In this document: positions 1-64,000 of the stretch, piece by piece | Numbering within the stretch: position 1 is the first letter of the stretch | Layout of the letters: each line of letters begins with the position of its first letter | NCBI GenBank assembly: GCA_016165875.1 | Contig: JABBOT010000080.1 | Location: 50,085,159 to 50,149,158, forward strand | Source of the DNA: Acanthopleura granulata | Taxonomy: Eukaryota > Mollusca > Polyplacophora > Chitonida > Chitonidae | Length of the DNA: 64,000 bases | Direction of reading: 5' to 3' | Program-made: the position numbers and the translations under genes | Notes under the pieces: model-generated | Seen by the model: only the letters and a program-made list of their open reading frames with translations | Databases searched by the model: none | What the model was told of the DNA's origin: nothing

Positions 1-541
1 ATCTAAATTGTCACAGTTCTCAAAGTCATGGTCGCCCGAACACCTCGGGCATCTTCGCTTTCCCCTACAAGGAGTAGAGATATGTCCGTAAGCCTGGCAC
101 TTAAAGCAACGAAGAACAGGCTGGTATGGTTTTGACTGGGAAAATTTCATAACCCAGCGTAACTTCCGTGGGCAGCTCCTCCAGGTCGAAGGCTAATAAC
201 ATGCACGATGTTTTAAGTTTTTCCTTTCCTTTATTCATTCTTTCAACTTTTACGCACCTACTCTTTTTTAGGGCACCTAGAACGTCATCCTCTGTCAACT
301 CTTCACCCACCCTATATATAACTCCCCGAACAGACATGGCCGATGACTGCAGCCGGCATTGTACATCCCTTCCCATAAGTGTCGTTAAGCTTAAGGCTTT
401 TTTAGTTTGTGCAGGACGTGAGCATACAATCAGTAGTTCTTTTCTACCACACTTCTTGACTTCCTTGACGTTACGTATAGCTTGTTGTATAGCTTGACCA
501 AACTTTATATTATTCCAAGCCGAAATGGGTAGGCCTCCCAT
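1..541 (-). pseudogene. Non-LTR retrotransposon ORF1 (gag-like), partial and frameshifted
   Basis: Reading leftwards from 541 there is a ~146-codon open frame with the features of the ORF1 nucleic-acid-binding protein of jockey/CR1-like LINEs: an RRM-like core (strand LLIVCSRP, then a segment beginning SVRGVIYRV) ending in a LGYEIFPVK segment. In another frame, from about 118 down to 1, two CCHC zinc knuckles follow directly (CFKCQAYGHISTPC and CPRCSGDHDFENC), so a frameshift near 120-130 separates RRM and knuckles. ORF1 proteins of this type bind element RNA in the retrotransposition complex. The C-terminus and any ORF2 (endonuclease/RT) lie beyond position 1. The family call rests on domain order and motif shape. 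The first Met is only the first ATG of the open frame. Confidence 0.7.
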
Positions 542-1407
542 GGAGATGATTATAACATTGTGGTTGTTTCGGTTTTTTCCTACTTTGTGACTGTCTGAGC
601 ACGAAAACCGGGCTTCCTATTCAACCGAAAGTGATCTTTCAAATCTAAGCACAAATCTGTTTTATGTAATTTCGCGTTATTTCTGTGATTGTCTGTGGTT
701 GTCCATATATGTGTAACAAACCAAAAAATCAGCCCTTCCATTTATTCTTAAAACAAGCTTTTTAATTCCAACACAAGCCTCATTCCAGCCCAATCATCCG
801 ATTAATTCATAATGAAAAAAAAATTCAATCTATAATTTAATATAATTTAATTTATATAATAATTCAGTATAATTTATAACAAAATATTCCAGTCTTCATA
901 AACTTTTAACTTTCTAAACTCCCAGTTGTGTGTATACTGCAGCACTGGCACCTTGCCAAACTCCTTACATCACACAACCACGCCACCACTCGACCTTTAT
1001 GATGTCATACCGGTCTCTCCGGTCCCGCCGAAGTTAAAAGTTAGGAATGTGACCTGTGGGTAACATTTTATACTACTCTGGTTATAAACAAAGAAAATGT
1101 CCGCTACGCCTGGGGAGAGAGTGAAGCTCACACATACTTTACGTCCTCTGCACAGGCTATATAAGATGTCAAATCCTATAGAAGAGGTAACATGTCACTT
1201 TAGTTCTGGGGAAGCCTGAGAATATTGTCCATCAATACATTGTGGACTAAATTAAGCAAACACAAGCTAAATAGTTTGTCACATTCCCACACGTGAAATG
1301 TACAGGTACAACGAGTACATTCGTAGATTTGTTAAGTGAATTACAGTTGTTATAGCTGCAATAATATCGCACTGTTATTAAGCATATTATTATTTCTTAC
1401 AGTATTT
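542..1407. other. AT-rich sequence, no gene seen
   Basis: Probably the 5' part of the LINE fragment, then unique AT-rich DNA with a short tandem of TATAATTTAA-like words near 830-860. No coding signal on either strand. Confidence 0.5.
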
Positions 1408-2049
1408 ACGTGTGTGAAGTTGGATCGCAGTTCACATATAGCAGTTCAGACTTCAGAAAGGACCAGTCCTTATTTTCCGATTTAAGACAACCATAGATTA
1501 CGCCTTAACAAACACGCGCAGAGATCTAATACTTGGCACAGAAACACAAGTGGACAAGCCCTACAAAATGACACCAACAGTTTTGGCATGCACCGTCAGG
1601 TTACGTCACACTGAATTGTTAACCTATCTGGTAGCTGGGCGTTTAGGCCGTTATTGCGCCGTAAAAAAGGGCGCAGAAATCTCATACTTGATACACAAAC
1701 ACAACTTCACAAACCCTACAAAATGACGTCAAAAGTTGTAGGGCTTGTCAAGTTGTGTTTAGGTACCAAGTATGAGATCTCTGCGTCTGTTTGTTAAGGT
1801 GCAATGACGGCCAAAATATCCTGTTAACAGTTCGGTTAACAATTCAGTGTGACGTAACCTGACGTCGGGCGCCACAACTTTTGACGTCATTTTGTAGGGC
1901 TTGTCAAGTTGTATTAGTGTACCAGGTATGAAATCTCTGCGCCTATTTTTCACGTAATCTGTAGTTGTATTTGATCGGAAAATATGGACTGGTCCCTTTT
2001 GAGCTGTGAAACTTCTAACTGTGAACTGCGAGCCAACTCCACACACGTC
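1408..2049. repeat. Foldback (large inverted repeat) element with internal direct repeats
   Basis: The left arm (1408-1727) and right arm (1728-2049) are imperfect reverse complements over their whole length. They share an outer ACGTGTGTG(A/G)AGTTGG end, the word GGACCAGTCC, a GGTTACGTCACACTGAATTG block and a CAAGCCCTACAAAATGAC block. The centre is the palindrome TGACGTCA at 1724-1731. Within each arm the segment around CGCAGAGATCTCATACTTGG to CCCTACAAAATGAC occurs twice, so each arm is itself a diverged direct duplication. There is no coding capacity. It fits a foldback/MITE-type non-autonomous element. No target-site duplication was clear. Confidence 0.75.
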
Positions 2050-3360
2050 ATTCAATTTATTGCTTTTCTTTATTTACTGAGAATTACCCACAGCCTAGGA
2101 CCACGAGAGGTTCTCAACAAAACAATAGCTAAAATAAATACAAAGCTTGATAAGATTGTACAACAACAACAATAATAAAAATAAACTTGACTGAACAACA
2201 CTGGGAGTACATGGATAATATATGTAGCATGTAAAATAAATTGGAGATAATTGAGGACTAATGAAGCTATAACAAAGGACTAACATTGGCTGAGGTTGTG
2301 GCAGGAGATATTTATGGACAATTTGAAACAGACTACATTTATACGGGAAGTCCCTTTCGTCAGGCCCCCAAAGCAACACGGAACACAAATGTTTAATACT
2401 GGAACTCTCAGAAGAAACGTCAGAAATGATGGACCCATGATTTGTGCATTCTTTACATATGCCTCGGGAACGGCGAACACTGGGCACTCTAACTAAGATA
2501 ATGCTTAGTTTTGTTTGCAGATAAACACTAAGTACAACACTGGTCACATACTATGCCATACTTGAAAGGATCAACATGAAGAGCGATCTTTCCCATTCTC
2601 ATACTACAATGCAAAATAGAGGCTCAGCTGTTAAAGGAACTGTAAAGAATTGGATGTCTTCCATCTCTAATTGTCAAAAATCCTTTTAAACTTAGTAGTG
2701 ATGAGTTTCTAGTTTCTGCTGGTAAGATGTTCAAATCTTTGGTTGTCTTTGGCAAGAATAAGGAGAATATATTTTGCCTAGAATTAAAGATACTGATAGT
2801 GGCGGATGATTATTCCCTTCAATTCCTCACCATCCACCATGGGATGACTGTAACCCTACACAGTGGTAGTGGCGATTTGTTCTTGTCAAGTGTGGCTTAA
2901 GAGCCTCTTAGGCTGGTGGAAGCTTTTCAGTTCATTGTTTGTTTGTTTTGTTTTCTTTATTTTTTCAAAAATATCAAATTTAGCCGCAGACCGCATGTGG
3001 CATCTGGGGCCTAGAACAAGCGACAAACAATTTCTTCGACTTCTGCGAATGATCCAATGCGAACACGGTGACAATATATATGACGAAAATTTCCACTCGT
3101 CATCCGAAAACGGATTTGCTCGAAAATATACAACAGACAGGCGCAGACATGTGTGTTGACAATGGACAAAGATTCTCATATCTGCACTTGCAACTGAAGA
3201 GCAATGAAGGATAATGTTATTATAGGTTTCTTTGTGATATGGGCACCAACCTGACAGAAAGACTTCCTGTAGACGAAGCTTTCTAAATGGAAGCAAAATC
3301 ACCACCAACTATGTTGGGAACTTTATCATAAAGGCACATCAGTTCGCCTGACAGGATTAA
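2050..3360. other. No gene recognised
   Basis: Short open frames occur on both strands (for example 2296-2496 plus and 2886-3308 minus) but none has recognisable motifs or splice-site support. It is treated as intergenic. Confidence 0.5.
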
Positions 3361-3530
3361 TTAATTTTTTTTTATTTGATGGGGCTTCACGCCGTACCCA
3401 AGAATATTTCACTTATACAACGGCGGCCAGCATTATGGTTGGAGGAAACCGGGCAGAGGGGAAATACACGACCATCCTCAGGCTGCTGACGAACATTCTC
3501 AAGTACAACCGCGGTGGGAATAAATGAAAA
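3361..3530 (-). mobile_element. tRNA-derived SINE, 5'-truncated copy
   Basis: Read on the minus strand, this has the 3' half of the SINE found in full at 30673-30906: a central block with CCATAATGCTGGCCGCCG, then GTGAAATATTC and an A/T-rich tail. The tRNA-like head is missing. Tail similarity to the other four copies supports the call. Confidence 0.75.
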
Positions 3531-4324
3531 TCAGCTTCAGATCACATCTACTCGTGTGGCACCACAATCTAAGTGAATATAAATAGCTCGGGCGAATGTG
3601 TCTATATTATCCCCAAAATATCTACAACTAATACGTTTTATTCAACTTTAAATCAGAGCTCTTTCGTCAATCTGTATATGTAACACTATACTCTGAATAC
3701 CAGGTACACGAGATTTGGTAGTGAATTTAGACAGATTGGCGAATGTGTTTTGAGTTTACTAATCGATGTTGAACTCTGGCTGTACCCGATCCATTACTTT
3801 GTCCCAAGAATATCTACCTAGATGTCGCCTGTCCGTGACGACATCTGTCTGGCTACGCTTTTCACGCGCATAAACGCTAAGAGTATGAACTGCCTTTAAC
3901 CCCGCCTCCCCTCGTCCACCTCTCCTGCGCAGAGCTCACGACGGGAGACCATTAATTTGGAATGACATAAATTTATCATCATACAATATGAAATAGGGAA
4001 GCGACCACTCGCGTTTTCTCGAGCTGCACTAAAAACTACGAGTCACGAGAATGCGAGAATGCCTCCTCATAGTGTGACAAGAAACTGGTGACTTATTACA
4101 GCCCAGTTGCAGATTTTTGGGGCAAGTTTCCAGCTTCAACCCTGATGTCTTTCGCACCACTGTTCTCAAGATCCTGGCCGACTGACATGTGAAAGTTAAA
4201 TAGAAAAGGCCATCATCATTAGTTATCTTAGTGTATATTAACAGATTGGTTCATAACAGTTCTTTGGTTTTGCAGTAGGTTGGTCTCCTGGATTCAGTAT
4301 TGTCTAGCTCCAGGGATCTCCGAA
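3531..4324. other. No gene recognised
   Basis: Flank between the SINE fragment and the Polinton. No coding signal or repeat was found. Confidence 0.5.
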
Positions 4325-4331
4325 GCAGCAG

Positions 4332-4735
4332 CAGCAGGGAGTGTGAGTGCACTTTTGATTGAGAGCCTTCCCACGATCCAGGGCGGCTCATAGCCCTTGT
4401 TCCGGCTAATTTCTGCTATACATCAGGCCATATGGTGTCCAGCTACATAAAGAATTGGCGATTGTTTATGTAGGCCGGAGCGTGTCTACATTCATAAATA
4501 ACTGCCGATTGTTTATGTATGTCCAATAGCCCCAGAGACGGCCCACCACCCTCGCCGGCCGGGCTCTCCAATTAGAGATATGTGTTGTTGTGCGTATATC
4601 TGTGCTGATTCAACTGCAACTTGAAGGGTAATAATAAATACGCATGGTTGAAAGCTAGAGATCTGCGAGAAAACCTGCCTGGGGGAGTTCTGCAAAGTCC
4701 ACCTAGCCAAAATCCGCAAAGGAAGCAAAATTCAC
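4332..4735 (+). repeat. Polinton left terminal inverted repeat
   Basis: It aligns in reverse complement with 14905-15237, starting from GCAGGGAGTGTGAGTGCACT and running through to GTCCACCTAGCCAAAATCCG. The left copy has an extra ~80 bp near 4617-4695. Inside are two tandem interrupted palindromes of the form CATAAA-(about 13 bp)-TTTATG, around 4444-4472 and 4492-4520. Confidence 0.88.
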
Positions 4736-4935
4736 GCACCCTGTAGGTTTTGCTGGAAGGGGGTTCGGAGCGAAACAAAAGTCTGTCGGGCGTGTGGGAG
4801 AGATAATATTCGCCACCAGCATATAGCCCTGAGGAAGAAGTCCAAAACAGAGTTCGATTTGGTACTGAATCAACTTCTTGTAGTTCGAACTCCCATTTAG
4901 ATAATCCCGTGTTAAGGACATACCCATCCAAAAAC

Positions 4936-7640
4936 ATGACTACTATGGATCATTTGATTGACGAGATTCTTGCAGAGTACGAATCTGGGTATATCCTCGA
5001 TGAACCTATTCTGCAATACCCTGAAAACCGCCTACACCGGCCGTTGAGGCCACAATGGCCATTCATCCACATAGATGATCAGGTCCCTCCCCCCGGTCCA
5101 GCCCCCGGCTGAAGACTGGGTTAAGATTGTGAACGATGCCAAAGACGAGTTTGAAGTTAATGGCTCCTCTGCTGTCTTCTCCACATGGCGGGAGTAAGCT
5201 GAAGACCCACTCGACATCGGCGATATTGAAATCGCTGATGGTATGCACGCCAGAGGTGGGCGACTGGGCATGAACGCTCGCAAGTTGGACGAAAGGGCGG
5301 CTCAACTTCTCACCGCCCTTCCTGAGGTGGGGGGATGTGGTTCTTGCAAACGAGAGGCTCCAAGCAATCTTCAACAAGCTAGGTAACCCCGGACTGGCCG
5401 AGAGGGCGTTGGGCGAGAAGTACGCGGCCAGCGTCGTGGCGAAAGAAAAGAAAAAGCCAATCCCAGCCAGTCTGCTTGACGATATCCAGAAGGCTAGTGT
5501 AGAGCATGGCCACGGCGGGCTCTGGGGCTCTGGAACACGATGGACTACGAGACGAGGGACGCCGTCACCATCGACATGAAAGCCTGCTACCCACCCTCCC
5601 TTCTGGGAGAGGGCGAAGCTAAGCCTTATTTTGAACGTTTCGGACACCGAGGCCATCGCATGACCCGTGTAGCCATCAATGGCCCCCTCCCAAAAGACAT
5701 GGACACAAGCTTCGCCTAGGCCCAACAGTGGGAGTTCGGAGACTGCCATCCTGTCATTCCCGCATGGTTTGGGAGGCATTTCGCAGAGAATGGATGGGTC
5801 CCAACGCCGATCCTTGCCTTCCTGAAACAGTCCGGCCTCCTGAGGTCCCTCAGGGTGCATGAAAAAATCGTCACCTTTAGGAAACAGACCAAGGTGTGAC
5901 TTCCTGAAGACCGTATTCAGGGGTGCAACATCATCGGCAAATTGACGCAGGGCAGAAAAGTTGACGGAAAACGACTGAGCAGAAGGGTAGTGACAGACCA
6001 GGGTGAACTTGAATTCCTTGTGCGGGACACCCGTCAAAGCCGCACCCTGGTCGGGGCACCAATGAAATGCCTCCTTGGCCACATCCTCACACACTACGAT
6101 GGATCCCAGCCCCAGTACACTCACTTAAGGGCATCTATGTTGGCCTATGACCACATCAACCTCCTCTCTGTGCTTTCGAGGTTCGAACCCAAGGAAGCTG
6201 TCCAGGTGGCAACCGATTCCAACTATCTGAAGAAAGCAGCACTTCACAAGCTCGAAGGGATTGATGCGTATGCGACCCCAAAGTCTGCAGCTACAACGAA
6301 GCCTGTTGTGTCTATAACGCGTGTTCCTCCAGTTGCCCCAGCCAAGTGGCGCGACAAGGGAGAAAGGCTATACATGCCCATGGAGCCTACCTTGTCCGAA
6401 TACCGAAGACAGCAAAAAGACATGTCAGACTCTTCTCCACCACTTCACGATGACCCACTGACCAGACACCACTGGAGCTACCCGAATGGTGGCGGAGGTA
6501 GCGGCAAAACGACGAGAGCTATCGAGCTCTTCCGCGGTACACCCCCTCGTCTTCACACCGACTCATAGGTTGGCCAAAGAGATACAAGCCAGAGGGGTCA
6601 AAGTCCGGACCTATCACAGCTTCTTCCTTTGGAGTGGTCACACTGAGTGGACCCCGGAAACGATGGGCCAGAAGTTTATCTCTCGCGTCATCCTCTGGGA
6701 TGATGTGTCCACTGTGCCCCGGCCCATACTGGAGACCTTTCTCGATTGGCTCGAAGAAGGGGGGAGGGGCGGAGGTTCAGGTTATCTGCTGCTGCGATAA
6801 GGGCCAGCCACCGCCTATCGCAGGTGAGATACCACAGGACTGGCTACGTCAAGCTGCAGACTATTACTAAGAGGCCGAAAAGACCACAGAGCAAAAGATC
6901 CGTTCCTTAGAGCCCTCAAGAAGGCTATCCACCAGCAGACAGACAAGATACAGTGCCAAGAAATGCGATAGGCTCTTCCCCGTTGTCTTAGGGTAGGTTT
7001 TTTGAAACGTTGAAACCCGTAGACCTCAACTTGATCTCGACACAGAAAGTCCGCGACCGACCACAGGAGATGCTATTTTACCGGCGTAAGGACTTTCCCA
7101 ACACCACGGTGCCCCTGCTGTAACGACCAAAAGACAACCGGAGGCAAAACATACAACTCCTCATCCCAAGCACGGACCGCGGGGAAGAGCTGGTACTCAA
7201 CGACATCGTGCATGTAAGCGTAGAGGCAGCTGGGGCAGCCATGCAGACCGCCGACTAGCGGCTTGGTGATGCTTTCATAGTCCTTTCGAGCCAGGGTCTC
7301 ACCATCGAAGACCCGCAAAAAGCCTGGATCATCGACGATTAATTCGAGTGGTCAAACCTTGCCTACCTTGCCGTATCAAGAGTGGACTACCTCAGTCAGC
7401 TTGAAAGGGTCGCCTGCCCCCAGGAGGAGGGTTAAAAGGTAAGACAACTCACCGATCAGCAGCTCCTCAAAACCATCCAGAGGAAGTTCGTGGCCTGCAA
7501 GCGGCAGGACCAATCCAAGGGGCTCAGATTTAAGTGAAGGTGTGAAGGTGGATCACATCCTACATCTCAGGGAGGAGCAAATGTGCAGCGTGCAATATTA
7601 AGCTCATATGGGCTTACCAACGAAAGGATACCCAGCAGTT
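4936..7640 (+). pseudogene. Polinton DNA polymerase B fused to SF1 helicase, broken
   Basis: Protein-primed DNA polymerase that would replicate the element, fused to a superfamily 1 helicase. Visible pieces, in changing frames: an N-terminal stretch from the ATG at 4936; polymerase motif A (DMKACYPPS, 5573-5599) with the metal-binding Asp and YP; a long conserved palm segment (5944-6300); motif C as VATDSNY (6206-6226), the DTD equivalent; then Walker A GGGGSGKTT (6488-6514), helicase motif II as LWDDVS (about 6693-6710), motif III as CDKGQPPPIAG (about 6790-6822), and the C-terminal SSQGLTI and AVSRV motifs (about 7293-7392). In-frame stops and frameshifts are spread throughout, for example near 5110, 5718, 5897 and 6550. 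The last ~200 bp (CxxC-like, KVDHILHL) are uncertain and overlap the convergent integrase end. Confidence 0.85.
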
Positions 7641-8745
7641 CATCTTGTTGAGTTACCGAGCGTCCGAGCCGATGGACATCTAGGGACCACACTGGATCAG
7701 TCGCGAGGCGGCGACCACCCTCCAGCTCGTGAAGGCTTGTACAGATACCGAACGACAACCTCAGAAGGAAGCTTTTGCTCATGGCCAACAGGCCGGCCTG
7801 GAACAGTGGGGAGTACCTTTGTGCCATCGTTTTTGTCTTGTTGGTGTCAGAAGGCCGGCTGCCAGTGAGTCGGGCCACTTCTCCGTTCAAAGCCACCACC
7901 ACTGCGGGTAACCACTTCACCCACTCAGAAGAACACCCAGAAGGGAGCCATATTTCTTGGGCGCATTGGTGCCCGAGCAGTCGCTAGGCCAGGGTCCCAC
8001 TGAACCGCTCAGCGATCCCCTGGTCCCACGCCTGACAGAAACCCCATGCCTCGCGAGCACCTGGTTCACTGCATCCATGAACTCACGCCCAAGGTCGATC
8101 TGCAGCAGTTTAGGCCGCCTAAGAGGTCCCCGTTTACAGATACCTCCCAGAGCATCAACAAGCTCTTGGGCTCCATTTGCAGTTAGGGGCTCAGCTGCTT
8201 TGAATCGGCTGGCGACATCGACCATTATGAGGGCAAACTTGGACCTCCCTCGGTGCAGCAAAATCCAATTTTGGCCTTGGAATATGCCGTGGGGATGGTA
8301 GGAAAATCTGCCAGATGACCTGTTTTTTTCAAACAAATCGCGAGCTGTGCCTTCGGAGACCTTCGCAGCAGAAGCCAGTTTCTTGATGGCGGCAATGCCT
8401 TTCCAGTAGTCCTTCGGGCTATAGTCTATCTTCGATAGACGAATAGGCCACTGATCGGCCATGGTAGAAGGCACAATAAGCAAGGTATCCCAGCAACCTG
8501 ATAAGTTTCCAAAAGGCGGCAGCCACAGGCTCAGGCAGCTGCCCGATCGTTGCCCGGAGGTGTGTCGGGCCCTACAGCACCTTTGCTGGGAAACGCATTG
8601 CGGTCTTTTGGTCCTGTCGCCAGAGATCGAGCGACTTGTGTGCACTCTCAGCGAGTATATCGGCCAGAGGACCAGGAATCTTGTTGCGCCGAGCACAGTA
8701 GTCAACCTCTAGCATCGCGGAGTACAGCTCTTCGGGAAATCCCAT
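7567..8745 (-). pseudogene. Polinton rve-family integrase, broken
   Basis: Retroviral-type integrase that would insert the element. The start is taken at the ATG at 8745 (MGFPEELYSAMLEVDYC). The catalytic core is visible at about 8050-8260: the first Asp in IMVDVASRFKAAEPLT, the second in LLQIDLGREFMDAV, and the Glu in GIAERFSGTLA in another frame near 8000. The C-terminal part (WVKWLPAVVVALNGEV, then LEGGRRLATDPVWSLDVHRL) matches the tail usual in Polinton integrases. At least three frame changes and several stops are present, one just after the catalytic Glu. It converges with the polymerase-helicase gene and overlaps its degraded end by ~70 bp. Confidence 0.85.
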
Positions 8746-8751
8746 CACAGT

Positions 8752-10038
8752 TCAGTGTGATATATCCAAGCCAAATATAGAAATGCTGTAGCGATGATAG
8801 AGCAGACAGGAAACACTACTAATCGCATGTCCAGCAAAGGGGTCGGTCTCCAGGTCGCGCGGAAGCGCCAGGCGGGTCTCGCGTGGAATTCGAAGAAACA
8901 TGCTGGCCACTCCTGAGGACAATTGTAGTGCAGTTTGCCCTATCGTTTTCGTCATGGCCTCGCCTAGTCTTGCCTTGTAGCTTCTTGACTTCGCCCTCGT
9001 CCAACGAGTCAGTTTGGTCCACGGTCCATGCCTTCCGAAGAGACTGCTTGGCCTGGCTCCCCCCTCTCGCTCTTTCGAGACAAAGGCCATCTCAGGCTGG
9101 CGCTTGCAGCCCGCTACAAAGAACTTCTTTGTCTCATCCCACTAGTGGTAGGCTCGGAGACCTTGGCTGTACAGCTGGTTGGGGACCCCATCGATCTTCA
9201 AATAACATCAAAATTCCTTTCATGCTGCGGGCGGGCACGTTGAGGTTGATGTTCCACAAGGTATAGCTCCTGTCACAGTTGATTTTGAGGTGCCGGAGCT
9301 CGCGGTCGAACAGTATTGCCAGGCGGCCGGCGTACTGATTACGGGTCATCCGCGGGAGCTTCAACTGGGTGGCCATGTAGTATTCAAGGCTGATGTTATC
9401 GATGGTGTAGCTGGCATTGGTGTCCCCTGTGGCCCGGATTACACGGCTGTAGTATTTGAAAGTAAGCACGTATTCCAGCCTGTCCACCAGGGCCGACTGG
9501 TAGAAGGGCAGATGGCTCCCCAGGAAGTCGAAGTCGAGGGGGATGTAGTATCGGTTGACACAGGCCACTGCAACGGCTTCGTCTTCGTCTACAGTCTCGG
9601 CTTTATTCTAAGACCCGACTCAGAGTCGGGGGACATTCTTGTTTCGGCTTGTGTCGACGCCCTGTTACTGGGCATTCTGTCTCTCCTCGGCCGTCTTAGA
9701 AAGGTCCATCTAACAGTGGTAGACGGCGCTGTTATCGATTGACATCACAGCTTTACCTTTGTTCCTTATTATGGTCGTCTTTAGCACAGCACGGCCGAGG
9801 GTCTGAACCACTGATCGGTTGACATCGGTTGAGTCCAGCGAGATTGTGAAACAAGTCTCGCGGTCACTGGGACAATGACATCATGGGCGCCCAGATTGCG
9901 GAACCGAACCAGAAGTTGGTGGTTCTGGTCTATCCTACTCGGGTTATTTGTGATAACGACCGGCTGCTGCACACCCTTGAACCCAAAGGGGATTTTCAGG
10001 CGGCGGTATGGATTAGCCTTTCGTCCGTATTGACTCAT
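8752..10038 (-). pseudogene. Polinton major capsid protein (double jelly-roll type), broken
   Basis: Reading from the ATG at 10038: an N-terminal block (MSQYGRKANPYRRLKIPFGF) to about 9781, a degraded stretch with frameshifts at 9570-9780, a clear central block at 9134-9568 containing PLDFDFLGSHLPFYQSALVD, YAGRLAILFDRELRH and NVPARSMKGILMLFED, and remnants of the C-terminus down to ~8752. The order and conserved blocks match the Polinton capsid protein proposed to adopt the double jelly-roll fold. It sits immediately upstream of the integrase on the same strand with almost no gap. The identification rests on remembered family blocks; a profile search would confirm it. Confidence 0.75.
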
Positions 10039-10239
10039 GTTTATTAAACACGCACAGAGATGAATTAATGGACGTCTATATCAAATCTTCAATATATGAT
10101 GGAGGATTTGAGGTTGGATCAGTCGTATGGCAGCCAAAGAGAGGGTAACACACAATGACTTGCGCGTGAGGTCACAAGAACAGCCGCAGATGACAATTAT
10201 AAGGCCACTGAAAAACAACACGGGGTCACCCGGGTGCGA

Positions 10240-11020
10240 GGAGACATTATTCTGATTTCGAGCTGGTCGATAATCGACTACGCCTTGTGGGTTATCCCAA
10301 CTTTGATATTATCAACAAAAGTACAGGCAAGCCATTCGCCCTATCGACACTAGTGAGGCGTTTTGGGTGGGTTTTATCCGGGATGAATTTGGGATTGTTG
10401 ACTAAAAGCGGGGCAAGTTGCCATCAAAAGTTGTGACAGTTCTTCAGAAAGCAAAGGATGACCTAGGTGAAACCGCGGCTGCAGAGAACGTGGAGCAAGC
10501 GGTGCAGGAAACCTCTGAAGCGATCGCGACAATTGAAACCACGTTGGCTAATTCTCAGACAGAGGGGGCTCTCAGGACATATGGTGATCCCAACTGCCCC
10601 TCCATAAGCTGCTGTGGCTTAATAAGACGCTGTAGACCGTCAGAGCGGAGCACACAAACAACCTTGCTAGACTGGCTGCACCGGACGAGCGCATTAATGT
10701 GAACGAAATAATACTTGATGAGGAAACCGATGGGTTCTCCAGGCGCCGCATTGCAGAAGAATTGCGAATCTTCGGGATGAAAGAGCGGCTCGCCTCGAGG
10801 GCACCTCTGCGACCCATGGAGCTCTCCGCACACAAATCAGTCGGATCAGGGAAACGATCAGCCGCATTCTTCATGAGGAAACAACTCTTGCCGAACGCCT
10901 CCGGACTGTTCCGCAAACAAGGGGTCATCATAGCCAGCAGCCTCACTGCGTTGGGTTCTTTTCGCGTCGACCCTGGTGATTGCGCTAACCGGAGGCACGG
11001 CACTTGGTTGTCGACATAGC
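10240..11020 (+). pseudogene. Polinton small structural-type protein, frameshifted
   Basis: Divergent from the capsid gene. Pieces: PNFDIINKSTGKPFALSTLV (about 10300-10359), a RDEFGIVD segment in the next frame (10380-10403), then an open frame from 10418 with a coiled-coil-like Ala/Glu-rich region (VEQAVQETSEAIATIETTL). Near 10920-11000 comes a Gly/Ala-rich hydrophobic segment (KQGVIIASSLTAL), suggesting a C-terminal membrane-active or core-protein tail. The blocks recur in Polintons as an uncharacterised protein. The function is unknown to me; a virion core role is inference. At least three frame breaks. Confidence 0.55.
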
Positions 11021-11043
11021 TGGAATCATTTACCACATCACAT

Positions 11044-11690
11044 CTAGCGTAACCAGATCAGAGCAAGCCCGAGGGGGGCGCTAAGTATGACTAACGTCAG
11101 CTTTTCTTCATCGCGCTCTCTCGGTGAATTCTTCACTAATGGAGTCGGCGCTGCAGCCGGCTGCGGCCTAGCGGTTTGAGTCTCCACGGGTGTCGGCACG
11201 GGATGTGGCTTAACGATGTTTGTCTCCGCAGTCGAAGGCGGGTGAACAATTGAGTTTACGTCTTCATTAAAGCCGAGTTTCTGGTCAGTTGTGGCTATGA
11301 CGATCTTGTTGTTAGAGCCACTGATTTTTCCGATTCGTAGGTCCATATTGCTTGGCGCCATGCACAGACCCACAATTGGGTCAATAATCCACCTTGGAGC
11401 GGGCGTACCTCAGGGCGTACCGCTCTATGGCCGAGGGCAGGTCAACAAGTCTTGCTACGGCGTCTTCGAAATTAGCTGCGAACTGTTTCTGCGCGTCAAA
11501 GGCCGTGCCTGCCGTGCCTAGGATACGGCTGCCGGTCTGTGCCTGTGCTCCGAGGATGGCCCAGACATAAGTCCGATTGGTGTTGTTCACGCGTTCCACG
11601 CCTGCCTGGGTAAACCATTCAGATTTTTCGAGGACGAAGGTAGCCCATTCTTGATTGGTCTTGTGAGATGAAATTCATGTGGAACTACTC
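11044..11690 (-). pseudogene. Polinton small proteins, uncharacterised
   Basis: Two minus-strand open pieces. The first (from ~11690, clearest at 11381-11599) contains EWATFVLEKSEWFTQAG followed by TYVWAILGAQAQTGSRILGT and FDAQKQFAANFEDAVARLVD. The second (11044-11373) is proline-rich (HPVPTPVETQTARPQPAAAP) and ends in a hydrophobic tail (LTLVILSAPLGLALIWL), so it could be membrane-anchored. Both lie convergent to the plus-strand gene on their left. I do not know their functions; such short genes are usual in Polintons between capsid and terminus. Confidence 0.5.
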
Positions 11691-11732
11691 TGGTGTTCGC
11701 TGATATGACATGCGGCTAGGTTCGTATTCGTA

Positions 11733-13216
11733 ATGCGATTTCATATATCCTGTCCTTGTGATATAGTAATAAGCCGTGTCTGGCCCGTGGTTTTCACTTA
11801 TGTTTTGCCGCCAATATATGTCTGGGGATGGATCCTAAACTCGGCAGAAATCCACTCGTATGCCCTCCGATCGAAGGGACTCGTCTCGTGCATCGTCTTG
11901 TGGAAGTGGCGCCTTAATCCCTTCCAGAATACAGCGCACTTGATAGTACACGTGGATGTGGAATACAGAGTTGCTTACTGTAGTATTCGCAACAAGGTGA
12001 TTTTACTTTGACACCCCGCATCCTACGGCGAAACTGAGTTGGTTCTGCCACCACGCCATCGGTTGTGTATGCCATTTCTCGACCAGTGGTTCGCTCTTGA
12101 TTTTTGGTAAATTGTAGCTTTCAAGCACCTTTTGTAAGGGTGGAATGGGTGGAATAAATGAAGGAGAAAAACAACCAAACTGATGCCTCACAAAGAAATA
12201 TTTGTCCACCTGAACGAGGTGAGCTCATCCGAAAATATGGTCACAAGTGGCTCTACTTTTCTCAGAGCAGTCCCGGTATACGAAAAAGACATGAACTGCG
12301 GAAGGACGGCGACATTTGCCGATCCACAGTACAAAAGACTGACGGCTGGCACTAAGTCGGGGCTTACTGTAAAGGTATTAAACAATCGCGGCCAACCTAT
12401 AGATACAACATATTTAAGCGTAACTACACATTCGTCGGCGTGACGGACCCAGTGGGCCCTAGCTGAACTGAAATGGCCTCATCGGATCTGGAAGATGTCG
12501 ATGGTTTTGAGCGGCAAGGGGTGGATGGATGGATTTACGCCTTCCAATTCCGGCAAGATGTTTATGTACGAAAGAAGGTGTCGTTGGGAAAATCTGAAAT
12601 ACCACCGAAGTCGAATGAGCTCGCCGATATGGATATGGAAGCCCCGAATCAGCACCAAAAACTCAGCCTGGTTCTGGTTCTCATAATCCTGAGAATAGGA
12701 TATATGGTCACGTTAAATCGGATGATCAGAAATGGGACATTGACCTTGTAGTCACCCAGGCCCTATTGTAATCAGCACAGGGTGGTATTGTTCGAAAGGT
12801 TTTGAATAGTGGTACAGCTTACCTCTCGTACACGGCCCAAGGAGATGAACCTCATGTGAGGCTACTGCCGGAGGGGGGTCATTCGATCGGAGGAGGTCCA
12901 GACACAGTATCTTACCTCGATATCAACACACCATTTCGTGAGTTTGACGCTGTTCTCCTTCATTCCATAATCATACTGGGTATTGTATTGGGTAATAATC
13001 CAGTTTCTAAACCCTTCAACATTCTTCCTGGTATCGGTATGGTTGCAAAGGCATGCCGGTAAAAGCGTAACGATCGTTGTAAAAATGCTTCCGGATGGAG
13101 CCCATCAAGTTGAGACGACGTTAGACGATGTCCAGGCCGGTGCGCCACAAATTGTCCGGATGAACCGCATTAATCTAAGCATGGCGTTATGTGAAACGGT
13201 TAAGAAAAAGTTTTAA
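11733..13216 (+). pseudogene. Polinton plus-strand gene remnants, possibly minor capsid
   Basis: Successive short plus-strand open frames at 11733-12011, 12183-12443, 12473-12751, 12802-13062 and 12983-13216 look like one or two genes broken by frameshifts. Readable blocks include GTKSGLTVKVLNNRGQPIDT and KSVTIVVKMLPDGAHQVETT followed by DDVQAGAPQIVRMNRINLSM. Position and strand-rich content would suit the minor capsid/penton gene found in Polintons, but I cannot identify a diagnostic motif, so that role is inference only. Confidence 0.4.
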
Positions 13217-13264
13217 ACCTATATCGGTTTTAGAATTAAACATTCTAAGGGCGTCTACATAAAG

Positions 13265-13657
13265 ATGGCAAATCGACTGTATCCAGAATTAGATGCTCCA
13301 TCTGAAAAAAGAGTTGGAAAGTGAGAGAGATGCCAGAGCTGCTCTATATAAAAAATATCACAGGGCAGTCAACGCAGTTAATGGGATTGATACCTCGCTA
13401 TTCACGGTAAGTATGGGCATGGGTGCCACAGGTGTCGGAGTGTTGTCCTCAATAATTGCGTCCTGATCAGTGGGGTGAGGAAGTTTGTAAGCCGGCGTCT
13501 GTCCGTGAAATGTAAGAAACACAGTGAAATTCGCTTACTGGCTGATAGTAAGCTTAATATTATTACAGACCACGTCTCTACAGAGCTGATTGACGTTAAG
13601 ATTTCGGATACTGAGTTTCGGTTAATACTCAAAGAAGTCGAGAAATACAAAAAATAA
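13265..13657 (+). pseudogene. Polinton uncharacterised protein with glycine-rich hydrophobic core
   Basis: From the ATG near 13265 (MANRLYPELDAP) a frame change leads to ERDARAALYKKYHRAVNAVN, then a hydrophobic Gly-rich segment (MGMGATGVGVLSSIIAS), a stop and frame change near 13465, then KFVSRRLSVKCKKHSEIRLL and a C-terminal acidic/basic block ending at 13657. This arrangement recurs in invertebrate Polintons as an uncharacterised protein, likely membrane-interacting. Activity is unknown. Confidence 0.55.
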
Positions 13658-14904
13658 AATAGCAGATTCGAGCGGGCACATCACATTACTCGATTTCATT
13701 AGATAAGAAACTAAAGACGAGTTAGTGCAGCAGGGACGGGGAGGCTCGAGAGGCACTCCTAAAAAAGCTATCCACCAATTGAACTTCTCGACAGAGAGGT
13801 GGGATACCGGAGTTTAATATACTTGTACTATTACTCGCAAGTCGGCTGTAAGATGTGTCCATCAGCATTTGGGGTCAAGTGGGGGTTAGCTGTGTATATT
13901 ATACAAAAACTTTACAACTGTATACAAGACGAGAGAGATGAAATCACCAGACTCAATGATCTAATTGAATTTGGGTTATCAGACCTCAATGACAAAATAG
14001 ATGAGGTTATCAAGGCCGAGTCGCCAGACTCCAACTGACGGATTACTTGGAATCTCCTATAATACTGATTGGTTGAAGTATAAAAAACAAAAGCCGTGTC
14101 ACGTCCCGCCAGAGTCCGTAGGGTTTTAATTTCTTTTTGATTCACGAGCTTTGGGACTCTGGAGGCCTTTTTCCAATGGGAAGTGCTTTCCATAGGCCTG
14201 TGGGAACTGGTCGCAAATGTTAGGCTTATAAGCCTTCTGGAATAACACACCCGTCCTCGGGCTGAACCAGGCTAGGGGTTTTGAACCCCCACATGTGAGG
14301 CTGGCGAGTACCGTATCGGTCTTTGGAGATCCCACTGCTCCACCCGCCTTTCGAGTATCTTCGAGTAGCAGCGAAGTTATAAATGTATACCTCCCAAACC
14401 CTGTTGCATATATTGGTCGCAAAAAAGTACCTATCTTATGTAGAAAGACGCGCTGATAAAGAATATCACGTTAGTTTTTGTCCAGAGCGATAATTTCCCT
14501 GAATTCCGCCGATAAAAATATGCCAGTCTTCTATCCCACAGTGACACGCGGTATACATGGCGCATATACTGAGAGCCCGGTTCACATTGAAAATCGGTAA
14601 TATAGCCTCCGGATGCTTCTATATTTACACCAGCTAGTTGTAGATTGTATTTTATCAACCGTCAAAACTGATGTATACATGAGAAGAGGAGCTAATATAT
14701 GGCAGTGCTTTACACAGTCCTGGTATACACATATATAGTTTAGGAGACTTAAATATAAGCGCTTACTCTAAGCCTGTGTTATATATAACGAACCCGGATG
14801 TATGTTAGCTTTGAACTATGAAGAGCGCAAAATACACGTAGGTAATACCTGCTGGCCTTTAATCTTAGATCGATGTATGCGGCTCCGGTCTACATTACGT
14901 ACAC
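13658..14904. other. Polinton right arm, decayed small ORFs
   Basis: Fragments on both strands: plus 13799-14038, minus 13912-14250, minus 14126-14422 and minus 14431-14658 (block LAGVNIEASGGYITDFQCEP). These are presumably broken element genes. None has a motif that I can assign. Confidence 0.4.
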
Positions 14905-15237
14905 AACCGGGACACACTTGCGGATTTTGGCTAGGTGGACTGTGCAGTTCAATCACCACAGGTATACGCACAACGACACGTATCTCTAAATGGAGAGCCG
15001 GGCCGGCGGGGGTATTGGGCCGTCCCTGGGGCTATTATTGTATATACATAACCAATCGCCAATTATTTATGAATGTGGATGTGCTCCGGCCTGCATAAAC
15101 AATCGCCAATTATTTATGTAGCTGGAAACCATATGGCTTGATGTGTAGCAGAAATTAGCGGGAACTGGGGCTAGGGGCCACCCTGGATCGTGGGAGGGCT
15201 CCCAATAAAAAGTGCACTCACACTCCCTGCTGCTGAG
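14905..15237 (-). repeat. Polinton right terminal inverted repeat
   Basis: It matches the left repeat in reverse complement from its outer end (AGTGCACTCACACTCCCTGC on the plus strand, about 15212-15231) inwards. It carries the same pair of interrupted palindromes (CATAAA...TTTATG-type, about 15038-15070 and 15089-15121). Confidence 0.88.
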
Positions 15238-15245
15238 ACTTGTAC

Positions 15246-15684
15246 TCATTACATTTAAGGGCAATTCAGACCGACCCCATCTAGAAAACCACTTCGTCCT
15301 TTATCCTCCAACTAGCCTAAAAGTACGAAGTCCCATGTTGTCCATGTTAGTGCCACACCAATGATCGTTACACTCTCCACGACTGGGTTATTGGGTGTTG
15401 CGATCGCTGCGACACTGCTGCTTCCTAAACTAGCCAGATAACCGAGTCGTGGACAGTGTAACGGCCACTGGTATGGTACTGGGATGGATAAGATGTGCTT
15501 CGTATTTTGAGGCTGGCTGGAAGGTAACACGAAAGACGAAGGTAAGATCACCATGTGCCTTTTTAGTTGCTGAACTTAGACGTTTTGGAATTTCCCAAAA
15601 CAGACTGAGACCTGTTATTACTGTTTTGTTGCCATCAGCAGAAGCAGCAAGGATCGGCATCATATCCAATATGGTAGAGAATGA
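15246..15684. other. No gene recognised
   Basis: The flank right of the Polinton contains overlapping open frames on both strands (plus 15449-15688, minus 15312-15554). Neither has motifs I know. Confidence 0.4.
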
Positions 15685-16003
15685 ATGAAGGAATGCTTAT
15701 TGTTTAACGCCCTACTCAAGAACAATTCACTTATACGAAGGCGGTGCCTTGGTGCAGGACGGATTGGTGCTGCCTCACCAAGACGACTTGCCGAAGACAC
15801 CCAACAAGCCCCCTCACCCAATCACATTATACTGACACCGGGCCGACCAGTCCACCCTCTATTATTGCTGAGCGCCTCGCAGAAGCAGAAGCAGAATGTA
15901 CCATTTTTTAAAGTCTTTGGTATGACCCGACCCAGGTTTGAACCCAGATCTCCCCGTCCGAAAGCGGACGCCCAACCAACTGCGCTATCCGGGCGGGTCA
16001 AGA
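15685..16003 (-). mobile_element. Composite tRNA-derived SINE (second family)
   Basis: On the minus strand the element begins at ~16003 with a tRNA-like head: A-box-like TAGCGCAGTTGG, a hairpin GTCCG/CGGAC and B-box-like GGTTCAAACC, closed by short complementary ends (GACCCG and CGGGTC). It runs through an unrelated body and ends near 15690 with a tail (plus-strand view: TTGTTTAACGCCCTACTCAA) related to that of the other SINE family. Internal Pol III promoter boxes look intact. A free-standing tRNA gene was considered and rejected because of the attached body and tail. Confidence 0.7.
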
Positions 16004-16009
16004 TGGTAG

Positions 16010-16293
16010 AGAAGATCGGCCTGTGTGCAAGCTTTGTCCAGTACCGTCCAGGAAGGAATTTTCGGATGTACGACGTTGCTGATCCTAAATCTGATCCCAT
16101 TTTTCTGCATCAGCATGATCAGCTGATACAGTTTTTGGAGAAAGGCGGAGTCAGGGGGTTCTATCTCTGGAATAATTCCCAATTTTCTGTACTTCTCAAG
16201 CTGCCGAAACGCAATGTGCCGCGAGAAATGTGTTCTAACATCTCCTACAGTACATCTACTTGGTCAGATGATCAAACAGCACGATTAGGTTAA
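16010..16293 (+). other. Unidentified open frame of about 95 codons next to the SINE
   Basis: The plus-strand frame that runs out of the SINE continues open to the stop near 16293 (blocks FVQYRPGRNFRMYDVADP and FLEKGGVRGFYLWNN). It has no recognised domain, no splice signals that I trust and no obvious partner exons. It could be chance or the remnant of another element. Confidence 0.2.
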
Positions 16294-17424
16294 CAACGCC
16301 CAGTTGCATTATGGAAGTATATGTGGCCACATTGCTTGTATTTTGGAGAATACTGATGCCAGTCATTGTGCCAATTCATCTTCTCTACAGTCTAAACATC
16401 TGTCCAAACCACCTGCCTTCCCCCCCCCCCACCAAATTTTACATATTCAATTTCACAGGAAAATAAACACTGTCAGAAAAAGGGCTAAATGGTGCTTTTG
16501 ACAGCCATTTTGTGTTTTTCGATTTTTGGTGCTTCTACGGTCAAAGTCAAACTGACATCCGCTCCGGTGATATTTGTGACCCACTGAACAACGCTGGTTA
16601 TTTAGTATGTCTGTAACAGACAGATGCCATCAAACGATAAAACTGCCTGTGTTGATTGACTGACAATTTGCCAACAGTCAAACCGTCATTGCTGCTCTGA
16701 TTTTACTCTTCATGCAGTAGTGTTTTATGTGGTATGATCAATGTAAAATGAGAATTACAGACATATTACTTCGTGAATAACTATCATAGTTTTATTAATA
16801 ATAACAGCTAAATAAAAACATAAGCGACAAGATAAAGCCGTACAAAAAACAAAACTAAATAACACAATACATTTACTACCCCTGATGTTTCAAGCAACGG
16901 CTGACCACGAGCCCAGCTCTTGGCATGGTGCTTTGCTCTGAAAGTACATGTAGTAGTGACACTTACTAACCTTTGGGTATACAATAGTTCTAGTGACACT
17001 TAAGAACATCTGGGTATACGATCCTTGGTTTTAGAACCTATTATGTCTTATTTCAAACTGACCACCTTAGTTTTACGTTGATAGGTTATACATTTAATCA
17101 GCCATTTAAAGCTAACTCCACACTTAACCCAGAGAAAAACTTGAACCTATATAAAGGTAATGTAAAATTTGTCCTACACCATTCAGTGAACTACCCCAAA
17201 TACATGTCAGACACAACCACCAAGACGTATGTTAGGATATAATAACCACAAATTTGACTTTAACGTCTATTCCTGATCCGAAATTCTCAGTTGATGTAAC
17301 AAGGATATTGTGGACAGACGAGGCTATGTTAATTACCGGAAATATCACATAAACACACGGTTGTATGGAGATGGGTGGGGGCAAGGGATTTACGGATGTA
17401 AGGAAGACGTGAACACACGGCTGT

Positions 17425-17560
17425 GGTAAAAAAAAAGATTGCGGGGGGGGGGGATTACGTAAGCATACGGCTGCAGCACATAAGGAAGACGTACGCTTGG
17501 AATCACAACCACACACGCACGCACGCACCCGCAAGCGCGCACACAAGCCTGGCTGCAGCG
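17425..17560. repeat. Low-complexity tract with G run and CACACG-type repeat
   Basis: A run of A, a run of ten G (about 17444-17453), then an alternating purine/pyrimidine stretch rich in CACGCACGCACGCAC near 17510-17545. Such tracts can adopt Z-DNA. Confidence 0.7.
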
Positions 17561-18339
17561 GAGGAAAGACGTAAGCTGGTATCACCATTCGCATTATATA
17601 CACAGAATATGAAATCTATACAGCACACGATGAACTTATCGCGGAACTGGTGAGCAAATAGACGCAGAAACAAAGATAGATGGAAAATAAAAAGCTAAAA
17701 ATGTTTTATGGATAGCTTATCAAAAATCTTAAAAAAGTTGTTGCACATATTTGCATTATGGTTGAAAGCGGTTTTCCATCATTTCCGGTGCACGCGGTCT
17801 GATGGGGTACAACCATTGGCGGCACACTGTGTCAATGAGTCGATACAGAACATTGTAAAACAACCACAGATCATCCGATATAATGGCAGGATTGTCCAGG
17901 AACAGTTGTCAAGTACACGCAAGTACCAGGAAAGTTCCAACCCCTCTAACATTGTAAATGGGAACAGGAGAACATATAAACAAACCACATGTCTGGTTTG
18001 CAGTATCAAAACACAGGTGTCAAACACAGGTACATATATATATATAAAAAAAAAAAACTGGAGCAAAGCCACCTGAATAAATCACGGGAGAGATGTCAGA
18101 CTGTTCCAGAAGAACAAGGGAAGTACAGTACGGCGGAGGTACAGTACGAGGGAGGTAATTACAGAGTACATGTTCATATAGCAGATCTTTTGTAAGTCCC
18201 TTCTACATGTTGGCATGAACTGGTACTAGGCAAGGTGTTTACTTACTGTCAGCTGGCTTACGTAAATGCTACATCAATATCACAGTGACAATTGCCATTT
18301 CGCTTGCCCAACATGAACATGTTTCTAAAGAAGATTGAT

Positions 18340-18594
18340 AATTTATTTACAATTTGAACACAGGGCTAGTGCGGTGCTCATAGCAAGCAGCCCAGTAGAC
18401 TGCCAATACAATAGGCACCCTGAACCATCTCTGTGTGGCAAACTTCGTGTCTTTATCAGAACAAATTCCGGAGCTGAAGTCACCAGAATAAGTCCGTCAT
18501 GCAAAACAGATGTGTCCATCAGCAAAGAAGGTGCTTTGGTTCCAACCAATGACTCCAAGTATGGATAATCGATGGTATTCATATGGATTCTAAA
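18340..18594 (-). CDS. Possible terminal exon of an unidentified gene
   Basis: On the minus strand a good acceptor (pyrimidine run CTTTTTTTAG ending at 18595) opens into a frame of 84 codons to a TAA at ~18340 (blocks DYPYLESLVGTKAPSLLMDT and SLPHRDGSGCLLYWQS). If spliced it needs an upstream exon ending with two bases of a codon. Joined to the last internal acyltransferase exon it would hit a stop at once, so it is not an alternative end of that gene in this frame. I do not recognise the protein and rate it as only possible. Confidence 0.2.
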
Positions 18595-21162
18595 AAAAGG
18601 AACAGTCAGTGGAGAGATTTCCTTGAGAACCAGTTCAAACATTCAACGGTGAAAAAAAATGCTCTCACTTGGAGTTTTCATTTAGGGTAAAAAAAATACA
18701 CATATTCTGAGTACATATAAATATACTGCATGTTGGAGGTTTGAAGATTTGGGCCTTTTTCGTTTTCTTCACCATAGATGGTATAACCTGTTCAGAATTT
18801 AGAGACCAACATATTTAATGCCTTAAAAATAATAAGAATCTTGGTACAAAAAAAGCTGCAGATTCACCGGTAAAAACAGCAGAACTAATGCACATGACTT
18901 GTCACTAAGCTGAACTGACCTACACTGAAACAGCAAGGACTGCTTGTCAACAATCTGCACTGGTTCACACAGAAACAACTACTTGCCTTCACAGAATGAA
19001 GACTTTCCAAGTCTTCCACACTTGAAAAATGTAATTATTTTTATTAAATGTATATTTTAGGTAAACCATACCAAATATGTTCAAAATTCCCCTGGATAAG
19101 GTTTTCTGTTCCATCAGAAATGTGGTAAAATATCTCCCATTGAGTGCACCACAACGAACGCTGTTCCAGGGCTTAGATAAATCTCTCTGTACTTCAGTCT
19201 TATCATGTAGTATACATGACTCCAGCTTGAGTGTGTCTAAAACTGTCCCACAATTCAACCTTTGACAATTGGTCCAAACTTTGCGCACTGTCTTCATAAA
19301 GTATGTTCCAACATTGGACATCCAACACTTGAGGACTCATGTGAGGGGAGGTAATTATGTAAAATTCATGGAGGAGCCACATGTACAACATACATTAACT
19401 TCCTTTACTCCAATGGAAACAAAAAAAAAATCCACGAAAGAAAAAAGAATATAGTGCTAATTCAAAAACACTGTTTACTGTCGGATTTGCAATATTCAAT
19501 GTCATAAAAATTACAAAGAGATTATTAAAACTCTGTTACAAATAGTAGTTTTAACGTTGCATGGAGCTCGGTTCATTGTAGAACATATACAAGAATGTGT
19601 ACAAGAGAATGGCTGAATATACACTGAATGTTACTGCTTTAACCTAGGCCAAAAATGCATGTGACCTTATTATACAACAGCCTGTGACATTTCCACTTTA
19701 ATGTACACCACACATTCTCATTTGGTGACAAATTTGGGTGTTGTCCTTACTGCTGTGCGTTGCATAGAACATCTGAATAACCTTACATGTATTGTAGCTT
19801 CTGCAATGCTTACTTAGGCTGAAGGAGGCTGTAAGAAACAATGAATACTGTTTCACCCTGCTTCATAAGCTCACAAAATTGGTATCTACATAAATCTATT
19901 AAGAGTATTCTCTTGAAGCACTACAATAACAACTATCTAACATATTATGGTGTTTCTTTCTTTAATATATCTACATCCTCCATATATTTCATCTGATATC
20001 TTACCTACACTACATAAATATATCACTTCATATCTCAGAAATGCTATATACCTTTTTCTCTTGTTTTACCATACAGCTATCATAGAACACAGCCATTTAC
20101 TACACAGCCCCAACAGTACATGATTGGAAGACATTCTATCCCATCTGCATCTTCATACAAAACTCTCTGAAGTCCAGTACAAAATGAATTCTGTATTAAA
20201 AATTCAGCTTTCTTTAGTGTTTACTGGATAGACTGAAAAGGACAGCATTTGAGAGAGCAAAAGAAAAACTCAACAAATATTATGGCAGGACAATTTCCCC
20301 TCTTCGTTCAGTGACAACAGTTCTTACACACATAAATGAGTAGCATTCCCTTATAAGTTGCTTTACAATTTCACTTTCATTTTGTACAGAACTTGTAATT
20401 AAGACAAAAAAATAAAATTAAACTTGTTATTCAACAATATTTTTTTTTTAACACTCAGTTTTCGCATGTATGTACATTTCATTCCATAAATTGTGTTTTA
20501 AAGCTGCTAACACAAAATGACAAGATCGAAAACAAAATATGAAAAAGAATTACTCTTCCATTCTGTTTTTATACAAACAATAAAGCTGATATTGCATGAA
20601 CACAAAAAGAGTCCTATTCACCAGGTGTGCTCTTCAAATCATTCAACATGTATTCAATAAACCAAAACCCATCAGATCTAGGAAAACACAACAAAACATT
20701 GTATTGACTTTATCATATTAAGAGAATACACAGTATGTATTAAGTTTCAACTGTTGGATGAAAAACAGTCTTTCAAAAAATGTTAAATCAACAAATGCAA
20801 AATCAATTGGGACACTTTCACAAAAATTCATACATGACATTTCAATACTTGCTTTGCATACATGACACTGGCTACATTATGACATGATGCAAATTGATTT
20901 ATCAAGAATATCACCCAAAACAATCGTCTTATGAAGTTTTGTGAAGGTACAATCAAGAATTTTGTACATTCTAAAGACAAACTCCCTTTAATACATTGAA
21001 CATCATTCATCTCTGCACTGCATTCTTAACTGACAGCCTGCTGGTAAAAATTTGATTCATACTTTTGTCAAATAGAATTCCACATTTCGAACTAATCATT
21101 CCAGGCTCTCCAAACTGAATCTATTACTTCAAATGTAAAAGGTAAAAATTAAAATGAACAGT

Positions 21163-21320
21163 TCATTCGGACTTGTTCGGCTGGTCATTGCCACTGTCTC
21201 CCACTGAATGACAGTCTCCGGCCGAATGGCCATTCTGTTTACTCGACTCAGACATCTCCCGATACGTCAAAAACAGCTTAGCATATTCAGGCTTCTTTTC
21301 TGCACAGGCTTGAAACTCCT
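21163..21320 (-). CDS. LPCAT: LPCAT last coding exon
   Basis: Acceptor TTTCCAG at the 21321 side. It encodes EFQACAEKKPEYAKLF and LTYREMSESS followed by a hydrophilic Ser/Gly/Asn tail ending NKSE, stop TGA at 21163-21165. The KPEYAKLF block is shared with vertebrate LPCATs. Confidence 0.96.
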
Positions 21321-24300
21321 CTGGAAAGACAAGAAAGAAAACATTTCAGTGCTGAGTAGCATTCTTCAGAATTTCACACTGAATCTTTGAACAAGGCCAT
21401 ATACATACATGACCTACAGTTTGGGTCATCGCTTACTTTCGTCCTGGCTGAGTGGGCGGTGAGATGACACAAGAGGGTGATTAGCATTCCAAGCTTTGCA
21501 TTACCATGAAGGACAGCGTGCGTGGCTAACCTGCACTAGACTGACTTCATCAGGTGTTAATTTCCAGACCACTCTCACCTCACAAACCTGTAAATTCCAA
21601 CACTGTCTCAAAGCATGACCATGCAAAACAGGAGGACTGCTTTATGCCTCTCCAGTTGACTTCGTTAACATATGAGCCACACTGCATACATTGCTAACCT
21701 ACATTTATGGGGGGGAACACTAAACTTTTCAACTTGTTCCTGAAGGTTGCTAGATCATTGCCCAAACGCTTAACTATTCAGGTTATGTAGGTGAAGGTCA
21801 ACAGATCATTGCCCAAATGCTTAATTGTTCAGGTTATGCCAGTGAAGGTCACCGGATCATTGCACAAATGCTGAACTGTTCAGGTTAGGTATGTCGTCAT
21901 CAATTCATTGCAAAAACGCTTACCTGTTCAGGTTAGGTATGTCGTCATCAGTTCATTGCACAAATGCTGAACTGTTCAGGTTAGGTATGTGAAGGTCATC
22001 AGTTCATCGCAAAAACGCTTAACTGTTCAGGTTAGGTATGTGAAGGTCTACAGATCATTGCTCAAACGCTTACCTGTTCAGGTTATGTTGGTGAAGGTTG
22101 CCAGATCATTGCACAAATGCTTAACTGTCCAGGTTATGTATGTGAAAGTTGAAGAATCGTTGCCCAAACGCTTAACTGTTCAGGTTATGTAGGTGAAGGT
22201 CACCTAAGCATTGCCCTAATGCTTCAGTGTTCTGGTTATGTATGTGAAGATTGCAAGATCATTGACAAACATTTAATTGTTCAGGTTATGTAGGTGAAGG
22301 TTGTCAGATCATTGCAAAAACACTTAACTGTTCAGGTGAGGTATGTGAAGGTCACCAGGTCATTGCAAAAATGCTGAACTCTTCAGGTTATGTAGGCGAA
22401 GGTCACCAGATAATTGCCCGAACGCTTAACTGTTCAGGTTATGTATGTGAAGGTAGCCGAATCATTGCCCAAACGATTAACTGCTCAGTTCAGGCAGGTG
22501 ACGGTCGACAGATCATTGCAAACACGCTTAACTGTTCAGGTAATGTAGTTGAAGGTTGTCCAATCATTTACCAAACGCCTAACTGTTGAGGTAATGTAAG
22601 TGAAGGTCGTCCAATCATTGCCCAAACGCTTACCTGTTGAGGTAATGTAGGTGACGGTTTTCTAATCATTGCCCAAACACTTAGTTGTTGAGGTTATTCA
22701 GGTGAAGGTCGTCTAATCATTGCCTGAACACTTAACTGTTCAGGTAATGCAGGTGAAGGTTGTCCAATCATTGTTCAAATGCTTAACTGTTCAGGTTATA
22801 TATGTGAAGGTCGTCAGGTTATTGCGTTCTCTGTGCGTTGTCCACCACCTAGTTTACACCACAAACACACACCTGCAAAGGCATGATAAGCTTGCACATT
22901 TACGCCAGCACATGGGAACAAATTCAGCACAAATGACCATGGCCACTGGGCTAACTGCTCCACAAGAGAAGGTAAAAAAGTCAACATATCAATGACTGAT
23001 AAAGACCTGATTGCAATAAACTCTGACACACCCCCACCACCATCCTTACAACCGAAACTGATCTCCAATTGCAGAAGAGTTATAACCTTCTGCCATATCA
23101 TTTCAGGACCTGTCAGTTAACTCAGGGTTTCCAAAACTAGGAACTAAAAGGTACAACACTTTGTAATTCCCAGGGATAAACTACTGTAGGCTTTAATTGT
23201 TTCCCCACATTTCCTATAACCCCTTCCAGTATGTCCCTCTCTAGGATGGTGGCTGTATTTTCTGACTGTCATACTCACCATATGTAATCTTGCCATCTTC
23301 ATCAGTATCCACTTCGTTGAAGAGCTCATGTGTATCTATGTCGCTCATCCCAAAAGCGTGGAGTAAAATCTGTGAGAGCTCATCCTCAGTGATGTATCCC
23401 TTCCCCTCAGAATCAAAAAGCTGCAAAAAAAAAAAATAAAAAATAAAAAAAGAAAAACAGAAGGTACATGCAGCCCAACATAAAACCGTTCCTGCTGATA
23501 GTAGAAAATCTACTTCAAACGAAAGTTATTTGTTGAACCAGTCTGGTGCATTAGTCTCTATTTCAATTATCCACATTTTCCAGGCCTGAATTTTCCCAAA
23601 CAGGGACAAATGCCCTTCAAAGCACTGAATAAAAATATGGCCTTTAAAGCTCAGTTACAATCTGAATATTCAAAGGCACATTTGATAATATATCTTCAGA
23701 TGCAGAATGCCATGGTGCTTCTGATGAACTTCACCTCATTTTTGTATTCTTCTTCATCGGCAAAACTTTTGAAATGGGTTGAAGCCCTCACTTTAATACA
23801 ACTGACACCTTCTTGCACAAAGGCACTGTAAGCTACAATCATTTATTTTAGTTAAAATTACAATCAGTATGCCCCAGTTGCAAATACTTACAAAATTAAT
23901 TTTGAGTACAAATACTTGCCTTCAGTAGCCAGCTGGTTAGTAATTTTCAACTCAGTTTGCAGAAGTGTGCGATTCACATGTTTCAAAAAGCATCATGAAA
24001 AGTTTTTCACATGTGGCTTGCTGCTGAGTCATGACGATGTAGAACTCAGAAAGAAAAGGTTACTGACTTGCACAACCAGGTTTATGTACATGTACAATCT
24101 GGCCTACAACAATGATTGTAACATCTGAAGTGAGTGGTCAGTGTTGGTCAAAGGAAATGAGCATGATCAGTGGTGGTGAGTGCTGGTCAGTGGTAAATGT
24201 TGATCAGTGGTGATGAGTGTTGGTCAGAGCTCAGTGTTGGTCAATGGTTATGAGTGTGATCAGTGTTGGTCAATAGTTATGAGTGTGGTCAGTGTTGGTC

Positions 24301-27300
24301 AATGGTTATGAGTGTAGTCAGCGGTCAGTGGTAATCAGTGTTGGTCAGCGGTCTGTGATGATCAGTGGCAGTGACCATCACTTACCGAAAAGGCTAGCCG
24401 TATTGTCTCCTCTGTAGCAGCTGGACCTGACACCAGAGACAAACCGATCACATACTCTCTGAAATCTATATAGCCAGACCCTGCCTGAAACAGAAAGTGA
24501 AAGCAGAAGTATGTCACTAAATCTATATGGCCAGACCCAGCCAAGGGAAAACATAGATAGGACATACACATACTCTCTGATATTTATATGGCCAGATCCA
24601 GCCATGTGAAAGAGAAATGCTGGTATCGGACTTTTGCTTTTCTTTCATGTACACATCTGCACCTATGTCATAGTCTTACTTTGTTATCACGGGGGCCCAC
24701 TGTAGCCATGGTTGCCAACTAAGGGATATGGTTGCATAAAGTTTATTTTATGTCCCAGGTAAAACCACAGACCATCTACATGGTAACAATACTTTATAAT
24801 AAAGTTTAAAGATCTACCTGTTCCAGACAAAATCTTTTGTACTTTATGTACAATTTATCCACAGTGATAGGACATGCTATGATGTAAGGCAATTCGGGAC
24901 AGACGCAAAACAGGTATTGATCTGCTAACTGCTTATGATTTTAACAGGAAAATAATTCAGATTATCCTTGAAAGTGAAAAGACTTTGGAAATGGCATAGC
25001 TCTTTCAAAGTCTACTTACTGAACCATGGAAAACCATACATGATCATTTAGAACTTACTCTGTCATAAAGCTGGAAAACTGTGTGCAAGGCATCAGAAAC
25101 CGGCAGGCGTAAATACTGGGCGAATTCCTCAATTGAAACTCGACCTGGCTTTCCTCGACAGATCTTACAAAATCTGTCAAACATTTCTTTGATGGTGTCA
25201 AAATTTAACCTGCAAACAAGTGAAACATGAAAACAACGATCTAAATTTAACAGATAAATTTAAACCACAGCTTTAACAACACTCACGGGTACATGTACAT
25301 GTGCTGCCAGTACCCATTATGTCTTGATCAGGTGGCAACTGTCCTTCAAAGATAGCCTGTCACAATCAGGGCAATAGTTTTATGGCTAAGTCACAATTAG
25401 CTTGCCAGTAGTTTGTGAGGGGTTTCTAGGCATTTTCGACCCGGGCCCCAGGACTCCGTGCAGCTGCCAGGCAATTTTAGGGCATCGAGCAGGCAATGGG
25501 TTACTTTTAACTTGGACTTAGAACCTGGTGTGGCATTTCACATCGCAAATTCAACACCAATAAATCAGCTGATGCCTGGCTGATATCTGGCAGAGCATCA
25601 CCCACAATGGGTGGGTAACGCGCCATATTTTGGACAACCCATACAATTCATATATTGGCCAGGTGCCACCCTCACACCATTCAGACGAAGGCTGGTCATG
25701 GCAGCGTGCAGGCCATTTTTAATTAAGGGTGTGACCGACCTGCCGTGCAATCTTCTGCTGATCTCTACTAGCAGTCTGATGCCTAAAAATTGTACACAGC
25801 ACCCGGGCTCTGCTTTAATTGTGACTTTGGTATTACTGATGTTACCCAAATGGAAATCCTAACTTAACATCACTGTTGATTGGCATCAGTATCCTTGGGT
25901 CGTCAAAGGGCTTTAGGGTATGTGTACATTTATAGACCGCAGTGCATATGGCTCTTTCTAAGCATTCTGATTTGAACCAAATTGTATACACATGATACAA
26001 CATGGAGAAAAGCTCAGCATATTGAGCATTATTAAAACTCTTCATTGTCCAATTCACGGTCAGATGGCATTTCAACAAACCCGAACGCACAATTACCAAC
26101 TCAATAAGACCAACGTTCCACTCACAACGTATTACCTAACATTCATGAGAAAATAGCCAATAACCTTGTAACAATGGCCAACAATCCACTAAAGTTATCT
26201 CCACAGCGAAACCTTCCCTAGTTTGCGTGTAGCCCAGGTGGTTTGCTGCCAACTGCATAGGTCTGCAGTCATCGTACTTACCCTAGTTTTTGGTGTAGCT
26301 TATAGAACTCTACCAGCCCTGATGCCATAGGAAGTTTATTGAAAGCTGCTCGCTGCATCAGTCTGCAGTCATCGTAGGTATGGTCAGTGACTGGTACACC
26401 CAAACATCTACAACATGACCCAAAACAAATACATCGTTAGCTTTCATGGAGCTAGCATGGAAATAAATGGAACAAAATACAAATTTTTTAAGAGCGTTTC
26501 AGAGTCCTTCCAGTGATACACCAAAGACTTGTTAACATATACATGTTGATCAACGAAACTGTGGTTGCTGTTTGGGGTGAATGGTGATAGCTCACCATGT
26601 GAGAGAGGGGCTGTGTGTCTGGAGAGGACACATGTTTGTGGCCTGGTGAACAGTGAAGAAGTAAAATGAATGTCAATTGGATATCAAGCCTTATTTATTC
26701 ATTTCAACATGGTAGCTGAGCACGATTCCCAATTTTAAACCTCTTGGCTGACTCAGGACAAAGCAAGTATCATAAAGAAGTGGACTTTCATTGAATTTGA
26801 ATAAAATTTAGTGAACTGCTGTTGTAACAAAAATACTAGACAGCCGTGGTAGTGATGGCTTTCAGTGAAATTATAGAACTCCTCAATATTTTCTAAACCC
26901 TACAAAAGATTGGGAGGTGAAATCAAGGTGTGGCAAACTGGAACAGTACTGGCTAAAAGGAAACAGGGTTCTACTATAGCCCTTTCTTTGCCAGAAGATG
27001 AGGGCAATATTGGTGATAAAGTATTCAGTGATCTTGGGGTTGAGCAGCTCAATTAAGAGGATGGTGTCGCTCCCCTGATTCATTTAAGAGGATGGTGTCG
27101 CTCCCCTGATTCATTTAAGAGGATGGTGTCGCTCCCCTGATTCATTTAAGAGGATGGTGTCACTCCCGATTCATTTAAGAGGATGGTGTCACTCCCGATT
27201 CATTTAAGAGGATGGTGTCACTCCCGATTCATTTAAGAGGATGGTGTCGCTCCCCTGATTCATTTAAGAGGATGGCGTCGCTCCCGATTCATTTAAGAGG

Positions 27301-30300
27301 ATGGTGACGCTTCCCTGATTCATTTAAGAGGATGGCGTCGCTCCCGATTCATTTAAGAGGATGGTGTCGCTCCCCTGATTCATTTCAGAGGATGGCGTCG
27401 CTCCCGATTCATTTAAGAGGATGGTGTCACTCCCGATTCATTTAAGAGGATGGTGTCACTCCCGATTCATTTAAGAGGATGGTGTCGCTCCCCTGATTCA
27501 TTTAAGAGGATGGCGTCGCTCCCGATTCATTTAAGAGGATGGTGACGCTTCCCTGATTCATTTAAGAGGATGGCGTCGCTCCCGATTCATTTAAGAGGAT
27601 GGTGTCGCTCCCCTGATTCATTTCAGAGGATGGCGTCGCTCCCGATTCATTTAAGAGGATGGTGTCGCTCCCCTGATTCATTTCAGAGGATGGCGTCGCT
27701 CCCGATTCATTTAAGAGGATGGTGTCGCTACCCTGATTCATTTAAGAGGATGGTGTCGCTCCCCTGATTCATTTAAGAGGATGGTGTCGCTCCCCTGATT
27801 CATTTAAGAGGATGGCGTTGTTCCCCTGATTCATTTAAGAGGATGGCGTCGCTCCCGATTCATTTAAGAGGATGGTGTCGCTCCCCTGATTCATTCAAGA
27901 GGATGGTGTCGTTCTCCTGATTCATTTAAGAGGATGGTGTCGCTCCCCTGCTTCATTTAAGAGGATGGTGTCGCTCCCCTGATTCATTTAAGAGGATGGC
28001 TTCGCTCCCCTGATTCATTTAAGAGGAAGGTGTCGCTCCCCTGATTCATTTAAGAGGATGGTGTCGTTCTCCTGATTCAGTTTATGGACTCTATCTTTAA
28101 GATGATCTTTCAGCAGCATTTGAAGCTTACAGGGACTTTGACTGGTATAAGCAACAATCCCAGGTGTCAATGGAGAATTGTGTCACAGAGTTCGAGAAGC
28201 TTTACAAGAAAACGAAGAAGTACAGTACGACTCTTCCTCAATCAGTTATGGCCTTTAAACTTTTAAATGGGGCAGGCTTTGAACACAATGAGAGGTAGTT
28301 GGTTCTAACAGGTGATGATTATGCCGACTCTAACTATATTTTCGTCGAAGTCTATAAAAAAATAATCTCTGTCTGCGAGTGATAAAAGCTCAAATAATAC
28401 ACCACCAGTTACGCTGGAGCCAATCTGTGTGACAGAAGAAACATGACACCATTAACACACATTTGGTATGAGACGGACGTGGCAGGTTAGTTTGGGGCGG
28501 TGGAAACAGTGGGCGAGGAGGATTTGGTGCACATGGTGGGTATAATGGGCACGGTACTTACGCAGGGCTTGGTACTCATGGAGGGCATGGACAGTGGCAA
28601 ATTGGTAATGGCAGACAATCAGATGGACTGACAAAACCTAAGTGAAATCTTCATCCATGTGGTCCAGATGGGGATCCAATGAATGCAAGATATGTGAGTC
28701 AATTTTCATTTTGCCCGATTCTGTACCTACTCTTATGAGAATATGGAAAACAATAGTCAGACCAAAACAAATTTGAAGAAGCTTTTCTGTTTACAGGTAG
28801 TAAGACAGAAGAAATGCAGGCTTTAGTCAGTGAGTCATTCAATTCTGCTGTTTTAGGCACTGCATGTACTTCAACAGTTGCAGGTAAAATGTGGATGGCA
28901 GTTACCTTGATACCCTCAGCCAAGGTCAGAGAGAGCAGGTCATAAGAAGTGAAAGTGACAAGGTGTTTAAATTTGGAGGCGGTGCTCGTCTCAATTCACA
29001 GGAAACTGTTACATGTGAAATAGCTGGTGTGAAATGCACAGTGACATCTAACGTTGTGGATAGTGACATTCCATTGCTACTTGACAAGCCTGCAATGAAA
29101 GCTGCAAAAATTGTGATAGATTTAGAAAATGACAGGGCAACAATTTTTGGACAGAGCATAGATCTTCAGTGTACCTGTTCAGGACATTACTCTTCCAGTG
29201 GATGACATCTCAGGGAAAGAAACTTTTGCTGTGGTGTTTTCCATGAATGAAAATCTGTAGGCAAGTTGCCAAACTGCACAAACAATTTGCCCATGTTGCC
29301 CCACGTTTTGTCACACTTCTACAGGATGCAGGTGTTCATACAAACATTAGCAGGCAGCTTGTCGAGGAATTGACCAATGGATCTGAAGTTTGCAAACCCC
29401 TCTTGGACCCATCACCTGTATACCACCAGCCATGAAATTCAATGAAGTAGTAGACATGGACCAGAAGGAGTGGAAGCCTGGAACCTACATCCTACACCTG
29501 ATTGATGTTGTAACTTGGCTTAGTCTGGCAGCTGTGACTCACAGAAAAACACCATATGACCACTGACAAAATCTTGACAAAATCTTGAACCTTTGAATTG
29601 GTCGTTTATTGCTGACAATGGAGCAGAGTTTGTCAAAGCAGAATTTCTGGATGTGGCTCAAAACCATACAGTAGTCGATGACTGAGTTCATACTTGCTGA
29701 TCATCCAGGTCTCAGTTTGGAAATTGCTCTTGTGTCAGCAATAAACACTAAAACCTCTATACAGATGGCACATGGCTGGAGTCCCCATCAACTTTGGAGT
29801 CAACCCAAACCTACCGATTGTTCTACAGGATAATTCACCAGTTCTTCAAGGGTCTTCAGTAAGTGAGGCATTTCCAAGACACCTGCACGCAATTCATGCA
29901 GCCAGAAAGGCGTTTCTTCACTCAGAAACTTCAGACAGACACAGATGTGCACTGCGTCATCAGATAAATCCCTGACACCGTGTATGATGTTGGAGAAAAG
30001 GTGTAATAGTGACAATCAGTGGAAAGGCCCTGGGCAAGTCATAGTGAGGGATGGCAAAATTGTTTTTGTTTGGCATGGAAACATATATATGCATGTGTCA
30101 ACATGTAGGTTGGTAAAAGTTGGAGAAGAACTCAAACAGGGTGAACTGCTCCAACAAAATGCTACTGTAACTGAATGTTCAAGTACACAACAGGATTTCA
30201 AGGACACATATGAGTGTGACGAAATTGGCAAAAAGGAGACTGCTGTCCCAGAAACTACACCAGAGCTTCTTGGAAATGTAAATCAAAATTCAGCCATTAC

Positions 30301-33300
30301 AGGCACACAAAAACTGCCTAAAGTAAAGGACCGTTCAGTATCTTCAGTGAAACATGGCATGAGGCAACAGTTGTGAGTGCAGGAGGTAAGGCAACTAGGA
30401 AGGATAGAGGGTGGTTTAATATGTACAACCACAAGGAACAGACACTGAGAGGAGTGAACTTTGAGGCACTTACACCCTCCTGAACAAAACTATCAGAATG
30501 ATGTTGATTCAGGAAAGTCATGTGAAGATTCATACATAGCTTCAGAGCACTCTTCCAATGAAAGTAATACAGTCTTTCATGTGGCAAAGTGTAAGGAATT
30601 AGACAATTGGAAAAAGTACGGTATATACCGAGGCACAGGCATTTGTGTCTAAATGTTGGGGTATTACAAACAGGGGCCTCTGTGGCTCAGTCGGTCAGTG
30701 CGCTATCGCAGCACCCGAAGCCTCCCACCAATGCAGTCGCTGTGAGTTCAAGTCGAGCTCATGCTGGCTTCCTCTCTGGCCATAAGTGGGAAGGTCTGCC
30801 AGCAATCTACAGATGGTCGCGGGTTTCCCCCGACCATAATGCTGGCCGACGTCGTATAAGTGAAATATTCTTGAGTACAGCGTAGAACACTCATCAAATA
30901 AATAAATATTACAGACAAGTGCATTGATGCAAAATCTGTGGTAAAAGAAAGGCTTGAGGCTCTTGGATTTGAGGAGGAGGAGGAACAAGTTCAGAGCGAT
31001 TCCCCTACAGCTGGTAAGGAGACTGTCAGAACACTTTGGGTTGGCGATGGGAAACCTTAGACATAAAGGCCGCCTTCGTGCAGGGGAACCCCACAGAAAT
31101 GGAAATACATCTGAAGCCTCCACCCGAGGCTGCTGTGTAAGACAAGTTGTGGCAGTTCAAAAAGCGTGTTTATGGTCTAAATGATGCCTCAAGAAGCTGC
31201 TACTTCACAATGTGTGAGGAACTGAAGAAACTGGGTTGCAGAAAGTCAGAAATTGATCTGGCTCTGTTTCACTTTTATGAAGACGACAGTTTAGCCGGCT
31301 TATTTCTAATTCATATGAATGTTTTCATGTGGTGTGGATTTGCTTTTTTTGGATATGTTATACAGAAACTTCACTCCACCTTTTTGGTGGTGCTTTCAAG
31401 TACACTGGATTGGAGATCAAGCACAAGGAAGACAGCATTGTTCTTGACTAGTGCTCGTATCCTAACGAAGCAGTTAGTTCATCGTGGGTCCACAGGATTC
31501 CCTCAACAAAGAAGAAACCAGTTAGCTATGCAATATTAACGCGCAAATTAGCTGGGTGGCAAGTCAAACTAGGCCGAATGTCTCCTTTGAGGCACTCGAG
31601 TGTCTCCTTCAAAGATTCAAAAGTAGCCGATCTACTGAGGGCTAATAAAAAACTTGAAAAGTGAGGACTGTGATGTTAAGTTTACAAGCTTGATGTTAAG
31701 CTTGTGAATTTCTGTGACGTATCTTACACAAATTTGTGTGACACAGTGTCCAGTGCTGGGGGTATATGATACTCCTCCTGGATGAGAAAGGAAGTGCTGT
31801 CCTCTTGCTTGGACCATTTGCTAACATTCGAAAAGTTGTTCACAGTACTCTTACAGCTGAAACCCTCTCTACTGTAGACAGCTTCAATACAGCAATGATC
31901 TACGCACGTTTGCTCAGTGAAATAGTCTACAAATGTCCAGAGGAGAACTGCTTTCCTCTTGTGTGTTTCACTGACAATAGATCCTTGTTCGAGAACAACC
32001 ATTCTTCCAAAACTGTCAGTAGAAAAACGACTGAGGATAGATATAGCTGGAATAAAGCAAATGGTGCTGAGAAATGATATTTCCAGGATCAAGTGGGTTT
32101 CCTCATTCCATTAAATAGCTGACTGTCTGACAAAACGCCAAACTTCATGTGTAAAGCTCCTTGGGATACTCCAAATAGCTTACTGTATTACCAAACGCCA
32201 AGCTTCATGTGTCAAGCTCCTTGGGATACTCCAAATAGCTTACTGTATTACCAAACGCCAAGCTTCATGTGTAAAGCTCCTTGGGATACTCCAAATAGCT
32301 TACTGTATTACCAAACGCCAAGCTTCATGTGTAAAGCTCCTTGGGATACTCCAAATAGCTTACTGTATTACCAAACGGGGAGTTTCATGTATCAAGATCC
32401 TTGAGATACTCCAAACAGGGTGTCTGGCCAAACGCGGAGTTTCATGTATCAAGATCCTTGAGATACTCCAAACAGGGTGTCTGGATTTGCGAACGCATTC
32501 TGTGCAGACTGGACAGTTTTCTGACACTTTTACCAGGATTTTTAAAGGATTCTCATATTCTATAAACAGGACATTTTATCTTCTCTATTCAATCACTGGT
32601 GGTAAAGTTTTTACCTAGATTTTTGATACCATAAGCGAATCTTAAAAAAATATACACAACAAAATGTTCATATTTGAATTTTTCTGTTTATCATTCATTG
32701 TATTTTTTTGTGTGTGAATGTTCAGTGTCTTTCTGTTCAATGAATTTCTAGCTGAATAGTAATTCCACCTTAAAGAAAGAAAGAGGGAGTATGTTAGCAT
32801 ATACGAGCTTGCTGATAAACAAGATATCAGAAATGCAATTGTGGTTGCTGTCTGGGGTGAATGGTGATAACAATCAATATGAAAGTGAGGCTGTCTGTGT
32901 GTCTGAAGAGGACACATGTTTGTGTACTCGTGAACTGTGAAGAATACAACTGTTTGGGACAGGGGTCATCCTTGGTTTCTTAAAACATTTCTATACAGGG
33001 AATATCTGCTGGCTGCCAAAATATTCAAAATATTCACTGTCACCTGATTCAAAGACAGAGGAGAGACTGTGGTACTTTTTCTCTGTCACTGGATTCCCAG
33101 GCAGTGGGCAGAATATAGTATGGTAATGACTGACATCGGGTTCACAGACAGTGGGTAGATTATGGTACTTTCTTCACTGGCAGGAAGTCCTGGCCGAAAA
33201 CCAGATGAGGTAAAAATCACAGGTAATCAGTTACTGATCCATTCTTACTGAACGTCTCACAGATCTGCAAGCAGTGCTCTTACAAAGTTGTGACTATGAA

Positions 33301-36300
33301 ATTCTCACTGTGTTTTGACATCTGCTGTACGGCTATTGGGACACAATGGCGCAATATACACTAAAGGCACACAGTCAGGATCACTGCCTGTGTCTGTAAG
33401 TCACCAGTAACGATTTGTGGGACCAGAGCAATGACTTGGGGACATGTGGGAGCAACATTAATTTATATAACACCGATGTGTCTGCACTATTAAACCAATT
33501 TACATAATTATACTCCGTGTAGCAGAGCCCTGAACTATCATTTCACTTGTGCTACACTTGCTAGTCTGCAAATCCCCTCTATAATGGGCACATAAATGGT
33601 AAGCTATTCCCCTCCAGTACACATCTTTCCACACTCTCATGCAATAAGCTTTACGTTTCCTGTTTACCACTGGACAAACACCTGTACGTTCTTACCTAGC
33701 CATTTCTTCTCGGACGTTGTTGGCAAAAAGCTTGGGATCAGCCACCTCTAATGTATTGGGGTGATACACAGGCAAAAACTGCAGAACAAACACAGGGTCC
33801 ACTGTGGAAGCTTTAATGCTTACTCATATTGAACACTAACACATTATGTTCATCTATATGATGACATTTGGTCTAAAGATACATGTATGACATCTCAGAG
33901 ATAACTCTTTCTGCCAAACATAAGTAGACTGGTTGAAAGCTACTTGTAGCCTGCTAATTATGACCCTTTACTGATTTGTTTAGTGATTCCATTGTGGTTT
34001 AATGTCATACTCAGGGATATTTCATGGAATAAGGAAGCGCTAACCATTTGTACTCTCATTAAGTTACATAATGACTGAGTTTGTGATAAAATGGTTGATT
34101 TTTCTTCACAGAAAACCTACCTCTATTTCCATACGTGTCTGAAACTGGCACAAGGTATACCACAGCACTGCAAACCTGAGAGGCACAAAACGTTATAGTT
34201 TTCAGATGAGATAAAACGTACTATCATGTCAAATGATAAAAGGGCTTTACTACAAGTTTCTTGCATGACCTAGTTGTTCCATTCAGAAAATACACTTAGT
34301 TTTAACTATGTTTTGTCCATGAACCCACTTTTGCCTTGCACTGTACAGTGCCCATGAACCCACTTTTACATTGAACTGCACATTGTCTATGACACAAGTT
34401 TCTCTCAGAGTGACCTCTCACTGTTTGCATATCTGGTCCTTAGGTGTACTTATGCCTAACTATTAGTGTGTGACTTCAGAATCCACTGGCCATCTACTCA
34501 CGGTCCTGGTCCATCCCAAGTCCAGGTCACAGTGTCCTGTCATGGAAAGAAAAATATACACGTGAAATTTCATGTCTAAAAAATCAATGGTGTTCACATT
34601 CTGCAGTAAGTTTCACCACAACTGCCATGTCAGTTTGTCAGAAGATATGCTATTACCTATCTTATCTGACCAAACTCTCTGATGGCATTGTTGTACTATA
34701 GTCAATTACCTGAGAGACATTTTAGAACCTGGATTTCTTGAGAACTGCCCAGAACACAGGCAAAACATTTCATCATCCAAACCAAGCTTCTAGTGGATTG
34801 TCCAGTATTACCTGGTTATTGACAATACTTTATATATAGTTACTGTGTGACAAAAATCATTTTTTACACAATGGCTTATTTAAACATTCCTGAATTTTTT
34901 ATTTACTTTTTTACTTGTTGGTGTTTTAGATGTACTCAAGAATATTTCACTTGTATAACAGCAGCCAACATTATGGTGGGATGAAACCAGGCAGGGCCCG
35001 GGGGAAACCCACAACCAATCGCAGATTGCTGGCATACATTCCCACCTTCCGCAGAAGAGGAAGCCAGCCTGAGCTGGGCTTGAACTCACGCCAAATGCAC
35101 TGGTGAGAGGCACCTGGATCATCACAATACAGTAGTGTGCTAACCCCCTCAGCCGCAGGTGTCCCTTTTTTATGATTCTATTAGCTACAGATCGGTTTTG
35201 TTCACAACGCTTGTAATTGCTATGTAACTGCATGTGTGTATCTACATGTAAGTGAGATGTGAGTAGAGATATTTTGCCAACTCATTATTACAGGTACCTG
35301 AGAAGAATACCGTACATGACGTAAAGTTCAGCCGATAAATCTTACACACTGTATCCCATGATTCCTTGTAACTATATGCAGCTGTTATCATTGTTAACTG
35401 ATGTTGACAAAAATTGATCTTTGAAAATCATTCAACACACTCACACTTCATTGAACAATGGTCAGCATACAGCTAGTTTACAATATGACTAAACGAAGGA
35501 TAGGGTTATTCAGATAAATACTTGAGGATAACTAAATAAATAATGACATAGGACAGTATCTGGAGTTGGATTTTCATCCATTTTCTGTTGCTTCAATTAA
35601 GACCTCACGAAGTCATGCATATACGAATGAATTTACTGAAATCAGCACATAAAAATGATGTATATTTATGAACTTGCTGTCAACATGGTGGAAGGCTTGC
35701 TAAAAGATGTTAACCTTTAAAGTTTTGTATCAAAACAGTCTAACAGTATGATGATCATGTGAACTGAACACCTTAATGGCACGATTTCAGGCCCGATGTT
35801 GTCTTCAAATGTGGCTAAAGTATGTTACGGTAAGCGCACTGGTTTTCGCATTCTTTCTTGGTAATTTTACGTACAGACCTCGAATTCATTACATCTGCAA
35901 CACATTGAGCTGCCTCCATTTGTTGAATTCATGAATTTACACCATATTATCACAGACCGATGGCAGGATAATTTAGCTGAATGATCCATACAACAGGCGT
36001 AATTTTCTCGACAGTAAATCCTGGGAACATCGGCTGATTTTTCTCTGTCTACAGTTAACATAAAAGTGACAAGTCACAAACAGGTATATGCACATGTACA
36101 AGGTGTGAACGTCTCAAGTGTTAATCCATTGCTATTTAATAATTAATCCGTCACTATCACCATAAAATGTTGCTGATGCTTGCTCATCCACATACCCATA
36201 TTCTGAATGGTAAATACCCACAAAAATATCCATCTTTGCTTTTACAACTGACGCTTTTCAAACCCTCAACTGCCATTGTATAAGATATCGGTATTTTGCT

Positions 36301-39300
36301 GGCTGATGCGTACATTCTGGCTGCAAGTTTTGCTGACCAGTCGCCTGTGCTTCGGACCACATCACTCCCCTTTATGGGACTTGCACACTTAACTTGTTGG
36401 TTTGTAACTTCACAAAGTTCATGTGAGCAGTGGCAGAGTTCATTTTTGCACACACCGGAATTCTATAAACACTGCAAAATCCAGTGGTACATGTACCATA
36501 CAGTTCAGTCTTGCTATGTAATACAGTAATTCCCATGAAAGGTTGTAATCCGAAGATTTAAAGATGTAAAGTCTTTGCTGGAAATGCTGCAATCTTTAAG
36601 TTTTTATCTTTCTGAGGAGCTGGTGTTAAGATTTAGCAGCTGCAATCCAGTATTATGAAAGCCCCCAAAACTGGGGGTTCTATACCTGTGCTTTGAACGC
36701 GGCTGATGTGAGATAACCAGTCTGTGAAGAGCAGTCTGAGACAGAGCTTCAAAGCTTCCAAACCATGGGCTCTTCTACTGAAACTGCATCTTTGTTATGG
36801 CTTTTGGAGGCTCTACATCAAGTTACCACGATCAGAAGCTCGGCACAGGTGTCAGCCATTTAAATTATCTGTTACACAAAAGACATGTCGAGGACTGCTT
36901 ATTTTTATTTCAGGCATCTTGGACAACCATGAACAAAATGAATATAAGATATACTGCCAGGCTTGTTAGCCACGTCCATGTACTGCAACCAGATATATGT
37001 TTTTCCACGATCGCTACCAGCCAGTAGGATTACTTGCCACAACCATGCCAGGTCTGTCAGATTTCGTTCAACATTTTTGTTAGCTAATTTCATGAGAAAG
37101 AAAACAGAACTCCTTTTTGAAAATGGCCTATCTTTAAGAAGCATACCCTTCACAATGACAAAGCGTGTAGGTGTATACAAACACTCTTCAGTCAGTTCAT
37201 GTCTAGAGAGTTTACCACATGCAGCCCCAACCGGCGACCACACCGTCACTGGCCCTTAGCGCACTGCTGAGGGCTGATCACTCTCCACTCTGTTCTTTTC
37301 CGCCAAATCAAATCTGCTAAGCTTTAGGGCTAGAATTTAACGGCTAAACTTTATGTCATATAAAGTAGGCTGGATAGGGATTTCTATTAGTTTTGTCAGC
37401 AATGAGTACATGTATTTAGATGCAAGTGAAAAGTGAGTGGAAACGGGCAAACTCACCAGTTCATTAAGGTATCTAATCAGGACAGGCTGGATTGGCACAC
37501 CCGGGTAAAACGCCCCTGAAAACATACACACAATTACAGCTTGGCAACTGCTATTCCCAAAGTTCTGCTCATTTCTTGGTTTGTTGTTCATCATCCCTTC
37601 CAACAGTACCTGGGTACATCATATCAACTTTTAGCTTGCTTACCAACCAGCTGACACACCTGCTTTGTCCTGCCCCTCTACGGAGCACCATGCTGCACCC
37701 AACACACTCATGGTTAGCTTATGTGTGTTTTAATTCAATATGATGTATCATTTTGACTCCATGACATTGCCGATGTGGCGATAAGCCATAATCATTCATT
37801 CATTCTAGTCTCGAATACTGATCCCTGTATATCCAAAGGTAGTTCCTTTTTGCTAGTCGGTACTGGCGGGAAATGAATGATGATAATCATAACAGGTAAG
37901 TTAACATCACTGGCATAACTTTCCTATATATCCAAGCAGTTGTATCAAAGGATGAGATTTTCCAGAAATACAAAGGCTCTGTCACAGCCCATTCAAATGT
38001 TTGTCTCAATGCTTAGTTTTTGATACCAGAAGTTAAAATTTTGACACCTTTGTCTCAAAAAATCCAAGCTGGCTTTGCATTACTGGCCCCTGGTCATTAT
38101 CAGTCAAGTGGCTCTCTCAGTGTGGGAGGTCTGTGAGGTTATACTATTTGTGAGCAATTATGTTTACAGTGGCACTGGCTCTTCAAAATACCCTACTGAA
38201 TAACAGGCTCTAAGCGACACTAGGGGCACAGTTAATGGTGAACAGTCTGGACACAGCAGGCTAGTTAATGCCCACATCTGTATCACCATCAGGCATCACA
38301 CAGCTTCTCCATTACTTCCTTGTCCATACCAGACCATGCTCACTGGACCATCCTGCACATACCAGACCACATTACCAGGAACAGCCTGTACATACCAGGC
38401 AATGCTCACTGGACAATCCTGCACATACCAGACCATGCTCACTGGACCATCCTGTGCATACCAGACCACGCTCATTGGACCATTCTGCACATACCAGATC
38501 ATGCTCACAGGAGACCAGCAAATGAGACACACATGTATGGTTGTCCACAGGGAATTTCAGTCATCTTGGACAACCAGACAACCCTTAAAATTGAGCCTTG
38601 CTACCAGATCATACTCAATCGACCATGCAACACACATCAGACTATGCTCACTGGAATGCATTTCCTGCATCTACCAGACCATGCTAACTGGAACACTCAA
38701 CACACACCAAATCATGCTCACTGGAATGCCTTTCCTGGACCTACCAGACCCTGCTCACTGGAATGCATTTCCTGCACCTACCAGACCAAGCTCACTGGAC
38801 CATCCAACATACACCAGACCACGCTTACTGGAATGTATTTCCTGCACCTGCCGGATCATGATCACTGAAATGCTTTTCCAGCACCTACTAGACCATGTTC
38901 ACTCGAATGCCTTTCCTGCACCTACTAGACTATGTTCACTCGAATGCCTTCCCCCCACCTACCAGACCATGCTCACTGAAATGCCTTCCCCCCACCTACC
39001 AGACCATGCTCACTGAAATGCCTTCCCTCCACCTACCAGACCATGCTCACTCGAATGCCTTCCCCCCACCTACCAGACCATGCTCACTGAAATGCCTTCC
39101 CCCCACCTACTAGACCATGCTCACTGAAATGCCTTCCCTCCACCTACCAGACCATGCTCACTGAAATGCCTTCCCTCCACCTACCAGACCATGCTCACTC
39201 GAATGCCTTCCCTCCACCTACCAGACCATGCTCACTCGAATGCCTTCCCCCCACCTACCAGACCATGCTCACTGAAATGCCTTCCCCCCACCTACTAGAC

Positions 39301-42300
39301 CATGCTCACTGAAATGCCTTCCCTCCACCTACCAGACCATGCTCACTGAAATGCCTTCCCTCCACCTACCAGACCATGCTCACTCGAATGCCTTCCCCCC
39401 ACCTACCAGACCATGCTCACTGAAATGCCTTCACTCCGCCTACCAGACCATGCTCACTGAAATGCCTTCCCTCCACCTACCAGACCATGCTCACTGAAAT
39501 GCCTTCCCTCCACCTACCAGACCATGCTCACTCGAATGCCTTCCCCCCACCTACCAGACCATGCTCACTGAAATGCCTTCACTCCGCCTACCAGACCATG
39601 CTCACTGAAATGCCTTCCCCCCACCTACCAGACCATGCTCACTGAAATGCCTTCCCCCCACCTACCAGACCATGCTCACTGAAATGCCTTCCCCCCACCT
39701 ACCAGACCATGCTCACTGAAATGCCTTCACTCCACCTACCAGACCATGCTCACTGAAATGCCTTCCCCCCACGTACCAGACCATGCTCACTGAAATGCCT
39801 TCCCTCCAACTACCAGACCATGTTCACTCGAATGCCTTCCTCCCACCTACCAGACAATGCTCACTGAAATGCCTTCCCTCTAACTACCAGACCATGCCAA
39901 CTGGAATGCTTTTCCTGCACCTACCAGACCATGCTAACTGGAATGCTTTTCTAGCACCTACCTGGCTTGAAGGAGATGAGACAAGACCTGTTTGTACAGG
40001 TGCCTTCTGGGAAGATGATGATCTGTGGCCATTTGCCTTTGGACTGAGCTCGTCGCTTTATTTCCTTGATGGTGTTTACTCTGGAGTCTGGGTCTTCCCG
40101 GGACACAAACACTGGCTGAGTGTATCTTATTAAAGCTGCCAATACAATTCATAATCAGCTTAATACATGCTGAATTAGTGAGGATGATGACATCAACTCA
40201 GTGTTACACCAAACAATCAGGAATCTAATCAAAGTAGACAAAAATGTTTACAGAAATTACGAAATTCTAAAAGTTCAAAACATTCACTAGAGTGAGTAAT
40301 GAGTAAATAAATCCTGACCTGATTAACAGAGTTAACATTAAGTTTACATCATTGACTAAGGGCCAATTCCACAATACTGTACTTAAATATCTTAAAACTT
40401 GACCAAAATTAAACATTCTTGAAATTTTAGAATAAGGGCATGGATGGTGCATGTATATAATGCCGCAGTAAAGTGACACAAATTTCAAAACCTGTAAGTG
40501 TGAAAGTTACTGTAAAATTCAGTTAAAGGTTTCGAATTAGTCAAAAAAAAATCTTTTATGGAATTTGACCCTGCTGATCAATTAATTTCGAAAGTTATTT
40601 TATCTTTCAACGTTAAGGCCATAAATATTAAGCTGAACATTATTGTTACAATACAGGTCAAGCTCTATATTAATGTCAGAATTGATCTATATTATTGTTA
40701 AAATGCTCAAAGATCAGTCTTATAATTAGACAACTGTACATCATTGTAAAACAGGTCACATTTCAAAAGGTGAGGAGGGGAAAACATAAATTATGCAATT
40801 TAACAAATCCATATATAACAAAAATTCATGGATAGGAAACAACCAGAAGATGAGTATGTGATGAGAGTGAATGTAAGGTTTGCGAGTTGGATTGGGGTGG
40901 ACGAGGGGGTGGGGGGAGAAGCTGATGTAAGCAGAGAGGTTAGGCAAACAGGTTTTCTGGGGATATGTGTAAAAAAAAAGGTAACCATAGAGACAACATG
41001 GGCAAACACTGGCCACTGTGCTTAGTAAAGTGATGTCTGGCAATTGAGGAGTGACTGAATAACGTGATGAAAATAGTGAAGATGTGTAGGAGAAGCGTGA
41101 TGTGTCTGAGAAGATGACAACAACATGTATGTACAAATACGGGTACATGTAGCTGGCTGATATGTAGCCTAGCTTACTTGTAACTAAGCTTTGTGTGTTA
41201 TCTGTTATTACACCTACGTCAATCAAACATTTCCCTAAACATCATTCAGGAGCAGTGTACAAACAGCCACACATGTACAGTTACAGGATAATACCAGGAA
41301 CGAGTACTCCCTAGACAGTTAACAGAGAGTTGTCTGGAAGAACAGCTACATGGATCACATGTTTTTAATCACAGAATACATTCTGCCGTCCCATGGCAAA
41401 AGGAAGCAAGTGATATTTAGGTGTAAAATAAGATAATCACACTATACGACTTATTAAAGGAGGGCGCTTGTCTCAGCATTAGGATTTTTTGTAAACTGTG
41501 TTGTTCTTTTGTCTGTAATAAAGATGCAAAAAGAAGCAAGTACTTGTGTAATGATAGTTTCAGTGACAAAAGGAAGCAAATGATAATACACGTTATGAAC
41601 GATGCCAGCCTATCAAATGCATTATTACTAACAGAGCATGGTTCGTGAAGATCACTGTAACAGACATTTAATTATAGTAAAGCTTCTGAAGCTTACAGAT
41701 TTGTCAAAGTAATAAACTCGTAAGTAAAAATATATTTTTGTTATCCTTTGTCTACATAAATGCCTCAGTGTATTTTGCTTTAGCTGACAAAAGCAAGATT
41801 ATATAGTTGAGAACTGCACCCTCTATAATATTATTGTCTAGTATTTCCAATTAAGTCATGTTCACATTTAAAGTGTGGTAAAAATAAGGAAAAATACTTA
41901 AGTCAGTCTAATTTTCAGTAACATTGTTTCTTATTACTGTTAGTCATCATCTCAGGTAAAAGAGCTCATGTTTTATAAGATCCTATGTTGCTCTGGTCAC
42001 TTACTTCCTTTGTCAATGTAAAGATGATATATCCTAGTAATTAATCATCACAATATACCTCAATTTATTTTCATTCTTGTGGTCTACAATTACAAGGTAA
42101 ATTGATTCCGACGTAGAGGATGTCCAAAAAAGGCAAATGGTGTTCTTTGCCAATATATCAAAATGGTGGTTTTGTCACTTGCTTTCTGGGAGGACTGTAT
42201 TATGTACACATATGTACCAAAGTAAAAGATAAAATCTATGAAAACGCAAAATTAGAACAAAACTAAACCACCTATATCACATATGCTAAATTGAAAACAA

Positions 42301-45300
42301 ACCAGTTAAGGCCACCATAGCATAGGGACGTCAACTTATTCTCGTCAGGTTATGTATTTCCATTATACACTGGCATTAGAAAACATGTGGCTTTCATAGA
42401 TAGGGTTGCCGGTAACATCCACTTCCATATAATGTATTTTGCAGCTTATAATGTATTCCATCAAAGTATGCAGTACAAATACAAAAAGAGGCGTGAAGTT
42501 CGACACATAGATCAAGGTGTGCTCATGAAGCCTACACAAATGTGTGTGAATGTACCATAATAACAAGTATTCATAAAACCCACATAAATGTGTGAATGTT
42601 CCATAAAAAACAAGTATTCATGTAGCCTACATAAGTGTAAGTATACCATAATAACAAGTATTCAGGAAGCCTACACCAATGTGTGAATGTACCATAATAA
42701 GTATTCATGGAGCCTACACAAATGTGTGAATGCACCATAATAAAAATAATTCATGTAGCCTACATAAATGTGTGAGTGCACCATGAGTATTCATGAAGCC
42801 TACACAAATGTGTGAATGTACCATAATAAATATTCATGAAGCTTACACAAATGTGTGAATGTACCATCATAACAAGTACATGTATTCATGAAAATGCCTA
42901 AATGCTTAATAACACATTCATGATGCCTACAAAAGTGTGCATGTACCATAATGACAAGTATTCATGAAGAATACAAAAATGTGTGAATGCACCATCATAA
43001 GGATTCATGTAGCCTACATAAAAGTGTGAATGTACTATCATAAGTATTCATGAAGCCTACACAAATGTGTGAATGCACCATCATCATAATCCATGTAGCC
43101 TACACAAATGTGTGAATGTACCATAATAACAAGTATTCATAAAACCCACATAAATGTGTGAATGTTCCATAAAAAACAAGTATTCATGTAGCCTACATAA
43201 GTGTAAGTATACCATAATAACAAGTATTCAGGAAGCCTACACCAATGTGTGAATGTACCATAATAAGTATTCATGGAGCCTACACAAATGTGTGAATGAA
43301 TCATCTTAACAAGTATGCATAAAGCCTACACAAATGTGTGAATGAATCATCTTAACAAGTATGCATAAAGCCTACACAAATGTGTGAATGAATCATCTTA
43401 ACAAGTATGCATAAAGCCTACACAAATGTGTGAATGAATCATCTTAACAAGTATGCATAAAGCCTACACAAATGTGTGAATGAATCATCTTAACAAGTAT
43501 GCATAAAGCCTACACAAATGTGTGAATGAATCATCTTAACAAGTATGCATAAAGCCTACACAAATGTGTGAATGCACCATCATAGCTATTAATGAAGCCT
43601 ACATAAATGTGTTAATGCACCATCACAGCTATCAAAATGAAGCCTATACAACTGTGTGAATGTGCCATACAACAGCCATAATTTACCATGTGTTCCCTTC
43701 CCCAGCTCTGAGGTATTCCATGTACTGTACGACAGCCATAATTTACCAAGTGTTCTGTACCTCTGCTACAAAGTATTCCATGTCATGCACGACAGCCATA
43801 ATTTAACACTTGTTCCATGGCCTAGTTATAAAGTATTCCATGTACTGTACCACAGTCATAATTTCCCATGTGTTCTGTACCCCAGCTATAAAGTATTCGA
43901 AGTACTGTATGACAGCCATAATTTACCTTGTGTTCCCTTCCCCAGCCATAAAGTATTCCATGTACTGTAACACAGCCATAATTTACCGTGTGTTTTGTAC
44001 CCCAGCTACATGTATAAAGTGTTCGATGTACTGTACCACAGACACAGTGTACCAAGTGTCCTGTACCCCAGCTATAAAGTATTCCATGTACTGTACGAAA
44101 GCCATAATTTACCATGTGTTCTGTACCCCAGCTATAAAGTATTCCATGTACTGTACCACTGATACAGTGTATCATGTGTCCTGTATTCCAGTTATAAAAT
44201 ATTCCATGTACTGTACGAAAGCCATAATTTACCATATGTTCTGTACCCCACCTATAAAGTATTCCATGTATTGTACCACAGCCATAATTTACTATGTGTT
44301 CTGTACCCCATCTATAAAGTATTCCCTGTACTGTACCACTGACACAGTGTACCATGTGCCCTGTACCTCAGCTATTAAGTATTCCATGTACTGTGTCAAA
44401 GACACAGTGTACCATGTGCCCTGTACCCCAGCTACATGTATAAAGTATTCCATGTACTGTACCACTGACACAGTGTACCATGTGCCCTGTACCCCAGCTA
44501 TAAAGTATTCAATGTACTGTACCACAGAGAGTGTACCATGTGCCCTATACCCCAGCTATTAAGTATTCCATGTACTGTGTCACAGACACAGTGTACCATG
44601 TGTCCTGTACCCCAGCTGTAAAGAATTCTATGAACTGTACCACAGAGAGTGTACCATGTGCCCTATACCCCAGCTATTAAGTATTCCATGTACTGTGTCA
44701 CAGACACAGTGTACCATGTGCCCTGTACCCCAGCTATAAAGGATTCAATGTACTGTACCACAGAGAGTGTACCATGTGCCCTATACCCCAGCTATTCAGT
44801 ATTCCATGTACTGTGTCACAGACACAGTGTACCATGTGTCATGTACCCCAGCTGTAAAGAATTCTATGAACTGTATCACAGACACAGTGTACCATGTGTT
44901 CTGTACCCCAGCTATGAAGTACTCCATCTGCTCTGCTACAGCTATTAGGTATTGTGCGTACTGTACTACAGCCAGTGTACTGTAACCGGGCTGGTTGGTG
45001 GGGGTGTTCATTGACCACCAGTTATCTAAGCTTTGGGGAGGCTAGCTTGGTAGGACCAACAGAAAAGGAACACAAAACAGAAGCAGAGACATCTTTTTGT
45101 ATTCTTGCCATCCTGTTCTGACTGGGGACATAACTGTAACTCCTGATGAGTCTGCCTTCAGGACTCTAACTACAAGACTGACTGCAAGACTGACCACAAC
45201 CGCATGGTATAGTTGAAGGCTGTCATACATACTGAATACCATCTGACTGTGTTACATGGTACATGCAGTAAGCTGATACATAGATATCCCTGGGGCTGAC

Positions 45301-48300
45301 CATACTGACTGGGGTGTCTCTGGGTGTGGTGTCTCTGGTCCCCTGTGTGTCTCCTGTGTGTCTCCCCAGAGCTTCATTAAGGTTGGTTTTTTATAGCCCC
45401 ACAGTGGACCTCACAGAGGACAGACCCTGCCCTAATGACCATTCCAGATTTGCACACCAACCAGAGCCAAGTTGTGTTTTCTACATCCATAATCTCTTTA
45501 AATATTTCTTTTCCTAAACATGACATCTCAATCAATTTAACAGCATCATTTAGATTTCATAGTGGCACCTTACTATGTGAAAGATGAATTTTATACTGTA
45601 AATGGTACTTTAAGTTTTAAGCCTTTCAATGTCAAATTTCTGCTACAGAAGATAAAACTTTTTTGCATTTTTGCTATTTTCCATTACGTCACAACAACTT
45701 CCTACATTTAATTCTTTCTGAATAAAACTACAAAACTAGACAAATCTACTGATACTAAATGCATATTACACAAATGAATACAAAGGTTAGTAATTCTGAA
45801 TTAAAGTTAGCCCCCTAACACACACACTGTATCTACATAGTAATCTATACCTAGCCTGACTCTACTCTACTACAGTATCATGTGCTGTGCACTACAGCTA
45901 TCATGTGTACTGTATCACATCCTCTACAGCAGAGGCAAACCAATAAGTGTAAATCATCAGCGTTTATGCATGTATCAGTGTCAGCGTTTATGCATGTATT
46001 GCATGTTGCTCAGTGGCTGTCTGACCTGTGCATGTATCTCCTGCTAAGAAGTTGCTGATCCAGGGCCGTGAACCACAAATACAACTGTGCCCCACAGGCC
46101 ATCTGCTGACAGCAAACAGCAGTCCTGTGTTACCTAGTCCCCTTTACTATCTGGACTAAGGACACGTGTGTAACAGCTTCCCAGTGAATCAGATATTTGC
46201 ACCTGAAGGTCATACCAAGGCCAGTCTATATCACTTTGATGGAAAATTTGCAGATATGGACATGTAAATTAACCCCTGTAAACTCTAAATTCGCTAGCGC
46301 ATAACATCATCTGATCACTGACATTATATATTTCTGAAATCTACCCAATCACACATCACATTATCTCATGTATGTGATCAGGCACACCAAAGATCACTGA
46401 CAGCAAGGCTTCAGTGAGACCCTAACTGTTGAGTTTTGATCTCGGCATGACAAAGCCTACAAACATATTTCCATTATTTGTACAATTGCATTGAATACCT
46501 GTTTGATACCCCACCTCTCGCCCTGCTATCAAACAATAAATGACGATCATGTGGGCTTCTGGGTACTGGACCTTTATATCATCTGTAACAACTGACACTT
46601 AGCCTGTACAACCTGCCAACTACATGTATCTGCTGATAATGTTGACAGACTCATGTCCACATCTGAGAACACTAGACCAACTACAAACAGCCACAAGCCT
46701 GTGTAATGTGAGAACATTATCAAACTGGAACATGTCTAATTACTTCCTCTCTGAATTCTGGGGTCCTATAAAAACAGCTTGTCTACTTCAGACAGGGTAC
46801 TGCAACTGCAGTGATGTATAGCTAAGCTTTTAAATTTGGCCCATAAATATAAGAGAAAACAAAATTACAACCATATAACTTTCCTATGAATCATACTATG
46901 CTATTTAGCTTAATTGCTGTGAGTTCAAGTCTGGTTTATGCCGGCTTCTCCTCTCCAATCAGATGTGTACAGTTCTGTAAGCAACTTGTGGATTTGTAGA
47001 TTTCTCTCAGGCTTTGCCCAGTTTAATCCCACCATAATGCTGGTTGCTGTTGTCTAAGTGAAATATTCTTGAGTACTGCACAGAAGTACAATCAAATCAA
47101 TCAATCAATACATACTCAGTAACTTAATAATTCAGAGCATTTTTGGGGAAAAAAGATCTTCCTATTTGATCACACTGTTTCATATACCCTGGTGATACAT
47201 TTCACCTCATGATGCTGTTCAAGCAGATGGTCGTAACAAAGCGTGTAACCTCTGTCCTAATTGAGGACCATGTGATGCAGAGAATATCTCACTGTAGTGT
47301 GAGTTTGTGTCATTGTTTATACAACAAACTGGTTCTGTGAAATTAGAAATGATAAAGCCACAAAAGTTGAGCATGAGACTTCAGTTCTGTGGGAATAAAC
47401 TTTGTAATGAAAACAATAAATGATTGAAAAAAAGTACTTTTTTTGAAGCCGTACTTCAAAAGTCAACAGATGAATGAGATGATCCAATACAGACAAATAA
47501 TGTATCAAATAGCAGTGTATTTTTCCATCAATGTCAAAATAAATTGGTGAAGTTTTGATGTTCCCTAGGCTGTGAGTCCCTAAGAATGGGCAGGGCCCAG
47601 AGATTGTGGGGGCTGTGGGTGATGCCTGACATGCCTGATGGCCTACACATTCATGCTCCACATAACACAGGTACACGTAAGCAGTTCTGTGGAATCACAC
47701 AGTACTGACTCAAAATCATTGTAATTAGCTGCTTTTCACTGGTTTTCTTCCATAGACATTTACATGTATTAGATCTCATGGTCTACAAAAACTCATTGTC
47801 TACAAATACCATGGCTGAGAAGTCTGTAATGAAATTAGAATTGCAACTATTTGCACTGTTTTCTCATCTCTGCAACATCATGAAGATAAACATAAAAGAT
47901 GAGGAGATTTAATGTTAAAAATCCTAGTGATCATGCACTATGGAGTGAGTGAGACTAGCCAGATTGCAGAGGTGTGTGGGATGACAACAGACAGCTACAG
48001 ATAACACTTCACAACATCCATTAGGAAACACACATCAACACGCGAATCAAATGAAACACATGCAAATGCGAAAACAGCAAACCCATTATTCCCTGTCACT
48101 CATGTCATCCAAACACAAGACTCCGCAAATTACTCAAGTTAGCCCTACCAAAGTTTACAGAATCCAGACTATGGAAATGGAATTCTAGATTCTGTGACAC
48201 TAAATGATCATTTCAGGCTACATTCAGATTGGGTGTTTTTTGTCACTGGAGCTGCTGTCACTGAGCAGAATCTTCCATGTATCAGAAGATTTGTTCACCT

Positions 48301-51300
48301 GGAGGGTACAAAACTCCCATAATGACCATCTGGACACTATGAAATACACTATGGCAATATATATGTATTGTTTACAAACAAACCTGTGGCAATGAAAATC
48401 TCAAGGTGTTATTTGCGTAAATCACAGAGTGTTAATAATTTACATACTACCTCAAAACCATGTTATGCTTTCTTAATTTGGAGTGTTAATACATGTATTA
48501 GTAAATGTATATGATACAAAAGTTACTGTCTATGCTAGCAATAATGTGAAGAGATTGTCACAGCAAACAACGTCCTGATGTCTATACCCAGAATGATTAG
48601 GCACCCAGTGGCCAAAAAGAAAAACAAAACGAGCAAAATCACTTGACAAGTTAAATAAGGAAGCACTCAGTGTGTCACAACATAACTGTCATAATATCAC
48701 CATAGTTACAGGGCGTGGCTAGAGACAAGTATACCTACTGCCCAAGAGTGGAATTCGAGAGTTTTCCTTCCGAGATATAACGCTGGGGATGTCTCGGACA
48801 AACATGACAATAGCGTCCCAAAAGCTTGAGTGCGGAGCCACACAGACTACAGGGGCCTCTGTCATCGATGCCCTTTGGCCGCGGATGGCCACTTTATGAA
48901 ATCCGCACAGAAAAAAAACACATCGGCCAATGAAGCCAAGCAGTTGATGGACAAACCTAAAATAGCAACACAAACAGAGACATTCAACTTCAGCATTATG
49001 TACACATCGACAGAGCCCAATATACCTGTAACATACATCCACATGAACACAGTGTGAAATTAACAATATTCAGACGTATTCAACGCTCCCTGAAATCTGA
49101 GGAGAAACTGCTACCATTCCAACTGACCTTTCCTCAAAGTATATTCGACAGCTCAACTAGAATTGTATAACATTTACCATCATTTGGGGTGACAGACATT
49201 TAGCAGTTTGAGGCTAACTCTTCACGTACATGAGACTGGAGTTATGGATTCTTCAGTTGGATTGGTAAAGACTTTGGTAAGTGTAAATACTCTGTAGAAC
49301 ATGCATAATGTCTCATTCAAATAACTTAATACAGATTTATTGGGGGTACAAGTAATTTACCACATACTGACCTAATACACGTACACAACCATGCCACAGA
49401 TTCCACTATAAAATCTTATCTGTAGACCACCTCTGTGCATTGTCAGAACTCAAACTAACAAAAGACACATCATCAAAGCCCGCCCATGTTACAAGTGAAT
49501 TACAAAACTTAAAACAGTATCTCAAATCTTGACAAAAAGCAGTACAACAGGGCCTGTTCATACCGCAGTGCATGAAGCACCATTTCTGAACACAGTTAGT
49601 GGTTCAGCGTCACATTACAGGGCCTATTACAGCAAATGAAGCACCATTTCTGCACACAGTTGCTGGTTCAGTGTCACATTACAGGGTCTATTACAGTATA
49701 TGAAGCACCATTTCTGCACAAAGTTACTGGTTCAGTGTCACATTACAGGGCCCATTACAGTACATAAAGCACCATTTCCGCACACAGTTACTGGTTCAGC
49801 GTCACATTACAGAGTCTGTTGCAGTGCGCAAAGCACCATTTCTGCACATGACCTGTGTTTATTCATTCTTAGATTTTCATAACCTGTGCGCATTCAATTT
49901 TTTCCTGGAAATAATAATGCAGTATTGTGCTTGTATGCCGCTTCAGAACAAGGGACATAAATCTCCTTTCCATGTGAGACCTATGACTGTTCCACTGGGT
50001 TCCCAGTGAACCACTGTACTTACTACCAGATGCCCATGATTCAAGGGTCAAAAGTAACACAGCATTTTGGCAAAATTGGAAGCACTGTTTGTTTTGTTAA
50101 ACCTTGAATAGTGTGCTGGCAAAGATCTGACATGACACACAATCCATCAGAAGTTTTAGCTTCATCTCTCACAAACTGCTTTTGCAAAAAAGGTAGTTCA
50201 CTTGATATTTGTTAGATCTATTCTGGAGTAAGTAAAAATTATCTGAATGTGGACATTATAAACATACTGAAATCACAAAATGACGATTCTGCCAGCATGG
50301 CTAGATGAGCGCTGGATTGCACTGGAGCTCCTGAACTCATTTCAAGTACATGTAATGGCTGAAAAGTCCTGTTTGTCTTTCTTCTCTTAAAGTACAAATG
50401 ATTTTTCCAGACAGATTATTTACTAAAATTGAGATTTTTTTTAATTGGTATATTTTATTCAAAATAATCTGCTGTTTCTAACACATGATAATGAACACAA
50501 TAATTCTGACAGGTAAATTTTGATCTCTCACTATTTGCCATTACACTGAAAGGTTGTAAGGTTTACACACATGTAAATCGTTAATACTTATCTCAAACCA
50601 GCCTCTAGCTTCACTGAAGCCCAGGTTATAAGAATCTAGCAGTTACTTAACAGCGGCCTACAGTAACAGCTAGCAGGCACATAGCATGCTTGTAAGGGCT
50701 GTAATTACCACAATGAGTTGTGCTACCTGGCATATGTGGCCTGAGGTCTCTAACATTATTTCAGATATTAACCACAAACTGTGATCATCAATAATGCATG
50801 ATCTGTTTATAAAATCATGGGTGAACATGGCACAACTAGCTGAAATCTGCATCATGCCCCAGACAGCAGACAAAACAACGTATTGATTTACCCAGCCTTT
50901 GATGTCACATTAAGGGTGCGTTCATAGTGAAATCCTGTCCCTGTGTTACATGCATATATATCGTGGTGACCTTGGCAATGTGATGAGAGCACAACCTGTG
51001 TTATTACCAGTGGATTAGCCTGCCGCCCATTCAAGAATATGCCAGAGAGTGACCATTCAATACAGCCTGTCAGGGCAGGGGACAAAGGTCAGACAACATC
51101 TGTTAATGGCCAACAACATAAGGTAAGCTGTAAAACCAGTTGTAGGGTTTTATAGAAGTTCCTAACCTACCAGCCCATGTGTTTCTCCAACTCCACATGT
51201 GTATTATTCAAAGGTTTGGTCAGAAGGTCAGGTTAGGCAGGTTAGGCTCACATTTAGATGAATACAAACAGCATACTCTAAACATCATATTTAATAATGA

Positions 51301-54300
51301 ACAAGCAAACCATCACAGTACATCACATCATGTACTCAGGACTCATGCATCTGACACACCTTACTTCACCTCTCTTGAACGATACAGAAATGTAAGCTGT
51401 TAACAAACTTTAGATATGTAAGTGATCTATGCGGTGCCCGTACCCCTAGGTACAAGGCACTATATTATGGCCTTACAAGGAAACCACTACAGGACAGCAA
51501 ATCCCAACTTATCTGGGAAACCCATTTCACACCACTACCACTACAGCAGTAGGTGGAATGCCTGTACCTGCAGCAGAGGTTGTGACTAGAGACACTATGA
51601 TATAAGCCAAGATGGCTTCACAACTACCATATAACCGATGTGGACATTCCCAAATAATGACAACAGATTCAGTACTAGGACAGTTTATACAAGTACCCTA
51701 CATGTAGTAAACTGTCAGTTCTTTTTTTTTGTTTTTTATTGGGGGGGGGGGGTTGGAGTGGGGAGAGGGTTAACTGAACATACAATTGCATGAACTCAAT
51801 ATTTTGTGCTTTTAACAACCAAATGCTCAACATCTTGGAATAAAATGTAATTTTAGACTCCTACACATCCCTGTACAATGTAGGCCTACACGTATTACAA
51901 AATCTATCATTCTACAAAAACACAACTCTGCCTGTGCATCACTTTGACAGTTAAGGGAAAGACCTCATAGAAATGAACTTGGCGTGAGTGAAAAGGCCAT
52001 TATAGACTGTATCTGAAAATACCTTCACTGAATTTTTTACATTTTTTTTCCATCATAATAAACACAGTCAAATATTTTGATAGTACGGTGGGTATTACAA
52101 ACCATAGTGATAATATGGTTCACCAGTGAACACAACTTTTGGTAAACCTTTATGTTCAGCTCTGAATATTGTTCTTGTGCCGAGTTCTAGTGTAATGTTT
52201 GCCTGTGTATGGAAACACTAATGACATTAAATTTCTGCTTTGAGGCCACAGAAAAGTCGGCGTGACGTCACCGTTGAACCACATCAACAATATCATCCAT
52301 AAAACCCAGTACACAATCAAAACTTTTGACTGCATTTATTTTGGTGGAAAAAAATAAAAAAATTCAATGTAGGTATTTTCAGATGCAGTTTTTAATGGCC
52401 TTCTCGCTCACCCTAAGTTCATATTTAGGACGTCTTTCCCTTTAAGAGTATAGTATGTGTAAGGTGTTAAGGAGATGCCTTTGAGTGCCTGGATGCATTT
52501 TTCTGTGAGTTTCCTCTGTTGTCTTGTTGTTGTTGAAAGAGGGAGCATGGGGAACAGGAGCAGGAAAAAGATAAGACAGAACCCTAAAAAAATAATGCAA
52601 AGAAAACTGGATGAAAAACAAAATGTTCATACTTCCAAAGATAGGCACATATTCTGATTCAGATTTGGCGACTACTGATGTGAGGTCCAAGTAGGTGACG
52701 ACAACAGAATCGAAGTAGGAGGAGTGAGGTGAGAGGGCGACTATGGGCGCCTCCTGCGATGTGGCTCGCTTCCCTTTCACCGACAACCAGTGCAAGCCTC
52801 CCCAGAAGAATACTCCACGGCAGAAGAACACCACAATTGGCCTCAACATGCTAAAATAAGACAGAGATGGAGAGTCACACAAGGCCAGCACATCACCACA
52901 CAGGTTATGAATCAAAAGTCAGGATTTGTTACTATAAAGGTCCAATTATTGCTAAAACAATCTGTGCCACATCCAACACAAGCCAAACTAAACTCAGCCA
53001 GTCACAGACTGTTTATTACATTCACCAATGACTACATCAGGAAAAGCTGCTCTCAAATGCTGCAGCTTACTGGCATGATTCGTCAGTTTTTCTTTCCCTA
53101 CATGCCATTTGTATTTAATGATTCAAAATCACGTTGACACACAAAATACATCTTTATTTTATCAAGTCAGACACTTCACCTGTAGCTACGCTTTCTGCCT
53201 TGTTCCAGTAGGCAGAAATAACTCGACTGATCCACTCGACTCAATAGCAGATGAATAATAATGTCAATATATTACCCAATCAAGCAGTAGTTGCCCTAAT
53301 TGACTAAAAGCAAAGACAAAACAACATGTGCCCACGAATACGGCCCATGGCAGGTAAAAACTTAGAAAAATACTTTCAGTACATTTGACTGACATGTTTG
53401 AAATTTATTACGTGCATAAATTCTCTGCGAACTCGAGCAGGCAACTGTCTGATTGGATAACGATAACAGCTTTTTTGGAAATGGAGTCATAAACACGTAG
53501 AGATATTCAGAGTGTCTGGCTTGATAGAATTCATAGTAAGTTTTGAACAAAATAAAAGTGCTTGAGTTTCTGGCTTCTTTCTGTTGTAAAATCTAAACTG
53601 AGATGTTACACATGTAGGGAGATTGCATGGAGGAAACTGGGTTCTGCTTTTACTGAGGCAGCTGATAACCACCCTCCCCCCTCCTCGACTTTGGTGCTCG
53701 ATATGTGTAAGTCAGAGAGCACATAATGACTCAAGGTATCATTATTAAAAATGCTGCTCAGGTCAAAAAAGAAACTGTGTAGAAATATTAGTGACTGGCG
53801 ACAATATGTGTCTGTGCCTGACATCTTGTGTTTATGCCCGACTCCACACCAGGCAAAGTGGAAAGAAGAGAAAAATTTTGTTTCTGTATTCTCTAATGAA
53901 ATGTACAATATAGGTTTTATCTCAATCTTTGTTTTGACACCCAAGTAGCTCTTAAAGGATTCATTTTCCACATAACAAGCATAAAGTAAGGGAAACCTTT
54001 ATGTAAGAGTATTTTATACCAATCATCAAGGTACAAAAAGCAGTGTTCAGTGCAACTGAAAAAAAATAAACAAATAAATACAGTTAACATGCAAGCACAA
54101 ATGTGGTTGTTACAGTGACAACAAGCACGCATGTATATGTGCTAGCTGACTTAGTGGTAAGGAAACACTTGGCCAAGAGTGGGAATATCCCAAAGGAAGA
54201 CCAGTCCATTGTTAAACACAAGTGATAAACAGCAAAACAGTCAGGCAAGGCTTAAGACAGCTCAAAGCTCTATGGCAGGGGAAGCTGCATTTAATTCCTC

Positions 54301-57300
54301 ACACACTTCCTTGTGTCAGTTAGCCCTGGTGACTGACAACACATATCAAGACCATTACTGGGTTAGGTGGTTAGCCACGTGTGACTGACCGGCCCCTAAC
54401 CCATCCAGCTCTCTCAGCTGCGGCCTTGAGTCAGAAGCTTTGTCAAGTACCCCAGGAAGGGTGGTGGTGTGCTGGAGGTACATGTTTCCTCTGCACATAA
54501 TCCCCAGTGTGATTACACAAGTGAAGCTTCCTGGGCACTGCTTCAAACAGTAATCATGTAATTAAATAGCTTAATCTTGATATTTCAGTGATGTAATCAT
54601 TTACTAAATTTCCTATCTAAAACGAATAGATGCAAAACTGTAATTTCTGAGGGCCCATACATATATTTTGTATGACTGCCAAATCCATGGAGAGCAAAAG
54701 ATTCATGGAGAGCAAGGGATTTATGAAGAGCAGAGCATGCATGCTGGAGGCATCAATTTTCATAAATTACAATGAAAAATGACTACAGGAATTGAAAACG
54801 GGGGGCTTTGACATATTTATTATTTATTTAACACTACAGTAGCATCAGAGATGCAAATGAGTTGTGGTGAATGGTACGTTTACGGGAACTTGTATATGAA
54901 TGAAGGTGCAGAAGAACTCAAAGTATAAAGTGCAGCAAAGCAGTTTGCTTGGTTTTTAGGAAAGCATGTCATTTTCACAGTTTCAGTGGTTCTCAAAGCA
55001 GTATTCACTACTGCAGTATATAAAAGCATAGTCAGTAAATCTATGAAGGGGGTAAGCTCGGCAGCAGGACCTTTACCCTTTGACCCAGGGGACACATATG
55101 TGTTCAGCTTAAAAACGTCCATGTGTATTTATGGACACACTGTTTGTGCCTCAGAAGCATTCCACACATCAGTAATGACACTTCAGTCAACCAGCCACAC
55201 ACAAGTGGTGACACTTCAGTCAACAAACCATACTCAGGTAATGACACATCAGTCATCCAGGCATGCACAAGTAATGACACTTTAGTCAACCAGCAATATT
55301 CAAGTAATGATACTTCAGTCAACAAACCACACCCCTGGTACTGACACTTCAGTTAACAAAAGACACACTAGTAACGACACTTCAGTCAACGACCAACACT
55401 TACTGACACTTCAGTGAACAAACCACATACAGGTGATGGCACTTTAGTCAACAAGCCACACACCAGTAATGACACTTCAGTCAACAAACCACACACTGAT
55501 AATGATACTTTAGTCAACAAACCACTCACCAGTAATGACACATCAGTCAACATATCACACAGCAGTAATGATACTTCAGTCAACAAACAATATGCAAGAA
55601 ATGACATTTCAGTCAACCAACCACATACTGGTAATAGCACTTCGGTCAACCAACCACATACTGGTAATGACACTTCAGTCAACCATCCATACACAAGTAA
55701 TGACACTTCATTCAACAAGTAACACATGTAATGATACTTTGTCATTAATCCATATGTCAGTACACTTCAGTCAACAAATGACACATGTAATGACACTTCA
55801 GTCAACAACCATACATGACATGAATCTTCCGCCCACAAACTGTACACTAACCACCCGTCAGTCAATGAACCACACACATAATTACACTTCATGAACCACA
55901 TATACCATTACCATTCAATCAATGAAACACAGACAACCACACTTCAGTAAACGGACACACACGTAATGACACTTCTGTCTGCAAAATACACCTAATTACA
56001 CTTCAGTTAATGGATCACACATGAAATGAGTCCTAAGTCAACAAACCACACACTTAATGACATTTCAGTCAACAAACATATATACAATGCTTCTATCACA
56101 AATCAAGCGCCATGGGTATATTCAAATAGAGAAGAATCATTTTCTACTGCTATATTTTTTTGCACTATCAAGATTAGGGACAAAAGGGGAATCAGTGTTC
56201 TCCAAAACTAAACTCCAGGCATAACGTAAAGTTACTACATCCAACACTTGCATCAAGAGAGGTCCTAGAATGTTACCTGGGAGATCTTCTTCAACCAAAC
56301 ATTAAAAATGCTGATTTTACACAAAGAATTGCCACTGAGCCTTTACATTAACTCCCTGCTCAGGCTATAACTTACTTCCTCCAGCCTCCTAAGGGCACTT
56401 CCTCCTCACTCTTACAAACTTCCTGTTCAGCCTATAACCTACTTCCTCCAGCCCCCTAAGGGCACTTCCTCCTCACGCTTACAAACTTTCTGCTCAGACT
56501 ATAACTTACTTCCTCCAGCCTGCTAAGGACACTTTCTCCTCACCCTTACAAACTCCCTGCTCAGGCTACAACCTACTTCCTCCAGCCTCCTGAGGGCACT
56601 TTCTCCTCACCCTTACGAACTCCCTGCTCAGGCTATAACTTACTTCCTCCAGCTTGCTAAGGACACTTTCTCCTCACCCTTACAAACTCCCTGCTCAGGC
56701 TACAACCTACTTCCTCCAGCCTCCTGAGGGCACTTTCTCCTCACCCTTACGAACTCCCTGCTCAGGCTATAACTTACTTCCTCCAGCACCCAAATGGCAC
56801 CTTCTCCTCACCCTTACAAACTTCCTGTTTAGGCTATAAACTTACTTCCTCCAGCCTGCTAAGGACACTTTCTCCTCACCCTTACAAACTCCCTGCTCAG
56901 GCTATAACTTACTTCCTCTAGCCCCCTAAGGGCACTTCCTCCTCACCCTTACAAACTCCCTGCTCAGGCTATAACTTACTTCCTCCAGCCTCCTGAGGGC
57001 ACTTTCTCCTCACCCTTACAAACTCCCTGCTCAGGCTATAACTTACTTCCTCCAGCCCCCTAAGGGCACTTTCTCCTCACCCTTACAAACTCCCTGCTCA
57101 GGCTATAACTTACTTCCTCTAGCCCCCTAAGGGCACTTCCTCCTCACCCTTACAAACTCCCTGCTCAGGCTATAACTTACTTCCTCCAGCCTCCTGAGGG
57201 CACTTTCTCCTCACCCTTACAAACTCCCTGCTCAGGCTATAACTTACTTCCTCCAGCCCCCTAAGGGCACTTTCTCCTCACCCTTACAAACTCCCTGCTC

Positions 57301-57850
57301 AGGCTACAACCTACTTCCTCCAGCCTCCTGAGGGCACTTTCTCCTCACCCTTACGAACTCCCTGCTCAGGCTATAACTTACTTCCTCCAGCACCCAAATG
57401 GCACCTTCTCCTCACCCTTACAAACTTCCTGTTTAGGCTATAAACTTACTTCCTCCAGCCTCTAAGGGCACGTTCTCCTCACCCCTACAAAATCCTGCTA
57501 ATGCCCGGGCTATAACTTACTTGCCTAAGGGCACTTTCTCTTCACCCTTACAAACTCCTTTCCCAGGCTAGATCTTAATTCCAAATTCCTGCCCCAGGCT
57601 ATAACTTACTTCCTCCAGCCCACTAAAGGCACTTTCTCCTCACCCTTACAAACTCCCGCCCCAGGCTAGATCTTACTTCCAAACTCCTACCCCAGGCTAT
57701 AACTTACTTCCTCCAGCCCCCTAAAGGCATTTTCTCCTCATCCTTCTCTCTGCCCAGCAGGGCCAGAGCTGCAATTGGCCAAGCCATCAGCAAGCAGAGC
57801 CCCGCCAGCAGCAATCGGATTGGAGCCACTGTCAGCGACATTATCACCAC
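21163..57850 (-). CDS. LPCAT: Lysophosphatidylcholine acyltransferase (LPCAT1/2 family) with EF hands, gene span
   Basis: Membrane-bound enzyme of the ER/lipid-droplet surface that transfers an acyl group from acyl-CoA to lysophosphatidylcholine (Lands cycle; LPCAT2 also makes PAF). I assembled 12 coding exons per transcript with agreeing phases, 1443 nt or 480 codons with stop at 21163; vertebrate proteins are ~530-545 residues, so only the N-terminal exon is missing. Order in the visible protein: hydrophobic segment (about residues 12-34), HX4D acyltransferase motif I (residues 90-95), EGTCTNR motif (164-170), PGVPIQPV motif (about 183-190), then three EF-hand loops at 347-358, 384-395 and 419-430. 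Only the third loop is fully canonical (DTDEDGKITYEE). The motif I exon is duplicated. The C-terminus ends NKSE, without an obvious dilysine ER signal. Introns carry many minisatellites and a dead copia element. Confidence 0.96.
21740..22830. repeat. ~51-bp minisatellite in the last LPCAT intron
   Basis: About 20 diverged copies of a unit containing CTGTTCAGGTTATGTAGGTG and GATCATTGCCCAAACGCTTA (plus-strand view). Plus-strand open frames through it are repeat artefacts. Confidence 0.9.
23279..23420 (-). CDS. LPCAT: LPCAT exon with EF hands 2 and 3
   Basis: 142 nt. Acceptor TTTGCAG after a long T tract, donor G|GTGAGT. Loop 2 is DSEGKGYITEDE (Glu and Lys at positions 3 and 5, weak); loop 3 is DTDEDGKITYEE, canonical, completed by the next exon. 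Confidence 0.96.
24128..24372. repeat. GTCAGTGGT-type short tandem array beside the EF1 exon donor
   Basis: Irregular repetition of words such as GTGTTGGTCAGTGGT and GGTTATGAGTGTG. It ends about 13 bp from the donor of the 24386 exon. Confidence 0.75.
24386..24484 (-). CDS. LPCAT: LPCAT exon with EF hand 1
   Basis: 99 nt. Acceptor TTTCAG, donor TCG|GTAAGT. It encodes AGSGYIDFREYVIGLSLVSG and PAATEETIRLAFS. With DR from the previous exon the loop reads DRAGSGYIDFRE; Ala at loop position 3 makes it a weak calcium site. Confidence 0.96.
24455..24610 (-). repeat. Three tandem copies of the EF1 exon's 5' edge
   Basis: The true exon start (GCCAGACCCTGCC region at ~24471 on plus) recurs at ~24530 and ~24589, spacing 59 bp. 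Translated on minus, the copies read AGSGYIDFREYV (real), AGSGHIDL and AGSGHINIREYV. The copies have lost the acceptor AG (CCTTGGCTGGG and CACATGGCTGG instead of TTCAGGCAGGG). They are partial exon duplications, not usable exons. Confidence 0.85.
25059..25209 (-). CDS. LPCAT: LPCAT exon before EF hand 1
   Basis: 151 nt. Acceptor TTGCAG, donor AGA|GTAAGT. It encodes NFDTIKEMFDRFCKICRG, VSIEEFAQYLRLPVSDAL and HTVFQLYDR. The first two residues of EF loop 1 (DR) close this exon, so the loop is split by an intron. Confidence 0.96.
26200..26281 (-). pseudogene. Decayed partial copy of LPCAT exon 26282-26407
   Basis: Immediately after the donor, the intron repeats the exon word CGATGACTGCAGAC, continues as a diverged version of the exon (translates DDCRPMQLAA) with ~40 nt missing, and ends near CTAGGGAAGG, the former donor without its GT. 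It is a tandem internal exon duplication followed by decay. Confidence 0.75.
26282..26407 (-). CDS. LPCAT: LPCAT exon (GVPVTDHTYDDCRL block)
   Basis: 126 nt. Acceptor TTGTAG, donor GG|GTAAGT. It encodes CLGVPVTDHTYDDCRLMQRA followed by AFNKLPMASGLVEFYKLHQK. A decayed partial copy of this exon sits immediately downstream in the intron (26200-26281). Confidence 0.96.
26530..26709 (+). repeat. 5' LTR of the copia element
   Basis: Starts TGTTAACATATAC and ends TTTCAACA. It shares blocks TGTGGTTGCTG, GGGGTGAATGGTGATA and GAGGACACATGTTTGTG with 32792-32946. Length ~180 bp. Confidence 0.8.
26710..26724 (+). other. Primer-binding site
   Basis: TGGTAGCTGAGCACG directly follows the 5' LTR end. It resembles the initiator-Met tRNA-type site TGGTATCAGAGC usual in copia elements. 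Confidence 0.6.
26880..28735 (+). pseudogene. Copia gag remnant, split by a minisatellite
   Basis: The first part (26890-27055) reads EIKVWQTGTVLAKRKQG and SLPEDEGNIGDKVFSDLG. The second (28101-28296) reads DDLSAAFEAYRDFDWYKQQS and VTEFEKLYKKTKKYSTTLPQ. The C-terminal part is glycine-rich (about 28490-28620) and is followed by a CCHC knuckle (CKIC ... HFARFC, about 28688-28730) that a one-base frameshift breaks. Between the two halves lies the 27055-28080 tandem array. Gag would form the particle and bind RNA. Confidence 0.75.
27055..28080. repeat. 29/31-bp minisatellite inside the copia gag
   Basis: About 34 copies of GATTCATTTAAGAGGATGGT plus GTCGCTCCCCT (31 bp) or GTCACTCCC (29 bp). Blocks of the same variant order recur (for example 27240-27400 and 27470-27640), showing block duplication. 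Confidence 0.93.
28840..29205 (+). pseudogene. Copia aspartic protease remnant, catalytic triad lost
   Basis: The frame reads SAVLGTACTSTVAGKMW, then, after a frameshift, DGSYLDTLSQGQREQVIRSE and SDIPLLLDKPAMKAAK. In this family the first block is normally AVLDSGC; here Asp-Ser-Gly is Gly-Thr-Ala (28856-28864), so the catalytic Asp is gone. The protease would cut the gag-pol polyprotein. Confidence 0.72.
29247..30400 (+). pseudogene. Copia integrase remnant
   Basis: The zinc-binding N-terminus is visible as KLHKQFAHVAPRFVTLLQDA (HH present, Cys pair weakened), then the core with WKPGTYILHLIDV and FIADNGAEFVKAEFLDVA (29605-29658), and the C-terminal block GPGQVIVRDGKIVFVWHGNI and STCRLVKV (30021-30120). 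Several stops and frame changes. Confidence 0.75.
30400..32130 (+). pseudogene. Copia reverse transcriptase and RNase H remnant, interrupted by a SINE
   Basis: RT starts as ELDNWKKYGIY (about 30597-30630), is cut by the SINE, and resumes at 30920 with KERLEALGFEEEEEQVQSDS. Then come YGLNDASRSCYF (about 31170-31206) and the position of the catalytic dyad, which reads HMNVFMW: the two Asp codons are AAT GTT at 31318-31323. RNase H pieces follow (KCCPLAW-like at ~31795, STLTAETLSTVDSFNTAM at ~31850-31900 and the LADCLTKR-type end near 32120). Non-functional. Confidence 0.78.
30673..30906 (+). mobile_element. Full-length tRNA-derived SINE inserted in the copia RT
   Basis: Starts GGGGCCTCTGTGGCTCAGTC (A-box-like), has B-box-like GAGTTCAAGTC, central block CCATAATGCTGGCCGACG and tail GTGAAATATTCTTGAGTAC ending AATAAATAAAT. 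Flanked by an 11-bp direct repeat with one mismatch: TATTACAAACA (30662-30672) and TATTACAGACA (30907-30917), a target-site duplication. Confidence 0.88.
32110..32480 (+). repeat. 60-bp tandem array grown from the RNase H coding end
   Basis: About five copies of a 60-bp unit (AGCTCCTTGGGATACTCCAA and TACCAAACGCCAAGCTTCAT), the last two diverged and shortened. The unit corresponds to the RNase H C-terminus (ADCLTKRQTSCVKLLGILQ in the coding frame), seen once in its original place near 32115-32175. Confidence 0.88.
32771..32791 (+). other. Polypurine tract
   Basis: AAAGAAAGAAAGAGGGAG lies directly before the TGTTAG start of the 3' LTR, as needed for plus-strand priming. Confidence 0.75.
32792..32946 (+). 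repeat. 3' LTR of the copia element (recognisable part)
   Basis: Starts TGTTAGCATATACG and matches the 5' LTR through GAGGACACATGTTTGTG and GTGAACTGTGAAGAA. Similarity fades beyond 32946. Confidence 0.75.
32947..33695. other. Intron, nothing recognised
   Basis: A weak two-copy repeat near 33040-33180 (CACTG(G/A)ATTC and AGTGGG(C/T)AGA words). No other signal. Confidence 0.4.
33696..33778 (-). CDS. LPCAT: LPCAT exon (FLPVY block)
   Basis: 83 nt. Acceptor CTGCAG, donor AG|GTAAGA. It encodes FLPVYHPNTLEVADPKL and FANNVREEMA. Confidence 0.96.
34121..34175 (-). CDS. LPCAT: LPCAT exon (LWYTLCQ block)
   Basis: 55 nt. Acceptor CTCAG, donor GAG|GTAGGT. It encodes FAVLWYTLCQFQTRMEIE. Confidence 0.95.
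34502..34536 (-). CDS. LPCAT: LPCAT micro-sized exon (DTVTWTWDG)
   Basis: 35 nt only. Acceptor GACAG, donor CC|GTGAGT. It encodes DTVTWTWDGPG plus two bases, matching the invariant TWTW block of the family. Both junction phases agree. Confidence 0.95.
34895..35170 (-). mobile_element. tRNA-derived SINE, full-length or nearly so
   Basis: On the minus strand: head with GGCTGAGGGGGTTAGCACAC, central block and tail (CATAATGTTGGCTGCTG, GTGAAATATTCTTGAGTAC). Same family as 30673-30906. Confidence 0.82.
35171..37456. other. LPCAT intron, nothing recognised
   Basis: Unique AT-rich sequence. Open frames at 36905-37259 overlap on both strands, but have no motif or splice support that I trust. Confidence 0.4.
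37457..37515 (-). CDS. LPCAT: LPCAT exon with PGVPIQPV motif
   Basis: 59 nt. Acceptor TTTCAG, donor CTG|GTGAGT. It encodes AFYPGVPIQPVLIRYLNEL, the conserved acyltransferase block after EGTCTNR. Confidence 0.96.
37516..38290. other. LPCAT intron, nothing recognised
   Basis: Unique sequence before the large 37-bp array. Confidence 0.4.
38290..39961 (-). repeat. 37-bp minisatellite in register with the LPCAT 5' splice site
   Basis: About 40 copies. On the minus strand each unit reads GGTAGGTGs...GAAGGCATTTCAGTGAGCATGGTCT, and the first unit begins at the authentic donor of exon 39962-40135 (CCAG|GTAGGTGCTAG). The next units repeat TCTGGTAGGTG with the GTAGGT kept in most copies. Units near the exon are more diverged than the inner ones. 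An irregular island (about 38520-38650) and a 33-34-bp variant (38320-38520) sit at the far end. Long plus-strand open frames here are repeat artefacts. Confidence 0.93.
39962..40135 (-). CDS. LPCAT: LPCAT exon with EGTCTNR motif
   Basis: 174 nt. Acceptor GGCAG at the 40136 side, donor CCAG|GTAGGT at 39962. It encodes LIRYTQPVFVSREDPDSR, KEIKRRAQSKGKWPQIIIF, PEGTCTNR and SCLISFKP. EGTCTNR is the substrate-phosphate-binding motif of the family. The donor lies exactly at the edge of the 37-bp minisatellite. Confidence 0.97.
40136..42519. other. LPCAT intron, nothing recognised
   Basis: AT-rich unique sequence. Minus frame 40756-41226 has no motif or splice support. Confidence 0.4.
42520..43650. 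repeat. ~46-bp minisatellite with higher-order structure
   Basis: The unit contains CCTACACAAATGTGTGAATG and AACAAGTATTCATG. A ~190-bp block (42542-42732) recurs almost unchanged at 43108-43298, offset 566 bp. Six virtually identical 46-bp copies stand at about 43290-43570, the youngest part. Confidence 0.93.
43655..44985. repeat. ~57-60-bp minisatellite
   Basis: Over 20 copies of a unit containing ATTCCATGTACTGTACCACA and ACCATGTGTTCTGTACCCCA, with two variant classes (GCCATAATTT and GACACAGTGT). Long open frames on both strands (43810-44562 plus, 43822-44355 minus) come from unit lengths divisible by three, not from genes. Confidence 0.93.
44986..46904. other. LPCAT intron, nothing recognised
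   Basis: Unique sequence with short duplications such as TCAGCGTTTATGCATGTAT (45957 and 45982). Confidence 0.4.
46905..47105 (+). mobile_element. tRNA-derived SINE, 5'-truncated
   Basis: Begins within the B-box region (GCTGTGAGTTCAAGTC), followed by CCATAATGCTGGTTGCTG, GTGAAATATTCTTGAGTAC and an AATCAATCAATCAATA tail. Confidence 0.8.
47106..48738. other. LPCAT intron, nothing recognised
   Basis: Intronic sequence downstream of catalytic exon A on the minus strand. No further exon copy was seen. Confidence 0.4.
48739..48956 (-). CDS. LPCAT: LPCAT catalytic exon, copy A (LPCAT2-like)
   Basis: 218 nt. Acceptor TTTTAG|G at 48956, donor A|GTAGGT at 48739. It encodes FVHQLLGFIGRCVFFLCGFH, the turn VAIRGQRASMTEAPVVCVA, motif I PHSSFWDAIV (His and Asp present) and SRKENSRIPLLG. 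The SRxEN...PL(I/L)G end is the form I remember from vertebrate LPCAT2. It joins in frame to 40135 exactly as copy B does. Neither copy has a stop. Confidence 0.94.
49545..49850. repeat. ~66-bp tandem repeat upstream of catalytic exon A
   Basis: Four to five copies of a unit with ATGAAGCACCATTTCTGCAC and GTTCAGTGTCACATTACAGG. Confidence 0.88.
49851..52632. other. Intron between the two catalytic exons, nothing recognised
   Basis: Between copies A and B. Contains a T/G homopolymer pair at ~51722-51752. No third copy of the catalytic exon was seen. Confidence 0.45.
52633..52850 (-). CDS. LPCAT: LPCAT catalytic exon, copy B (LPCAT1-like)
   Basis: 218 nt. Acceptor TTTTAG|C at 52850, donor A|GTATGA at 52633; phase in and out identical to copy A. 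It encodes a hydrophobic start (MLRPIVVFFCRGVFFWGG), the turn LSVKGKRATSQEAPIVALS, motif I PHSSYFDSVV (His and Asp present), and ends AKSESEYVPIFG. The AKSES/AESR-type end and SSYFD match vertebrate LPCAT1 as I remember it, more than LPCAT2. It joins in frame to 40135. Confidence 0.93.
52851..55150. other. LPCAT intron, nothing recognised
   Basis: Unique AT-rich sequence upstream of catalytic exon B on the minus strand. Confidence 0.4.
55150..55960. repeat. ~30-bp minisatellite
   Basis: About 25 copies of a unit containing ACTTCAGTCAACAAACCACA and GTAATGAC, more diverged to the right. Open frames through it on both strands are repeat artefacts. Confidence 0.9.
56345..57707 (-). repeat. ~67-bp minisatellite built from an LPCAT exon-intron junction
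   Basis: About 18-20 copies. On the minus strand each unit holds the exon's last codons and its donor: GAGGAGAAAGTGCCCTTAGG then GGGCTGGAGGAAGTAAGTTA. The true exon end is GATGAGGAGAAAATGCC...GGCTGGAGGAA|GTAAGTTATAGCC. Nearly all copies keep GTAAGT or GTAGGT. Copies nearest the exon (57540-57707) are the most diverged. A variant block (ACCCAAATGGCACC) recurs at ~56790 and ~57390, indicating a later block duplication of ~600 bp. Confidence 0.94.
57708..57850 (-). CDS. LPCAT: LPCAT exon: N-terminal membrane segment (first exon visible)
   Basis: Acceptor TTGTAG at the 57851 side, donor AA|GTAAGT at 57708. It encodes VVIMSLTVAPIRLLLAG followed by a hydrophobic hairpin (LLMAWPIAALALLG) and EEKMPLGGWR. 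This matches the conserved region just after the usual NPFVHEL-type N-terminus. It starts in phase 0 and ends with two bases of a codon that either copy of the next exon completes (AAG Lys or AAC Asn). The exon encoding the start Met was not found upstream to 64000. Confidence 0.93.
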
Positions 57851-59340
57851 CTACAACAGTCAACATACACATCTTATTTTACACTTATTTTATTTCATCG
57901 CCTACTAATGCCTGTTCTGATTGTTACACATCTACTCTGCAGAGGACATTTACAGCCAGTGCAGGTAAGACTGCGGATTACAGGTGTAAAACTCACATAC
58001 TCAATGGAAAATCATGGAGTGAAACCAGAACCTATGGTGTTTAGACCTCGGCAAATGAAAAATAAAACTACACAACTACCACAATTCATATCAAATTATT
58101 TTTATGACTTTACTGTGACATTCTCAAAAGGAAACATGATCGAGACATTCTACTTTACAGCATATACCGGGGCAATAGGTGACAACTTGACAATCTTTTT
58201 TGTTTTATCCAAACACATACAATAAATTTAACATGTCAAAATATGAATGTCAGAAACATATACATATGCTTCAGATTTTGGTCGGACATTTGTTTGGAAA
58301 AAAAAATGCAGGCAGCACAAACAGGTCTATTAGATATGTATGCATCTCATCGCTATGTAGCATATTATTACCCAACGACGATGTAGACCAGGCCCTTACC
58401 TACGAGTACATGTACATGTACCTAGTAACATCAAATTAATCACTGACCGTGGTGATATATGTATCTGACGACCTGACAGCTGACATCCATATCAATATAG
58501 CAACTTCCAAATAAAGCTGGAGTTTTCCAAATGGTGTGTGACACAAAGAATCTGGCAGACAATTGACTCACAATCACTTCTCCACAAATTCTTACCCTTC
58601 CCACATAAATTTATATCTTTGCTGTTTGCTTATAAATGTCTTGTTCTTTTCTTTTTGAATACTTTGTGCGTTTCCAGATTGCACATCAGATCATGGATTG
58701 GCACAGGCTTCCATGAAAGGCTGAGGGTGCATTTCAAACCAGACCAAGAAGATAATTCCCAACAAAAGGATCAAATGCGCACCAAGAGGATGCACCACTT
58801 AGAGGTGGGAAAAGACAACTGGTTGTCTGTGAAGTTCCAAGTTGTGTTCTCGCTGTAATGAGACACATTTCCTTTGCCGAATGACGATCCGATCAGTCTT
58901 TTTGGTGCAATAGAATTCCCTGGCAACAGATATGGTACAAATAAGCCCTTCACTCTCTATTTCTCCCCAAAAACGTCAGTTAAATTAGCAGAGATACAAA
59001 TTAATCAGAAAATGGAAAGAAACAGACAGCAGGGCAGTCTATGGCAACAGATCTGATTTTAAGATGACTTTCTTCAAGATTCGCTCCACCAAACAAGTGT
59101 CCAATGGCTTTCGAAGTTGCTTCATTTCAAGCTGATACAGCTGTCAACTATCAGAACACATGTATCACCACAATCGACATTTAATTCAACTAGGGCCCAC
59201 CAAAACTACAGGTTGTTCAAAATACAACCAATACAAAATTATTTCATGTCCTTTTCTCTTTATGGAAAACTCACAAAAAACAAAAGACCACACTGACAAA
59301 TGTCTCTTTCCATGTAGCATGCATTGTTTTCTCCACTTTG
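57851..59340. other. Upstream flank or first intron, nothing recognised
   Basis: Searched for an exon encoding the conserved NPFVHEL-type N-terminus; not found. A 35-codon minus-strand stretch at ~59057-59160 is discussed under rejected items. Confidence 0.4.
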
Positions 59341-59344
59341 GAGG

Positions 59345-59950
59345 AGTAGGGACTGTGGGAGTATGGACTGTGCAAGGCAAGGGCCTGTGCCAGTAGGGAC
59401 TGAGCTAGGAAAGGGTCTGTCCCAGTACTGACTGTGGGATTAGGGCCTGCAGGAGTAGGGTCTGAGCTATTAGGGGCTGAGCTATTAGGGCCTGTGGTAG
59501 TTGGAACTGTGGGAGCAGGGCCTGTGCGAGAAGAGACTGTGGGAGCGGAGAATGTGCAATTAGGGCCTGTGGTAGTGGGGACTGTGGGAGTAGGGCCTGT
59601 GGGAGTATGGGCTGTGGGAGCAGGGACTGTGAGATTAGGGCCTGTGGTAGTAGATTCTGTGCAAGTAAGGATTTGGGGGCGGGGACTGTGGGATTAGGGC
59701 CTGTGCGAGTAGCTACTGGGGCAGCAGGGACTGTGGGAGTAGGGACTGTGAGATTAGGGCCTGTGGTAGTAGGGACTGTGAGATTAGGGCCTTTGGTAAT
59801 AGGGACTGTGGGAGTAGGACCAGTGGGAGTAGGGAATGTGGGAGCAGGGACTGTTCGATTTGGGCCTGTGCGAGCAGGGGCTGTGGGAGTAAAGCTTGTG
59901 GGAGTAGGGACTGTGAGAGTAGGGATTGTGGGAGTAGAGCCAAACCCTGG
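59345..59950 (+). repeat. G-rich minisatellite with G-quadruplex potential
   Basis: Units such as GGGCCTGTGGGAGTAGGG and GGGACTGTGAGATTAGGG repeat for ~600 bp. Runs of three G spaced by 4-6 bases recur throughout on the plus strand, the template strand of the LPCAT gene if transcription starts upstream. Val/Gly-rich plus frames are artefacts. Confidence 0.9.
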
Positions 59951-62160
59951 GGCTCTAGAATAAACAGGGCGTTAGACTTTTTATGCTGCAGATTGAACAT
60001 CTAGCAGAAGTCCATTTCCAAAACCACTGGCATTCTTCTTAAAACCCATCTAGCCCTTCCTACATGTACTGGTCATTTTCTAAGTATTCCCCAGCTGAGG
60101 GAACTGTACTTTTGTTGGGCAAAATTGGCTCCTGTTTTGCTCAAATTAGTAATTTCTAAATGGCAAATCAGACAAAATTTTCAACTGTCCACCATGTGTG
60201 CCTTCTCAAATCATGACTGGTTTGGACAGATGGCAATAGTCTGCAGTGCAGAGTGGGCCAGAAGTCCCCATTGTTGAGAGTAATATTGGGTCCAGATCAC
60301 TTCATACCCAAATCAATTCCCACCAGGTTACCTGGTGCCATAGTTAATAATATTTTATACCAAAGTGACCTTGTACCGGAGTGGTACTGTACAACTACGG
60401 TTTTGTTGTTATGATATAGACATTCTAATTGTAATCTAATCAACCGTGAACTTCCAAGTTAGTCAGTAACAAAAAACACTTTAAGACCACCTTACATGAA
60501 AGGATGAACCCCCTGTTGCCAATCTCTGAGTGTCTGTTTAATCTGATACAAGTTAACTGTGGGTTTAATCTCTGAGCAGTTAACAGTTCAATGATTTTAT
60601 GTCAATAATTTGGTATTTTAATACTGAGTTTGACAGGATTAACCCTCTACTGTCTGGCTGTTGATTTTGACATCTTAATTTGTGCGTTATACACACAAAT
60701 CCAAAGACAGGGTTATCAATGTAAACTGTGTTTCTGTATGATAAGAAGGTGATGGTTTATTTTGTGATTTTGTGTCCCAGCTGTCATTATCTTTAACAGC
60801 AACATTTCTGATGTGTGCTGTGACATATGCTAATGTTGTAAACACTGTTTACATCTTGACATATTATATACTGCTAAATAGAGAAAATAAAATAAAAATG
60901 GGCATTATACACTTAGACCCCAAGCTTCAACAGAAAAGGTGCAGGGTGGCTACAGTGTTTTGAATAGACAACTTTCATACAAGACAGGCAAAGTTGCATG
61001 ATGCAGCTCTTAGAATCATACCATACCACATATCGTATCCCGCCAAAAACCACTGTAACAAGGCAAACTTTAAATATATTCTGATTACCTATCTAACTGC
61101 CATGATCAGATGAATGAAAATAACAACATTTTTTATCAACTCAAATTTTCCTTAATCTTGGAGAGCTAATGGAAGCCTCATAAAGACAAAAAAGTTTTGT
61201 AATAAAACACACAATATGTATCTAAATGCATTTTATTAAATTCCAGACAGGATGACATAAGTACTCCTCAGGAAAAACATTTATTATACAAACATGAGGT
61301 TGGCGAATTCAGTTTTATTCCTGATTTATTTCAGAGGACATTATCCAGACTGACAAATGAGTGATACTGACATGATAGCTGTCATTTCAGTTAAGTGTTC
61401 TACAACAATATATCCAAACTACAAGTATTCAGATTTGCTGGCATTAGAGTGGTTTTCTACCTTGCCAACCAGCGTTGTGTACCAGTACAACAACAGAGAA
61501 AGTTGTCAAATCTCGCTGCGCTATGGTCAATGTGGTGCAAGGTTGTGTGGTATACCATATTTGCATGTGTAACTGGCACATTCATGTAAGTGAGTGGTGC
61601 ACCAATGATTAAAGAGATAAATTCCAGAAAAATACCTTGCACCCATAAAAGTTTTGCGGAGTAATCTAGAGGATTTAGCTGTCTTTATGCCCAGATGGTT
61701 GTCGCCAGACACCCACTGTGGCAACAGAGGTTTAAAAGCCATACAGCAGCCAGCCACATGCAGTGGGCAAACTGGGATATAATCCAACCTCCTGTGGGCT
61801 CATCAATGAATGACTTCCTTGGACAATTTATCTGGCTGCCTAGTCATTGTCTTTGATTTCATCTTGACTTGTGTCTTTGTTTTATTTTGTCAAATCATGG
61901 CTTCTAACGGCTTTTATGGTTACAAAAGCCGAGCCTGTGTTTCTTAAGTCATACATGTTGTTGTTATTTCACCCTCAATCGCTAATGCCGAAATGGTAGC
62001 AGGAGTGATTGAACGTTCACACTACATGTACTCAGCGGTCTGTAGGCCTAGTTCACAGTGCAAGACCTTGATCAGAATTCATAGATCCGTGTACATGTAA
62101 CTGCCAGGGATTTTTAGAGCTTGAAAATGTTGGTATAAAAGTGTGCCAGTTACACGTGCA
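59951..62160. other. No gene recognised
   Basis: AT-rich unique sequence. No motif-bearing open frame. Confidence 0.4.
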
Positions 62161-62164
62161 GATA

Positions 62165-62435
62165 CAGTATTTATTTGTTTATTTCACTGGTGTTTTACGC
62201 CATACTCAAGAATATTTCAATTATACGATGGTGGACATCATTATGGTGGAAGGAAACCGGGCAGGGTCCGCAGGAAACCCACGACCATCCGCAGGTTGCT
62301 GGCAGACCTTCCCATGTGCAGCCGGAGAGGAAGACAGCACAAGCTGGATTTGAACACACAGCGACCGCATTGGTGGGAGGCTTCGGGTCATTGCACTGCA
62401 ACGGCGCGATAACCGACTAAGCCACGGAAGCTCCA
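62165..62435 (-). mobile_element. tRNA-derived SINE, full-length
   Basis: Minus strand: head GGAGCTTCCGTGGCTTAGTC, B-box-like TGTTCAAATCC, central CCATAATGATGTCCACC, tail GAAATATTCTTGAGTATGGC and AATAAATAAAT. Same family as the copy at 30673. Confidence 0.88.
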
Positions 62436-62534
62436 GCAAATATGGTAAGTGGCTTCCCAACAGATGTATGAAGCAATGAAGCGACACTAACCCTGCTTCT
62501 ATTATGGCAGTTTGTTGACTCCTACTGCCCTTAC

Positions 62535-62626
62535 CGGTCAAAGCACCAATGCAAACTTAAGTTCCCCTTCGTAGCTGGGCTCATTTTACGTTCAATTTCA
62601 ATCTTTCGTCTTTTCGAGGAAGACAT
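62535..62626 (-). CDS. Possible first coding exon, product unknown
   Basis: ATG at 62624-62626 opens MSSSKRRKIEIERKM and SPATKGNLSLHWCFD, ending at a good donor CG|GTAAGG (62535). The lysine/arginine-rich start could be a nuclear signal. It ends with two bases of a codon, so it cannot splice straight into LPCAT exon 57850, which starts in phase 0; an intermediate exon would be needed, or it belongs to another transcript. No homologue comes to mind. Confidence 0.25.
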
Positions 62627-62639
62627 TTTACAACGAAAA

Positions 62640-63569
62640 GCCAACTTCCAAGTTTCTTTACTGAATCAAAGAGGGAGCTTTGACAGCAAAATCCCGCATA
62701 TTCACAAACCACTTACGTAGGCTCGCGCATGTGCATTGAGAAGACTAGGGGTCTCCCATGTAAACACCTTGTTGTTGTTTCCGTTTCGAGTTCATTTCTG
62801 CAGCAATTTTGATAGTGTTGAAGCAGGGAGGAAATTACTTAGTGTTCAAAGGGGTAGGCCTGTAATAGTTAGGTATTCAAAGGGGCAGGGCGCAGGGTTT
62901 TAAGGGGCAGGGCGGTGCTCCCTTGTGAAATAGCAAAGCTCCGGGTCAGGCATTGGTGTTGAGGCGAACATCCGGATTTCATCAAGAAGACTTTAAAGAT
63001 TCTATTGCATTCATCAGTTCATATGAAGACTATGTAGGAAATCTGTTCTGAGACAATACAGTCCCTACTTCAAACAACACATTTGTGTAAATGGACCAAA
63101 ATGTCACCTGATGGCATTTAAAGGATGCTTGATCAAGGGAAATAACTGCAGATAAATACGGATGAATATTCATTAAATGTACCTTCAGTGTCTTTTCTCT
63201 GGGAAAATGATGGGTTCTGAGCAAGGCAGAAGGGATAGGATGATTTATAAGGCCAAATAAATCTTCTCCAGAGCAGCAAGAGTTATAATCAGTTTTTGGT
63301 AAACCTCCACAGCAACTCACTTTTTGCACTTGTTGATGACACAACATGTTTTGCATCAAATGTCATTTCCTTTTCAATTTCGAAGGAAGAATTCTTTTAG
63401 ATTAACAGTCGCTTGCTCAGAGAGAGTTAGTGCTTACTTATAGATGTTCGCTATCTAGATAGTAATTAGACATGAAATACATTCAAATGTTCCATACCAT
63501 TCATTTATTACTGCTTGACATCGAGGGTCCCGTGAAAAAAATTCAACTTACTTGAATCAATAAGTGAAT
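62640..63569. other. No gene recognised
   Basis: Some CpG-containing sequence around 62690-62780 and a GGGGCAGGGCG-rich stretch at ~62850-62915. A promoter here is possible but unsupported. Confidence 0.3.
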
Positions 63570-64000
63570 TGGCACTGGAGCCGTCTTGCGAGATTAACGC
63601 TGTTTGGGCGAGATGTGTGGGTGCTCTCCCAAAGTAAAGCAAAATAATGCTAAAAAGATGTGATTTCTAGTACTCGCTATACCGTAAAATGTTGTTGTTG
63701 TTGTTGTTGGGCTCAACAGCAACAATCGAATACAGGGCATTTCGGTTTAACTTTAGACCAAAGAGCAATTGCGCTCGGCCTACAGTGGAAACTCTATTCA
63801 CCTATGCTTTGTGTGAGCGAAGTCCAGAAAAATAATGAAGAAAAACTGACTGAAAAGGGGCCACAGAATTCTACCTGTCAGATGTGTCTTCTTTAGCTGC
63901 AAACTGAATATCACGTCTCTATAGCGTTATTTTGCATTAGCTTGCAAGAGCACCCACCCATGTCTTGCTCAAACAGCATTACTCTCGCAAGATGGCTCCA
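63570..64000. mobile_element. MITE-like element with ~85-bp terminal inverted repeats
   Basis: The left end (63570-63655: TGGAGCCGTCTTGCGAGATT, then GGGTGCTCTC, then AGCAAAATAATGCTA) matches the reverse complement of 63915-64000 (TGGAGCCATCTTGCGAGAGT, GGGTGCTCTT, TGCAAAATAACGCTA). The inside is ~260 bp with a short GTT microsatellite and no coding capacity. The right end coincides with the window edge, so the boundary and target-site duplication cannot be read. Confidence 0.8.

Follow-up and report, generated by a model that had tools for sequence, protein, structure and literature searches.

Whether a single gene can provide, by alternative splicing, two versions of an acyltransferase active site is the question raised by a locus of the chiton Acanthopleura granulata, analysed here as a window of 64,000 nt. 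The window carries, on the minus strand, all but the first coding exon of a complete LPCAT-type gene; its product of 515 aa is an acyltransferase of the AGPAT family that also has EF hands, and the exon with the catalytic motif appears twice. The gene starts beyond the window with a first coding exon of 105 nt (L002:677-573, minus strand), at whose end a GTAAAT donor is found. The remaining coding exons are the following.

57708-57850, minus strand: E1, the second coding exon, VVIMSLTVAPIRLLLAGLCLLMAWPIAAL...GGWR, common to both forms, ending in phase 2, acceptor AG at 57852-57851
52633-52850, minus strand: exon A of the alternative pair, 218 nt, with PHSSYFD as motif 1, VVAKSESEYVPIFG, putatively LPCAT1-like
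48739-48956, minus strand: exon B of the alternative pair, 218 nt, with PHSSFWD as motif 1, VISRKENSRIPLLG, putatively LPCAT2/4-like
39962-40135, minus strand: E3, motif 2 QPVFVSR and motif 3 FPEGTCTNR
37457-37515, minus strand: E4, GAFYPGVPIQPVLIRYLNEL, motif 4
34502-34536, minus strand: E5, DTVTWTWDGPG
34121-34175, minus strand: E6
33696-33778, minus strand: E7, FLPVYHP...FANNVREEMA
26282-26407, minus strand: E8, CLGVPVTDHTYDDCRLM...
25059-25209, minus strand: E9, where the EF-hand region begins
24386-24484, minus strand: E10, AGSGYIDFREY, EF-hand-like
23279-23420, minus strand: E11, EF hands, DSEGKGYITEDE / DTDEDGKITYEE
21163-21320, minus strand: E12, C-terminus and stop codon

The exon pair encodes residues 83-155 of the enzyme, comprising the catalytic HX4D of motif 1 together with the sequence on either side of it, and all remaining exons are shared. 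Both exons are bounded by AG and GT, are entered after two bases of a codon and left after one, and are free of stops, so that the duplicated motif-I exon described in the initial annotation is present with its coordinates, length, phases and splice sites as given there. Either exon, placed between 57708 and 40135, yields through GT-AG junctions a frame of 477 aa running from the ATG of E1 to the stop at 21163. Spliced reconstructions with both exons reach an in-frame stop after 148 residues, those with neither after 116 and those with both in reversed order after 119, bearing out the earlier claim that only one exon is usable per transcript. The donors at 52633 (A) and 48739 (B) are real, each matching 5 of 9 consensus positions. 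Scores for ten further donors range from 5 to 8, E5 also having 5, so that those of A and B show a poorer match than most donors of the same gene. These data support one gene with two homologous alternative exons, of which the frame permits just one.

The analysis of the encoded protein places the acyltransferase domain (Pfam PF01553) at E values of 1.7e-19 for form A and 4.7e-20 for form B, and EF-hand models match the C-terminal part with a best value of 5.7e-21; C-terminal EF hands are also a feature of LPCAT1 and LPCAT2. Motif 1 (xHxxxxD) is present in both forms, motif 2 (GxxFxxR) is represented by QPVFVSR, in which F and R are retained and Q replaces the first G, and both FPEGTC and PGVPIQP are found. 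The first residue of motif 2 is R in human LPCAT1 and Q in LPCAT2, the latter having L for F. By its sequence the chiton gene is of LPCAT type, within the family of LPLAT8-10, with a predicted lysophospholipid acyltransferase activity. Vertebrate LPCAT1 (LPLAT8), LPCAT2 (LPLAT9) and LPCAT4 (LPLAT10) are described as having four AGPAT motifs (PMC8753187), as does the chiton protein, and PMC5741692 reports C-terminal EF hands for chicken LPCAT2. According to PMC8753187, LPCAT1 synthesises 16:0-PC, and LPCAT2 is calcium-dependent and produces PAF.

The two exons are old. They share 100 of 218 nucleotides without gaps, whereas same-strand windows taken every 7 bases, in steps that skipped A and B themselves, average 54.4 (sd 6.4) and reach at most 80. 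At the protein level 26 of 73 residues are identical; the BLOSUM score is 154, while none of 10,000 shuffles scored above 3. The similarity is far above chance. By codon position the identities are 30/73, 51/72 and 19/73 for the first, second and third positions (second versus third, Fisher p 5e-8). Since third positions are saturated and second positions kept, both copies are old and under selection. In a simulation of neutral drift at 0.37 changes per site, a Jukes-Cantor bound from position 2, with 5000 runs per exon, a stop-free frame with HX4D survived in 1.6% of the runs from A and 3.5% of those from B, percentages that precede the further demands of intact splice sites (about 0.23) and zero indels (about 0.0003, assuming 0.1 indel per substitution).

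This pattern bears directly on the reading in which one exon is dead or dying, a remnant of an old tandem duplication, and the other alone is used. Expression of both exons is predicted from sequence, which leaves that reading some room; nevertheless a relic exon is improbable, judging from the identities by codon position and from the simulated drift; frame, HX4D and splice sites are intact in both copies at saturating synonymous divergence, and no credible remnants of other exons were seen between A and B. Neutral drift of one copy, part of an outcome that the initial annotation named as refuting its proposal, is countered by signs of selection on both. Another outcome named there, in which A and B belong to different genes that have downstream exons of their own, we regard as the most remote of the readings considered. 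Flow cytometry gives a genome size (743 Mb) above that of the assembly (606.9 Mb), so sequence is missing from the latter; however, E3 to E12 were each found once in the assembly searched (606.5 Mb), A and B as DNA each match only themselves, and the whole-genome protein search returned 77 matches at E<=10, 12 inside the gene and 65 outside, of which 64 fall in the EF-hand part and 1 in the core at E 1.48. With the shared core alone as query two outside places appeared (E 0.28 and 7.7), so that the assembly yielded no second core of this acyltransferase type. Because E3-E12 were found once and no other such core was detected, separate genes or tandem gene duplicates were rejected, and the gene is supported as single-copy in this assembly. 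No confirmed relatives were found in viral contigs or in a first scan of genome contigs; three bacterial loci (L004-L006), at 27-33% identity, were dropped from the comparison as too distant.

A further possibility is that B is joined not to E1 but to an upstream exon of its own, located between A and B and driven by its own promoter, in which case the switch would be transcriptional. The 3676-nt gap between A and B could house a promoter, and B does require a phase-2 donor upstream. Against this, E1 gives the correct phase to A and B alike, the hydrophobic N-terminal segment is encoded by E1, and tblastn found no second E1 peptide between A and B, the only additional hits being minisatellite repeats of its final residues, each of them lying upstream of A; the genome gave no second copy elsewhere. 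We consider an alternative first exon improbable, to much the same degree as a relic exon.

The explanation that best accounts for the anatomy, frame logic, age, selection and copy number is, with good probability, a single-copy LPCAT-type gene with mutually exclusive 218-nt exons, and we infer that both exons are used in RNA. In this mechanism the spliceosome would couple E1 with A or B and then with E3, and transcripts with both exons or neither would be frameshifted and probably cleared by NMD. Both isoforms would have identical catalytic His and Asp, motifs 2-4 and EF hands, while the residues surrounding the active site would not be the same; A would most likely lead to an LPCAT1-like and B to an LPCAT2/4-like enzyme, with a different acyl-donor or acceptor preference, the choice being set by tissue or state. 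The duplicated exon holds half of the active site, in one version resembling LPCAT1 and in another resembling LPCAT2/4, so that alternative splicing of one gene could probably take the place of the separate vertebrate genes.

How exclusivity would be enforced was sought in the introns. Steric exclusion is implausible because 3676 nt separate the exons. The search for complementary intron sequences proposed in the initial annotation gave a common repeat-element hairpin and 15 short pairs, the raw count of inverted pairs being 17, and no specific pairing enforcing exclusivity was found among them. The only long hairpin (51953-52442, starting about 190 nt past the A donor; MFE -207.6 kcal/mol and z -15.6 for a fold of 521 nt) has 3318 candidate places in the genome at first look, and 40 scored, its own included, match over most of the length. 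Being a repeat, it does not count as a structure specific to splicing, and its role as an RNA-pairing switch was rejected.

The assignment of the exons to LPCAT types was explored with provisional human sequences and a tree on 73 sites. The motif positions of these sequences agree with Table 3 of PMC8753187, an agreement that covers the spacing and a small number of residues but not every letter, and our literature search found no paper with printed motif strings confirming the sequences. Exon A is identical to the provisional LPCAT1 at 30/72 and to LPCAT2 at 25/72 residues; B is identical to LPCAT1 at 30/72, LPCAT2 at 34/72 and LPCAT4 at 35/73, the latter two being the highest among comparisons of A or B with these provisional sequences. 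The best tree, on the same 73 sites and provisional sequences, joins A with LPCAT1 and B with LPCAT2/4. Rival trees have AU p values of 0.034-0.066 across models and are not rejected by KH and SH (p 0.058). In addition, A does not have the LPCAT1 spacing between motifs 1 and 2, the human LPCAT1 distance being 37 versus 38 (Table 3 of PMC8753187). A tends towards LPCAT1 and B towards LPCAT2/4, with a modest LPCAT1 likeness of A, so that the earlier assignment of an LPCAT1-like and an LPCAT2-like exon is favoured by the best tree and by the identities of B, and weakened on the side of A.

These figures also leave substantial weight, although somewhat short of even, to the reading in which the exclusive exons are real but arose by duplication within the protostome or mollusc line, their likeness to LPCAT1 and LPCAT2/4 being convergence or noise. 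The comparison uses no more than 73 sites and provisional human sequences, A and LPCAT1 are long branches that cluster together, A and B are equally LPCAT1-like, and the corresponding tree is not rejected by KH and SH, nor by AU under JTT (p 0.065). On the other hand, its AU p is 0.034 under LG+G4 and 0.038-0.044 in 5 of 6 further model runs, B is nearer to the provisional LPCAT2/4 than to A, and only 1 of 200 alignments simulated under this tree reached the observed support for the alternative, which nevertheless came out best in 79 of them. Shared exons favour a grouping of chiton and fly, which hints that the exon pair may be older than the vertebrate paralogues. On a tentative reading, rather less probable than its negation, the pair predates the protostome-deuterostome split, and an ancestral bilaterian LPCAT spliced both enzymes; after duplication LPCAT1 would have kept the A-type and LPCAT2/LPCAT4 the B-type, so that the split between surfactant- and PAF-type enzymes would be inherited from an ancestral splicing choice still used by chitons.

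One residue of the exchanged segment can be related to substrate recognition. In human LPCAT2, Arg166, 20 residues past His146, has been modelled as recognising the phosphate of lyso-PAF, a role that comes from a docked model (PMC8753187). At 20 residues beyond the catalytic His (residue 145 of the chiton enzyme), B has Arg, as in LPCAT2, and A has Lys; the aligned residue in the solved structure of PlsC (5kym) is Lys105. The change from Lys to Arg between A and B is conservative.

Mutually exclusive exons that alter enzyme kinetics or substrate choice are known from human CYP4F3A/B, PKM and KHK, whose folds and pathways are other than those of LPCAT. Mammalian LPCAT1, LPCAT2 and LPCAT4 are separate genes, whereas the chiton gene holds two motif-1 exon types; the main text of PMC8753187 contains no word starting with "splic" or "invertebrate". 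The mutually exclusive tandem duplicated exons described in PMC9741552 resemble the chiton pair in being homologous neighbours, old, and altering part of a domain, and presumably also in being used one per transcript; in invertebrate NALCN such exons alter ion selectivity. The main text of that paper mentions neither "LPCAT" nor "acyltransferase"; in the chiton it is a lipid acyltransferase that would have its catalytic motif exchanged. In the insect muscle myosin heavy chain, according to PMC2257972, one gene with mutually exclusive exons corresponds to a gene family in most other animals; it is a motor protein, whereas the chiton case concerns one exon pair in an enzyme.

If the proposal is true, a single exon swap in one gene would provide two active-site versions that in vertebrates are divided between genes of differing function, one making 16:0-PC for surfactant and the other PAF for inflammation. 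The isoforms, identical beyond 73 residues, would then constitute a natural chimera with which the role of the motif-1 segment in acyl-CoA/lyso-PAF preference could be tested, and the gene would be a test case for the sorting of splice isoforms into duplicated genes.

The LPCAT-type gene, a minus-strand acyltransferase of the AGPAT family with EF hands, was assembled from reading frames and splice sites as E1, A or B, and E3 to E12, in which A and B are two alternative exons carrying motif 1 (HX4D; PHSSYFD in A and PHSSFWD in B). The exons concerned are listed in window positions, or in those of L002, the sequence adjoining the window's end.

L002:677-573, minus strand: first coding exon, 105 nt, with ATG, NPF sequence and GTAAAT donor
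57850-57708, minus strand: exon E1, containing an ATG and preceded by an acceptor
52850-52633, minus strand: exon A, 218 nt, AG before and GT after, open in the frame set by its neighbours
48956-48739, minus strand: exon B, 218 nt, AG before and GT after, open in the frame set by its neighbours
40135-39962, minus strand: exon E3, from reading frame and splice sites
stop codon at 21163, minus strand: exon E12, the last coding exon

All introns of this model in the window are GT-AG with compatible phases, and 477 aa are read without a stop from the ATG of E1, with A as with B. The acceptor ahead of E1 suggests that E1 is not the first coding exon; the latter sits 573-677 bases past the window's end, and the complete protein has 515 aa. 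The exon structure is real and clean, and the initial annotation was right in the coordinates, strand and length of both exons, the AG/GT borders and open frame being present.

Counting residues from the ATG of E1, the frame is lost with a stop after 148 residues when A and B are joined, after 116 when neither is used and after 119 when their order is reversed. The full-length protein thus permits just one of the two exons, as had been claimed, and the sequence by itself makes a good case for mutually exclusive use. Stops well upstream of the last exon junction trigger nonsense-mediated decay; those of the wrong combinations fall several exons ahead of that junction and decay of the corresponding products is therefore expected. 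Steric exclusion is implausible as the mechanism of exclusivity, since 3676 nt separate A and B. The proposed search for complementary intron sequences gave 17 pairs of inverted repeats from E1 to E3. Two of them make up a single long hairpin (51953-52442) in the A-B intron, rejected as a specific splicing structure because it is one copy of a repeat for which an initial scan listed 3318 candidate places, 40 of them scored; the remaining 15 are short candidate pairs of 16-23 nt. With steric exclusion implausible and the long hairpin a repeat, the likely rule is that A and B would compete for splicing under regulatory proteins, the wrong products being lost to decay.

Several repeats accompany these exons. 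The hairpin is a palindromic repeat of ~490 bp, probably a foldback transposon or MITE, and the other 39 scored places show 80-83% identity to the copy in the A-B intron. A minisatellite at 56350-57745 (minus strand) has units repeating the 3' end of E1 with its 5' splice site (by TRF, a 67-bp unit in 18.4 copies at 56350-57582 and a 98-bp period at 57525-57745); GGRGGNAGTAAGT is matched at 13 places, the true E1 donor among them, and the E1-A intron contains 22 GTRAGT/GTAGGT hexamers, true donor counted. Human IFI6 is a precedent. The first unit of a 37-bp minisatellite at 38638-39962 (minus strand) includes the E3 donor (GGTAGGTGC...), the E3-E4 intron having 27 donor-like hexamers, true donor counted (11 per kb), and partial intronic copies of the E10 start lie directly upstream of E10 (24546-24614, minus strand). 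Probable mobile-element remains are several long ORFs on both strands at 5000-12700 (integrase core PF00665 at 7.5e-6 and AAA_19 at 0.002, both weak and under curated cut-offs) and, in the E7-E8 intron, a probable retrotransposon remnant at 31141-31539 (plus strand; reverse transcriptase PF07727, E 0.0029, weak, under the curated cut-off).

A and B align gap-free with identity at 100/218 nucleotides and 26/73 residues. By codon position the identity is 30/73, 51/72 and 19/73, that is, at chance level in the third position and preserved in the second (position 2 vs 3, Fisher p 5e-8). The Jukes-Cantor correction of the second-position distance bounds the drift at ~0.37 changes per site on one drifting copy. 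When drift to this extent was simulated 5000 times from each exon, HX4D and an uninterrupted frame both survived in 1.6% of the runs starting from A and 3.5% of those starting from B; intact splice sites and the absence of indels (at an assumed rate of 0.1 per substitution) would be further demands. The codon-position pattern and the simulation indicate that both exons were most likely maintained over a long time.

The Pfam Acyltransferase domain PF01553 covers residues 69-189 in isoform A and 67-189 in isoform B, counted from the ATG of E1, followed by the EF hands. The swapped exon carries motif 1 together with the segment ahead of it and, on the other side, the residues as far as the IPLLG or VPIFG turn. 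Alignment to the solved structure of bacterial PlsC (5kym) places the catalytic His and Asp on His84 and Asp89 of PlsC, and residue 107 (counted from the ATG of E1; 145 in the full-length protein) aligns with Lys105 of PlsC. A review of the mammalian enzymes lists the motif positions of LPCATs and describes a manually docked LPCAT2 model with His146 as the catalytic residue, in which lyso-PAF and acetyl-CoA could be recognised through their phosphates by Arg166 and Arg195, respectively (PMC8753187). At 20 residues past the catalytic His, B has Arg and A has Lys, while at 49 residues past it both isoforms have Arg, within E3; the exon swap may thus alter the proposed lyso-PAF phosphate contact and spare the proposed acetyl-CoA contact.

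The comparison used provisional sequences of human LPCAT1, LPCAT2 and LPCAT4 and of part of a fly LPCAT; of these, the human ones were checked against, and agree with, the motif positions in Table 3 of the review (catalytic His135, His146 and His129, and E of EGTC, motif 3 position 3, at 208, 220 and 203, respectively; PMC8753187). Against these provisional sequences, A shares 30/72, 25/72 and 25/73 residues with LPCAT1, LPCAT2 and LPCAT4, and B 30/72, 34/72 and 35/73; at 5 sites A has the residue of LPCAT1 and B that of LPCAT2, against 1 site for either other pairing. The ML tree of five sequences (A, B and the three human proteins; 73 sites) pairs A with LPCAT1 and places B beside LPCAT2 and LPCAT4, a split with UFBoot 96. 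Both rival trees have AU p 0.034 under LG+G4 and 0.038-0.066 over six further model runs, JTT not rejecting them, and KH and SH (p 0.057-0.058) do not reject them either. In 200 simulations under the A+B tree the observed support was attained once, the A-LPCAT1 tree being best in 79. The initial claim of one LPCAT1-like and one LPCAT2-like exon agrees with a tendency in the best tree and in most of the AU tests, but not with KH/SH, and by identity B is as near to LPCAT1 as A is.

In the shared exons E3-E8 (178 columns, provisional sequences) the chiton protein groups with that of the fly, apart from human LPCAT1, LPCAT2 and LPCAT4 (UFBoot 81), the order among the latter three being weak (LPCAT1 + LPCAT4 at 45). 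Chiton + LPCAT1 gives AU p 0.029 under LG+G4 and SH 0.071, and both tested trees with chiton + LPCAT2 are not rejected (0.21, 0.17), with similar results in three more models. Taken together with the exon tree, this suggests that the exon history differs from, and predates, that of the gene. An ancestral gene with both exons, of which the vertebrate copies each retained one, is a tentative reading, to which we give rather less than even weight: it draws on only 73 sites and on provisional sequences, A and LPCAT1 are both long branches, the fly sequence mixes the types (Tyr 90 and Lys 107 like A, Leu 115 like B), and the motif spacing is 38 in A vs 37 in human LPCAT1.

In the assembly (87 contigs, 606,523,666 bases) the protein of isoform B was matched 77 times at E<=10, 12 times within its own gene; 64 of the other 65 correspond to the EF-hand part and one reaches the acyltransferase core (C1:28523050, E 1.48). 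The shared core E3-E8 matched 5 times in its own gene and twice elsewhere (E 0.28 and 7.7), and as DNA A and B find nothing but themselves in the whole assembly. The paper on the genome of the chiton Acanthopleura granulata reports 606.9 Mb in 87 scaffolds, the largest of 50.9 Mb, and a higher flow-cytometric estimate of 743 Mb (PMC7850002); as the assembly is below this estimate, a second paralogue could be present in the genome and absent from the assembly. The search with isoform B also revealed clusters of EF-hand (calmodulin-like) matches on contig C10, at 8.94-9.18 Mb and 15.4-15.5 Mb.

Tandem alternative exons are an already known kind of system. In the openly accessible full-text literature searched, as far as titles and abstract openings show, no paper deals with LPCAT gene structure in animals or mutually exclusive exons in it; nothing turned up on alternative splicing of the enzyme in molluscs, LPCAT1/LPCAT2 with invertebrate and phylogeny words matched one chicken paper, and the enzyme's name is absent from the best 15 of 259 matches on any two of the enzyme and exclusive, tandem or duplicated exons. 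As far as searched, a pair swapping the motif-1 part of the LPCAT active site, with types tending to match the vertebrate paralogues, is new, and a putative functional switch between the A and B isoforms is a good hypothesis for this gene.
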